Below, piece after piece: positions 1 through 64,000 of a DNA stretch of 64,000 nt. A program made the translations under genes and the position numbers. The stretch's first letter is position 1, and every line of letters starts with the position of its first letter. Under the pieces are notes generated by a model, which saw only the letters and a program-made list of their open reading frames with translations, did no database searches and was not told where the DNA came from. Source of the DNA: Tubulanus polymorphus (Eukaryota > Nemertea > Palaeonemertea > Tubulaniformes > Tubulanidae); NCBI RefSeq assembly GCF_964204645.1, contig NC_134028.1, forward strand, positions 19,132,153-19,196,152, written 5' to 3'.

Positions 1-179
1 GGGGTATCCCTTGGGGCCCAAAATTGGAAGTGGTAGTTCAAAACACGTGTGATCAATTAGTTAACTAAATGTACAACTTAAGTCAGGCTTGACACCAAGA
101 GTTCATATGGAGTGTTGCTAATCTTTAAGGAATTTTCATTAAGTACACACAATGACAACTTTAAGAATATTATCATTAC

Positions 180-2494
180 CTGCAAGGGAAAGTACCAGGG
201 CTGAGGTAAACCATACTCGCCAGGAGCTACAGCCTCAACATACCAAGCTATAGCCATGTACAGCACCATATCAAGAAGTAACATAATTATAATGTCTAAC
301 ATGGAGAAGTCATCATCAACAGTAGGAGGTTTATTTATGTTAGACCACTGTAATCCAGCACCTATCACAAGACAATCACAAGACAATGAATCTATTATAC
401 AGATAATAAAACTAAAACAATTTTAAGAAAAAAAATAATCTATACCTGTCCCTTCATGCATGCCAATGATCTGTCCTCCAAGAGACATAGCAACATTTGA
501 TATGAAACAACATCCGAGTTTGCCGATATAATTCATTGACTCATAACGCGGTTGAATGATGGTATATGGCACATATGTCAAGTAAAACAGAATTCCTCCA
601 GCTGCAGCGCCAGAATTTGCTGTAAGAGTAACATAGAATTATAAACAAAGGTGCACTAAAATGCAGTAAACTCTACAAATTTCATAGACCCAGAAAACCA
701 GATAACTGTATCATATACACATACTACCAAAAATTCATAAAGACTTATGAATTTTTGATACTACACATAATACTCATTGACATCTTCAAAATTTTCTAAT
801 TTAAATCATTTGTCAATAACATAAAATGCAGATTTATAATGTAAGCTCCCTTACCTTTCTTGAAGAAAACACTGATCATGAAGCAAAAAGTGATGGTCGT
901 CATTGAGAATACAAATAAGAAAAAAAATATCACGGATGGATCACTATGGTTGACAACGCCTCCTTGATCGGGAACTTGTATACTCAGAAATACTGTCATT
1001 ATACCAACAGATACCGTAAGCAGAATAATATTACTTGTAAACCAGGCAGCCCAATGCAACCAACCACTTAATCCCATCATTTTCATTGATTCCTATAAAA
1101 AAAAATTGCATAAGTTCTCACATCTATGTAGAACTAGGCCTATGGGACAAACTTATGTATCAACATTCACATACTAACCTTGAGCTTACGTTCTTTTTCA
1201 TGCACAATATTTTTGGCAATATTCAAAGCAGAGAATATAAAACTCAGTACTAGGACCAGTGGCAATTGTTGTTGTATTACCAGTATATATGGATCATCGT
1301 TATATGGTGGAAATGGAAATCTTTGAAGGTGAACTTCAATCTTGGACAGTTTTTCCGCATTTCCACCAAGCTGAATGATTATTGATTTATCGAGTGCGTG
1401 CTGCAAAGTGACAAATCCTTCCCTCATGTAACCTGCAATACACACAATAAGCTAGAGCAATACACGATTTTCTGAACTATGCTTTTTCTTTGAAAAATGA
1501 CACGAATGAGAGACACAGTGTGCAGCAATAGATGATATTTGTATTAATTAGCTATATATGATTATTTGAATGGATTCTTTTGTCTGTATCATGAACTGAT
1601 GTAAAATATGTGTTTTCCCCTCTTTTCCCTCAAAATTTAAACGTTTGTTTGTGAATAAATATATAGGCTATAGGCCTATATTAACTTTGAAAAAGTCAAA
1701 AATATGCATGAATTGAAAATTACCTGGAGAGCCACCCCATGGATGTTCCTTCTCTCGGGGGCCAATCTTTTGAAATAAAGGAAAGGCAAATTCAGTTAAC
1801 CATTTCCCTTTGCCACCAAATGGATTCATAGATATTTTCTGCCGTCCTGCATTTCTTGGGGAAGAATTCAAACGAATCTTATATGAGAGCCGTTCACTTG
1901 AATTATCAATTCTGTTCCATGAATTAGTGAACACAACACCTCCGAGCACGTCATGGGTACTTTTATTGACCTGGCTCAAGTATGTCACCAACTCCTTTTC
2001 AGTAGGAAAACCTAAACCTTCTAAATAACACAAAGTAAAAGAAAGTACACAAAATGTTAGGACATTGGTACCGTTCACTTTTGCTATAGCCATTCATAGC
2101 ACATGTAATACTGCGGAAAATAAACCCCGCCCTTCATCACTCATATGAGAAGTGGCAACATTCTATAGGCCTACATACCTGTAACAATATTCAATAATGC
2201 TCCAGCTCGCTGTACAATTAACTTAGATACATCATCATTTGGACAATAAGCCAACCTCCATTGCACTGTTTCGAATTGATCTGGTGTCAGATTTTTTGGG
2301 AATGATGCAATACCATAATCTTGCCATTCAGTAGGTTGATTAACATTAGTGGCAGCCACACGAAGTCTGACTAGGAATAAGATAATCGCAAACACAGCTG
2401 GTATTGCTACCTCAATGATTGTCACCCAGCATTTACGCTTATGCAGAACAAAATTCTTCCATAGTAATAATCGAAACTGCCTCAGTGCCCCCAT
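180..2494 (-). CDS. ABCA3: ABCA3-like ATP-binding cassette transporter, first seven coding exons (3' part outside window)
   Basis: ABCA proteins are full ABC transporters that move lipids across or into membranes; ABCA3 loads phospholipid into lysosome-related organelles. Seven exons are visible, in gene order 2179-2496, 1724-2020, 1179-1432, 855-1092, 446-619 and 180-361, all with GT-AG ends and matching phases (the first exon begins 2 bases before the ATG at 2494). Exon 1 starts MGALRQFRLLLWKNF, the usual ABCA N-terminus before the first membrane helix. Exon 2 encodes extracellular loop 1 with an N-glycosylation-type NKS. Exon 3 has YMREGF, RFPFPPY and the EKERKLK turn. Exon 4 has MKMMGLSGWLHWAAWF and further helices. 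The last visible exon has VDDDFSMLDII and ends at PQPWYFPLQ, as in ABCA3 just before the first nucleotide-binding domain. No Walker motifs lie in the window, so both ATPase domains must be beyond base 1. Family match is strong; orthology to ABCA3 rather than a paralogue is likely but not certain. Six intron-separated blocks are listed; no frameshift or stop was seen. Confidence -1.
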
Positions 2495-2496
2495 TC

Positions 2497-4116
2497 CTAA
2501 AAGATAACCATTATAATGGAAGGTTATAGTGACTATATAAGTGGTAGAGAGGTGTCCATAATCCCATCTAAAACGGAAGACGTACATTGATCAAATTTCT
2601 TACAAATCAAGGAATAATTTATCCTTTTAGTGTCACGATTTGCAAAAAGCAGGCCTCAGAATGCCATGGTGGCCATCGTTTCATCAAGATATTTTTCAGA
2701 AAAAGAAATAAACATATAATAAGTCATATAATTCATAATCATCTATACAAGAAATACATCCTTAATAACATGTCTAGTGCGTATAATCAAAAAAATGTTC
2801 TATCAACTACTACTTGGAATAAGGGTCTTGAACAGCCCACTGCTGGGATACATTCTAATATGCCCCGGACCCCCAGTACCCTTCCATAACAAGAAACAAC
2901 TATTATCTAACCTGTGTATTAGTAAATGGTCAGGTGAGTTACATTCAAATGAGCTCGGTGAATAATAGTTTTCCACCTCCGTGGCTATATAAAACCTTGG
3001 CTTGGATATATGTATACTGATTATTGAAAAAGTTCTCAGTTCATCGTACAGAGATTTCATGGTGGTCAAATTAGGGTATGTCGAAAAAACTGATTAATTT
3101 GAAGTAGGCCTAGATAGCATAGTTCCAAATACCTGTGACATGAATGTGTAGTCACTAATTCAGTGCTTCTTAGATAACGTAACCTAATGTTATTTTTATA
3201 TATGTGGTTAGAAATATTTCATCATCTTCCTGATAGCCATGTGCATGTGATAGGCTAAGTATGACTTTGACTCATTTTGGCATAATGATATAATGAAATA
3301 AAGATTTTTAGTAACTTTCTGAGTTTTTTGATATATGAGAAATAATGAAACACTAAGCGACTAAGTTGAGTAGATTGTGAATGTTGTACCTCCCCTCGTT
3401 ATTTCATATACATTACAGACACTGGATTAACATATCAATTTTGCACTACCTACAACCTTGATATGAGCCCGTGATCCGCAATTGTTGGTAATGATCTTCT
3501 GAATTAATTATACAAAATCAAATCAAGCTGTGACGCTCAGTGTCGCCCACTAAGGTTTCATTTACCGTCCGTCACACATGCTCTCTGTGTGACTCTTTGA
3601 TGCCTAATTTCGTTAATAATCAATTGATCTGCCAATATTATGCATCAATTTGTTCAGTAACGAATCAGGGTTTATAGCATCAAGACCAACCAAAATTCAA
3701 GGCTATTAAAGAGGCACTTTCAAGGCTTTACCCCCAAGAGAAGTCCTCGCGTCATCCATTCAAAAACAATCAAAAAAAGCCTAAACATTAACATTGTACC
3801 ACTGCTGACCCAATTTAAATGACATTCACTGGCCATGTCGTGGCAAATTCACAGCCAACTACAGCAACTTGAAGAAATTAGCTAATTTTTCGAGCTAACA
3901 ACCGAATGCACACAATGATGCCTTTTTAATTAGTTGAAGTACAGATTTTCCATCAAAAAATGAAAGGTCAAAATGGAAATATTAGATAAATTTATACGCT
4001 CACAGATCTATTAAAATGGCTTATAGCTTCCTATAGGCCTATGGCTTATGGCTGATTATACGTAGCTTCCTTTTTTCTTATTTTCTACATAAAATGTTGG
4101 AAGGAGAATGAAAAGT
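2497..4116. other. Upstream region of the ABCA3-like gene; one repeat fragment
   Basis: No coding exon was recognised here. The block at about 3340-3480 resembles 8030-8190 and the right part (10180-10300) of the minisatellite-bearing element downstream, so it is probably an old fragment of that family. The 5' untranslated exon and promoter of the ABCA3-like gene should lie somewhere here, but I cannot place them. Confidence -1.
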
Positions 4117-5045
4117 AGGGGTCGAGGGACACCATGCCCACTTGGGAAGTGGTTTCAAAAGCTCAACAATCTAACAATATCAATATTCAACGACCCCTGA
4201 TGACCATATTATGCAAAACCCAATGACCTTGAAACTCACCACAATCATAGAATATGTCATGAACGACAACTTAGCAATTGATCATGGTAACAAAATATGC
4301 CTAGGTACCAATATAGCAATACTAAGTTATTCTACCATTCAACGCCCCTGGTGACCATATAGAATAACTAATGTCCTCAAAACTCACGACAATCATAGAC
4401 GATGTCATGATTATTCAACGCCCCCTGGTGGCCATATACAAAAACCAATGACCTTGAAACTCACCAAAATATCATAGAACACGTTATGAGCTACAACTTT
4501 CCAATTGATTGTTGTAACAAAATATGCTTAGGTATCAATATAATGTGGGAAAACCTTTTCCCGCCTACAAATGAGTACTGAGGACACCAAGACGGCCGCC
4601 AATTGCGTCATAATTGGCTGATCAAAAATACCTGTCCCAGGTATAAAACATCCCTTTCCAAAGAATACCAACCACTAATTGCAATGAGAAATAGCGAACC
4701 AGTATGAAGCTACAGGACTCGGAATTTGGGCCAAAATTGACATTTTTGGGCACTAAAAAAGGTCACAGGATAGCCATCTTGAGTCTGATCGACGCAGTTC
4801 TTCTCATGCTGATGGGCCCTTGGGCGATACAAATACATATGAACAATCAAGGTAATTGATCAAAGCGTCTTCAAAATTTCCCTCGAAAACTTCGAAAATG
4901 TGTAAAAAGTGCTGATTTTGGCGAACAACAATGGCTGCCAAATAACAAGCCATTACCTTGAAGCGTCTTCAACACTTCCCAAAATACCTGAATTCCGTCT
5001 ACGGACAGACGGACGGACGGACGGACGACAGACGAACAGTGAATG
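4117..5045 (+). mobile_element. Helentron-like (pearl/HINE-type) non-autonomous element, copy H1, 3' end replaced
   Basis: The 5' end shares with copies H2 and H3 the motif GGGACACCATGCCCACTTGG. It is followed by degenerate units (starts near 4188, 4339 and 4416; the middle unit is shortened) containing AACTCACCACAATCATAGA and a CCCCTGGTG core. A unique part follows, then a (GGAC)n microsatellite at about 5006-5025. Tandem units, a microsatellite and a 3' hairpin are the known layout of pearl/DINE-type elements mobilised by Helentrons. This copy lacks the 3' hairpin: at about 5046 it switches abruptly into a fragment of the 847-bp family. Confidence -1.
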
Positions 5046-5440
5046 CAAATTAAGAAATTAACACTAAATCATATTTTTCTTCAACCAAAATTTATCATTT
5101 TATCATTTATTATGGAAAACACGATGATTTGAAATATATATTGAAAAACCATCAAACATAAAAATTTTTGTTTCATTTTGGAAGTTTTATATAAATCCTT
5201 GTAGGTCACTTTGTCTATCATGCCAAATGTCATGCAATACAGAGAAATGGCGGCCAATGGCGGAATTTGTGGAGAAATTAATCAATTTCTCAAATAATGT
5301 TGATTAATCGCTCGAAACATACATAAAATTGGATAATTTCGAAAGGTACCTGTGTAAGTTTGTGAACTAAGCCATTAATTGTGGACTGAAGTCAATAGAA
5401 AGTATATTTTTGAAGAGTAACTTTTGTGTTTTGGCACTTG
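5046..5440 (+). mobile_element. Diverged fragment of the 847-bp TIR transposon family
   Basis: This stretch aligns collinearly with 36470-36835 and, inverted, with 9010-9400. Shared blocks include AATGGCGGCCAATGGCG and ACATACATAAAATTGGAT. Both element ends are missing or decayed, and the copy is joined directly to the H1 element on its left. Confidence -1.
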
Positions 5441-5481
5441 TTAGTCTAGTACCTAGCCGTTGTTCCCCAAACAACGTCTAG

Positions 5482-6930
5482 GGTAGGGTCTGAAACACGG
5501 CCCCGGCCGCGGCCACACGTCTGAAACACGGCCGCGGCCGCTCTTTTTTTCGTTTAAACGGTCAAATGAAAGAAAAAAGAGATTTTCTACTATCTATCTC
5601 TCTCTATAGACTATTTCACTTTTGAACGGTTAAGCTTCAATCGACTCTGTCATTTTGGCCCAAACCAGATGCCTATCTATCTACCCTTTTGCTTTGCGAG
5701 GAGCTATAATCAAATTTTGATAAAATAATACATTTAGTTAGTATGAGTTTTTTTATGTAGTGGCTATTATATCAGTGGGAAGGCAGGAATCTGGGCCCCA
5801 AGACCACCCCCTTAATCTGCCACTGGAAAAAAGGTTTCATGGAGAATCAGATGACACTATAGACAAGAGGCTATATATTGACATAACATGCTAAACCTAA
5901 GATCCATAAACTTAAGATCCCCAAATAGGGCCTATAGTTATTTTATCATACTTGAATGAATCCTTAATATTACGTTTGCCAGACTGGCGGAGATGTTTTG
6001 CAGTCTTTTGGGTTTTGTTTGCGTGAAAGTAAGATTTTAGCAAAATCACCCTAAAAGGTTTGAACGCATTTCTATGAAATGTTTCATAGTTTACAAATTA
6101 GCAAGTCGCCTTAAAGTCAAGATTGTTGATTTTCTCTAAAGTTAGTTTTATCTATCTCCAGGTGACCACTCTTGATTTGCCAAGACAACAGTCTCTTTTA
6201 ATCGATTTTATTCAACTAAGAAACCCCTGAGATAACGCTCCGCGTTATAGCATTACAAGTTCCACACGTAATTTACAGGCTCTTTTCATTAATTTTTCAA
6301 ATTTTTTATGCATACATGCAGTATTTATGTTAATCTGACCATGGTAGTTGACAGACCGCATGAAGAAGCGGCTCAATATTTCAGGGGCCTTAGGCTTTTT
6401 TTGGTTCTTAGGTTAAGTAAAGACCTGCATTGAGAGTGCATTACTTTGTGCCAACAAATCAACTTTTCTACCATAAATGTGTCACCCACAAAATACCCGA
6501 AAAGCTTGTATGGATAATTTACTTTGGGGAAACTGAGTTATTTACCTCCTTCGACTGGTGATTCTAATTTGGGTGAGATTATGTTTTGTTGCCTGTTTTT
6601 TGTTGTTGTTGAATAGGCCTATTATGTATTGATCACTAGTTGATCATTGTGGGATAAAATGAACACTATTGTTTGTTTGTCCATTTTCTGAAAATCATAG
6701 CAGATAGGCATCTGGCTTGGGGCAAAATGACATTGAGTCGATTGAAGCTTAAACCGTTCAAAGTTGAAATAGTCTATATTTGGACTTTTGATAGATAGTA
6801 GAAAATCTCTTTTTTCTTTCATTTGACCATTTAAATGAAAACAAAGAGCGGCCGCGGCCGGGGCCGGGACCGTGTTTTAGACGTGTGGCTGCGGCCGCGG
6901 CCGGGCCGGGGCCGTGTTTCAGACCCTACC
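5482..6930. mobile_element. Mutator-like foldback element with long GC-rich terminal inverted repeats
   Basis: The ends are inverted copies beginning GGTAGGGTCTGAAACACGG and extending about 220 bp (5482-5700 against 6690-6930). They are flanked by a perfect 9-bp direct repeat, AACGTCTAG, at 5473-5481 and 6931-6939. A 9-bp target duplication, a terminal GG and TIRs of hundreds of bases are typical of Mutator-like elements. Next to each tip is a block of GGCCGCGGCC-type sequence, striking in this AT-rich region. The 1-kb interior has no convincing transposase frame, so the element is non-autonomous. Confidence -1.
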
Positions 6931-6939
6931 AACGTCTAG

Positions 6940-8100
6940 GGCCAAAGTGCACATATAGGTGAGGTTAATTTTAGTCCCTCATTTTGAGCGTCTTTTCACC
7001 ACTTAAAACACCATCAACTTACCTCAAACCGACTGTTCTGTAATCAGATGGAAGTTAACTATTGTTTGGGCATAAATTTATAATCCTACGTAGCTTTTGA
7101 CGATCGTAGTAACTCAAAACTTTTGACTATTCGCCTCAAAAAATGGTTGAAGTGAAGCAACATAAAAAATATGGCGGCTTTTCGTGTTGCATGATCGGAG
7201 GGTAAATTACAGATTCAGACTTAAACTTGGACTGATATTGATGCCAATGCAGTAATATTCTTGTTTCAAATTCTTAAGGTAAAATTCGCCAAAATTAATG
7301 CGTTTTATCAACAAAACATAAGATTTAGAGTAATTTTAGAAAGACATTGAATTTTCACATTTTATTTATTTAGCTCGTATTGGAATTCCCGATTGTGGCA
7401 ATCAATTCAAATCAAATCAATGAATTCTCCGGTTCTCGATTTAAATCATCAAAAATATTATAATAGCCTATAGAATCAATAGAATCTGTACACCTCCATT
7501 TTGAGCTATCTCCCGTAAATAAACACCGATTTCGTTGTGAGATATTTGTCATAGAGTGATCGTTATAGGCTCGTTGGAAGCAGAAAGTCTTCTAGTTTGT
7601 ATTAAAGCTAATTTCATGTGAATCGGTTGAGGATTTTTAGGATTACAGTCGATTGAAGTGGAGAGGTCATTTTCAGATTGATGATTAGTTGCCACCCTTT
7701 TTTTATTATACAGGGATACTGGGGTTGGTCATTGATACTGGTCATATTCATTCACTATCAATTGTGACAAGTCCCTGTGGCAATATCCAGAAAATAAAGA
7801 ATGTTTTGCGCATTTGAAGCCCTCGATCATCAAAATGGATGAAGGTTTTCGTGTGGAACTCAACCTTTTAAATTGCGAAATCGGCAAAAACCGGCGTCAG
7901 AGCATTTTCGGCCCTAATTTCGCGTTCAAAGACATATAGGGCCTAATTCATGAACTATCATTGGAAATTAACGGGAGTAGTTTCACTAGAAGCAGGAAGC
8001 TATTAACTTTCATATCATGCCTGGATTATCTAAATCGGATGAGAAATAACGAAATAGTAAGCAACTGAAGTTGAGTAGTTTGTGAGCGTTGTTAGCCCCC
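6940..8100. repeat. Unassigned repeat-rich stretch, including a 240-bp family copy
   Basis: Bases 7210-7450 recur in inverted orientation at about 40310-40560, with shared text such as CCAAAATTAATGCGTTTTATC. That marks an interspersed repeat, but its ends and class are not visible. No gene was recognised. Confidence -1.
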
Positions 8101-8745
8101 TTGTTATTTTATATAAACTATTTACATTGGATTAACCATAGAAGTGTAAACTGAAGCATATATATATGAGCCATCCACGTTCCCGTCTCGACCCTACCGT
8201 ACAATAGCGCCACCACAGTCGATGCTTCGAACTAAAACACTACGGCGCGTATCGGATTCGTTTTTCGCATGTGATAAATGATCAGTGAAACCTACCAACA
8301 ATTTTTAAAAAGTAAATTAGATTTTTTTAAACTTCTCATTGAAAAGATGGAATGAAGAAAACACTTCCAATGTCAACAGAAGTAAAAATTCAAGATGCGA
8401 AGTGAGCAATTTCCCGTCGAGATTTCCTTCCAGAAATAATATTTATTTACTGGTAAAGCTACCGGTAAACTAATTTCAAATATAATCTTGAATAAATTAC
8501 ACGTGTGTAATTATTTTGGTTTCTAAAAAATAAAATCAACTTTCTTTAAGTCTCTCAAACCGTTTTTTCTACAAACGACCCGGCCCGGGGCATTTTGTTT
8601 GGGGCATGTTTTATTTGCCATTAATCAATTCGAATTCATCAAATTTATGAAGAAAATTAATGTATGAATTTTGCACAAAAAAAATAAAGATGATTGTTAA
8701 ATTTATGACACGTTGTCTTTCTCTACCAGATCCTGTCGGTCTTTC

Positions 8746-10080
8746 TCCGGTTGACACCATGTTCCTGTCTCGACCCCTCACATCTGTCTCTACTCTCTAA
8801 ACAGTCCGGTGGACACCATGTTCCCGTCTCGACCCTTCAAAACTGTCTGTACTCTCTACACAGTCCCATGGACACTATGTTCCCATCACGACCCTTCAAA
8901 TTTGTTTCTACTCTCTACATAGTTAGTTAACTAATCGTTGGTGGTAAGCTTTTTATAATCGGATGGGCTTATACCAACGTTAGGGATGACAAGGACCAAA
9001 ACACGGTTGAAAAAAGTAACACTTCAAAAATATACTTTCTATTCATTTCAGTCCACAATTAATGGCTTAATTGACAAACTAACACAGGTACCTTTCGAAA
9101 TAATCCAATTTTATGTATGTTTCGAGTGATTAATCAACATAATTTTGAGAAATTAATTAATTTCTCCACAAATTTCGCCATTGGCCGCCATTTCTCTGTA
9201 TTGCACATGTGGCATGATAAGCCAAGGGGACCTACAAGGATTTATATAAAACTTCTAAGACGAAACAACATTTTTTATTTTTGATGGTTTTCCAGCTTAT
9301 ATTTCAAATCTTCGTGTATTCCATAATTAATAAAGAAATAATAAATTCTGGTAAAAGAAAAATGTGAATAAGTGTTGATTTCTTAATTTTTTTCAATTTC
9401 GTCGTTTCGCTTCGTTAGTTTGTGCTGTTGTCCTGGCCTCAGTCCACAGGTGCCAGCACCTCCAGTAATTTTCAAAATGGCAGCTGTTGACTCGACGGAA
9501 ATTTACTCTCACTTTACGGCTGATTTGCACATGGATTAAGATCGTCAGGTGAGGTGTTATAGGTATCAGACAAACTACGAATCTGTTGTGCATCGATTAC
9601 AACAAAAATTAGACGGATATCTTAAGAAACAATGAAATGCCAGGCAAATTACTCGTCAGTCAAATTGGCTGACAAAGATTTCATTGAAAAATGACCTTCC
9701 CATTCCTGACTGTGGTTTGTGAAAATATCCGATCGCGAAACTAAACCACAGACAGGTTACTGACTACTCTCTACACAGTTCCGTGGACGCTATGTTCCCG
9801 TCTCGACCCTTCAAAACTGTCTCCTCTCTCTAGACAGTCCCATGGACCCTATGTTCCCGTATCGACCCTTCTCATCTGTCTCTACTCTCTACACAGTCCC
9901 GTGGACGCTATGTTCCCATCTCGACCCTTCTCATCTGTCTCTACTCTCTACACAGTCCCGTAGACGCTATGTTCCCGTCTCGACCCTTCAAAACTGTCTC
10001 CTCTCTCTACACAGTCCCGTGGACGCTATGTTCCCATCTGGACCCTTCTCATCTGTCTCTACTCTCTACACAGTCACGGT
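8746..10080 (+). repeat. Minisatellite with 59-60 bp units, split by a transposon
   Basis: About three units lie at 8746-8919 and about five at 9767-10080. Each contains ATGTTCCCGTCTCGACCCTT and ends in CTACTCTCTACACAGTC. The split between 8919 and 9767 is exactly the 847-bp transposon insertion. The array makes a run of short in-frame peptide repeats at 9842-10198; this follows from the unit length and is not evidence for a protein. Confidence -1.
8920..9766 (-). mobile_element. 847-bp TIR transposon, copy A1, inserted into the minisatellite
   Basis: The ends are TAGTTAGTTAACTAATCGTT and, as reverse complement of the other end, TAGTCAGTAACCTGTCTGTG, so the TIRs are imperfect. A perfect 9-bp target duplication, CTCTCTACA, lies at 8911-8919 and 9767-9775, and is part of the minisatellite unit. 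The same family occurs at 36080-36926 with exactly the same length. Target size suggests a Mutator- or Merlin-like transposase acting in trans. The 66-codon frame shared with A2 is too short and composition-driven to call a gene. Confidence -1.
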
Positions 10081-10199
10081 AGGGGCGAGACGGGAACGGG
10101 TCGAGACAGTAACAGGTCGAGACGGGAACGTGGATAGCTCATATGCAACTCAACTGAAGTTTACACTTCTATGGATTAACAGATTATCGTCTTTTTAAT

Positions 10200-13100
10200 T
10201 TTACATTACCTACAATTTACATTTACAACTCTGATACGAGCCTCTGGGCCCTGCTGTAGTGCCCCGTCGCTGTGCTGTGGGTCACTAAGATTTCATAATA
10301 CATTTTTTTAATGTTTCCTTAGTACACTCACCGCAGCTTATTAGCCTACTGATATTTCTACTTCATGTCAGTTCAGTTCAGACGTCACAGTACGGCCTGA
10401 TTCATTGATCAGCTGATTGATGATTCAATTCAATTCAATGATTCGATCCTCGTGACACGCGCCAGGTTTCTCCTTAGCATATCACAGGGCCGTCACGCCA
10501 TGTGAAAATCATAGCCTAAAAGGAAAACCGATAGGCTAGAACGAAATGGTTGCCTTGCTTACATTAGACTGGTTACTGGTCTCTTTCAGGGTTTGACTAT
10601 TTCAGATGATCCGGGACCATCTAATAAATCAATCGTTTCAGCTGCTACTGAAATTTCCTGTTATTTCATACTTTCATTTCAGATATCGCCAGACCTCTTA
10701 CCTCTTCCGACAATAATTTTGGCAGTACAGCACCATAGTCAAGCACGTACCGATGTCTCCTCCGCTCCACTCCGCACTCGAAGAGGATCTTTTCAACAAC
10801 ATTTAATCTTCCATGTATTCGTCTTCTTCATTACCTATAGATTTTCAAAATATAATCATACATACATCACCCATCCCGTCTTTACTACTGACATTCTGAG
10901 AACAATGAATAATTTCGTATCGGTCAATAACTCCAATAACTTGTAAATTAGTAGAATCCACAGGCATTTTGTGAGCCATTAAAGATACCGGTAATGTCTT
11001 TTGTACCAGGCCTAAACCAAAAATGTGGATAAAAATAAATTCAACTCAATTAAAAAAGGCAATCTGAGGCACTCTCCTTTGCTCAAAAGGGCACCAAAAG
11101 GGACGTTGGCAAGTGTAATTGAAAAAGGGCAAATTTTGCACACAAAAAAATCTTAAAAAGTCGCAAATTAAATGTGTTCAAGGCAAATTTAATGGCGATA
11201 TCGAATAAAGGGCGCACACAAATTTCTAGAATCTAGTAAAAAGCCCGGCTAAGTTCATCTCTCCAGTGTTTAATCGAATAACATGAAATTTCAAAATTTT
11301 CTGGGGGAAGGCCCCAAACCCCTCTGTTTCGCGAACGTCCTCACAGGGTATGGATAGGCCTACTGGCTAGCCCTTTTAAAGTCCGTGCCCTTTTTATTTC
11401 ACTGTGCTATGGAATGGCCCTGGATCGACCAACCCTACACTATACGCAAACTACCTAGTATAATAGGTTTCAATAGTTTTGTAAATAATCTAGGTACAGT
11501 ACCGAGGTTAGGGTACGATATAACTGATTTATACCGAAATTCTAAATATCACCTAACACGTGATAGGTGATATTCAGAATTTCCAACTTGCCGCGGTAAC
11601 GCCCTAGATTTTTAGCGATGACGCCAGATCAAAGGTTAGCCGCAGTCCGAGAGCAGAGACTTTGTTTTGGTTCTGCCCATCGTTATCATAAATTTAAACA
11701 ACCGTGCACGTTGTCAGAAGAAAAAGGGTATTCATAAACATGGCGAATATTCCACCCGCCATATATCTCCATGGGCTGACTTAACGAGAACCAAGTTCGC
11801 GACTGGTCAGACAACCCTTGTGAAGTAGGTGCGGGACTATAGGCATACTACCCGTCGTAGACATTAAAATTTTTCATCCAGATAACGATAGTTCTTCGAA
11901 AGCGCGTACTTTGGAAGATAGCGGTTCTGGTTTCATTTTGATCCGAAACGAAATTGCAGAAAATTTAAATCTACCGTATCGTCGAATAGATTTAGGCAAA
12001 GTGGGCGGAGAGAATGCCGATCCGAAACAACGAGTATAATTTGTTAGGCAGGTCTTGGCTATAGGCATTGATGAAATGTGTATAACACTGTTCCCAATGA
12101 CTAACGTCGATATATTAACATACGGCAGTAATTACAATGAAATTGTTCTCGTACTCTCCGAAAACGATTTCACAGCCATTTCGCTTTCGCACGCTTGCAG
12201 TCCATCGGCATGTTGTCAAAATCGTGGATCATCGTGTCTCCGAGCGGCAAGGGGATACAAGCGCGATTCTCGGAACGACGAGGACCTCCACTCTGCTGTT
12301 CCAAGCCTTCTTCACCTGATACCAGTAATGGTGGCAGAATAGACCCGAGTGGGCTCCTAGACTTATAGTGGAACTTAGATGGAGTGGGACAACTCTGGTA
12401 CGGAACCATGTCACTCGGAGCCGGTTCGTTTCTGTGTCGGTAATGGTTTTCGCCCCACGTACCCAACCTAACTTTTGAAATAATCAAACCTTTAGAAAGG
12501 AGGGGTATCCCAGTACAGGTATGCCAGTACATCCGAGCCAAATATCTAAGGGAATCCCCCACCGTGTTTGGTACCCTTACTCCAAGCAAAAAAAGTCCAG
12601 GGAATCCCTTATTTCATCATCGATCTGTCTCTCAGGATCAATGGATTTCATACATATAACCGAAATTCGTTACCTATCCCATTTGCAGAAATTATGGCAA
12701 CATTTATGGGGGACCTCTTCTTCACTCTAGGTACTATTTTTGGGGTCCGACCCTACGCATCTTCGAGCTACTAAGCTAATTGTAGTCTGATGCCTGCCAG
12801 GGTAGTGGCAGGCGCCATATTTAAATCTCAGCGTCAAAGGGTGTTTGAAACGCGAGTATGTTAGCTGTTGTAGGTCATTTTGCCCAGTTCAATGCTCAGT
12901 GGTACTGTACATAACGAAGAAAAAGAAACAGTATAGATCATTTCAAATCAACAAAATACACGATTAACGCAGGGGCCTAACGCGTCTGCTTCACACGTAG
13001 CATTAATCAACGATTTGATGTTACACAACCAGTTATTCACCTCAGTCACGTTCATCTCCGCCACATTTCTGGCTGGTGGATGGCGGACGTATTTTGAGAG

Positions 13101-13239
13101 TGCTCTCATCAAAATCGTTTTTCGTCCGTTATCGGTGGTCATCTTCTGTTGTAAGGTGAAACATATTATATATTCATATTTGTTAACTATTTTCTGTACC
13201 TACTGTTGTAAGGTATTTTGAATTTGTTTTGTGAATGCC
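10200..13239. other. Unassigned region without a recognised gene
   Basis: Several short frames occur, for example at 12170-12589 (minus) and 12948-13142 (minus, beginning MTTDNGRKTILMRALSKYV). None shows a domain I recognise. The part from about 11600 to 12800 is less AT-rich than its surroundings and could be decayed element sequence. A hairpin lies at 11539-11584. The left end of the DIRS-like element must lie near the right edge but could not be fixed. Confidence -1.
11539..11584. repeat. Palindrome with a central CACGTG
   Basis: GAAATTCTAAATATCACCTA pairs with the downstream TAGGTGATATTCAGAATTTC, leaving a short loop that contains CACGTG. The stem has only small mismatches. It may be a relic of a tiny foldback element. 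Confidence -1.
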
Positions 13240-15930
13240 ATGACGACTTATAAGAAATTACATTTACTTGATATTGGGTCAGAAATTACGGTCGCCAATG
13301 AGGATGAGTCAGCTTGTTTTGGTTTTGTGGCTGACGAAATGTCGATTCAACAAGCAATTGATGAAGGACGCGAGTCAGTCTTTTCTCCTCCCTGACTATT
13401 ATGGGTCTTCGAGTAAAATTTCTCAGGCGGTTGGTGTTGATAAACATAAGGACTAATCTAAAAGCTCAGGTTCAGCTCAACCCGAGACTTCATCAGAAAG
13501 TCACGTCGATCCTGTTATGACAGAGTTTTTAGAGATGAAGAAAAGACTTGACGCTTTAGAGTCTCATTATTTACAAAGTGATAATGATCGGTTTGTCTAG
13601 ATCAGCAGGATCATTGTGCATCAATTTGCAGCTATTTTAGCCAAGATAGACCATAACAATAATGACAATAACGGCTTTATGACCTGTAATAGGTCGGCGA
13701 TGGAGTCTTAAAAATGTCGGGCCCCCAAAAAAGAATCCGCAGTTAGCCCAAGCCGTCGATAAACTGATGATGGAGTTTTAGTGGTGACAATTCGGATCTT
13801 AAGATGGATTTGTTTGATAAATTGGAGAAATCTGTCAGGCAGTACGCTTGTCCTGAAAATATTCCGAGTTTGGCCGTCATCTAATGAAATCAGCCAATTT
13901 GGTCAAAGTCAAGTAATAAATCGGCTGCTTTCGATTTGAAGTGCCAAAAAAAAATCAGAATTATAACCTAAGAGGTATAACTGCGGTTACTCAAGTAATG
14001 GTTCTTTTATCGGGTCCAGACCCTTTGAAAAAAAGACCTAGGTATGACGTCATATCACTCCTTGAGTCTATTTGCACAAAGCGTTTATGAAATTATTTTA
14101 AGACGTCGGGAACTATTGAAGCGTGGATCTAACGATGTTTATAAGCCAATTTGGCTCCCATCAAATCCTATTGGGAAAGACCTTTATGGGGATCAACTTG
14201 ACGACAAGTTGCGTGACATAGAAAGATCAAATCGTATGGTTACGAAGATGGTAGATCGAGGTCGTGGGAACTATCGATCTTGAGGTCATGCAAACAGGCG
14301 ATTCCAGCCTTACATAAGGCCTGCGTCTTCCAATTTTCCAAAACAGGATTTTTAGAAAAGAGGTCAACATCAGAGGAAATAATAAGTTCTCAATTATCTC
14401 CTGTTTCTTCTGGCCGAATTAAACATTTCGTCTCCTTTTGGGAGACTTTAACTTGTGACAAATCAATTTTGAATTTGGTTTTGGGTGATAACATTGAATG
14501 GAACTTGATTCCTCCTAATCAATTTCTTCCACCGCGTTCAATTAAATTTAATTTAATGAGTTGAAACTTCTGCTATTGACTCACTATTATCAGATTTTTG
14601 CAGAGTCGTGAAATAGTTGAATTTGCTTCACCTGATAGGGGTCAATTTATATAAAATATTTTCGTCGTTCCGAAAAAAGATGGATTATTTAGACTTATTT
14701 TGAATTTGACTTGCTTAAATAAACATGTCAAGTATTTTAAACTCGTTGAAATCTGCTCTTAGTCTTATGACTTTTGGTTATTTCATGGCCTCGCTTGATT
14801 TGAAAGATGCCTATTATTCTATCAATATCGCTTGTAGCGATCGGAAATATCTTCGATTAATTTGGAAAGGCCAACTTTTTCAGAAGTGGGGTATATTTCT
14901 ACAGATTATACATTGATGATATAATATCTGCAAGGAGATGACGAGCCTTGTTGCGATGATAACAATGCTGGCGTTACAGAATAACAATTGGTTAATTGTG
15001 GTTATATTATTCATTCGATGAAATCGGAAAAGAAGTCAGTCTGTACTCAGTGGAAATTCTTAGGATTTTGGCTGAATTCCATGATTTGGAAAGTTTTTCT
15101 TGGCCAGGACAAAGTCCATAAGGTTGTGAATGAATGCAAATCATTATTAGAAATTTCATTACCGACATTACATCACATAGCCAAAGTTGTCGGAATTTTG
15201 GGTTCTGTTTTACCGGCTGTCCCTGAGGGGCCGTTACATTATCGAGATTTATGCAAAATCGAAGGATTGAAACAATTTGCGGATGATAACTCTAGGGTCG
15301 TTCATTTATCTGAGAAAGCTAAAAATGATTTATTCTGGTGGATTAATAATGTTGTCAGATCTTCTGAACCTATTGTTGTTAATTATCATCAAACATGTGG
15401 GCACTGGAATGCAGATGAAGCAATTCAGCACAATTATTTTAAATTGAAGTGATTTTATTTGGTCTTAAAAGTTTTATTAGCATTTTAACCAATAATCATA
15501 TTCTTGTTAAATCTGACAATGGTGGCTATTGCTTATGTATCTTTTTAGGGAGGATCTAAATCAGAACTTCTTAATTCTTTAGCTAAAGAGATTTGGTGTT
15601 TCGCTCTGAAATTTAACTGTTGGTTAAGTGCAGCCTTTATTGCGGGTAAAACTAATTTTCAGGCTGACTTATTGTCTCGGCAACCTCTATCTAATAAAAA
15701 GTGGATCTTAAATCCAACTTGTTTCATCAATATTTGTAATTCCTTTGGAGCTCCTGAGATTGATCTGTTAGCTTCTCGGTTGAACAAACAAATTGTCCAG
15801 TTTCTATCTTGGTTACCTGATCCTGATGCTATAGCTATTGTTGCTTTTACGTTAAACTGGTCTACATGGTGTTGATGTGCCTTTCCTCCATGTAGTTTAA
15901 TTGGGAAATGTTTAGTCATGGGAAATGTTT
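13240..15930 (+). pseudogene. DIRS-type retroelement, decayed gag and reverse transcriptase-RNase H
   Basis: DIRS elements encode gag, a reverse transcriptase with RNase H, and a tyrosine recombinase in place of an integrase. A gag-like part starts at the ATG at 13240 (MTTYKKLHLLDIG) and soon has stops and frameshifts. Reverse transcriptase is seen at 14725-14916 (SLDLKDAYYSINI, YLRLIWKGQLFQ). The catalytic YIDD is at 14909-14920, too close to the previous motif, so an internal deletion has removed part of the palm. The frame from 14988 to 15452 holds the connection (HKVVNECKSLLEISLPTL, HIAKVVGILGSVLPAVP). RNase H follows with VKSDNGG, SLAKEIW, FIAGKTNFQADLLSRQ, then FGAPEIDLLASRLNKQ and FTLNWSTW at 15672-15872, the usual DIRS C-terminal signature. 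No intact recombinase was found. Several stops and frameshifts show the copy is dead. Assignment to DIRS rests on motif order. Confidence -1.
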
Positions 15931-15978
15931 AGTTGAAATTTGTGATGAATCTAGCCATGGCATTTTAGTTGGGTTGTA

Positions 15979-16320
15979 GGTAAAAAATCCCCTGGGTATA
16001 AATCCCCAAGGTAAATATCCCCTGGGTAAAAATCCCCTAGGTAAGAATCCCCAAATATTCAAACTTAAGTACTAATTTAGTATTAATGAACTGTTAATTT
16101 GTAGTATGTTTTAATTCAAATAGTTTAAACTATAGTTTGTATACTGATGATATCCTTATGATGTTCCACAATAATAAATTGGATATATGTATCAATAATA
16201 TAAATTAATTGACCTTAACAGTGTATCTACTTACACTACATTCAGAAGGAGGGGGATTTTTACCTACTTTGAAGAATTGGAGATTTTAACGGAGGGGATT
16301 TTACCTAGGGGATTTTTACC
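15979..16320. mobile_element. MITE with inverted arrays of a 16-bp GGTAAAAATCCCC motif
   Basis: Five degenerate copies of GGTAAAAATCCCCT run rightward at 15979-16053, and about four copies of the reverse complement run at 16245-16320. The 190-bp middle is AT-rich and featureless. It interrupts the retroelement between its RNase H end and the following gag-like frame. No clean target duplication was seen. Confidence -1.
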
Positions 16321-16479
16321 AATTTTTTTGTATTGATCGTTTTTCGAGTCATTCTACTCGGATGGCTTGTGCTTTGCTGCATCTAAGTCCCTGCCTATTA
16401 ATGTCATTTTGGCCACAGTGGCCTGGACTGCACCTCAGAATTGGACTATTAATGCCGAGGAAGGATGTATCAAAGTTAC

Positions 16480-19400
16480 ACTGACATGGACAGTCCAGTC
16501 ATCGAAGCCATCGAAAGCGGTGAAATCGAAGTCAACTCTGAATCGGAACCATAGACGAACGCAGGAATACCTGAACCGAAGGATGCTGAAAACAGAAGTT
16601 CCGAATTCAACGAAATCAGATAACGCTACCATGAACACAGCAGTCATGACTGTCAACGCGACTCATAGGAACTCAGACAGTGTTGAGGACGTCATAACTA
16701 CCGCTGAAATAAAGAAATTGGAAGGAACCTCGCAGAAACTTTCAGGTGGAGTAGAGAATCCCACACTGATAAAACGAAAGATAAAGTCCGAAAAATGTTT
16801 CCTATATAGCTGATGTGTTTTTATTCATTCGACGTTTCGACTATAACCTAATAGTCATCTTCGGGAATATTGAATTAACAAGAAGTAGAAATATTTATAT
16901 ATACCAGCCAGAACATAGAGACAAAATAGTTAAATAAATAAAGTAATTAAGAGCGAATTAAGCTAAAAGGTATGATTAACTAAAACAAAAGTGATTCAAA
17001 GTTGAGAGAGTGACAGTAATTGAGTAAATTACAACAAAACAAAGAGGGGAGGAAAGGAACATTAAAGTTTAACCAAATTGCAGATGAATTTAGAAATAAG
17101 TTGGTTATGAGGGGAAAAACCATTGTTCAGGTTGACGCAATTATCCGAATTTTCCATGATCAAAGCGGATTCTAAAATGTGTCTTGTGATTTTATCATTA
17201 CACGGGTAGATTAATTTAACGTTTAAAAAGTCAAAATTATGTGATGATTTGAATTGATTTGAGTGGTCAACAACCGCACTTTCTGGTTTAGAGTTTTTTT
17301 GATATCTAATTTGTGTTCTTTGGTTGAGATTACGACCTGTTTCACCTAATTATACTTTATTCCAGACTTTACATAGTATTTTGTATCTTCCACAATTGAG
17401 AGATTCCGATTTAGGTTTATTGTTTATCAATAGGTTACTAATTTTATTATTGTACTTGAAAATTATTCGTTTATTAAGGGATTGGAGAGGGAGTTTAGAT
17501 TTTTCCAAAAATGGAACATACGGAACAATGATAGGCTGTTTATCAGACGGCGTAGGGGTTTTAGAGTTTCTATTATTAAAATGCGAGGAGCGAGCTTTTT
17601 TGGAGAGCTCTTTTCGAAATGTAGTCAGGGTAGGGGGTTGGTTGATGTGTTTTATTTCATCGAGTAGCATAGATGGATCACAAATTCTTAAAGCTCTACG
17701 AGTTAGCCTTGAGCTAAAGCAAGTTTTATACTGAGGGAAGTGAAAGCAAAAAAATGTAGGCATTTTACCGCCCATTCGTAAGTGAAAGATAGGGATGGGT
17801 ACAGAGAGTTAAGATACGAAAGGACATTATCAACGTTAAAATCACAGGGCGCTAAGGCAAGGACATCATCAACATATCTAAGCCAGATTTTGGGTGGTAT
17901 ATCCGTGTACAGAGGTAGTATTACTGATTCTGCATGTTCGAAGAACAGGTTAGCAAGAATAGGACTGAGAGGGTTACCCATAACAATACCAAATGTTTGT
18001 TCATAATAAATACCATTAAATTCAAAAGAGGAGTCCGTAGTACAAATGGCAATGAGGTCGATGATACAGTCGGTAGGGATGCCGAGGTTTATATTAAGGG
18101 AGGATAATCGTCGTTTAAGAAAATCAAGGGTAGGTCCGAGTGGAACATTAAGGAAAAAGGGGAGTTAACATCGAAAGATATGAATTTTTCATTACCAGGA
18201 ATAATATTCTTAAGGGGTTCAAGCAAATCTTGGTTATGGCGGAGGTGCGAAGGGGAAAAAGAGCCAAGAACAGGAGATAATTGTTTAGCTAAAACTTTGG
18301 TGTGAAAGGTAGTGATGGGAGACGAGAATGGAACTTATTCAAAGTTTCTTTAGTGGACGGAAACCGTTTAAGAATATCTGAGAGATTTCTATTACAATTG
18401 GCTTGCATACGTGAAAGGGGGTTCGATTTAAGTTTCTTATATACATCGGGGTTGTCTAAGAGAGATAACATTTTTGCATTATAATCAACAAGATCTAAGA
18501 TAACAATTTTCCCACATTTTTCCGCTTTTGAAATTTTAACAGTTGTTACGTTTCGGAGTTCATGAAGAGCGAGACGGAATCGACGTGGTAAATAATCAAA
18601 ATAATTCATGTTCAGTTGATCACAATGGTTTGTAAGTTCATAAATTTGAAATTATAGTCCAGACTATTGAGTGATAATTTCCGAAATTCTAAGTGAGTGA
18701 CGAAAAATGCTTATTCTGCTGTGGAAGCGAAAAGTTCAAACCATAACCGAGAATTTGACATTGTGTAGATGTTAACACGGTTGAAGATGGATTAACGATG
18801 TTGTCTGTTTTGCTGAATTTAGTCCATGCAGTAGAATCGATCAATCTATCGAGTTGGTTCTTAAGATCCAAAGATTTCTTGCGTTACTGGTATATAACGG
18901 AGTCGTGAACTATAGACGATAGTGAATTCCAGATATATTGGTCAGGTAACTGAGACTTTAGATAGTTTTGAGATTGGCGAAATTTGTAGAATTGGTGATT
19001 GCAATCTTCCTTAGCGCGATCTATTGCGAATTTCAGTTGTTTATTAGTTTCAGGCGGAAAAGCTGAACTGGAATCATACTTCCAAATCCAAGACAGCGAA
19101 CACGGAATAACTTTTTCGCAGTAACAGTTCTGGAGAAATTTAACTTTACTCTTGCCGCGGTTCTCGATTTAATGTAACATTTTTCATAATTTCGGAAGCT
19201 GGTAACGAGATACGGAAACGCGAGGAAAAAGAATTTCAAAACAATGCTTCGATCCGTGGGTAACATTATAACCATTGAAGAAACACTATTCCGTGCTGTA
19301 ACGATAAAGTAGAGAATCCCACACCGATAAAACGAAAGATGAAGTCCGAAAAATTTTTGCTATACAGCTGATGTGTGGGGAACTTGCCGATTTGAAGGTC

Positions 19401-19560
19401 AATTTAGAATCAAAAGGAAGAACTATTGTTAATCAACTTTTGTCAATTACTATAATATCATTAAGCCGTCCGTAAAACTTATGGCTGAGGCGGTTTTATC
19501 TACTGCATCGACTTCTTCATAATTTGGTATGTCTTGTTCTAGATATATTCAGGCAAAATG
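16480..19560 (+). pseudogene. Gag-like reading frame split by a Penelope-like element
   Basis: A frame beginning MDSPVIEAIESGEIEVNSES at about 16487 is acidic, like retroelement gag N-termini, and has several stops. It reaches DKVRKMF in the left 68-bp repeat at 16751-16818. The same frame resumes in the right 68-bp repeat (19309-19376) as DEVRKIFAIQLMCGELADL and runs on to about 19490 (QLLSITIISLSR). Between them lies the Penelope-like element. The two parts are therefore probably one old gag-like frame interrupted by insertion. Whether it belongs to the DIRS element on the left or to a second element is open. Confidence -1.
16819..19308 (-). mobile_element. Penelope-like retroelement with GIY-YIG endonuclease, decayed
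   Basis: Read on the minus strand, the order is an N-terminal region near 19275, a segment with KCGKIVILDLVDYNAKMLSL (18289-18609), the reverse transcriptase core MGNPLSPILANLFFEHAE followed by the catalytic RYVDD at about 17865-17879 (frame 17703-17981), a linker, and a GIY-YIG endonuclease at about 17060-17400 (LGETGRNLNQRTQIRYQK, then ITRHILESALIMENSDNC). This order, with the endonuclease last, is characteristic of endonuclease-bearing Penelope-like elements. Frameshifts break the frame into at least four pieces, so the copy is inactive. It is flanked by 68-bp direct repeats (16751-16818 and 19309-19376, 63 of 68 identical), which are either an unusually long target duplication or the element's own terminal repeats. 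Confidence -1.
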
Positions 19561-19627
19561 TCTTTGAAATCTCATGGAATCCCGAGCATTATGTCGTAAT
19601 GCTGGAGAATTAGTAAATTAAACGATA

Positions 19628-19888
19628 CTTACTTTGGTAAGGAGAAGTTTGATTGTAATTCTACGAATTACGTCAGAGCGAGTGATTACATGCCCTCCCT
19701 TTCTTCTTTCGCAGATTGGTCCCACCCTTTCTGACGTGTTTTTATTTTAGAATTATCATGTTTATTTAGTGTTGGTTCAGGTTATTTTGCCTTCATAGCT
19801 GTGAATTGTGACACGGAAGTGATCTCCACTCATGTAATCCCTCAATTCGTAGATTTACAATCAAACTTCTACTTACCAAGGTAAGATA
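19628..19888. repeat. Inverted repeat typical of a DIRS-type element end
   Basis: The segment 19628-19669 (ACTTTGGTAAGGAGAAGTTT and following) is matched inverted at 19844-19888. Homology continues inwards with GATTACATG on both arms, and the spacer is about 170 bp. DIRS elements end in inverted terminal repeats with an internal complementary region, so this may be the right end of the element that starts near 13.2 kb. The left terminal repeat was not found, so the link is an inference. Confidence -1.
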
Positions 19889-20071
19889 TTTTAATCTACT
19901 AATTATTCATGTGATAATTTATATAGACAAATTATATCGTTGAACCAGGAATCGTTCCAAGGGACCCACAGATAAATTATTTGTGAACAAGGGAGGGAGT
20001 ACTTTGCATATTCGGTTATCGCATGTGTCACGTGCGTCGATTGAGAGAGCGTACGAAACCTTTGGTTCAAT

Positions 20072-20108
20072 CAGGGAAGTGTGATGAGACTCTCATCACA
20101 CTTCCCTG
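20072..20108. repeat. Perfect 18-bp hairpin with a one-base loop
   Basis: CAGGGAAGTGTGATGAGA at 20072-20089 is followed by a single C and its exact reverse complement at 20091-20108. The flanks also repeat GGTTCAATCA on both sides. No gene is near enough to suggest a role. Confidence -1.
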
Positions 20109-20455
20109 GTTCAATCAAGGATCAATGAAACATAGCCAACACCCCGAATGGACTCGGTTCGAGGCTCTCGACTATTCATCAAAATAACGAGATGATTTCC
20201 GTTTAAATAATAGGTTTTATTTCAATAATTATAAATGAACAAATATGCATTAATCAAAACAATTTAAAAGAATGATAGGACGGATAATTCATCAACCCCA
20301 ATGTACTATAGAGCGGTGTACCAGGGTTCGTTTCAGTTGTATGGGAACAGTCTTACAGGCAATGGCCACACTAATTCTGCAAGTAAAGAAGAATATATAA
20401 TATTAAGAGAAATGTGTTCAACTAAAATCCCTGTGAGAGAAAATCCTTGTGAAAC

Positions 20456-21621
20456 TAGGGGTCCAGGGACACCATGCCCACTTGGGAAATGGTTTCAAAT
20501 GCTCAACAATCTAACAATTTCAATATTCAACGCCCCCTGGTGACCATTTACAAAACCCAACGACCTTGAAACTCACCAAAATCATAGAACATGTCAGCAG
20601 CTACGATTTTGTAATTGATTGTGATAACAAAATATGCCTCGTTACCAATTTAATATGGAAATACTAAGTCATTCTACTATTCAACGCCCCCTGGTGACCA
20701 TATTCAAAACCCAATGACCTCGAAACTCACCACAATCATAGAACATGTCATGAACTACAACTTTGCAATTGATCATGGTAACAAAATATGCCTAGGTACC
20801 AATATAATAAGGAAATACTAAGTTATTCTACTATTCAACGCCCCCTGGTGACCATATAGAAAAACTAATGTCCTTAAAACTCACAACATTCATAGATGAT
20901 GTCATGAGCTACAACTTTCCAATTGATTGTGGTTACAAAATATGCATAGGTACGAATATAATAAAGAAATGCTAAGATATTGTATTATTCAATGCCCCCT
21001 GGTGGCCATATACGAAATCCAATTACCTTGAAACTCACCACAATCATAGAACACGTTATGAGCTACAACTTTCTAATCGATTGTGGTAGCAAAATACGCT
21101 TAGGTATCAATATAATGTGGAAAAACTTTTTCCCACTTACGAATGAGTACTGGTGACACCAAGATGGCCGCCAATTGCGTCATAATTGGCTGATGAAAAA
21201 TACCTGTCTGAGGTATAAAACATCCTTTTCCAAAGAATACCCATCACAAATTGCAATGAGAAATGGTAAACCAGTAGGAAGCTACAGGACTCAGAATTCG
21301 GGCAAAAATTAACATTTTTAAGCACTAAAAAGGTCATAGGACGGCCATCTTGAGTCCGACCGACCCAATTTTTGTTTAGTTGATGGGCCCTTGGGGGATT
21401 CATATATATACGAAAGATCAAGGTAATTGATCGAAGCGTCTTCAAAATTTCCCTCAAAAAGTTCAAAAATGTGTAAAAAGTGCTGATTTTGGCGAACAAC
21501 AATGGCTGCCAGTCAGCCATCTTGATTCTGACAGGGCCAGTTTTTGGGCTGAAGATGTGTCTAGGACGACGGACGAAAAGTGAACGCAATAGCCCGCTGG
21601 GACTAAAGTCCCAAGTGGGCT
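20456..21621 (+). mobile_element. Helentron-like (pearl/HINE-type) element, copy H2, most complete
   Basis: The 5' end is GGGGTCCAGGGACACCATGC. Four tandem units of about 155 bp follow, starting near 20526, 20683, 20836 and 20991, each opening with a CCCCCTGGTG core and containing TTGTGGTAACAAAATATGC-like text. A unique 450-bp section with AAGATGGCCGCC follows. The copy ends in a hairpin at 21591-21621 (AGCCCGCTGGGACT pairing with AGTCCCAAGTGGGCT) and then AAAAA. The 150-codon minus frame inside is just the unique section read backwards. Confidence -1.
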
Positions 21622-21743
21622 AAAAAGAAATTCTAGCATTGGAAGTTGTTAGTGCAATCTTGTAATAAGCAATCATCGCATACCGGTGCAGTGCAGTTAA
21701 CAAGAATTGGCTTAGGTAGGGATTTGGAAGGCTAAGTGATATC

Positions 21744-24700
21744 CTACATACCTCCCTGCATTGTGAAATCAAATGGATTCGAATATATTTTGGTGATATC
21801 ATCCAGATTGGTCATGCATTGATCATCAGTTTCAGCCAGATATCCAACAACCACTGTAAATCAGATAAAAAAATTATTCTACCATCCCCTGCAACTTATC
21901 ACAGCTGAGCCTTTTTCATATAACTTACACTGTTGTGGAATAAACTCTGGTACTTTCTCCCTCAGGGTGTCTAGCGTATTCTTGAAATTCAACTGTCATA
22001 GAAAAATTTAGTATAGTCATACATGTAGTACAGTGGAACCTCATTACGTAGCCAGAAAATGTGTTCGTTATATCAGCATGAAATTTATGATCTTTTTTTA
22101 CTTTGGCCGAAATTCTACATTTGCTATATCGACGACGAATCGTTGTATGCGAATTCGTTATGATGCGGTTCCACTGTATTTAATGTGGTAAAGAGGATTG
22201 TGTTTAAGGCCAGACAAAAAAGATGCCTTGTTTCTCATCACAGCAACATGAAGGTATCAAACAAGGGCAGGGGTTATTCTTTTTCATTTTATAGTTTAAA
22301 AAACGTGGAAATAAAAACTTTTATTGTAGTTGAGGTATCTCATCAATTTTAGACAGTGTGGTAAGAAGATTGTGTATAACCAGCGCATTATTTTTCAATT
22401 ATCTTGATTCATGATGCCAATCCGTCTGAGTTTCAATTGCTTCAAATTTATTCAATTTATGAGTCCAATGAGATGAAAATTGATGCTTACTAGGTAGTTA
22501 AATAAAACATTCTAGATGTGTCAAGACCAACATTGGAAATTTAAAGAAATAATTTTGTAAAACTACTGAAACTGAAACCTCGTTTTGGCTGTTAACTATG
22601 CCATCAGTAGGCGGTCCGTAGTACATAGTAAGAAGTTAAAGTGAAAAGGAATAAATTGGAATTGACTGTACTAGGTATTCGAAGACATCTGTGATATTAA
22701 AACAAATAATTCCCATCGGCTCTTCTTTTTTTCCCTGGTTAAATCCGTACTCAAAGTAATAAAAAAAAGCCTTTTCTAAAACTGAACAAGAAAAATTATA
22801 TTCTTAATCCTCACCTTCGGGGTTTTTGAAAGAAAATTTCCAAGTTTAAGAAGCTGATTTAGAACATCAACGATGAGTTTATCAGTTGAATCAGACGGTT
22901 CATATAAGGCTATGTTCTGTGATTGGATGTCTAGCACACGTGAGTTCCAACCACTATACGAACGTGTCGGAATGTTTAAGTAACTGTTAAGGTACTTAAA
23001 AGAATGAGCTTAAAACCGTTGACTGAGCCTATTCTAAATCATAATGTATAAATGAAATGCATTCAGTTTATGAAAAAATGCAGATGAAAGTTCTATTTTA
23101 CAGGACTGTCTGACTGGGGCTGTTAAAACAGTTGTAACTACATGTACATGTACAACTCACTGCTAGATGAAAATGTTCAGGCCACTGAGCTGGAATTTTA
23201 TTTCATAAGGAAATCAAGCAGATTTGACAGGAAAAATATTAACCTTTCATCATCCCATACAGCTGGAGATATACAGGGTGTCTCAAAAATGTGTTACCGT
23301 GGCTTAAAGATTAATTTTTCATTAAATGTAATTGAAATAAATCTTTTGGGAGGTAAGGTTGGTAGACCTTGGCTCGACTTGACAAAATTGTTGGTCCTTC
23401 TAACTAATTAAGCTATTCTGGGACTTATCTGGGACTTCTTCAATATCATAACCATTAGTCACTAATGTACAGTTCAGCTCAACGTCGAATCTTGACATAT
23501 CGGATTGAGTATTTCTCAAAATCTGTCATTTTCCCAACACTTAAGTCAAAAATTCCTGCTGGTGGTCTTTTGAATACCTTGGTTTTTACATATCTCGACA
23601 GGAAAATATCACTTTGAGTGAAATCCAGTGATTTGGTGATTTTAAATCATTTTTTCAACTGGCAGCTGCTGATTTTTCAAAAGACGTACACAATGGAACA
23701 ATCTTTAATTTTGGTTCGACACCATTTTAAGCACCATTCAAAAACATGCTAGTCCTCAGCCATGCATGACTTATTTTGCATTTCATTTTCAAGTAGACAT
23801 CCAAGTCTACTAACCTTACCCCCTAAACTATAATTAAAATTATAGCTAAATATAGCTGTAAAGCACTGACAACAGGTTTCTGCCTTGCTGGTTTAAATGT
23901 CGCACTCGGAAGCACACAAAGATTTCACCAAAATAATTCTTATCAGTTCGTAACATATGACTATTCTGAAGGAGCGTGACACATATCCGGGATATGTGGA
24001 TCTACAAGGGCTACCACTTAAAAAGTACTGATGTACCTTGTTCGGTGCTTTCATAGTTCCGTTGGGAGTTGCATGAACTAATCGTACCCCTTTGCATATG
24101 GCACTTATGTGTATATGTACTTATACCAAGTTTTTGATGTGATCCAGCTTTGAAACTGGACTAAACCATGTGTACTCAATAGATTTTAATTGATTTCAAC
24201 ATGCATTCGTGAAGCATTTTGATAATATCACATCGCTAAAGATCTTGATTTGTTCTATTAAGAACTCAATCTTAATCTGATAAGTTGACGTGCAGAACAA
24301 AATAACAGAGATAAGAATCACTGTTAATTCGATAAAAGAAATGTTTTATTGAAATATTTCAATACATACATATGTAAGTTGTAGATCGCCGAGAAAGCAC
24401 TATTATCATTATTATTAGGGTTTCTGCTGCTTTCGCAGAAACCCTCTTGTAATTCTGTTGATTATTATCATTATTATAAATTTTCCACTTTCCTGCCAAA
24501 AATTTTTCATAAAATGTAACTCCTCTCAGATTCGACTACTAACAGCTTATAAACGTAATTTTCAATTCTGTCAGAAATGTAACTCAGCACCTGGCCATTT
24601 CGATTTGCGTATAGTAATTTATTATGAATTAATCCCGCGTAAATTCCGGGTCTAAAAAGCGACAAGAATAACGCAAAGAATCGTCATCCATTGATAAAAG

Positions 24701-27700
24701 TGCACCCCGAAAAGCCTAAAATTTACCGGATGACCTTGAGCGTCAACTCAACCGTCAACGGATTCGGACTCACATTAGTCCGGACACGTCAATTCTCGCT
24801 ATCTGATTCATATATGAGCGATTCAAAAAGCCGCCATTTTGTTTTCGCAAATCACGTAATCCCTCGGACTGATAGAAGTCCCGATCCGTCATTTCCCCTT
24901 TCTGTTTCATCTATCGCCGCCATTTTGTACCATCTTCCGTTTGGCAGATGAACTCAACATTACCTAAATCGCTTCAAAGACGTTGACGCAGTTGATACCA
25001 CATCATGTTCGAATCCCGACAATGCAATAATTTTGTTACCTATAATTCCCTCTTTGTGATTGAAGTAAATTAATGTTCATTGAGCATACGTCGTTAAGTT
25101 TTCAACAACTTTAAAAAAAAATTCGTTGTTTATTTCTGAATGCAAATTCCTCACTGAACGAATTGATGCATAAAGAAAGATCAACCTAGTATTAACGAAA
25201 TTATAGATCAAAACGCGCAAGGAGAGCATGTGTGACAGACTAGTTCATGCAACTGCCACCAGGGGACTCTGAAAGAACCATATCTTCAGTTAAGCCATTT
25301 TGGTACATCGATACTTTTTACGTGGTAGCCCTTGTATGTAGCTGGATCCACATATCCAGCATATTGTTGACCCAGGTTGGGCTTCTTGGAAATAAGTCAT
25401 ATGTTATGGACTGTAGAATTATTTCAATGACGCTGCCAAGTGCGATATACATGTATGAACCAGTTAGGCAGAAACCTGTTATCGCTGCTATGCAGCTATA
25501 TTTATAAATTATTATTATTATTATCATTTATTCTGGTCCTGGGCCACTGCTGATACTAGATTTTAAGGACTTCTAAATCCATACTTGAAAAAAAAACAAT
25601 GATGGTCAACGAACCGTGGAAGTTTATGTAGCCGAATAAACTGAGCAGTCACTTGGTTATTAGAATCAAACACGCTTGGTCACCAGCAAATTGTCAATAA
25701 GTGTGAAGATTTGTAGACCGACCAGCAATAACAATAAACCTCTGGCCGAAGTTAAAATGTGTTAACGGATTACATCATTAACAAAGCTCAGCAGCTGAAG
25801 GACGGATAGACATACAGTCACATTCGATTGACTCAAAACAATGTATGATATTGCATATCTACCATGTCGAGAATTACCCGCTTACAATAAAAATCCTGGC
25901 TGTAAGAATATCCATATTTGATATGACTGTACGACCAAAACTATTGAAAAATATGAATAAAATGTCCATAAGCCTATACAAATCAAACATAAACCTGTTA
26001 GAAAAAGGGAATGTAACTAGGGGTCCAGGGACACCATGCTCACTTGGGAAGTGGTTTCGGATGCTCATCAATCTAAAAATTTCAATTTTCAACGCCCCAT
26101 CCAATGACCTTGAAAAATCCAATGACCTTGAAACTCACCACAATCATAGACCATGTCAGCAGCTACAATTTTGTAAATGATTGTGGTAACAAAATATGCC
26201 TAGTTACCAATATGATATGGAAATGGAAATACTAAGTTATTCTACTATTCAATGTCCCATATGTAGTGACCATATGTAAAACCCAATGACCTTGAATCTT
26301 ACTATAATCATAGAACATGTCATGAGCTACAACTTTGCAATTGATCATGGTAACAAAATATGCCTAGGTACCAATAAAATAAAGAAATATTAAGTTATTT
26401 TTCTATTCAACACCCCCTAGTGACCTTATTGAATAACAAATGTCCTTGAAACTCACCACAACAATAGACCATGTCATAAGCTACAACTTTCCAATTGATT
26501 GTGGTAACAAAATATGCATAGGTACGAATATAACATGGAAATACCAAGTTATTGCATTGTTAATGCCCCCTGGTGGCCATATGCAAAAACCAATGACATT
26601 GAAACTCACCACGATCATAGACCATGTCATGAGCTACAACTTCCCAATTGATTGTGGTAACAAAATATGCTTAAGTATCATTATAATGTGGAAAAACTTT
26701 TTTCCAACTACCAATGAGTACTGATGACACCAAGATGGCCGCCAATTGCATCATAATTGCTTGATCACATATACTTGTTTGGGTATAAAAGATCCTTTTC
26801 CAAAGAATACCCATCACAAATTGCAATGAAAAATGGAAAACTATTAGGAAGCTACAGGACTCAGAATTCAGGCCAAAATTGACATTTTTGGGCACTAAAA
26901 AGGTCATAGGATGGTCATCTTGAGTCTGATCGACCCAATTTTTCTTATGCTGAGGGGCCCTTGGGGGATTCAAATATAGGCCTATAAGAAAGATCAAGGT
27001 AATTGATCGAAGCGTCTTCAAAATTTCCCTCAAAAAGTTCAAAAATGTGGAAAAAAGTGCTGATTTTGGTGAACAACAATGGCTGCCGGGCAGCCATCTT
27101 GATTTTGACAGGGCCAGTTTTTTGGGCTGAAGATGTGTCTAGGGTAGATACATGTGTAACCCAAATATCAAGACACTGAAGGATCTTCAAAACTTCCCAA
27201 AATAACTGGATTCCGTCTAGGGACGGATGAAAAGTGAACGCAATAAATAGCCCACTGGGACTAAAGTCCTTAGTGGGCTAAAAACCAGTGAAATGATTAT
27301 GGAGAGATGGCAGCACTGTACGGTAACGGATTTGGTATTATGGATCAAACGCCAGAATTAAAAAAAATTTCAAATTTTTGGTTATTATTTCGATTTTCCC
27401 ACTGACACCCATGAGCAATCTACAAGATTTTGACGATTTGCAAAACAATTTTTGAAAGATTTTTTTTTGTTATGCACACAGGCATGGCCTTGGTTTTAAA
27501 TGACATTCGGATATAACAATGTTTCTTCGGTATACACTTATACCGTATTCCGGTTATAACATGTAAATTATCTCATCCCGACTGCTACGTTATATCCGAG
27601 GTAGACTATATATGATAGAACTCAAAGTAGCTTAGATATCAAATTCACACCTACATACATTCTTGGTCACTCTTTTGACATGATAAAATTCTTTTACCCG

Positions 27701-30700
27701 AGATTAATTCATCATATATCACTATAAGCGAATTCGAAATGCTCAGACGCTAAGTTATATTTCTGTCAGAATTGAAAATCACATTTACAAGCTGTTAGTA
27801 TTCGAATCTGAGAAGAGTTACATTTTATGAAAAAAAATTTGTCTGGAAAGTGGAAAAGGTAATAATCACGAGAATTACAAGAGGGTTTCTGCTGCTTCGC
27901 ATAATGAGTAACCTAAAGACTTGGGTAACACATTTTCTGAGACACCCTGTATATCTTCTGAGAAATAGCTGTTTTCCCAATAGAAATAGGTTTCTACTGT
28001 GCTAATTCAGAATCAGGGCCAAGTCTGTACAGGCAGCTTTTCAAAAGGGCAATTCTATCATCACCAAAATGGGTACACTGGGAGCAAACAAAGAGGTTTA
28101 TGACATCTTACAAATAATGTAACAAACCTTCAAATTAAAGACTAAGTCAGTTTCATCTCACTATTGGCCATTGGCCATAATATCCCCATAAGCCTACATA
28201 TACACATCTAATTAAACAGTTTTGTTCTAAGTGTGGTCAAATGTTGTTACTGAACAACGGTGTTTAGCGCAAAAATTAGTCATTATATTTTTGAAATAAT
28301 CAAATGTTCAAAACGGAACATGGCTCAAAAAGGCCATTCATTTGAAAGGATGAACCTACGGGCTTGGGCTTGAGGGTATCTACAGAGCATTTAATAATGA
28401 CCGGACCCTGACCAGTGAAAATGGTCCATAACTCTTGGTTGATGCTGAGGTTGATGCTTTTTGCGAATAGAAATTTGTTTGTGATCTCCTATTGTCCGCC
28501 CAAGTGGTTTGTCACTAATCAGTGATTTTTTGTGTAGAGCTACCCAACAATCCCCTATGTAATCTCAATAATACTTAGCTCCATATACCAATTTCACCGA
28601 AATTATGGGCCATTCTCTGAGGGTCTGGTTTTATATGAAACACTCTTGTACGCAGTTTTCAACACTTTGTTTTGTGCCACCTAGAGTGTCTACCAAAGCT
28701 CTTTATTGGCCAAAAAGTAACATGAATATCATAGATAAAAGGATATATCATGTGATATAACTAAGATTCTTGACTTTTCCATAAAACCAGTTTTCTTTCT
28801 TTCATTTTCCAGTAAATCTTTGAAGAGCAAAACAAGCATGTCAGATGAACTCTGAAATATGACGTTAAAAATATTTATAAATTGGTTATTGGCATTCAGT
28901 AAGTACATAGGTCGAACACTTATGGGTGAGGGGGATTCCCTATGTATTGTACTATGTAAAGCCTGATCATTCTGGATGTATTGGCCTCACTCCGTGCAGT
29001 TGTGCCACCGTGCGGGATTTACGCCAAGCAACAGAAACAAACATGGCCACCTTTTTAATTATCAATGTTAGAAATTGTATGAATTTCAATTATTCCAGCT
29101 GTTAGGGTTTCAAGGCACAATATAACTAGATGATGTGATATGGCGATGCTAATAAATGATAATGCCGCAGTGAAGCTAGTCACGAACCGTCCCAATTGAG
29201 TGTACAGTGGCCAATAACATATAAATTTGTGTAGTTACATAACTATTTGCAGTGAATTGCAGACGAAACATGAAGCCTTAATGGCGGTTTACAAAAACAT
29301 TAGGGCCTATAGCAATCACGATTGAAAGATAATAATGATATACAACTTAAGTTAAAATTATGGCCATTTCTAAAATTATATTACTAATATGTAGTCACTG
29401 CGGAACATTTGGTTCTGGAACAATAATGAGGGGTGGTAGGTAGTCATTCAATTCAAGTCATGATTTACCGCATTTGACTTCCGTGTTGTTGAAAATCTTG
29501 CGAGAATGGCACAACATTGAAACTGACAATAAATGCCAAATATCATACATATTTTTTTGTACATATTCATAATTGAATGTTCACGATCAGTATGTTTGGC
29601 CTTGATGGTTGCCTGGGATGCAATTTTTCACAAGAGAATTTCTGCCATCTTGTTTGCAGTGCGCATGCTCCCCATTCTGTTTGTAAACACAATCCACATG
29701 TTTACACTACACTTGCTGTATCAGCGTCCGCGGATATAAACCTACTAACAAAACAGCGTCAAATAGCCTACCGGAACCCGCCAACCTGGACACCTTTCCT
29801 ACGATTTTATATCTACATGATTAAATCAATCATGATTGATTAATATGATGCTGTTTTCACATTTTTTATTCGTGTATAGTGTTTCAACCTGTTTATCAGC
29901 ATACCAGGGGACCTCCAATGGTTAAGATGGATCTTCAATGGTTAAGATGGATCTTTGAGCATATGCAAAATTTTGAAATATTGATAATTTCCCATGTATT
30001 TCATTCATATGTATTTCAACTCATAAACTTTTGGAGGATTTAATTAAAGAAACATTCGTAAAGCCTGCAAATAATTGCACATGCGATCGGCCACCCCGCT
30101 CGTGCTTAAATGGAAAATTAGTATCTTGTACGATGATGAGTGATCAAAATGAAAGATGAAATCTAAATCATTTGATTCTTTCAAAGAAATGCGTTGGGTG
30201 GTTTGGAAATAAACTGAATTTTTTGTCACCTCATTTCACATGTTGCCTCTCCCTGGACGTATTAACTTCACTAACCATGATCGTTGTGATCTGTGTGCTG
30301 GCCACAAATGCACACTGATCACACTACACTACCCATTCACCACCCAACTACCCACAGCTTTGATCTTACCATCCTATCATCAAGTGTGTTTCTCCCTGGA
30401 TGTTTGTAATGGACACCAAATGAGCGTCACATCAAATCAATCAATCAAAGAAATAAGGGAACAATCATCCCTATGTCACGATCAAATCCTGTCCGACCTT
30501 TTTATTGAATTTAGATATTATTATCTAAAATAGGGATTTTTGTCCGACAGTGAAATTCAGGGCAATCTTGCATTTCTAGTGGTCAAAACAGCTTGTCTAT
30601 ACCATTGAAAATACATTGTATGCACAAATTGTGCATATGGTACCATATTCTACAAATGGCTCATAACGGTAGGCCTATTGGTAATACGCAACCCAATTCA

Positions 30701-33700
30701 GATTGGCTATGCTTTCATATTATCCTACCATCAGAGGTCCAGGGATCACCATTCATGTGTAGGAACTACCAGGTAATAATTCAAAAGTTGAATACAGTCA
30801 GCTTCACAGTAGTCGCCTTGCAGTAACTCGTAAAGATTCCCAAATATTTGACTTACCCGGTATTCATTGTACATCGTGTAAGTCAAATGAACTTGATTAC
30901 CGGGTATTTTAAACAAGTAGCCTATCGGCTTATTAAGCTCTGCTGTGTGAATTGAAGAAATAGAAGCTGCATACCTAGGGGTGCCAAATCCAAAATAGGG
31001 CTTTGTACTTTGTAGGTATTGGTCCAAAGAATATTCATCCCAAACTTGGAATTTATCTGATTAAAACTAGGACTATTAGCAATTCAAAGTAATAGAAGCT
31101 CCAACCCTAGGGGCGCCAATGGGGGAAAAATCTAAAAATGGCTCAGTAGCTTTGTAGATCTTGGTCCATAGAACATTCATACCAAATTTGGAATTGATCT
31201 GGTTAAAACTCTAAGAGTAGTAGTAATTTGAAGAAATAGGAGCCCAACCCTCAGGGCTACCCACTGGGGGACAAATCCAAAAATGGCTCTGTAATTTTGT
31301 AGGCCTTAGCCCATAGAACATTCATATCAAACTTGACATTGATCTGACTAAAACTGTAGGGCTAGTAGCAATTTGAAGAAATAGAATCTACACCCCAGAA
31401 GCGCCCCCTGGTGGACAAATTAAATAATGGCTCTGTAACTTTTTTAGGCCTTGGTCCATAGAACATTCATACCAAATATGGAATTGATCTGATTAAAAAT
31501 GTAGGATAAGTAGCAACTTAAACAAAAAGTTGACAGACGCACGCATGAATGAATGAATGAACAAACTAACCGATGGACGACGACGGCTCACCCCCCTAAC
31601 CCCTCGGTCACAGCGAAGCTAAAAATATAATATTATTTTGATAAATTTGTATGACTTATGCAAAGTTGTTTGTATTAAAATCTGTGATGTACATGTGTTA
31701 TTGAAACTCACAATCATAGGAAATATTATGGGTTCTAGAAACTTGCCATAACAAAACTCAGCTTCGAGAAACTTAGGGAGCATCTCAAAAAAATTTCTAT
31801 TGTTCTGTCAATTAGAATAACTGTCTAATTGGTTTTAACCCCCCCTTACCCCCCCTTTGATTAGACACATGCCAAAGTTGGAACTATTGATTTTCTAATG
31901 AGAGACCACAGACAAAGATAAGGCATCTCACGAGTGTACTTCGATCACAACTTTTAATTGAAAAATTAAATAGCAAAATTACAAGTGGAAAACCTATTAA
32001 ACTCTAATGGACTTTATAAACAAAGTCAAATATATCTAAAATACCAACAGCATCTAAAAGAGAGACAGTTAAATCAACTGCCTGTTATATATTTGAAACT
32101 GCAATTCAATTCAATGTTATCTTGCACCACAATAAATCGATAGTTCGGCAGTTGTGATGAATCGGCAGGAGGCCTTAACACCCCCCTCACCGCCTTCCGC
32201 GAGTTATTCTAATTGAAGTAACCATCGAAATTTTGAGATGCTCCCTTAAAACTGATCCTGCATCGAGGAAACAAATAATGCATATACAGCAGAATCCGCT
32301 AAATATTGGAAATTCCGGGAAATCTGGATTTAAAGTTATTTTGTTGTATACCGGTATTAATGAAGAAATGGCATGCAGATGTTATCTGGATTAGACCAAA
32401 AACCGATTCGGAAAAAGCGGGTTTGACTGTATGTGTTACATAGTTAGCAAAAAATATGGTGTTTTTGAAATTTTGGAAATTCGGAGATTGTTCATCTATG
32501 TAAACCACTTACTTCTACGATATGTAAACAATATTCAGGATAAATCAGAAGTAATCCAGACACAGGTTCTCCTTGTAATGAATTCAGTGCATTTTTGAAT
32601 AATCTATCATAATAACCTGAAATTGAATAAACTGACTTAGCCTATTTGAATTTGAATACAGGCCTAAAATAGCAGAATGAAGAAATTTTTGGAGTTGATA
32701 TAGTCATATCATTGATCACGCGATGTAGCCTACAGAGTACACGATCAAATAAGTTATATTGGCCCAGGCTGAAACATATCCAAGATTTACTGAAATAGAA
32801 CGCCTCACCTGAAATTTCATCTTTCTCTTGAACATCTTGCTGCAGTTTAGATAATATGACAGTCCGATGTACTAGGTTTTTCTACAATTTCAAATAAAGC
32901 AGTTCAAAATCAAGCTGCAATCCATATAGAAATCTGTATGGTCAGAGAATGACTGGCTATGAGCTACTGGGAATGACATGATTGTGAGTGTCATATGTCA
33001 CAAGTGAGTGTCATATGAAATAAAAGTTTTAATTCTAGATTGAAAAACGAAGTTTGTTAGTGTTTTGTGATGTCGCTGTGTGTGGAGCCAGTGGCCATTA
33101 TCTTTTTAAATGTATCAGTAGCAAGATGATTTTTCTCTGATTTATCGCACAATAACCACTAAGAACACAGACGTATTATCAATTACAAACCCCCCATCCC
33201 AAGTCCATCGCTGTGTGGGTGAAGTAATGAGATTTTTGCTAAATGTAACCGATTTATATTCCTGATAAATGCAAGAATAAACATTTTTGAAAGGGGGTTA
33301 CGACATTACACTACGACAGTTGTACGAAGAAGTGAGAAAATTGTTGTTATTGGAACGCAGTGGATATTTTACCGGATACGGCAGAGTGTTTATTTCCGCT
33401 ATATGATCGTACATCGTCGCTGATTGGCTCATTTACGCTGTGCATGTGCACACTGGTGCGCGACTTAGAAAATTCAAGGAAAGTGTGGAGAACATAGTTA
33501 GAAAAAATAGAGCGGATAGTGCGAGACTCGAACCTGGGCCAGTATATTACTAATTCTAGCGCAGCGTCATCCCACTAGACCACCAAGCTTGCTGAAAGCC
33601 AACAAAATGTTGTAACTAGATATAGCACCTAACCTTACCCTGACCCTATCCCTAGGGGTAAACCCTAAACCCAATAAAATGATTTTATTGTTACTTTTAT

Positions 33701-35177
33701 TAGTTTAAGTTAATATAATATATAGCAATGATGTTACGGTAAAATAGTGGAAGTAAACACTTTGCCGTATACGGTAAAATATCCACTGCACTATTGGAAT
33801 GGAATGGACATGATGGAATTGGAAGGACAAAAACACAGGGGCTTGGATTTTTTTCCGGGTTGTTAATAATCTCGCGAAAATGGCGCTAAATTCGTACTGC
33901 AAATAAATTCAAAATATCATGGAAACACCTAGTCAGTAACCTGTCTGTGGTTTAGTTTCACGGTCGGATATTTTCACAAACTACATATTGGTAGGCTTGG
34001 TGTAGCCCATCCGATTATAAAAAGCTTACCACCAATGATTAGGTAACTAACTAGGAAAGGTGTCGGGTCAAAACGTCCTCGCATACCCGGTCAAAATGTC
34101 CTCACTTTCGTCGGTCGAAACTTCCTCACTCACGCCAGAATATCTTTATCATACAATAAATTCCGTCAATGCATATAGTTACTACTACTGTTAAATCCAA
34201 GTTATAAGCTGAATATATGACCTTTAATATATATGGCGTATGAGGCATCGATCAATATTTACAAAAACAGAAAATGAAAGTATTTAAAACATAAGACAAA
34301 CGTTATTTACAACATACTAATTACATACTATCGGAGGAGGGATCTAAATACATCTAAAAAAAATTCAGATTTTTTAAAGCATCAAGGTTCCTAAAGGTGA
34401 CTATCGTGAGGTGCCGCCCTCTCTCCTCTACCGTTGATAGAGTGTGGAGAGAACATAAGCCCCTTATACAGATAAAGACGTTTTGACCGAGGACGTTTCG
34501 ACTGGAGGATGTTTAATTATTTGGCACAAGGACATTTTGACATGAGGACGTTATGACTGTGACTCCTAGGAAACACCTTGCGTTGATATTGTTTATATAT
34601 CCGCTATAAAGTTCCGATAAATAATTGGTCGTTAAGGATCCTTATCAAGTAGTTGCGACACCTCAGTAAGGCATCGCAAAGTTTAAAAGTAAGGCGTCGC
34701 GACTGCCTAATGATCCGTAACGACCAATGATGAATTGTTTATTGGAACTTTATAGCGGATAAATAAATAATATCACAAAGTATATCCGTGATATTTTAAA
34801 CTTATATCCACTTCAAATTTAGCGCCATTCTCGCGAGGTTATCAACAACCTGGAAATAAAATCACCCAAGCCCTTTGGCAATTTTTGCACAGGACGTTTT
34901 TTCTCGGATTTATTGCAGAATAACCACTCAAAACAGATACACTATCAAAAACCCCAGCAACTGTATCCCAAGCCCATCGGCGAGTGCCTGTGGCCTGGGC
35001 AAAAATTGCTTCTTTTTTACTTTGTCTTTATTTAGTTTAGTCTGCAAGTTACACAATTGAAAAAAATCAACCAACTTTATTTTGGGCACGTATTTTGTCT
35101 TCTACAATATCTAAAAGAGAAGTTCGGCTGTCGATAAATGTATCTTCTTCATCGTGAGCGAGCCTATCGAAGTCCAT
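21744..35177 (-). CDS. TEX47: TEX47-like protein with BLUF-like domain, seven exons, 238 residues
   Basis: TEX47 is a testis-expressed protein of unknown activity with a BLUF-like (ferredoxin-type) fold. Exons in gene order are 35076-35177, 32809-32881, 32513-32616, 28747-28851, 22815-22973, 21929-21992 and 21744-21853; the reading frame is continuous through all. The start MDFDRLAHDEEDTFIDSRTS is followed by SLLDIVEDKIRAQNK, then KNLVHRTVILSKL, YYDRLFKNALNSLQGEPVSG and GLLLIYPEYCLHIVE (the BLUF-like strand-helix core), SSSDMLVLLFKDL, RILVISHD, IPTRSYSGWNSRVLDIQ, LKLGNFLSKTPK, NTLDTLREKVPEFIPQQ and a C-terminus ending DFTMQGGM and TAG at 21744-21746. The 238 residues compare with about 250 in vertebrate TEX47. 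Five introns have GT-AG ends (the first with a weak GTTGGT donor). The fourth has ATATCC...AC ends, see the separate entry. Introns of 2.2, 3.7 and 5.8 kb are filled with mobile elements. The identification is by remembered motif order, so the name is likely and the exon structure is firmer than the name. The promoter was not recognised. Confidence -1.
22031..22177. mobile_element. Tc1/mariner-type MITE, 147 bp
   Basis: The termini CAGTGGAACCTCATTACG and CGTTATGATGCGGTTCCACTG are inverted repeats flanked by TA on both sides (22029-22030 and 22178-22179). It lies in intron 5 of the TEX47-like gene and has no coding capacity. Confidence -1.
23850..25515. repeat. Diverged 250-bp inverted arms around a 1.1-kb spacer
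   Basis: Left arm about 23850-24095 and right arm about 25230-25515 are inverted relatives sharing AACAGGTTTCTGCC, ACATATGACT, GGATATGTGGATC, AAGGGCTACCAC and GTTGCATGAACTA, with scattered mismatches and indels. The right arm ends at a short (ATT)n run. The arms could be decayed long TIRs. A short open stretch in the right arm (GYVDPATYKGYHVKS) has no assigned family. Confidence -1.
24417..24600 (+). repeat. Hairpin-headed repeat, inverted relative at 27720-27900
   Basis: It begins with the hairpin AGGGTTTCTGC-TGCTTTC-GCAGAAACCCT and continues with text repeated in inverted form at 27720-27900 (AAAATGTAACTC, CAATTCTGTCAGAAAT). A third related hairpin lies at 37555-37600. A terminal hairpin of this kind suggests another Helitron/Helentron-type end. 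Confidence -1.
26018..27279 (+). mobile_element. Helentron-like (pearl/HINE-type) element, copy H3
   Basis: Same layout as H2: GGGGTCCAGGGACACCATGC at the 5' end, four units of about 155 bp starting near 26091, 26249, 26406 and 26562, the shared AAGATGGCCGCC section, and a terminal hairpin at 27249-27279 (AGCCCACTGGGACT with AGTCCTTAGTGGGCT). The core CCCCCTGGTGGCC is kept only in the last unit; earlier units are mutated. It lies in the U12 intron of the TEX47-like gene, antisense to it. Confidence -1.
30735..31625 (+). mobile_element. Second tandem-repeat element family (pearl-like), with ATGA microsatellite
   Basis: The left end AGGTCCAGGGATCACCATTC resembles the 5' end of H1-H3. Units of about 130-147 bp start near 30953, 31084, 31231 and 31375 and share TTGGTCCATAGAACATTCAT and a CCCCTGGTGG core. 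A (GAAT)n run follows at about 31546-31562, then CGGTCACAGCGAAGCTAAAA at the right end. The order of tandem units, microsatellite and short 3' end matches H1-H3, but unit sequences differ, so it is a separate family. It lies in intron 3 of the TEX47-like gene. Confidence -1.
31401..31414 (-). promoter_or_regulatory. CTCF-like core motif inside a repeat unit
   Basis: GCGCCCCCTGGTGG is the exact reverse complement of the CTCF core CCACCAGGGGGCGC known from bilaterian animals. Near-identical cores lie in H1 (4419-4431), H2 (20526, 20683, 20836, 20991), H3 (26562) and an inverted fragment (46203-46217). Binding is not shown by sequence alone. Confidence -1.
33356..33791. mobile_element. 436-bp MITE carrying a tRNA-like segment
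   Basis: GCAGTGGATATTTTACCG at the left is inverted at the right end (GTAAAATATCCACTGC), with homology extending about 45 bp. TATTGGAA is repeated directly at 33348-33355 and 33792-33799, an 8-bp target duplication as for hAT elements. Inside, at about 33515-33595 on the minus strand, are GGTGGTCTAGTGGGATGACGC and GGTTCGAGTC, close to A and B boxes of a tRNA promoter. The T and anticodon stems do not pair properly, so it is a tRNA relic or SINE head, not a working tRNA gene. Confidence -1.
33930..34568. mobile_element. Two nested MITEs: 124-bp derivative of the 847-bp family hit by a 507-bp hAT-like MITE
   Basis: The outer element (33930-34053) keeps both ends of the 847-bp family (TAGTCAGTAACCTGTCTGTG and its partner) with the interior deleted. 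Its 9-bp target duplication GGAAACACC lies at 33921-33929 and, displaced, at 34569-34577. The displacement is explained by a second element at 34059-34565, whose own 8-bp duplication CTAGGAAA lies at 34051-34058 and 34566-34573, straddling the outer element's right end. The second element has several copies of a GGTCAAAACGTCCTC motif at the left and inverted copies at the right. All lies in intron 1 of the TEX47-like gene. Confidence -1.
34590..34790. mobile_element. Small foldback element
   Basis: GATATTGTTTATATATCCGC and the following CTATAAAGTTCC...AATTGGTCGTTA pair with an inverted copy ending AATATC near 34790. The loop is about 60 bp with two TAAGGC-TCGC half repeats. No target duplication was found. 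Flanking CTCGCGAGAATGGCGC text at 34805-34830 is an inverted relative of 33850-33890. Confidence -1.
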
Positions 35178-35804
35178 ATCGATGCAATAATGATGATGAT
35201 TGAGTAGGATTTGTTATTTTTGTTGCCATGAAATGCTCCATATGACCTTGGAGTTTTCAAACCGCGGTGTTGCGTGAGAAGTCCCGATTCATGAAGCGTC
35301 AATGTGAAGCGTCGGTTTAGGATTTACGACATTGCGATTTACGTTTAACCCATTTTAGCAATCAGGGGGAAGTTTGCTACTCCTCAGAAAAAAATATAGG
35401 AACCGAAACCATAGAACTCTTGAGTTCTATACCAGCAAAAGCCAAACGAAATGCGATCCTTTAGCCGGCAACGCGTGTAGACTGGTTGCCGGTCTTGACC
35501 TTCTGACTGCCGGCTAGAATTAAAAGAAAAACTAATTTATGAAAGGAAATTCGAATCATTTTGAATTTTATACTTTGGACTCATCCTGCCGTATTTTTTG
35601 CTATATGGGATCGCTGCCACTATATCGATTCCCTCCTAATTGGGATATTCTCGGAGCTACCCATAATTGAAACTTGTGCGCGCTCTATAGCGTTTCCCCG
35701 GATTTTTATAGTGGGTTGTCGTTGCATTTGGATTAATGGTATTATGATTATTGATGAATACTCCATCGCATCGCCTATTAAGAATTCTGTACTACTCACA
35801 GATC

Positions 35805-35955
35805 AGAGTTGTAGGTAATGTAAAAACGATATTCTGTTAATCCTATGTCTATAGATTATCGTTTTTACATTACCTACATACAACTCTGATACATTTACGA
35901 GCCCCTTTTTTGGTACTACTACTAGTAGTACTACTAGTACTAGTAGTACTACTAG
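35805..35955. repeat. Hairpin plus TACTAG microsatellite
   Basis: CAGAGTTGTAGGTAATGTAA at about 35805 pairs with an inverted copy ending near 35892; the spacer is about 30 bp. Just downstream at 35910-35955 is a self-complementary run of TACTAG and TAGTAC units. The stem text recurs at 10180-10230, so the hairpin is part of the family seen at 8-10 kb. Confidence -1.
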
Positions 35956-36079
35956 GGATAATAGCAGATAGAATCTATCGTATTAACCTACAGGCTACAC
36001 TGTGTGATTTGTCGACAATGTTAGCTCTATTCCCTTCAATACGTTCCCTGTAAAAAAGAAACATACATAGGCCTAGCCG

Positions 36080-36926
36080 TAGTCAGTAACCTGTCTGTGG
36101 TTTAGTTTCACAATCGGATATTTTCACAAACCACAGTCAGGAATGGGAAGGTCATTTTTGTATGAAATCTTCGTCAGCCAATTTGACTGACTAGTAATTT
36201 GCCTGGCATTTCATTGTCTCTTAAGATATCCGTCTAATTTTTGTTGTAATCGATGCACAACAGATTCGTAGTTTGTCTGATACCTATAACACCTCACCTG
36301 ACGATCTTAATCCATGTGCAAATCGGCCGTAAAGTGAGAGTAAATTTCCGTCGGGTCAACAGCTGCCATTTTGAAAATTACTGGAGGTGCTGGCACCTGT
36401 GGACTGAGGCCAGGACAACAGCTCAAACTGACGAAGCGAAACGACGAAATTGAAAAAAATTAAGAAATCAACACTTATTCACATTTTTCTTTTACCAGGA
36501 TTTATTATTTCATTATTTATTATGGAAAACACGAAGATTTGAAATATAAGTTGGAAAACCATCAAAAATAAAAATTGTCGTTTCGTCTTGGAAGTTTTAT
36601 ATAAATCCTTGTAGGTCCCCTTGTCTTATCATGCCACATGTGCAATACAGAGAAATGGCGGCCAATGGCGAAATTGGTGGAGAAATTAATTAATTTCTCA
36701 AAATAATGTTCATTAACCACTCGAAACATACATAAAATTGGATTATTTCGAAAGGTACCTGTGTTAGTTTGTGAATTAAGCCATTAATTGTGGACTGAAG
36801 TGAATAGAAAGTATATTTTTGAAGTGTTACTTTTTTCAACCGTGTTTTGGTTCTTGTCATCCCTAACGTTGGTATAAGCCCATCCGATTATAAAAAGCTT
36901 ACCACCAACGATTAGGTAACTAACTA
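36080..36926 (+). mobile_element. 847-bp TIR transposon, copy A2
   Basis: Starts TAGTCAGTAACCTGTCTGTG and ends in the complement of TAGTTAGTTACCTAATCGTT. The 9-bp duplication GCCTAGCCG lies at 36071-36079 and 36927-36935. It is the same length as A1 and nearly identical to it, so both inserted fairly recently. A 40-bp end fragment of the family is at about 40109-40148. Confidence -1.
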
Positions 36927-36977
36927 GCCTAGCCGATGCTAGCTTGGCCGGAATTGGCGGAAAACGCCAGAAATAAA

Positions 36978-39966
36978 CGGTCATCCTTATTACCGAGATG
37001 ACGTATTTTACCGAGATCAACCGAGATGAAATTAAATATAACATATTTATTTATTCCTTATCGATTTTAACAATTGATATCATATTATATATCAGTAACA
37101 AATGAGAAGGGTCATTCTTAAGAATCCGCAGACCTGCCCTGAGAGGCCACATGGCTTCTCAGGGCAGAAACCTGCCCTGAGAGGCCATTGGCGCAATTAA
37201 GCAGTGTAAATGGAAAACTCGGCTATAATTCTGATGAAACGGCGAACTATCTCGCCGATGTTTGACATGCACATTGTCGAGTCATGAAATTAAATGGATT
37301 AAAATGAAATAAATTAAACGTATTGATATATCGAAACCTAACAAATAAAACAAAAGTAATATTTCAATTAACATTCATTCATAATAAGAAATGTATGTAG
37401 TTAACCGACGACGAAAAGTTATGGTGATTATATAAATTTCAAAGCATTAATTTAATAATTCAAATATCCTATAGGCCTACAGAAACAATTTGTGTCGTCC
37501 ACTGATATTAGTGTGTTTCAATATGCTGTATATTCTAATTCAACTGAATTTTTCGGGAGTTTCTACTGCTTTTGCAGAAACTCTATTGTAATTCTGCTGA
37601 TCATATTTTTCTTCTCCGGGGTAAGGGTTGGTTGATCATATGTCATATTATTATTTCGTTAGGTTAATTACCTGAGTGCAGGCCAACTTTAATCAGTTTT
37701 ATACTTTATCTAATGACAATGGCATAATTATAGTTGCCACATGCAATAAGGCATATGCAATTGAATCTAATCTGTTCAGCCCTGCGGGTTCAATTATATA
37801 CGTACCTAGTCTGCTGTCGTTACCTGCCCTGAGAGGCCAGTTTAACTGCTGCAGTTTGAGTTCTGATATCACCTGCCCTGAGAGGCCACTTCCATTCTGC
37901 AGATATCACCTGCCCTGAGAGGCCAGTTCAACTGCTGCAGTTTGACTTCTGATACCACCTGCCCTGAGAGGCCTGTTCAACTGCTGCAGTTTGACTTCTG
38001 ATATCACCTGCCCTGAGAGGCCACTTTCATTTTGCAGATATCAACCTGCCCTGAGAGGCCACTTTCATTCTGCACAAAATCAACCTGCCCTGAGAGGCCA
38101 GTTTAACTGCTGCTGTTTGAGTTCTGATACCACCTGCCCTGAGAGGGCAGTTTCATTCTGCAGATATCACCTGCCCTGAGAGGCCAGTTCAACTGCTGCA
38201 GTTTGACTTCTGATACCACCTGCCCTGAGAGGCCTGTTCAACTGCTGCAGTTTGACTGCTGATATCAACCTGCCCTGAGAGGCCAGTTCAACTGCTGCTG
38301 TTTGAGTTCTGATATCACCTGCCCTGAGAGGCCACTTTCATTTTGCAGATATCAACCTGCCCTGAGAGGCCTGTTCAACTGCTGCAGCTTGACTTCTGAT
38401 ATCAACTTGCCCTGAGAGGCCAGTTTAACTGCTGCAGTTTGAGTTCTGCAGATCACCTGCCCTGAGAGGCCAGTTTAACTGCTTCAGTTTGAGTTCTGCA
38501 GATCACCTGCCCTGAGAGGCCAGTTTAACTGCTGCAGTTTGAGTTCTGCAGATCATCTGCCCTGAGAGGCCAGTTCAACTGCTGCAGTTTGACTTCTGAT
38601 ATCAACCTGCCCTGAGAGGCCAGTTTCATTCTGCAGATATCACCTGCCCTGAGAGGCCAGTTCAACTGCTGCAGATTGACTTCCAATATCAACCTGCCCT
38701 GAGAGGCCAGTTTCGTTTCGATAATACAGATTTTTCCTACATTTGCAATCTAGGCTAGGCCTCACGCATGTTACCAAAATGATTTTAGAAAATGTGTCGT
38801 ATGTTTTATATTGACGTAATGAGCAATTGCGGCATGCTCTCCTCATCTCTTCGTCACCTCCCATTAATTTGTGAGCAAGCCGATAGCCAGTTTAATTACG
38901 ATGCGATAAGGACTTTGTTATTTAACACAAGTGCATTCATATTTATTGATGCAAACAATGTATAGAAATACGTATGCAAATGTAACACAAGAAAGTGAAG
39001 TGCAAAGAAATTAGAAGAAACATATAGCACGTTAATCATAAATTATAGATTACAAATAAAAACAGCGCCGCTTGGAATCATATAATTTAATTTTTACAAA
39101 AAACTTGTATCATCGTTATCATTAATTACCTAACATAGCAGCAAAATTCTATTCCTGAGAATAATTGTGATTTTTCTTCTTCATTAAGTTATAGATGAAA
39201 TTTTTTATGATGTTTTGATAAGAAATGTTCCCACAAGGAAAAGTTTTTTTCATTTCTTTATTTCTATGAAAAATATTAGTATTTTTTAATTTGTTTCTGA
39301 AAAATATCAATTCTAATTCTATTTTCTTATATATTTCAACAAAAATTCATATTTTGATTTTAGGTAACTTTTGTTTCCCTATCGTCTTGACTTTTTAACT
39401 GTTTTAGCTTAATATGATTAAAAGCATTTGTATATCTCAATTTATTTCTATAGAATACAGCGTAGTCTTCTATTGTATGATCGAAAACTTTAGTTTGAAT
39501 CTGAATATCCCGATCACCTTGCCGCCATTTCAGCTCACTCTGTTGTATGGGTTTTCATTTTCTATTGATTCAAACGACTGGCCTCTCAGGGCAGGTTCCT
39601 GCCCTGAGAAGCCATGTGGCCTCTCAGGGCAGGTTCTGGAAAATGACTCATATGTAACAAATGCCTCCTGGAGTCATATTTTACATATTTTGTCGGATAT
39701 TTTTGTAGAAAAATAACTTAACTTTACCGAGATGAGATCGTCGATCAATCAAATTCAATGAAATTTTATTGCTAACCGAGTTTACGTATTTGAAGTCAAA
39801 ATTTTTTTAAATAAAAAAATATGTAAAATATGACTAGAAGGTATTTATTACTGATATAACATGATTTCAAGTGTTAAAATCGATAAGGAATAAATAAATA
39901 TGCTATATTTCATTATATCTCGGTTCATCCCGGTAAAATACGTCATCTCGGTAATAAGGATGACCC
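36978..39966. mobile_element. 3-kb hAT-like element with 130-bp TIRs and an internal minisatellite
   Basis: TIRs start CGGTCATCCTTATTACCGAG and continue for about 130 bp (36978-37105 and 39840-39966). The 8-bp duplication GAAATAAA at 36970-36977 and 39967-39974 supports hAT-like transposition. Inside each TIR lies a short inverted cassette of GCCCTGAGAGGCC motifs (37130-37190 and 39580-39640). The middle holds the minisatellite at 37823-38710. The AT-rich sections show no transposase, so it is non-autonomous. Confidence -1.
37823..38710 (+). repeat. Minisatellite of about 20 copies, mixed 49- and 37-bp units
   Basis: Every unit begins ACCTGCCCTGAGAGGCC. Long units continue AGTTCAACTGCTGCAGTTTG, short units ACTTTCATTCTGCAGATATC. 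The two types are mixed irregularly. The core motif is the one found inverted near both element ends. Spacers are not unique and no cas gene is near, so this is not a CRISPR array. Confidence -1.
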
Positions 39967-39974
39967 GAAATAAA

Positions 39975-41489
39975 GACTTTGAGAAACCATTAAGTGGCGC
40001 CCTCAACGGGAGATTCACCATCTTTTTACGCTGGCGTCGGTTTGAGCAAGGCTGCTTGAATTGTTGGAAAATCGGTTGAATTTATCGGTTGTTAAACGCC
40101 CGTCTGGTTGTAGTCAGTAACCTGTCTGTGGTTTAGTTTCACAATCGGTAGTCTGAATACCAGTCCCTACGTCTGGTGCCAAACTGACATATAGAGGTTA
40201 ACGCCTGTTTATTGCAATGCAACAACTGATTTTAGTGTCAAATCAAACCTTTGTACTAAAATAAATTATGTAGTTACCTTGTTGACTTTGAAAACTTGTT
40301 TAATTATAACATTTTTGATGATTTAAATTGGGAACCAGATAATTAATTGATTTTATTTGAATTGAATTGATTACCACAATCGAGATTTCTAATACGGACT
40401 AAATTGATAAAATGTGAAAATTCATTATGTCTCTCTAAAATTACTCTAAATGTTATTTTTTGTTGATAAAACGCATTAATTTTGGCGAATTTTACCTTAA
40501 GAATTTGAAACAAGAATAATATCTGCATTGGCATCAATGTCAGTCCAAGTTTAAGTCTGAATCCAATTTTTGATTGCTGCGGCCAAATACCAATTTTGGA
40601 CAGGTTCTAAATATTGCCATGGCGAATTTATTTTATTTCTTCAAAAACGTGGTAATCAAAGAAAAAAAAGTCATTCAGTAAAGTATTGCTGCGGCTTTCG
40701 TAGGTGCACTTCCAACACCATTGGTACGAATAGCCTCCGGAATATTATTCGTACAGGTCCTTACGAAAGCCACTATGTATAATTTACTACATGCTCAAGA
40801 TCTGAAGCAGGCCTAGGCTGATGCGGTAGTACCCCTCTGCTGGCTATCTATGTAGTAGGCCTAGTACAGAATTGAAGCCAAAAATTTTAATTTTAGGCCT
40901 TTCTGATTGCAGTCAGTATACGCTTAAATGGGATGCTTTTAACTAATAACATGTCGATCAATTTCTGAAGTCCCAGTCATGCATTGCAATGGAACATTGG
41001 AATAAAAAATCATTCAAGATCCCTTAACTGAATATGTGCCTATTAAATGCATAGCCACAGCTTCGTTTAACCATTTGGCCAGTAACACATGAAAAACAGA
41101 CAAGACGGATTTGTTCATTTTCAAGTTATTGCCATCAATATCATGCAAAATTGCATCATATAGCCTAATAGCTAATAGCTGGGCCTATGATATTGAATGT
41201 TACAAATGTCTTACTTCTGACTCCAATCTTAACCAAAGCCGTGACTTCTTAGGTTACTAAACAATGCAGGGGTCACACCTGCGGTACATGCGACCACTTA
41301 CACTTGTCAAGTGCCCTTTCCAATAAATTTCTCCCAATATACCACAGAAACGAAAATGTTCTAAAAAGATTCAGTGCATCGCCATAATCTCTATAGGGTA
41401 CAGCAGATATCATGATACACGTGTGCAGTAGTGCAGAGTCTATTTAATGACTGTGAACCACTGATCTTATAGTTAACTTTTTTTTACAG
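39975..41489. other. Upstream region of CCP110; repeat fragments
   Basis: Holds an end fragment of the 847-bp family (about 40109-40148), an inverted copy of the 7210-7450 repeat (about 40310-40560) and a nested palindrome at about 40691-40771 (GGCTTTCGTAGG with CCTTACGAAAGCC and an inner TACGAAT/ATTCGTA pair). The first exon and promoter of CCP110 probably lie here but were not identified. Confidence -1.
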
Positions 41490-44400
41490 AGACAAGAATT
41501 CATTGGGGCCTATGCATTGATCTAAATGATTCTGAAATACCTGTACTGAATGAAAACATGATGGATGAAATAATGAAACTGTTTGATGATGACTACGTCG
41601 AAAATGAAATATCTTCAATGAGGATAGCTGCATTGATAGGAAAAGGATTTGTATCCAACATGAAATTAAACGGAAAACCACTTCTACCACCACTGGTAAG
41701 AATTCTGAACCTTGTTCGAAATTCTCCCTAGTTTAGTAAAATTCAGTTTGACTAAGTATTTTAATCAAAATTAATCTGGCATGGCATTTTGATTGTTTAA
41801 GAAATTTCCATCTGTGTTGACAAAAACAGAAACCTCCATTTGGGGATTGTTTGAAATTGACGTAATGGTTGAACTCTGTATTTTATGGTGTAAATCCACA
41901 AAATCATATAATCACAGTCTTAGCCGTATGGACTTATGTCCCAGTGGGTTATTGCGTTCACTTTTCGTACGTTTTTCCATGGACGTCGCAAATCACTTCA
42001 TACTTTCGGCGCTTGTTGTGCAAAACACAGGTTGTTTTCTGTTCTGGATCCCTTCTGGCATCGATGTGTTTTCATTCATTGTAGATGACTCCTCGAATAC
42101 GCGAAGAATGCAACACATACAAACATCAAGCTTTATTAGTCGAAAGTCGTATCAAAGCTAGGAAACGTGAAGAATTATTGGCAAAAGTTCAGCAGATTGT
42201 TGACAATTCTTCGACTACTACTGTTGTAAGTTTAACCTTATCTTGTAAAAGAGGGACTCGTGTATATTCGATACTTTATAGCCCATTTGGGACTTCAGTC
42301 ATCAGCAGCCATCTTAGTCTCATTAGTCCTCGTTCTTAATTTCTTATTTGGGAAAAGGATTTTTGGAGAAAATGTTCGACAGGCTTTGAAATCCAGGGAT
42401 GAGAATTCCCAGCGGATTTCGGTATTGAAAAATATCAATTTTCCAAATAGTCCAAAAATGATGTAAAAGTATGGGGGGGATGATCTCACTCAATTGGTCC
42501 GGCGTTTTCGGCGCGATCGGTAATCAGGTGAACCGTAAAAGCGTTCAGTGCCTGTTTTACTCATCGTCACGTAAAAGTATCGTATTTCAATGCATATTCA
42601 TTGCAACACAGTGATTTTGTATCTACATTTGTACTACGATCTTGATGAGTGTGTATGTATTTTATCGATCGGTTGCCGAACCGCGCGTGCGGCAACAGTA
42701 GTAATGTATATAGGCCTACTTACTGTTGCCGCGCGTGTGTGGCGAACGTCTTCGGATATTATACACTACTGGGTGATGATTTTTAGTGAGCATTCATCGG
42801 CGCATATTTACTGCAATAATTCAGGGCTCGACCCATAATGCATGAGATGTTGAATGTCATCGAATGAGGATGTACCACATTGGAACTAGCCATTACCTTC
42901 CAAAATATAATAGTCGTTCATGGGTTCAAGATCGCTCTAAGTGCTCGCATTTAATTTCTAGAATTTTCTTGGGGGAGGGCCGCCAAACCTCCCGAAATAG
43001 CTTCGCGCTTTTCGGCGCTCGCTAGTGCTGACGGCTATGCCGTCAACTTGTTCGCGTGTGTAACTCAAGAAAAAAAACCCGCGGATTTTACAGGTCGGCG
43101 TTCTCATCCCTGGAAATCATATTCAATAATTGTAAGAATTGTTATGGATCTAAAGTACAATGTTTCTCAATTTATGATTTGTTTCAGGGTTTTCAAAGGG
43201 CTTTCACAGTACCACCAATACACGATTACACAGACAGTGTAGACGTCAATCAGAGTTTTGATTTTGATTCTGGAGATATTCCAAAACCTTCAACGAGTCG
43301 GATGTCATCAGGTGGCACTGGTGGCGCAATTTCTCCTGGAGAGATAGAGCCAATGGCTAGTTACATATTCAGTAGTAGTGATAGCAGTGAATATCAACAG
43401 ACAGTGATAGCGCGGGACGAGTCGAGTCATTTCAAGCAAGTTGCAAAAATATTACGAGAAGAAAAGACACAGATTTCTCCCACAGATGATGTATTTGAAG
43501 AAGAGCTGTCAGCTTCATCATCAACTCCATCGTCAGCTCCATTGACGACAAAGTCAACAGTTGAAGAAACTACGAAAAAGCCAGCATCATTATTGGGAAA
43601 TGTCAGTTTAAGTCCTGTTAGTGACAAATCCTCTCGCGATCGAATCAGCTCTGGTAGCGATGTTGCAGAAAATAGTTTGATTCAAGATCAGTTGGCAGTT
43701 TCGAGTCGAGAAGATCATAATATGTTTATATCAGGTGATTCAGCTACGCTTTTATCCACTAACAGTACCGATATAATGCAGTACATGAATGGATCTGTTT
43801 CTACAATTAGTTCTACTGGCACCTTGCCAACAAGAGAGTCAATCTTACGGGATAGCGATACGATAGTCGGCAGTTCGGACCATGAGAATGATCACGATGT
43901 AACTGTCATTCAACGGGTGGAGGCCACATCTGAAGCATCAAATGATCCTCCAGTTGATTCTCAATCGCAACCGCATTCTGAGTTGGAAGTTCAGCAAAGA
44001 TCTGGAAAACAAGAACATTTGAAACGTTACTTACAACATTTGAGTCAACAACCACAACATATACCGTTGAGCATTAACAACCGAGGTGGTTCATCGGAGA
44101 GTTCCGATTCATCTACTTACGTCACAGCTCCGGAAACGATTCGAACTCACATGAATCCAAGTTCATTTTCCATGAACTACGATCACCACTCATCTGAACT
44201 GACTGACGAGGAATATCTACAACTGCAGACACAGCATTTCGACGAAATGCGTAAACGCCTCGAAGAACAACAGCGCGAACAGTTGGCTCAGTTGCTATGG
44301 GAACAACAACACGAACAGTATTTACTACAGTTGGAAATGCGCGAGCAGGAACGTCGGCTCAAGAAAGCTGAAGAGGAACTGCGCCAACAATCAGCGGTTA

Positions 44401-47400
44401 CTCAGCCATTATCGTCAACAACTGATCGCGGTACTGATGCCACACCTGAATCTCAAATCATCGATCATAAAACGAAACCTGAAACGGCATTCATACCTAA
44501 CCAGGAGCATGTAGCTCCTCACTACCATCACTTTCAACCCAACAACCGTAGAGAACAAACGCCCACCATTATTGTGCCGGAAAAAGCCTTTACTGCTGAG
44601 ATGCAGGTGAATTTCAATCGATTGTCTGCTGTTGCTAAAGGGTTCCTTACAAGACGATTGCTAGCCTCTGAAAAAGTTCAGGCTTTAGTGAAAACTGTTA
44701 AAGTAAGTTATTAATGATGACGCGCATATATCTTAAAAGTTCAATCCCTCAATTTACCCGTTGTAAAAGACAGGGAGATGTACGTGGGGTTGTCACATTC
44801 TAGTTTGTTGGTGGCTGAATTTATTTTGATACCTCTGATTTATTCAACAGGATACTGCGCAATTTGCTATAACATTTCAATCAGAGACTCCTATAAAACG
44901 TGGTATATATTCATCGCAGGATGTTACATTGCAAGAGAGAGTCATTGCACAGGTATGTATGTTAAATTGATGAAACCTACACAAAAATGAGATCTAAAAT
45001 AAAAAGGAACATTAATGGTTAGATTATCACTATTCACAGCGATTGCGTTTGTGTGTGTATATTTTGACCTAAGATTGGTTTTGTATCCGTAACTATCGTA
45101 TTTACCGCAAAAAGTAAACTATAATTTGCAAACCCAGCACAATCATAGTTGCAGTTTTTATTGAATGCTGGCGCTGGCGTATTGCGTGATGCACCCGTCA
45201 GTAACAAACAGTCGCTTGCTGTCGACATCAGCTGACAAAGTTTGTCGATGTCTTGGCTGCAGATGCACATGACCCAAATTTGCGCTAGGGAGGTTAGGCC
45301 TACATCGTTGTCATCATCATCATCAATTGATGGATCCATCGAAGGCTCGACAGCCTATTTTTATCTGCTTTGATGTCTCACTTCGTTGCCGTACGGCAGT
45401 AACCCAGCTTTTCGCTTGGAAAATCAGCATGATTTATCTTAATCAATTTCGCTTTCAAGAAACGATTTACCCGTGTGTCGTACTAGTAATATACCTGATT
45501 ACAGATTCTCAGAAAGTCAAAAATAAAAACTAACTTGTCCGAGGCATTAAAAAGGTTTTTCGAAATATTCATGATTTACTCTGTCAGTGGCACTTTTTAC
45601 ATGTCTACAGCATGTCTTGTACGCAGGATACCTTATCTCATGCAACAGATAAGTTCCTTGCTACAATAGTTTAATAACGCTCTAGAGACGAATTATATTT
45701 TGTGATTTATTTGATAATAATCCTTAAATTCATTAATTTCATTTTCTGAACCACCTAACTGGATTTAATTATGATAATTTAATTATGATTAGTTATTTAA
45801 TCATAATCAAGGATTAATTATGCTCTGTGAAAACTGGCCCCTGAAATTGATTTAGGTAAGCAGTGTAGTTTTAACATGGTCAACCATTATATCATCGTTG
45901 CCTGCAGTATGTGTAGTGTTACTTTTTTTTGTAGTTGAGAGCCGCATTACTGGAAATTCATGACATATTCTTCACCATCCCAATTTCACAGAGGATGTCA
46001 TATATAGCATTGACTCGAGAATTAGAGCAAGAAAGGCGCTTTAGAGAAATGGTATGTATTGATAAAGATTTCAGCAGAAGAATTTATAATATTTCCATAT
46101 TATATTGGTACACATTTTTGTTACCGCAACCAATTGCAAAATTATAGTTCATGACAAGTTCCTTACATTAATGATTTTGGTGAGTTTCAAGGTTATTGGT
46201 TACCATCTATGTTCACCAGGGGGCACTGAATATTGAAGTTATCTGATTGTTGAGCATTTCCAGGGATAAGAATTCCCTGTGGTGGGCTGTGAGTTTCTGT
46301 ACCAAAAAATAACATTTTTCTGATTAGTCAAAAAATAATGAAAAAGTTAGGGGGGTGGCAGGCCTCAAATTTAGGCAATTATGACCTACAGCATTTTCTA
46401 GCATAGAATGCTGTGGGTGGGCACAGCAACCCACAGCAATATTTAAAAACCTACTGCAGTTTTTAGCCCACTTGGGACTTTAGTCCAAGCGGGCTATTGC
46501 GTTCACTTTTCGTTAGTCCGTCCGTCCATCCGTAGACGGAATCCAGTTATTTTGGGAAGTTTTTGAACATTTTGAGGGAAATTTTGAAGACACATGGATC
46601 AATTATCTTGATCTTTCATTTATATTTGAATCCCCCCAGGGCCCATGGGCATAACAAAAATTGGGTCGATAGGACTCAAGATTATTTTGAGGCCTGGGGT
46701 TGATGTCACTAACCTGGTCCACTGCCATTTATAAGTGGGTTTGTCTGGCACGATCGGGATAAGTAATCGGGGCTAACTTAAAAAGTGTTCAGTGCCTGTT
46801 TTACTCATTACCCCTTCAGCTAGGGTGGGTATGTAAGTCAAAAACAGCAAATTAGTGCAGGATGAATTACAGCAGGTTGATGTTCGCCGATTTCAAAACC
46901 ACTTTCCAAGTGGCATGGTGTCCTGGGCGCGTAGTTGTTTTATTGGTAAAATTAATGCTGTCCTGGTTGTGATGGATTATCAAAAGTACATTAAACATAT
47001 ATAGTTAGATCATTTTTGAGAAGAGAAAAGAGTATATGTGAGTTAAGTAGAGTAATAGAGTGAGAGACAGGCTCAGTCACAGTAAAAACTCATGCATATA
47101 TTACATGTGAAAATTTAGATGTAGTTGCTATTCGTATTTGAAATTGCTTTTGTATTTGTAGGACTCGCGTAGATCCAGCACAGGTGGACAGTCTCTTACT
47201 AGGAAAGTCAGTTCTGCTACCCTGAAAGCTATAGAACGAAAAAAGCGTGCCAAGTAAGATGCTTTAATACAATGAATGAAAATCTATTAAGGGGCATTGT
47301 TCGTTGAACCTGGCCTTACTCTGCTAATTAGTTTCATGATTATCAGGCCAGCCGTAGGCTGAGCCTATTACTATACAAATTGAGCGAATTTAAATGACAT

Positions 47401-50400
47401 GGTTTCCGGAGGTAAGGCCTTTTTGACTAAGCAACTGAGCATATACTCATACAAATCATCATTAAAGCATTATCCATTCTCCAAATCCTAACGAGCTGCA
47501 TTTTGAAAAAGAGCCTCATTTAAAATTTCACGAACTTTGTTGCGAAAATCTGAACGCAAAAATATCGGTTTTCAAGCTAATCAGAAAGCAATGACTCCTC
47601 TATGGTTGGCTAGTCGCAGAATTTCAAGATTGATTTCTGTGAAATCTTTAAGTTGATTTAGTTTTTGGGAGGAAAATTTTTATTTACACTACAGAAAATC
47701 TCATTGACAATTATCAAAGTGCGGGGAAAATAGCTCTTTCTCAAATTGCAAGGATGACCTTGATATGCTAATTGGTCATGTGCTCAAACTGGAAATTCAA
47801 TCAAATTTTATTCTGCCAAAAAAATTAAATCCAATTCAATTTCACTGTATTGAACAAATAAATTTATTTGTTCATTTACTTATAGCGTCGTTATGAAGGA
47901 AATCGCTTAGAAGCTATCTCTTGCATCAAATTTTCAAAATTGTCTTGGGAAGGGCCTCAGACCTGCGTTCACTTCTATCCAAATTAAAAACGAATCCACA
48001 TGGATATTCCTTATGCAAGGGGCCTGTGAGACTAAGATAGGCCCAAATTACATAAGAGTTCACTCCTCAAAAAACCCATCTGATATGTAAAAGACCCCAT
48101 AAATGCTAAACGGTATTTATGATTGTGATTGTTAAAAACTTGATAAGCACAGGTGAGAAATACCTCATTGAAGATTTGTATGTTTTATTTATTTTAGGGC
48201 TGCTGAAGAAGCAATGATTGCCAATATAAGACCTAAAACAGCTCCCATCACTTCTCCAACTCCTGCAACCACCAGGGAAATCACCAATCGCTCTAATGAT
48301 ATTGATCTAAGGTCGGTGTTATTTTCAAGACACTCAAAATAGAGATTGGATATTGTGAATTAGATTTTGATTACATTTTGAAATTACTCATACATCTGTA
48401 TATTGTTTGAGGGTAGAGAATGTAATTTGTGTAAAAGGTGGACTACGTTGATAATTTGAATAAAATCTAGCACTTTTTACTGCGTCTACCCTAGTACGCT
48501 TTATATTCGCTTGTATTCAATGGCTTGCTTCTGAGGTGTTAATTAGTCAAAATCTCTACTAAAAGATTGTAGCAACTATCGAACATTATAAAATGTTTGA
48601 ATTCACCATTTCGGATGGCTCGGGATCATCGTTACGGATGCAACTGGAAGTTCCTATTTCATACTTCAAGGGATATAACCAGACGTCGTTTTTCTCTCAT
48701 TCATTTTACTTATTTACCTATCAGAATTTGTCTTGAATTCCATTTCTTCCTGTGATTTGATTGTGAAAATACCTTCGGTATGATTTATACATTTTAATCT
48801 GCTACATTAACATTAGAAACTAAAATAGTCTTAATTTTCTAAATATATATTCATCTTGCAAGTTTTCCTTCGATATGAAAATTAATTCAGATAAAATCAT
48901 TATACCAGTCTGGATACGCCCTTGGCTATGCAAACTCTTTCATCGTAATGACAGGACCAGTTAGTCGCTTGCTTACAAGAAGAGTGTCATGCCCACAGTC
49001 TTAGTCACTACTCGTGATCGTCAGCAGTCTTATGCAGTCTGAGGATGTATTGTAGATTATTTAAAAGCTTTTAACTATATTGTTACTTGCATTATATTGC
49101 TAAATCTCGGAGTATTTATGCACCAACAAACTCAAGTGGTCTGTCTAGTTTTTAATCTAGTTTTCAGCCAAAAGTTGAAGAAAAAACAAAAAGTTGGCTA
49201 TTTTGTGAATTTGATCGAAATAATAACATTTGAGTGCAATACAAATTGAGCAAAACCAGAACATGATGCCATCTATATCTGGTCTGCAAGAATGCAATAT
49301 CTGACTCCTCATCTTGCAATAATGGGAGAATGGTACCGAAAGAATTAATAGCCAAATTGGCGTAAGGACATTTGGGGATGTGAAAATGTTAAAGGGTAAA
49401 TCAAGGATGTTGTGGTGGTGGTGGTAACCTGCTAGTCCTGCTTGCAGGTATATTTTTTTCTTTACAGCGGACCAGTTAGACGACAATTTCAATATCTTTT
49501 CAACAGGGCACTAAAACCAATACAGGGACACCAGCCACAAACTCAGCGATCAAACATAGGGACATCTTCAAAACCGGTGAAAGACGATTTCAACAAGTAT
49601 GTCCTTTCTTCTTTTTTTGATTTTTCATTTTGACTTGAGTAGTTGGGTTAAGGGTTTAACCTGAATTTCTGCTCTCCAACTAAAGCTTGTCTCAAAAGTT
49701 TGTTTTGCTTGCTTATATCATCTTTAGATCAGTTGCAAATGAACGGCCGAAGACGGCTCCTGGGAAATCTGCTTCTTCTGTTCATCAAATACCAACACAT
49801 TACAAATCTAAAAAGACTGATAACACAGGTAAAACCTCTTCATCAATTTTGCTATTAGTTATTTGATAAAATTTTGCTTCTCGGCAAGAAGTTTTGCAAA
49901 CTACATTGGGGTTTTTAAGCCCCTAAGGTTTATTTTGTTTACTTTTCGTTCAACCGTAGAATCAAATTACTTTTTGATGGAACATTTCAGAATCATGAGG
50001 GCTGTTTGGTGGCCAAAAAGCAGAATAAAATGACTTAAATTGCTCACCCTTAGTGTGTTCCTGGCTATTCCTTAAAAAATACTTAACAGTCTGATAAGTG
50101 ATTGCCGCTGGGCCAACGCGGTAACATTGATCTAAGCACAACCTCAACCTTGTTACTTGAATAACATTGGAGGCCCTTGTGGGGATAATATAGCTGTAGT
50201 GTCAAAGCCTTTGGGCTTGTTGTTTTTGTTCAAGTTTTCAATCTCGACCTTTAATATAAATATTATATGGCCATTCTGTGACCTTTTTGAGCCAAAAATG
50301 GCCTGAATTCTGAGATGTGTATCTTCATGGTTTGCCATTTTCCATTGAAATTCATGATAGACATATTTTTGGAAGGGATCATGTCAGGCGGGAGTTTAAG

Positions 50401-51727
50401 CCCACTTCTGACAGTCTAGCCAGCTAATTCATTCACTTTTCACCCACAGACACAGATCAGATGTTTGCGAAAGTTTTGAAGATGCTTTTTATGCCCCAAC
50501 TCTGATGATAGTAGGCTATGTAGATTTTGACGCGATGGTTGCAGCACATTTATAAACATCTATAACTACATGTACTGAAATAATTTCACTTAGGATCATG
50601 AAATTTGATGCAGCATAGATTATAGCTAGCAAATTCTGTTAAACATGAAATTAGGTCGCATGCATGCAGTAGAGTAATTTAGTAATTAAATAGAACGATA
50701 ATGCCTAAAAAACCCGTAAATTTTCATATATTTTAAGTTAGATGAACTTTTTGTTGACGTAAAAATCCTAAAATTCCCAAATCTTAAAAGTCAGTATTTG
50801 GTTATGTGGATAGAAAAATTACGGCCTTAATAGAACCGAGCTAGGCAAGTTTCCTGTAGTTGAACCATCTTCCCCAAATCTTAAAAGTCAGTATTTGGTT
50901 ATGTGGATAGAAAAATTACGGCCTTAATAGAACCGAGCTAGGCAAGTTTCCTGTAGTTGAACCATCTTCCCCCAGCAGGGATTCGAACCTGATGGCATCA
51001 AGATTTCCACACTAGACTTAGTGTGCAGCTACATGGCAGCTTAGAGGATGTCATTACGAGCCAATCAGATAGCCTGTTTTATTTTAGCCCAGGTTTTCCC
51101 GTGTATAGTTTTTCCGTGAAGATTAGCCTCAGCGAATACACAACAAGCAATCTGATTGGTGGCGCAAGTTTTCGTGGGACAAACTGCACACGTGGTCTAG
51201 TGTGGCAGGAGTTCCTGCCGTGGCTGAGTGTAGCGATGCCATCACCTGCTGATATTCTCCAAGAAAAGGCCTTCACTAAACAACTGACTAATCTATGATT
51301 GTCAGCACTGTCACGGAACGGGAACCAGGATTATCCCAATAAGGTCAAAATTGAATTGACGGTCGAAGTTATTTTTTTCAATAGGTGCTAATGCATATTT
51401 TGTAGCCTCAATCATTGCAAAGTTTTCGGCTGACATGGTCTATGATTGCACTGACGAGATTCAGCATCATTTATTCAAATTGTCACATAAGTCTTGGCAA
51501 TTATGGTTGCCAAAATCTTGTCAGCTATCCTTCTAACATCTGATTTTACAGTGGGCATGCTGTAGTGTTCGTAACCTATAGACATTTGTATTCTCAATAT
51601 TTTAGGTATGCGCAAGAACCCTAGTGTTAGTAATGCAAATATGAAGAAACACAAGGCAGTTTCAAATAGTGTAACAGTCTCTTCAACTGGGAAACCTTCA
51701 CGTACAAAATTCAGCAGCCAAAGATGA
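41490..51727 (+). CDS. CCP110: Centriolar coiled-coil protein of 110 kDa (CP110), ten exons, 5' end uncertain
   Basis: CP110 caps the distal end of centrioles, limits centriole length and blocks premature cilium formation, with CEP97 and calmodulin. Exons: 41490-41695, 42085-42225, 43188-44702, 44851-44952, 45935-46051, 47162-47253, 48198-48311, 49468-49596, 49728-49828, 51606-51727, all GT-AG with matching phases, giving 878 visible residues (human about 1,000). The large third exon is low-complexity, then coiled coil ([20 protein letters not shown], near-identical in vertebrate CP110), and ends with [20 protein letters not shown], an IQ-like calmodulin site. Exons 4-5 give [40 protein letters not shown], the best conserved block of the family. 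The C-terminus is basic and ends KFSSQR, stop at 51725-51727. Exon 1 starts two bases into a codon at a good acceptor; the start may be the Met at 41558 or lie in an unseen exon. No frame damage was seen, so the gene looks intact. Introns carry Helentron-like fragments. Confidence -1.
42280..42560 (-). mobile_element. Helentron-like fragment in CCP110 intron 2
   Basis: Begins with the inverted 3' end AGCCCATTTGGGACTTCAGTC of the H family and continues with text shared with 46700-46810 (GTTCAGTGCCTGTTTTACTC). Only the end section remains; tandem units are absent. A separate inverted repeat, GTGCGGCAACAGTAGTA with TACTTACTGTTGCCGCGCG, lies at about 42685-42740. Confidence -1.
46170..46935 (-). 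mobile_element. Rearranged Helentron-like copy in CCP110 intron 5
   Basis: Three pieces of the H family occur inverted: a 5' section with one CACCAGGGGGCACT core at about 46175-46262, the terminal hairpin and following section at about 46453-46690 (AGCCCACTTGGGACTTTAGT), and the extreme 5' motif at about 46896-46935 (CCAAGTGGCATGGTGTCC). Their order is not that of an intact copy, so it has been rearranged or hit again. Confidence -1.
49912..50480 (-). mobile_element. Helentron-like fragment in CCP110 intron 9
   Basis: Inverted relative of the 3' part of H2 and H3, for example TTTTTGAGCCAAAAATGGCC and GGCCTGAATTCTGAG. Two decayed 3' ends (AAGCCCCTAAGG near 49918 and AAGCCCACTTCTGACAG near 50396) suggest two partial copies. 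Confidence -1.
50776..50969. repeat. 97-bp perfect tandem duplication in CCP110 intron 9
   Basis: Two consecutive identical copies share TCAGTATTTGGTTATGTGGA through TGTAGTTGAACCATCTTCCC. The second is followed by AGCAGGGATTCGAACCTG, the complement of a tRNA B-box-like sequence. Perfect identity means a very recent duplication or an assembly artefact. Confidence -1.
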
Positions 51728-51887
51728 AAACATCAACCAGGAGAATCGAAAGTCTTCATAGATGAATGACTTAAAACTCTACCAGAATTTTGAAAATGCA
51801 TTTTCTTCCGGATATTGTTTGAGTGTAGATTTTGGCATTACCTCTTATATAACCTCTTGTAGTGTTTTTAGTTAATATACACTGTAG

Positions 51888-51893
51888 AATAAA
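51888..51893 (+). terminator. CCP110: Polyadenylation signal of CCP110
   Basis: AATAAA lies 161 bases after the stop codon, within the AT-rich 3' untranslated sequence. It is the first canonical signal after the stop. A 39-bp tandem duplication (TATATACTGGTACATTGTAC) follows at about 51925-51998. Confidence -1.
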
Positions 51894-52400
51894 ACATTCC
51901 ATTTTACATCTGCTTTACATATATATATATATACTGGTACATTGTACAGTAGACTCCTAACCATATATACTGGTACATTGTACAGTAGACTCCTAACCTG
52001 AATCAGTCGGGCCTGGTGAATTTCGTTCGAACATTACTAAGTGTATTCTCCTACTTTGCAAAAACCCTACCGGTATTAAAAATCTGCTCAGCTTCATGTG
52101 AGTGCCAAAGTTCTTTGAAACAACTATTAATTTTACTTTACGCTGCTCACTTGACCCGGGTCAGACATCTGTCAGTGATTGATAAGAATTTACAATGTGA
52201 TGGTGAATGTTGGTGGTAATAAAAAACTGCCAGACTGATAATTAACTTCTGTTAATCTGTATCACTCTACTGCATTTCAATCTGGGCCAGCTGTTTAAAT
52301 CAGTGTCAACTCCACCAATACATGCATTATTAACAATGCTTATATGAGTGTCAATGAGGAATACCGATACCGTCGGGCGGTCCAATTTATATGCATTGTC

Positions 52401-52674
52401 CAGGGGCAGATTTAGACCGTGTCGCCCGACACAGTCAGAATTTTAGTGCCTTTTTATTTTTTGCTGTTGCAACCACCTGAGATACACAATAGATATTTTT
52501 CCTAAATATATAACCTGTTTCTTGACTAAATGCCTCTCAGAAATGCTCAGAAAGCTCTTAAATGATAGTAAAATTAAAAAAATTTTGCTGATATGCCTCT
52601 CCGCCAAAAATTAAGAAAATATGCCCTTTTTTCTTGGTCGACATGGTCACAACATGCCCCTGGATCCGCCCCTG
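52401..52674. mobile_element. hAT-type MITE, 274 bp
   Basis: The ends CAGGGGCAGATTTAGACC and (reverse complement of the other end) CAGGGGCGGATCCAGGGG are inverted repeats of a form common in hAT MITEs. No clear 8-bp duplication remains. A stretch at 52905-53240 with dispersed CTCCTTGAA motifs is a further unclassified repeat. Confidence -1.
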
Positions 52675-54046
52675 TAGTCAATGATAACTGATGAAGGTTT
52701 TTGTTAATGTTACATTCATGTATAGACCGACAACATAGTGATACCATGGTACATTCAAACTCTTAATTAGTCATTGCTCTTGGGACCTTTCAAATTGATA
52801 CGAATTACGTGAGTGAGATCTGAGCTGCACTCGCATCTCATATATGTCGTATGAATTCGCTATATGCACATATGTATGTACAGTGTATATTTACTATGCA
52901 ACTTTATCAAGGTTCCTAAGACTCCTTGATTCCTTGATAACTCCTAAACCAAAAATGTTTAATCAAGGTCCTTAAATATCCGTGAATTTGAACAAAATGC
53001 CCAAAAGTCCTTGAAAACTCCTTGAATTTTGAAAAATTGACAATTAGAAAATTGTTAGGAATTAGGCTTAGTTATGATATATATTTATACACGGATTATC
53101 CACCGAGTTAAATGGTTTACTAAATAAAGATAAACACTACCGATTTAGGAGGAGTCTACAGTAATTGGAATATGAAAATGATGCAGGCACTTCCTTGAAA
53201 ATTTGAATTTTCTCCTTGAAAAGTCCTTGAATTCTGGAATGACTGATCTGTAGGGGCCCTGTTTAAACGCATTTTGAATAGGGAAAGAAACAAGATTTTA
53301 AAGCCTTAGTGATTTTACAAATTGTATGAAAAGATGGCTTACGCTAGTTTGGCTGTACCATGGCAGGATGTAAATGAAATAAGCTTACATGTGTTGCGAT
53401 CAAATTTTCACTGAAGCTTTTTAACCACTTGAATGTAGTTTATAAATTTCTTTACTTTTCATGCATCTTGTATTAAGCCTGAGGTGAATTGAATCAAAGT
53501 ATTTGTGAAGGTTGTGATAGTTGGGTAAGGGTGTTATGGGTTTCCAGGCTGGCCTAGCAAACTCTTGAATACCGATAGTTTATTATTAAAGGTTTGGGAC
53601 AAAATTATGTACAGTACTTAATTAACATTTGGCGCTTACTACATTTGAGCTAGTCACACAATACGGTACAGGTTTAATTGTAGAGCTGGTTCTCTTTACA
53701 AAAGTCTGTTTCAAGGTGTTTGACATTTCTTAATGTTGACATTATTTCGATTGTTTGAGTTAGTTGAATCGACGGTAACTGCTGATTATTTGGGCAATTA
53801 TTAATTTTCTGATCTCTTCTGTCTTCCACGCATGAACATCGTATTTGAAAATTGAAAATATGATTCGTGATTGATAATTTGATTTGTTCATGAAAATTTG
53901 TTGTAAATGCTTTGAAAAAGAACTCAATAAATTTGTTAGACTTGCGAGAAAATATCGATTTCTTTGTTTTTAGGAAAGTAAGATATAAGGCCACTAAAAT
54001 GAATTGTTGGTTCCTCATCGGTTGTGGAAGCCGTGCAGCCACTATA

Positions 54047-54814
54047 CAGTCATACCTCGATTTAACGCCACCCTTGGGGATTCCTGATTTTGGCGGTAAA
54101 TAGAGTATGGCGGTAAATCGGGGTTTATGTCGAGTCACTCAAATAACTAACCTATTATCTGCTCAGTAGGCTACGATGTATATTGATGTGATGAATATCG
54201 AAAAAAATCTGAAAAAAAACATCCTTTTACAATTAAAATCTTTTTACATAATAAACATTGGGGCGCATCATCAGGAAAACATCGTAGGCTATAGAATAGG
54301 TATCAAATCACATGCAACATTTATTGTTCATACTACGATACCAATCGCTGCAGATCGATTCGTAAATAGACACGCCACTGTCCGCCGCCTTATGCATATA
54401 TCGCCGTAAATCACTCTTATTCCATCGTATGGAAAATTGGTCATCTTTATTCCTTCCTTTTATCTTTTACCGTTAGTTCAATTCGTTTCGGTGTCGGTGC
54501 CATCTAATGAAATAGTTTTAATTACCGTACCTTACCGGTGGGATAGACTTGCAACAAAGCGTGGTGATCATCGGATCGATGAACCAGGACATCGGTATCG
54601 TTTCATGGTGGCGTATCGTAATATTATTAAAGATCAAGTTACTCAAAGATGGCAGTAAATCGGGAAATATTGTAATACATTTGTACTAGGAGATTACGTT
54701 GGCTGTGGCGGTATGCGAGGGGCGGTAAATTGGGGTTTTTCCTGTACATTTTAGATACGAATGTTCAGTTTCCAATGAAATCCAGGCAGTAGGCGTTAAA
54801 TCGAGGTATGACTA
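54047..54814. mobile_element. Tc1/mariner-type non-autonomous element, 768 bp
   Basis: CAGTCATACCTCGATTTAAC at the left is inverted at the right (GGCGTTAAATCGAGGTATGACTA with one change at the tip), and TA flanks both ends. Subterminal GGCGGTAAAT-like motifs recur inside. No transposase frame was found. Confidence -1.
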
Positions 54815-55882
54815 TATCTGAAAAAAAGAAAATTATGAAAAATGCGCGCACCGACCCGCGTCAAATAAAATGTCTAACTCGCTTATAGTCGTCAGATTTT
54901 TAAAGTCGTCTCTATTTTAAATCAGAATGAGTATCTCGAACGTAATCAAACCAAGTCGCCATTTGTTTAAGTCGTCAACATAATAATCATCCCAACTATA
55001 TGATATATGACGACACAGCTGTCCCAAAAACCGTGCATGCTGTTTAATGAGCTGATCCCATGAAGTTTCCTAGAAATTCGATTGAATCAACGGACCTAAT
55101 TTAACACTCAGCCTTGAGTTTAGGACACTCCGACAGATTGAAGGACTTGTTACAATTCACTTCTATGACCTGAAAAAATGAAATGAAACACATCTGGTCA
55201 CTTTGGACACCGGATTTCATTTTTTGGTTCACAATGTTTGTGATAGGGCTCCGCACTTGGAGTTCAAGGTATGACGCGGATCGATCGATCCACACCCTCG
55301 AGGACTTCAAGGTTTGGATGAGGTTCCACACTCGAGGAGTTCATTTCCGTCGAGGCTAACTTTCTGAATGTTTATTTCCATTAATCAAATTACAAATTAC
55401 CGTGTTGCATGTGACTAGAAGTTTTCTGGGTGAGATTTTGATAAAAATTTATTGTAGAATTTTGTCAAACAAATAAATCATCTGTGAATTAGATTCAATA
55501 TACTCTTTCAGTTCTAAGCGACAATTTCAGCTGACGTGAAACATGTTTTCACAATTAAATTGCATTTGATGAATGAGAAATGATGAAATGTGAAAACAGT
55601 TTCTGATTCATGAAAACTGATCCATGAAATCTCGTAAAAGTCCCCTAATATCAAAATATGCAATATTGTTTGTTTCATTGCTGGGTTTTTGTGGACATTT
55701 TTTATAAATTTTAACCTAGAATGCATCTTCAATTCATGAACTGTCAAGAATATTGGCCATACATTACCGAGTACCACGTACGTGGATTCGCTGGGACAGT
55801 AGGCCTATAAAGCAGCAGGGATACTGGATTTACAAATTTTCGCAGAGGTTTCTAATCACCTAGTAACTGTATCGATTCCAGT
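54815..55882. other. Unassigned intergenic stretch
   Basis: No gene was recognised with confidence. On the minus strand a good acceptor (TTTTTTCAG) is followed by a short frame ending FNLSECPKLKAEC and a stop near 55101, which could be a terminal exon, but no partner exon was found. Confidence -1.
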
Positions 55883-56065
55883 AATAGGGATAATAGGCTT
55901 TCAGGCCAAAGGTCGAAGGGTCGAGCTCGTAAAAAAATGAAAATAACAATAATTTACAGTTGAATTAGTCGCGCACACTCCTAATTCAACTGTAAATTAT
56001 TGTTATTTTCATTTTTTACTCACTCGCCCCTTCAACCTTTAACCTGAAAGCCTATTACCCCTATT
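55883..56065. mobile_element. Foldback element with 80-bp arms
   Basis: AATAGGCTTTCAGG through ACAGTTGAATTA on the left is matched inverted on the right, ending CCTGAAAGCCTATT; the loop is only about 15 bases. The innermost 38 bases of each arm are nearly perfect and AT-rich. No target duplication was identified. Confidence -1.
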
Positions 56066-56130
56066 CCTCTTAAAATAATCATATATATATAAACATAATT
56101 TACATGAATAACATTTAAATTGACAGATTA

Positions 56131-56274
56131 ATCATTTCAACTGCCAAACAATTTATCATTTCAACTGTCAAACAATTTATCATTTCAACTGTCAAACAAT
56201 TTATCATTTCAACTGTCAAACAATTTATCATTTCAACTGTCAAACAATTTATCATTTCAACTGCCAAACAATTT
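56131..56274 (+). repeat. 24-bp minisatellite, six copies
   Basis: Six head-to-tail copies of ATCATTTCAACTGTCAAACA-ATTT; the first and last have TGCC where the others have TGTC. A seventh begins at 56275 and breaks after 7 bases. Confidence -1.
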
Positions 56275-56635
56275 ATCATTTGTACGATAATACATTATCC
56301 GCCTTAATGGTTGTTTGTCTGAAACATTTATACTTGTATCAGACGAGCATTCTAAATCATTTGAAGGTAATTACGGCGCTGTAGTCATGAGAAGAATTCG
56401 TGGAAATGAGCAATTATGAAATAAACTTATGAAACACTCGCTGACCCTTAGTCTGATAAATCGATAATAAGGAGTAATATTAAAGAGTGACATTAAAGGG
56501 TTTTATTATTTTAATTAATAAAAGTTTGTGTGTTTAATTTTGAATGTACTAATGATGATAAAAATATAAATAAGAAAAATGATATTTCGGCTTACATTGT
56601 ATATTACTATTTAGACAAAATTAAATACCGTTCAT

Positions 56636-57300
56636 TGTGGGAATTGTAATCATTGGATAAGTTAAAATAAATGAGTTCGAGGGTTGGAAAAATAGTATGT
56701 AATCTCTTCGGTGCGGTTGAGAAGGAGAGCAGACCGGCAGGTATCATGACGTCGAGGGCCGGGTTAAAGTTAGCAGCGAATGAAAAGTCTAGGAATCAGG
56801 ACCCCAGCTCTGCGTCGTGGTGCTGCGTTGGTTGCTCGTTCCCTTTTACGGCTGGCCGCAAGCAGGGTTCTGGACTTTTCTTGGGTGTGGACGCAGCCGT
56901 ATAAAAGGGGCCGCACCTCGAGAGAGAGCGGACTATTTTAGAAAGCATTTTCAGGGGAAGCACTAGAAGACTATAGAACAGATAACTTTCGGCTATCTGG
57001 TTGAATTGTATCTTCTTGTGTGTGGGATTTGTAACAAAATTCAAAATTAAAAGGTAGGGAATTTTATAAATTGTTGAGACTAAAGTTAAGTTAAAATTGT
57101 TAGAATAAAAGTTGAGTATTATCATATCTAAATCCGGAGTTCCTTTTATTCCTTGGTTTTCGGGTTTCTGTGTTCGTGGTCGACTTTCTCGCCAGGGACC
57201 GGAGTTTGTAATAGAGGAAAAAGACAATAGAGTAAGGGACCGCGGAACAATATACCGAACCCAAACTAACCCGGTGGCACCAATCGACACATCACCAATG
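56636..57300 (+). mobile_element. Possible solo LTR or promoter island
   Basis: The segment begins TGTGGGAATTG, contains a strong TATA box (TATAAAAG at 56900-56907) in locally GC-rich sequence, and contains GGTGGCACCAATCGACA near the right edge, resembling sequence next to some LTR ends. No second LTR or polyprotein was found and no 5-bp duplication is clear. The overlapping frames on both strands (56796-57329 minus, 57112-57465 plus) look like by-products of composition. It could instead be a gene promoter. Confidence -1.
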
Positions 57301-57486
57301 AGGACATCCATCGCGCGGAATATTTCCAACAGATGTCAATTTCTGAATTATCTCAATAGAGAGTATAGGCCTAGTACCTTAACACGCGTGGGTCTTGGAA
57401 GTGCACCCCTCAAAGGCTTGCGCTGGACCCAACATTTAACATCTCTCATTTATGACGAATTGTGAAAATAACATGAATGTAAAGTA

Positions 57487-57680
57487 TTAGTTTATAGCTA
57501 AAATATCGTCACCGAAACTAGCTCCCTGGCCCAAAAACATAACACTGTCGTCAGCACTGTGGGAGCCTACCGGTCTACCATAATCTGGATCAGTTAACCG
57601 GCCAGCTCTAACATGCAAACTCATTTTTGGTGATGGCTGATGATATCCTGATATTGAGGAATGCAGAACTCACAGTTTTA
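57487..57680 (-). CDS. Candidate coding exon of unknown gene
   Basis: On the minus strand an open frame contains MSLHVRAGRLTDPDYGRPVG followed by SHSADDSVMFLGQGASFGDD and stops at TAA (57487-57489). The composition looks like real protein rather than noise, with clear codon-position bias by eye. The Met at about 57622 has AAAA before it. A possible donor (TTTCG then GTGACG) precedes the stop, so it could be a first exon with a 5' untranslated part, or a terminal exon. I do not recognise the family, and no partner exon was confirmed. Confidence -1.
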
Positions 57681-57689
57681 CTATGGTTG

Positions 57690-59249
57690 GTAAATTGCAG
57701 TGTTTTAAAACCGCCATCTGCGAGAGTGCATCTTCAATATCGTATAAAATTGTTTTTCACTATGACACATATGCATGGTGTTAATCTATACTTGAAACGG
57801 CGAAACTTTGTCACGGGTTGTCGCAGTCTAGTGCACTTGGCATTGACAAATTTTTGGTACCACATGAAAGACATTGGCCGTGTATGGCCGTGTGCACATC
57901 TGTTTGAAATATCCAAAGGCTATTTTGTCATTTGAAACAAGTGTGGGCCCCAGAAACCCCGAACACATATCACCACATCTGCTTCAATGACATAACTCAA
58001 GCCAAAGTCGCAGTAGTTTTAGGGAATATATTTCTCTCATTGATTCTGCATCTTTTGCTACAGTTTTACTTCCTGTGGCCTTCGCATAAAAAATGAATGT
58101 TCTTTGAAAAACTAAGATTGGAAAGAGAATTCGGTGGATCGTTTTCATCGCAATAGGCCCAGTGATCTTTCACTAACGCCACGCAACGCATTTCCGTCGC
58201 AAATCCTCCAAATTTGCGTACCGGGTACTCGATAAAATCCACTCACATATCATATACCGGGTACTTTCCTTGCAAACATCAATTTTTCCCGTTCTGCGTG
58301 AACTAAACTCTCGCGCACTTTCCGCGCAATTGATAACGCTTTTTAATAAATTACGTAAATAATTGATATTTTTCAAGGTGCATTTTTATAGAACGGTAGG
58401 CACTATAGGCCCATACCACTTTTTCTGGGGCCCAACTTCACCCTCGCAAAAACCCTGAGTGGCGGACTCCACATCGTTATATCGATCACAGAGAATTAGG
58501 CCTTTTATCAAGTTTAAAGACTTTTAAGAATGAATTTTAAGTTAAGTATTAATGTTCGAATACAAAAATCATAAAATCGATCATAGTTAATAAAGTTAAT
58601 AGACCACAGTACGTTCATCCATCGATAATAGGCATGTTATGTGATGGACCACGTTACGCAAGGGATGGACCAATGATAAAATAGTTGGCGTATTGCTTGT
58701 ATTAAAGTCCCGCAAAAAGTGATTCGCAATATTTCAAGCAAAAACGGGCGAACCAGTCCGTTGATCAACATCAAATGTTGATATCAATTTTTAACAATAC
58801 ATTGTGTATAGTTGCAAATTGATGTCAACATTTACCGTCACCATATAGCTGGATTCTTGCGGTGACCTCATCGATCAAAGAAACAATTATTGATTCACAT
58901 TAACATAACATTTCAAAAAATTTTCCCTGATTTCCGTCTAAATTTCGAAAAAAAATTGAATTTCGAATAGCTGATTCTTTATTTCTATTTTAGTCTCAAA
59001 AAATAGTTTTACTGGTTTCCCATCTACCAGTAGTCGGGCACAGTGATCCAGAGTCATTTAAAAGTATTGGGATTTTTTCGCAGAATTTTTCTGACGTTCT
59101 GAAGACTGAAAAACGAAATAACGTGTTTTTGGATCTACTCAAGTCGCGGAGAGAAATAAACGTAGTGAAAATTGCTATTTGGTCGACAATAAGTGCGTGG
59201 CCAAAAACCGTGCCCGTTGGTCCACTTCACAAATCTCGACAAAGAACCT
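57690..59249. other. Unassigned intergenic stretch
   Basis: Short frames on both strands overlap and show no domain. No repeat family from elsewhere in the window was recognised here. Confidence -1.
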
Positions 59250-60669
59250 GCGTCCCTCAAATTAACTGAAAATCTTATCAAATATGACATTATCCGAAAG
59301 CCACTACTACAGTAACCCATCAGAATAAGTATCTCAGCGACGGAGCCGGCCCTCTCAGCGCCTACAACATACCGAACATGTATCGACATCGACACGATGA
59401 CAGGTTTTATTTGATAATTAGTGCAACTGATTGGATCGGGAGCGGAGGTGGAGTGGAGCGATCGATTTACTCATTAATGGTCAAGTTAACAAGTTAACTG
59501 ATGGCAGCAATTTTGAGTCAGCTATTGCGCTTTTGATGCAGAGTCGAGGAAATTATCGAGTGACCAGTAAAGTGTGAATACATCAGATCGTCCTGCGGGT
59601 GGTGTGTAAACCGAACCAATTCATTCATCCTTCTTCACATTCGATTCATTCAAAATTCAACACAAATTCATCATGCCTGCCTATTGCTAAAATACTCTTA
59701 GTCTCACCACAGGCACTTGAATATGGGCTTTGACCTTGTTGGTGTGTTAAAAATGATAAAATTTATCGTAATCTCTGATAAAAACACCAATGGGGTTGCC
59801 ACGGGTTATAGGCCTAACGTTCGTTACTGGACGGAAGTAGGTATCAGTTTTCGCGTCGTAAGCCAACTACATTTCAATGAAAATCCGTCGGTTCAAGTTT
59901 CCAGTAAGCATTTTCTCAAAAAATTGGAAAATCTTGGAAGAGGTGAGTGCGTCTATAGTTTTTGAGAAAATGCTTACTGGAAATTTGAACCGACGGATTT
60001 TCATTGAAATGTAGTCGGTTGACGCGAAAACTGATACCTACTTCCGGTAACGAACGTTAGGCCTATAACCCGTATTATCCATGATGCAACTGTTTTACCC
60101 ATGATCCAATGCGTCCCTCATATTAACTGAAAATCTTATCAAATATGACATTATCCGAAAGCCACTACTACGTTCTATCCCTCGTCTACCTATACTATAC
60201 AGAAAGGCTGGAAACGTTCCTATCTCCGTAATGCTTAAATCTACCCGCAAATATCGGGACAGATGACGTCACAGCAATCCTGAAGAGGCATCGCGAATTT
60301 TCAAAAATCAATTTTGTTGCCAGTTAAAATCTTTAATGGAGCTAAAACAGTGTCAATGTTTCCAAAAAAATCATCTACAATTGAAATTATGGGCGCTCCT
60401 TATATTTCAGGTTTAAAATTGACACTAAGGACGTACTTCGGCAATCATCGGCAGTGTTCGGCTGTCCCGATAATTACGGGTAGATTTAAGCATTACGGAG
60501 ATAGAATCGATACAGCCTTTCTGTATAGTATAGTTAAACGACGGGCGCGCGTTGCATCATGGGTAAAATATTATAAAACATGGCGGATTATCGAAGTAGG
60601 AACAACGTATCGCTGGTGAATTATTAAATATTTATCCATTATCAAAGCCCATATTCAAGTGCCTGTGGT
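59250..60669. mobile_element. Composite foldback complex with three palindromes and a 61-bp direct repeat
   Basis: Outer 28-bp perfect inverted repeats (ACCACAGGCACTTGAATATG and following) lie at 59706-59733 and 60642-60669. Between them are a large hairpin with about 120-bp arms (59801-59924 with 59957-60073) and a second with about 72-bp arms (60190-60262 with 60462-60533). A 61-bp segment (GCGTCCCTCAAATTAACTGA and following) at 59250-59310 is repeated directly at 60111-60171 with one difference. No coding capacity. It is probably nested foldback elements or one complex element. Confidence -1.
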
Positions 60670-60801
60670 CTCACTCTCAGGTACACCTGACGTAACATTC
60701 TGGCCACTTTTTTTGCAGGTCCATTTCAGCCATTAGACGTGTAGTAAGCGAATACCATACCTAAGTCATTTGTTTATTAAAGTCATCAACGTAGTAGATT
60801 G

Positions 60802-60951
60802 GGATCATTCATTAATTACGTACGCATAAAATTTGAATTTTTCAACCCCCCCTTCCCTCTGTACACAAACTTTTTTCGTATACATTAAGCATTACAGTAC
60901 GCAATTGCACTGACCTCTCCCCTAATGCGTACGTAATAAATGAATGACCCC
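60802..60951. mobile_element. 150-bp MITE just upstream of the RING gene exon
   Basis: GGGATCATTCATTAATTACG-TACGCAT at the left is inverted at the right (ATGCGTACGTAATAAATGAA-TGACCCC). The middle includes a CCCCCCCTTCCCTC tract. No target duplication was resolved. It ends 90 bases before the start codon region. Confidence -1.
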
Positions 60952-61038
60952 ATACTCAGTAATAACGTAACGTTTTGGTTTTGCCTTTTTTTAGGACAAG
61001 TTTCACCATTGGTATTAAGGACGACGATTGTCCTCGTC

Positions 61039-61549
61039 ATGTCTCGATTTGATGTGGATTGCTTCGTGAAGCCCCCCGATCACGAACTCATATGCTGCAT
61101 ATGTCAGTTTGTTTTAGACCAACCAGTGGAAAGTCCTTGTCGACATGTATTTTGTCGTATTTGCGTTACTCGATGGCTCGATACAAAAGATTCGTGTCCG
61201 ACGTGTCGTCATTCTCCGCTGCTCGAGGCTCACCTGAAACCTGCACTGCCGCTTATACAGAACATGATCAATAAACTCGAAATACGATGCAAGAATTTCA
61301 CAAATGGCTGCCCGGTGCAGTTTGTCGTCGAGTTCTTTGATCAGTTTCATCAGGATAACTGTGACTATCGATTCATTCGTTGTAAATATAAGAAGTGTCA
61401 ACGTGAGATTTTAGCAAAGCACGAAGCAAAGCACGATTCGGAATGTGACTGGAAAGAAATCCAGTGCAATAAACAATGTGGCCTTCATATTCTAGCCAAA
61501 GATTTGATCACTCATAATTGTGTGGAATCACTGAGAAATATGGTTGCCG
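61039..61549 (+). CDS. RING finger plus TRAF-type zinc finger protein, first coding exon
   Basis: The start MSRFDVDCFVKPPDHELICC follows a good acceptor (CCTTTTTTTAG) at about 60995, so an upstream untranslated exon is likely. A C3HC4 RING finger spans residues about 19-57 (CCICQFVLDQPVESPCRHVF, then CRICVTRW and CPTC), with the Cys/His pattern complete, which predicts E3 ubiquitin ligase activity with an E2 partner. Two TRAF-type zinc fingers follow at residues about 80-160 (RCKNFTNGCPVQF, HQDNCDYRFIRCKYKKCQRE, HDSECDWKEIQCN, CGLHILAKDLITHNC). The exon ends at MVAG with a donor GTAAGT at 61550. This arrangement is shared by RNF41 (NRDP1), RNF151, PDZRN and LNX proteins, and the part that would tell them apart lies outside the window. 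The exon is intact. Confidence -1.
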
Positions 61550-64000
61550 GTAAGTAAGCCGTTTTATCGATTTCTGGAGGTTGACATTGCTGGAAACTTT
61601 TCTAGATATTTGATATGATTATTAGATTTGATATATTATGTTCTAGATACGATAGTTTTATAGCTGGCTATTGCCTTCACTTTTGTCGTTCATCCATAAA
61701 ACAGAATCTAGTTATTCTGGAAAGTTTTGAAGACGCCTTAATGGATTATCTTGATGTTTTTATCTATCCTAGACAAATTTGCAGCCCAACTGGTCAGTTT
61801 CTCCATTTTTTGTTAAAGGGTAACTGACACTTTTTTTAAGATTTTCTACTTTTTACACTAAACGATATATTATAGTATACAATAAGGCTAGGTGATTTCA
61901 TAATTGGAACAAGAAAATTAACTTTAATAAATTATTTGACGCCTGCGAAAAAATGTAGAATTTCTGCGAGAAGCTAATGTGGAATTGCAAATTTGAAATC
62001 GAAGTTTTAAGAAATTTGGGGAATTATGAGATTTGGCGATTGGGTAGATGATACAGTCTTCAACTGGTCTAATTTTAAAAAAATTGTCAACTTGTGACCG
62101 ACATCGATTCACTTTTGCCTCTAAGCTGGTCTGCAACTTCATTGCCTCCATGGTTGAAGAAAGAGTTCTTTGGATGTTTGCTTCATCATGACGTTGATCA
62201 TATCGTGTAGCCAGCCGGCCCGGTCCTGGGGCCCGGTTTGGTTGTCACTCGATATCCTAGACTTGAGTCTGGGTTGAAGTAGACATTGTCATTTAAAGAA
62301 CTTATTCATGTTATTCTGTATGAATTAACCGTGTGTCTTGTATTTTGTATTTTCTTATTTTAAGATTTGTAAGTTTTTTCAATTTTATCCCGGAATTTCA
62401 ATGTAATAAGGATCAATAAAGTATTGAATTGAATTGTCACCTTATACACATGCCATCAATGGACGCGGAGCCGTATATGACAGCTATGCTATTATAAATT
62501 GCTAATCTCATGAAACTTGCATACCCCTTATATCGAACATATTTTCTAAAACATTTGAATATTGAAATTATATGTTAACACGTTTTTTACCGCTTGTAGC
62601 CGCCGATGAAATTCACGCCGGCCCTACTCAGATCGTAGATAGCTTCGTCATTCCACTAGCATCCCCATGTCAGGGTCTGACTTTTAATCAGACTTCCAAA
62701 TCGTGTATACATCCGCCATTTAACCGAATAGTCCGATTTACTTATCATTTCTATTTATGCCTGCCGCTCCTGATATAATCATACATCCTTTACTATTACA
62801 ATACATCTTCTCATGATATTCAATGCAATATAACATTTCGACGTTCAAATAGACGTCATTATATAATCACAGGGAGCCATTCTACATCTTTATCAATAAT
62901 ATTTTGCCAAATAGCTTGTATGTGTACACATAAACCTGTGACGTTTTGCACATCGATTTACGGTTGTCGTTTGTAAAATGACGCTGAATGGTTAACATTG
63001 TTTAGGTTTCATAATGGTAACGTTTTATAAGGCGTCAAAAAATCTTTTCAATCTAGTCAGAATTGATGATTTTGATGTTCGCGCACCTGTTCAGTGTATA
63101 CATTGCTTCTGCTGAACGCGTGGTGCTGTGTCTATTAATAGAACTACGTCACTAAAGTAACGGCTCGGAAATGATGTCTAAAGAAATGAATAGGAAATAA
63201 GCTACAAGAGCAATTCAACTTAATTTTATACCTATTTGGCGTTCGAATTGAGACAAAATGCCTCTTGATTTTGAAAGTCTGCATATTAATGATTATAATT
63301 AGCTGTTGAACGGACCATATCCGTTCAAACTAAGCGCAAAAATAGGATTTGAATAGCAATCCATGGCATTTTCTAGTAGACAGCAGGGAACATGGATGTT
63401 TAAATCATCGTTTTGTAATATCATTTAGTGATAGTAAGCAAGATCATGGTTAGATCTAAGAATATTTTGACTTATGAACTGATGATGAAACTAAGACAGA
63501 ATTACCTGCAAGAATAATTTCAATTCTTTTCTTGAAATATACCTTGTATTGGTAGCGGCTTTGGTCACAAAATAAGAATATTTCCTCATCCATCCTATTT
63601 TAAAACTTAGAAATAATGTTTGTGAAAGATTTGTGATGTTTTTATCAAAACTCTTCTGCAGCGTGTAACTTTAATCGAAAAACATTAATCCTTTGAATAT
63701 TTGTTGTAAAGGCTGTAGAAATTTATGAAAGTTTTTGTAGAGTTTTGAAGTGTTAGTTTTCAAACTAGGCCTACTTAGAAAAGACTTTGACTTTGAAAAA
63801 TAGTAAATAGTAAACGAATATAAATCTATTTATTCTTTAGCGAGATCGAAATCTGTGATCACATAAGACACTGTAGTATGCTTGTGGTGCTGAACTATAG
63901 GTGAACTATGGAGCAGCAGTAACAGTGCTGAGAGCTTAGCATAATGTACTTTAAAATAGCTTCATAGCAGCGGATTGAAATCTGCATCTTCAATTTGATC
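61550..64000. other. First intron of the RING gene; repeat tail and an antisense coding-like stretch
   Basis: No further exon of the RING gene was recognised. On the minus strand 61924-62200 reads as a fairly convincing coiled-coil-like frame (QRTLSSTMEAMKLQTSLEAK), perhaps an old element fragment. At about 62340-62425 the sequence ends CAATAAAGTATTGAATTGAA-TTG, a polyadenylation signal plus short tandem tail typical of LINE or SINE 3' ends. Bases 62450-64000 show nothing I can assign. Confidence -1.

Follow-up and report, generated by a model that had tools for sequence, protein, structure and literature searches.

A predicted U12-type AT-AC intron in the TEX47 gene of the nemertean Tubulanus polymorphus

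Introduction

Among the genomes of U12DB, the ratio of GT-AG to AT-AC minor introns ranges from 3:1 to 1:1 (PMC2831892). An earlier note on the DNA studied here had described AT-AC introns as a small share of U12 introns, a description at odds with published figures that place them at 24-26% of human minor introns (PMC8280824, PMC10639083). One described example is found in syntaxin 6, for which a table pairs an AT-AC intron in fly with a human U12 intron (PMC2831892). Fewer minor introns lie in phase 0 than in the other phases: the minor introns of most species are reported to cluster at about 22% phase 0 (PMC10639083), and the bias against this phase is given as significant in all but four of the organisms surveyed (PMC7367187). 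According to the first of these two surveys, the length of minor introns tracks that of major introns from species to species, with a median of 4,019 bp for the minor introns of the black soldier fly (PMC10639083).

Minor-spliceosome defects have already been linked to primary-cilium genes (PMC13216214). TEX47, the orthologue of Chlamydomonas MOT7, is described as a sperm-specific tether/tetherhead subunit of the axoneme that touches the dynein f-beta linker (PMC11779644). Among the open-licence papers listed for TEX47 and for minor introns, searched by main text, we found none that reports such an intron in TEX47; of 25 papers naming TEX47 or C7orf62, none has minor introns as its subject by title, and neither PMC10639083 nor PMC13216214 mentions TEX47 in its main text. 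Here, we describe a candidate AT-AC intron in a TEX47 gene located in a 64,000-nt stretch of Tubulanus polymorphus DNA (the window; positions are counted from its first letter).

Gene Model and Identity

Four exons were placed on the minus strand. E1 (32809..32881) is preceded by an AG acceptor, and at least one further exon thus probably lies upstream; the joined protein matches the Pfam TEX47 family (PF24787) from profile position 1. The donor of E1, CAG/GTGAGG, agrees in phase with E2 (32513..32616), and the two exons are separated by a 192-nt GT-AG intron (32617..32808, GTGAGG...TTTCAG). E2 covers profile positions 24-57, scored 46.1 bits in a search of the genome, and ends in the donor GAA/GTAAGT, which opens a second GT-AG intron of 3,661 nt (28852..32512, GTAAGT...TTTCAG). 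Beyond this lies E3 (28747..28851), the exon upstream of the AT-AC intron, which ends in ...VISHD and by itself matches positions 58-92 with E=4.1e-6. E4 (22815..22973) begins with IPTRSYSGWN, is followed by a GTGAGG donor, and by itself matches positions 93-148 with E=3e-10.

Joined, E3 and E4 scored 79.8 bits against the Pfam TEX47 profile (E=2.7e-22; Pfam cut-off 25 bits). A 182-residue test protein consisting of E1-E4 and a trial tail peptide reached 166.7 bits (E=6e-49), matching profile positions 1 to 157 out of 192; the trial tail, which had no match alone, supplied the final 12 residues of this match. Without the tail, the 147 residues of E1-E4 matched the TEX47 of PDB entry 9fqr with E=4.2e-20 and the "inner-arm dynein f/I1 light chain" of PDB entry 8glv, whose chain D9 we take to be MOT7, with E=2.3e-7; the exon join was ungapped in both alignments. 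BLUF proteins in the PDB were matched weakly (E of about 0.6-0.8).

A search of the genome with the TEX47 family returned three matches (three of three candidates scored), all within this gene: E2, E4, and E3, the last continuing beyond its donor into intronic sequence and containing one TGA. E1 was absent from the matches of this search, and no second TEX47 locus appeared among the three. The last exon, holding most of profile positions 149-192, was not found among eight candidate peptides, none of which had a TEX47 match alone, in a scan that covered a minority of the 219 downstream ORFs. Two candidates for this exon, 21747-21860 and 22324-22398, had no Pfam match, the former also being out of phase with E4, and six further downstream peptides had no TEX47 match in Pfam. 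The Pfam and PDB matches bear out the TEX47-like assignment of the earlier note; the gene interrupted by the predicted AT-AC intron is confirmed by homology as TEX47, in a model lacking the last exon.

Boundaries and Signals of the Intron

The predicted intron (22974..28746, minus strand) is 5,773 nt long, starts with ATATCCTTTTATC at 28746, and ends with TACCTTAACAGTTACTTAAAC at 22974; the flanking exons read ...ATATCACATGAT upstream and ATTCCGACACGT downstream. It sits in phase 0 between the codons GAT (D) and ATT (I), and the exon homology abuts at the join, with PF24787 positions 58-92 followed by 93-148 without gap or overlap. Coordinates, strand, AT-AC ends, placement of CCTTAAC, and a continuous phase-0 frame had all been read correctly in the earlier note. 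Three placements of the boundaries give one and the same mRNA (ATAT..AC, TATC..CA, and ATCC..AT), and AT-AC ends result only from the first.

The U12-type 5' splice site ATATCCTTTT (28737..28746) agrees with the published ATATCCTT consensus exactly at the exon end (PMC2831892). At the other end of the intron, the sequence reads CCTTAAC-AGTTACTTAA-AC: the putative branch point CCTTAAC (22986..22992), the sole copy of this motif in the sense intron, is separated by ten bases from the AC 3' splice site (22974..22975), which closes the intron and keeps the exon frame. The distance from the first base of CCTTAAC to the intron end is 19 nt, and CCTTA can pair with UAAGG of U12. Compared with the published consensus TCCTTAAC, the branch point ACCTTAAC has one mismatch, at the first position, where A instead of T precedes CCTTAAC (PMC2831892). 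Both intron positions +5 and +6 are C. A further in-frame AC occurs 6 nt upstream of the 3' end (22981-22980), too near the branch point by spacing rules.

Both ATATCCTTTT and the broader pattern [AG]TATCCTTT occur once in the window when both strands (128 kb) are counted, and the single copy of the donor pattern coincides with the TEX47 exon end, which was set independently by the TEX47 alignment. Because the location of the donor is given by homology and was not picked for its letters, the presence of ATATCCTTTT at that place is more than chance. If bases are taken as independent, chance would give the donor at a fixed place with a probability of 3.3e-6, and CCTTAAC across 13 offsets with one of 8e-4; CCTTAAC has seven copies in the window on both strands. 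In a fixed register, with full pairing required and G-U permitted, the donor pairs at eight of eight positions with nt 1-8 of the genome's own U11 (one G-U) and at seven of seven with nt 10-16 of its own U6atac. Equal pairing was found at 63 of 127,976 window positions, of which 11 begin with AT or GT, and ATATCC occurs only here among those 11. Branch-like sites for U12 are common when G-U is permitted: the sense intron has 11 and the window 263 (both strands). Free duplex energies did not discriminate, with equal or better values at 6,904 (U11), 10,658 (U6atac), and 13,207 (U12) of 127,974 window 13-mers. The predicted intron shows all the tested sequence hallmarks of the U12-type AT-AC class, with the branch point one base off.

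A Syntaxin 6-Like Control Gene

An STX6-family gene of this genome served as a control, two PF09177 matches at C7:740494-741054 being excluded. Its 409-nt intron runs from ATATCCTTTTCC to GCCTTAACATGAGTTCTAC, with GTATTGTGGAG beyond the boundary, and contains the ATATCCTTTT donor, CCTTAAC, and an AC end. Excision of this intron yields 88 residues on 88 PF09177 profile positions. In the pairing tests described above, the STX6-family donor passes with the genome's own U6atac and fails the eight-position U11 test at one end. The signals seen in TEX47 thus recur here in an intron that resembles an AT-AC intron already described; this control consists of a single gene, likened to fly and human syntaxin 6 at the level of the gene family.

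Minor-Spliceosome Genes

A search of the genome for U11, U12, U4atac, and U6atac, as proposed in the earlier note, recovered all four above the Rfam cut-offs. U12 scored 111.8 bits (cut-off 53), U11 98.1 bits (cut-off 39), and U4atac 73 bits (cut-off 53); U6atac gave three matches, of 96.5, 93.5, and 40.5 bits (cut-off 33). Five of these six matches were also seen a second time. As 40-49 candidates were scored per snRNA family, the copy numbers are lower bounds. Genes for U11, U12, U4atac, and U6atac are thus all present in the genome, counter to the absence of U12 snRNAs that the earlier note had named as a refuting result.

The family of CENATAC, a factor specific to AT-AC introns, (PF14968; cut-off 25.3 bits) is represented by an exon match of 38.8 bits and by a second match on the same contig (C6), which scored 25.2 bits alone and 34 bits with its in-frame neighbours. 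When CENATAC was depleted in human cells, 92% of the A-type minor introns were reportedly affected (PMC8280824). Separately, a search with the zinc finger of U11-48K gave four matches on another contig (C8), two of which share a 273-aa frame; one archaeal control also matched, and this search is not counted as evidence. The U11-48K zinc-finger motif is common to other proteins.

Repeats Inside the Intron

Inverted ends of 32-33 bases lie at 23267..23298 (left, plus strand, beginning AGATATACAGGGTGTCTC) and at 27924..27956 (right, minus strand, 97% identical to the left). They enclose about 4.7 kb of the intron and leave about 1.1 kb outside. The element with these ends is presumably mariner-like; no Pfam match to a transposase was obtained with two peptides tried from 23403-23646. 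Forty of 140 candidates for the segment 23267-23830 were scored, giving at least 94 matching pieces genome-wide, the segment itself among them. Within the same envelope lie two sets of inverted arms, one of them formed by 24435..24643 (plus strand) and 27693..27892 (minus strand), with 81.5% identity between the former and 27892-27693 over 211 columns. The whole 23267-27956 envelope may have come in by insertion.

A dispersed repeat of about four tandem 154-bp units, which we take to be Helentron-like, occupies 26012..27285. Scoring of 40 of its 4059 candidates gave at least 65 matching pieces, on other contigs too and counting the element itself; the near-full-length copies are 83-87% identical. 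Further copies in the window include those at 20450-21626, 4087-5009, and 46090-46682. The repeats announced in the earlier note are therefore present, and both the tandem element and the element with inverted ends have relatives throughout the genome; the names mariner and Helentron are provisional. Much of the intron consists of these mobile-element-like repeats, none of which reaches its signals, so that they would have lengthened it and left the signals untouched. Given the published correlation between minor and major intron lengths and the black soldier fly median (PMC10639083), a length of 5,773 nt is not odd.

Alternative Explanations

The exons could instead be joined by an ordinary GT-AG (U2-type) intron with other boundaries, the AT-AC signals being coincidental. 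Suitable dinucleotides do occur: GT is found within the upstream exon at 28850, 28833, 28787, 28774, and 28761, and an AG is available at 22985-22984. The exonic GTs, however, would as donors drop residues of the TEX47 match, no GTRAG donor exists in 28500-28851, and use of the AG at 22984 as acceptor would shift the frame. The earlier note had argued that no GT precedes the in-frame stop; this holds downstream of the boundary, where the stop at 28731 comes before the next GT at 28721, and fails within the exon, where the five GTs just listed lie. Its broader claim that no GT-AG alternative works is upheld by the missing GTRAG and the loss of matched residues, and we regard a U2-type GT-AG intron as extremely unlikely. 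Removal of the AT-AC intron itself by the major (U2) spliceosome has a precedent in sodium-channel genes, in which U2-type AT-AC introns are known (PMC2831892). Those introns are described as having G at +5 (PMC2831892), whereas the TEX47 intron has C at +5 and +6, and its extended U12 donor and U12-like branch point also speak against such an assignment, to which we give next to no credence.

A different possibility is that this locus is a decaying copy of TEX47 that still holds an old AT-AC intron but has ceased to splice it. The intron is full of repeats, and the final exon did not emerge from the eight candidate peptides, as might be expected of such a copy. Against this stand four open-frame exons with splice sites in phase and a match to TEX47 at E=6e-49, and the lack of any other TEX47 locus among the three genome candidates, all of which fall in this gene. 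Moreover, U12 signals of this kind are not expected to survive in a freely decaying gene. A decaying copy is thus very unlikely. On the evidence of the letters, the segment 28746-22974 is almost certainly a spliceosomal intron of the U12-type AT-AC class that interrupts TEX47 in phase 0.

Predicted Splicing and Its Implications

The signals, the homology of the exons, and the snRNA genes are observed directly in the sequence; actual splicing of the U12-type AT-AC intron, along with its efficiency and tissue, is something that we infer. In the proposed scheme, U11 would pair with ATATCCTTTT and U12 with CCTTAAC, bulging the branch A; U6atac would then take the place of U11 at the donor, and the AC about 13 bases past the branch A would serve as the 3' splice site. 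Because the intron ends are AT-AC, CENATAC probably aids its splicing.

Hundreds of minor-type introns are expected per animal genome, and the TEX47 intron would be one such; it is a convincing and well-formed, yet ordinary, case of a class already known. What it adds is a gene of the sperm axoneme to those with a clear AT-AC intron. If the intron is spliced as predicted and conserved, this motile-axoneme target would widen the link between the minor spliceosome and the primary cilium. A bolder proposal, which we put forward tentatively and consider rather unlikely, is that the minor intron of TEX47 is old and perhaps shared by all animals, here kept in phase 0 despite several nested insertions; the sperm-specific dynein tether protein would thus depend on the AT-AC branch (CENATAC), and minor-spliceosome activity could limit sperm motility.

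Comparison with Known Systems

The proteins closest to the gene described here, TEX47 and MOT7 of PDB entries 9fqr and 8glv, belong to the same family (E=4.2e-20 and 2.3e-7). The sodium-channel U2-type AT-AC introns share the AT-AC ends of the TEX47 intron and differ from it at +5, with G there and C here (PMC2831892). The nearest likeness is offered by the AT-AC intron of syntaxin 6, in its STX6-family form in this genome, which likewise combines ATATCCTTTT, CCTTAAC, and an AC end, with 18-19 nt from CCTTAAC to the intron end. The two differ in phase and size, the STX6-family intron being in phase 1 and 409 nt long, and the TEX47 intron in phase 0 and 5,773 nt long.

The tandem-unit repeat, a dispersed element built of 154-bp units, occurs four times within 64 kb, as copies or part-copies at window positions 4087-5009, 20450-21626, 26012-27285 (inside the predicted U12-type AT-AC intron of the TEX47 gene) and 46090-46682. 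Genome-wide, at least 65 matching pieces were found among the 40 of 4,059 candidates that were scored. A further tandem array (30985-31516; period 145, 3.7 copies) sits within the neighbouring 3.7-kb GT-AG intron.

Six bases ahead of the AC that ends the predicted AT-AC intron, on its 5' side, there is a second in-frame AC (22981-22980), whose use would add LN to the protein. U6atac matches in the same genome number at least three (C8:14138292, C6:5269837 and C8:15260197, named by contig and position), two of them strong and nearly alike, while the third is weak (40.5 bits) and may be a pseudogene.

On the minus strand, reverse-transcriptase-like ORFs span 17350-18651, where positions 17709-18164 give a weak RVT_1 match (E=0.00078; 19.6 bits, under the Pfam cut-off of 29.6); these ORFs have the look of a Penelope-like element. 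On the plus strand, a 560-aa ORF (43032-44714) presumably resembles CP110, and a 205-aa ORF (60940-61557) is, we assume, RING-finger-like.
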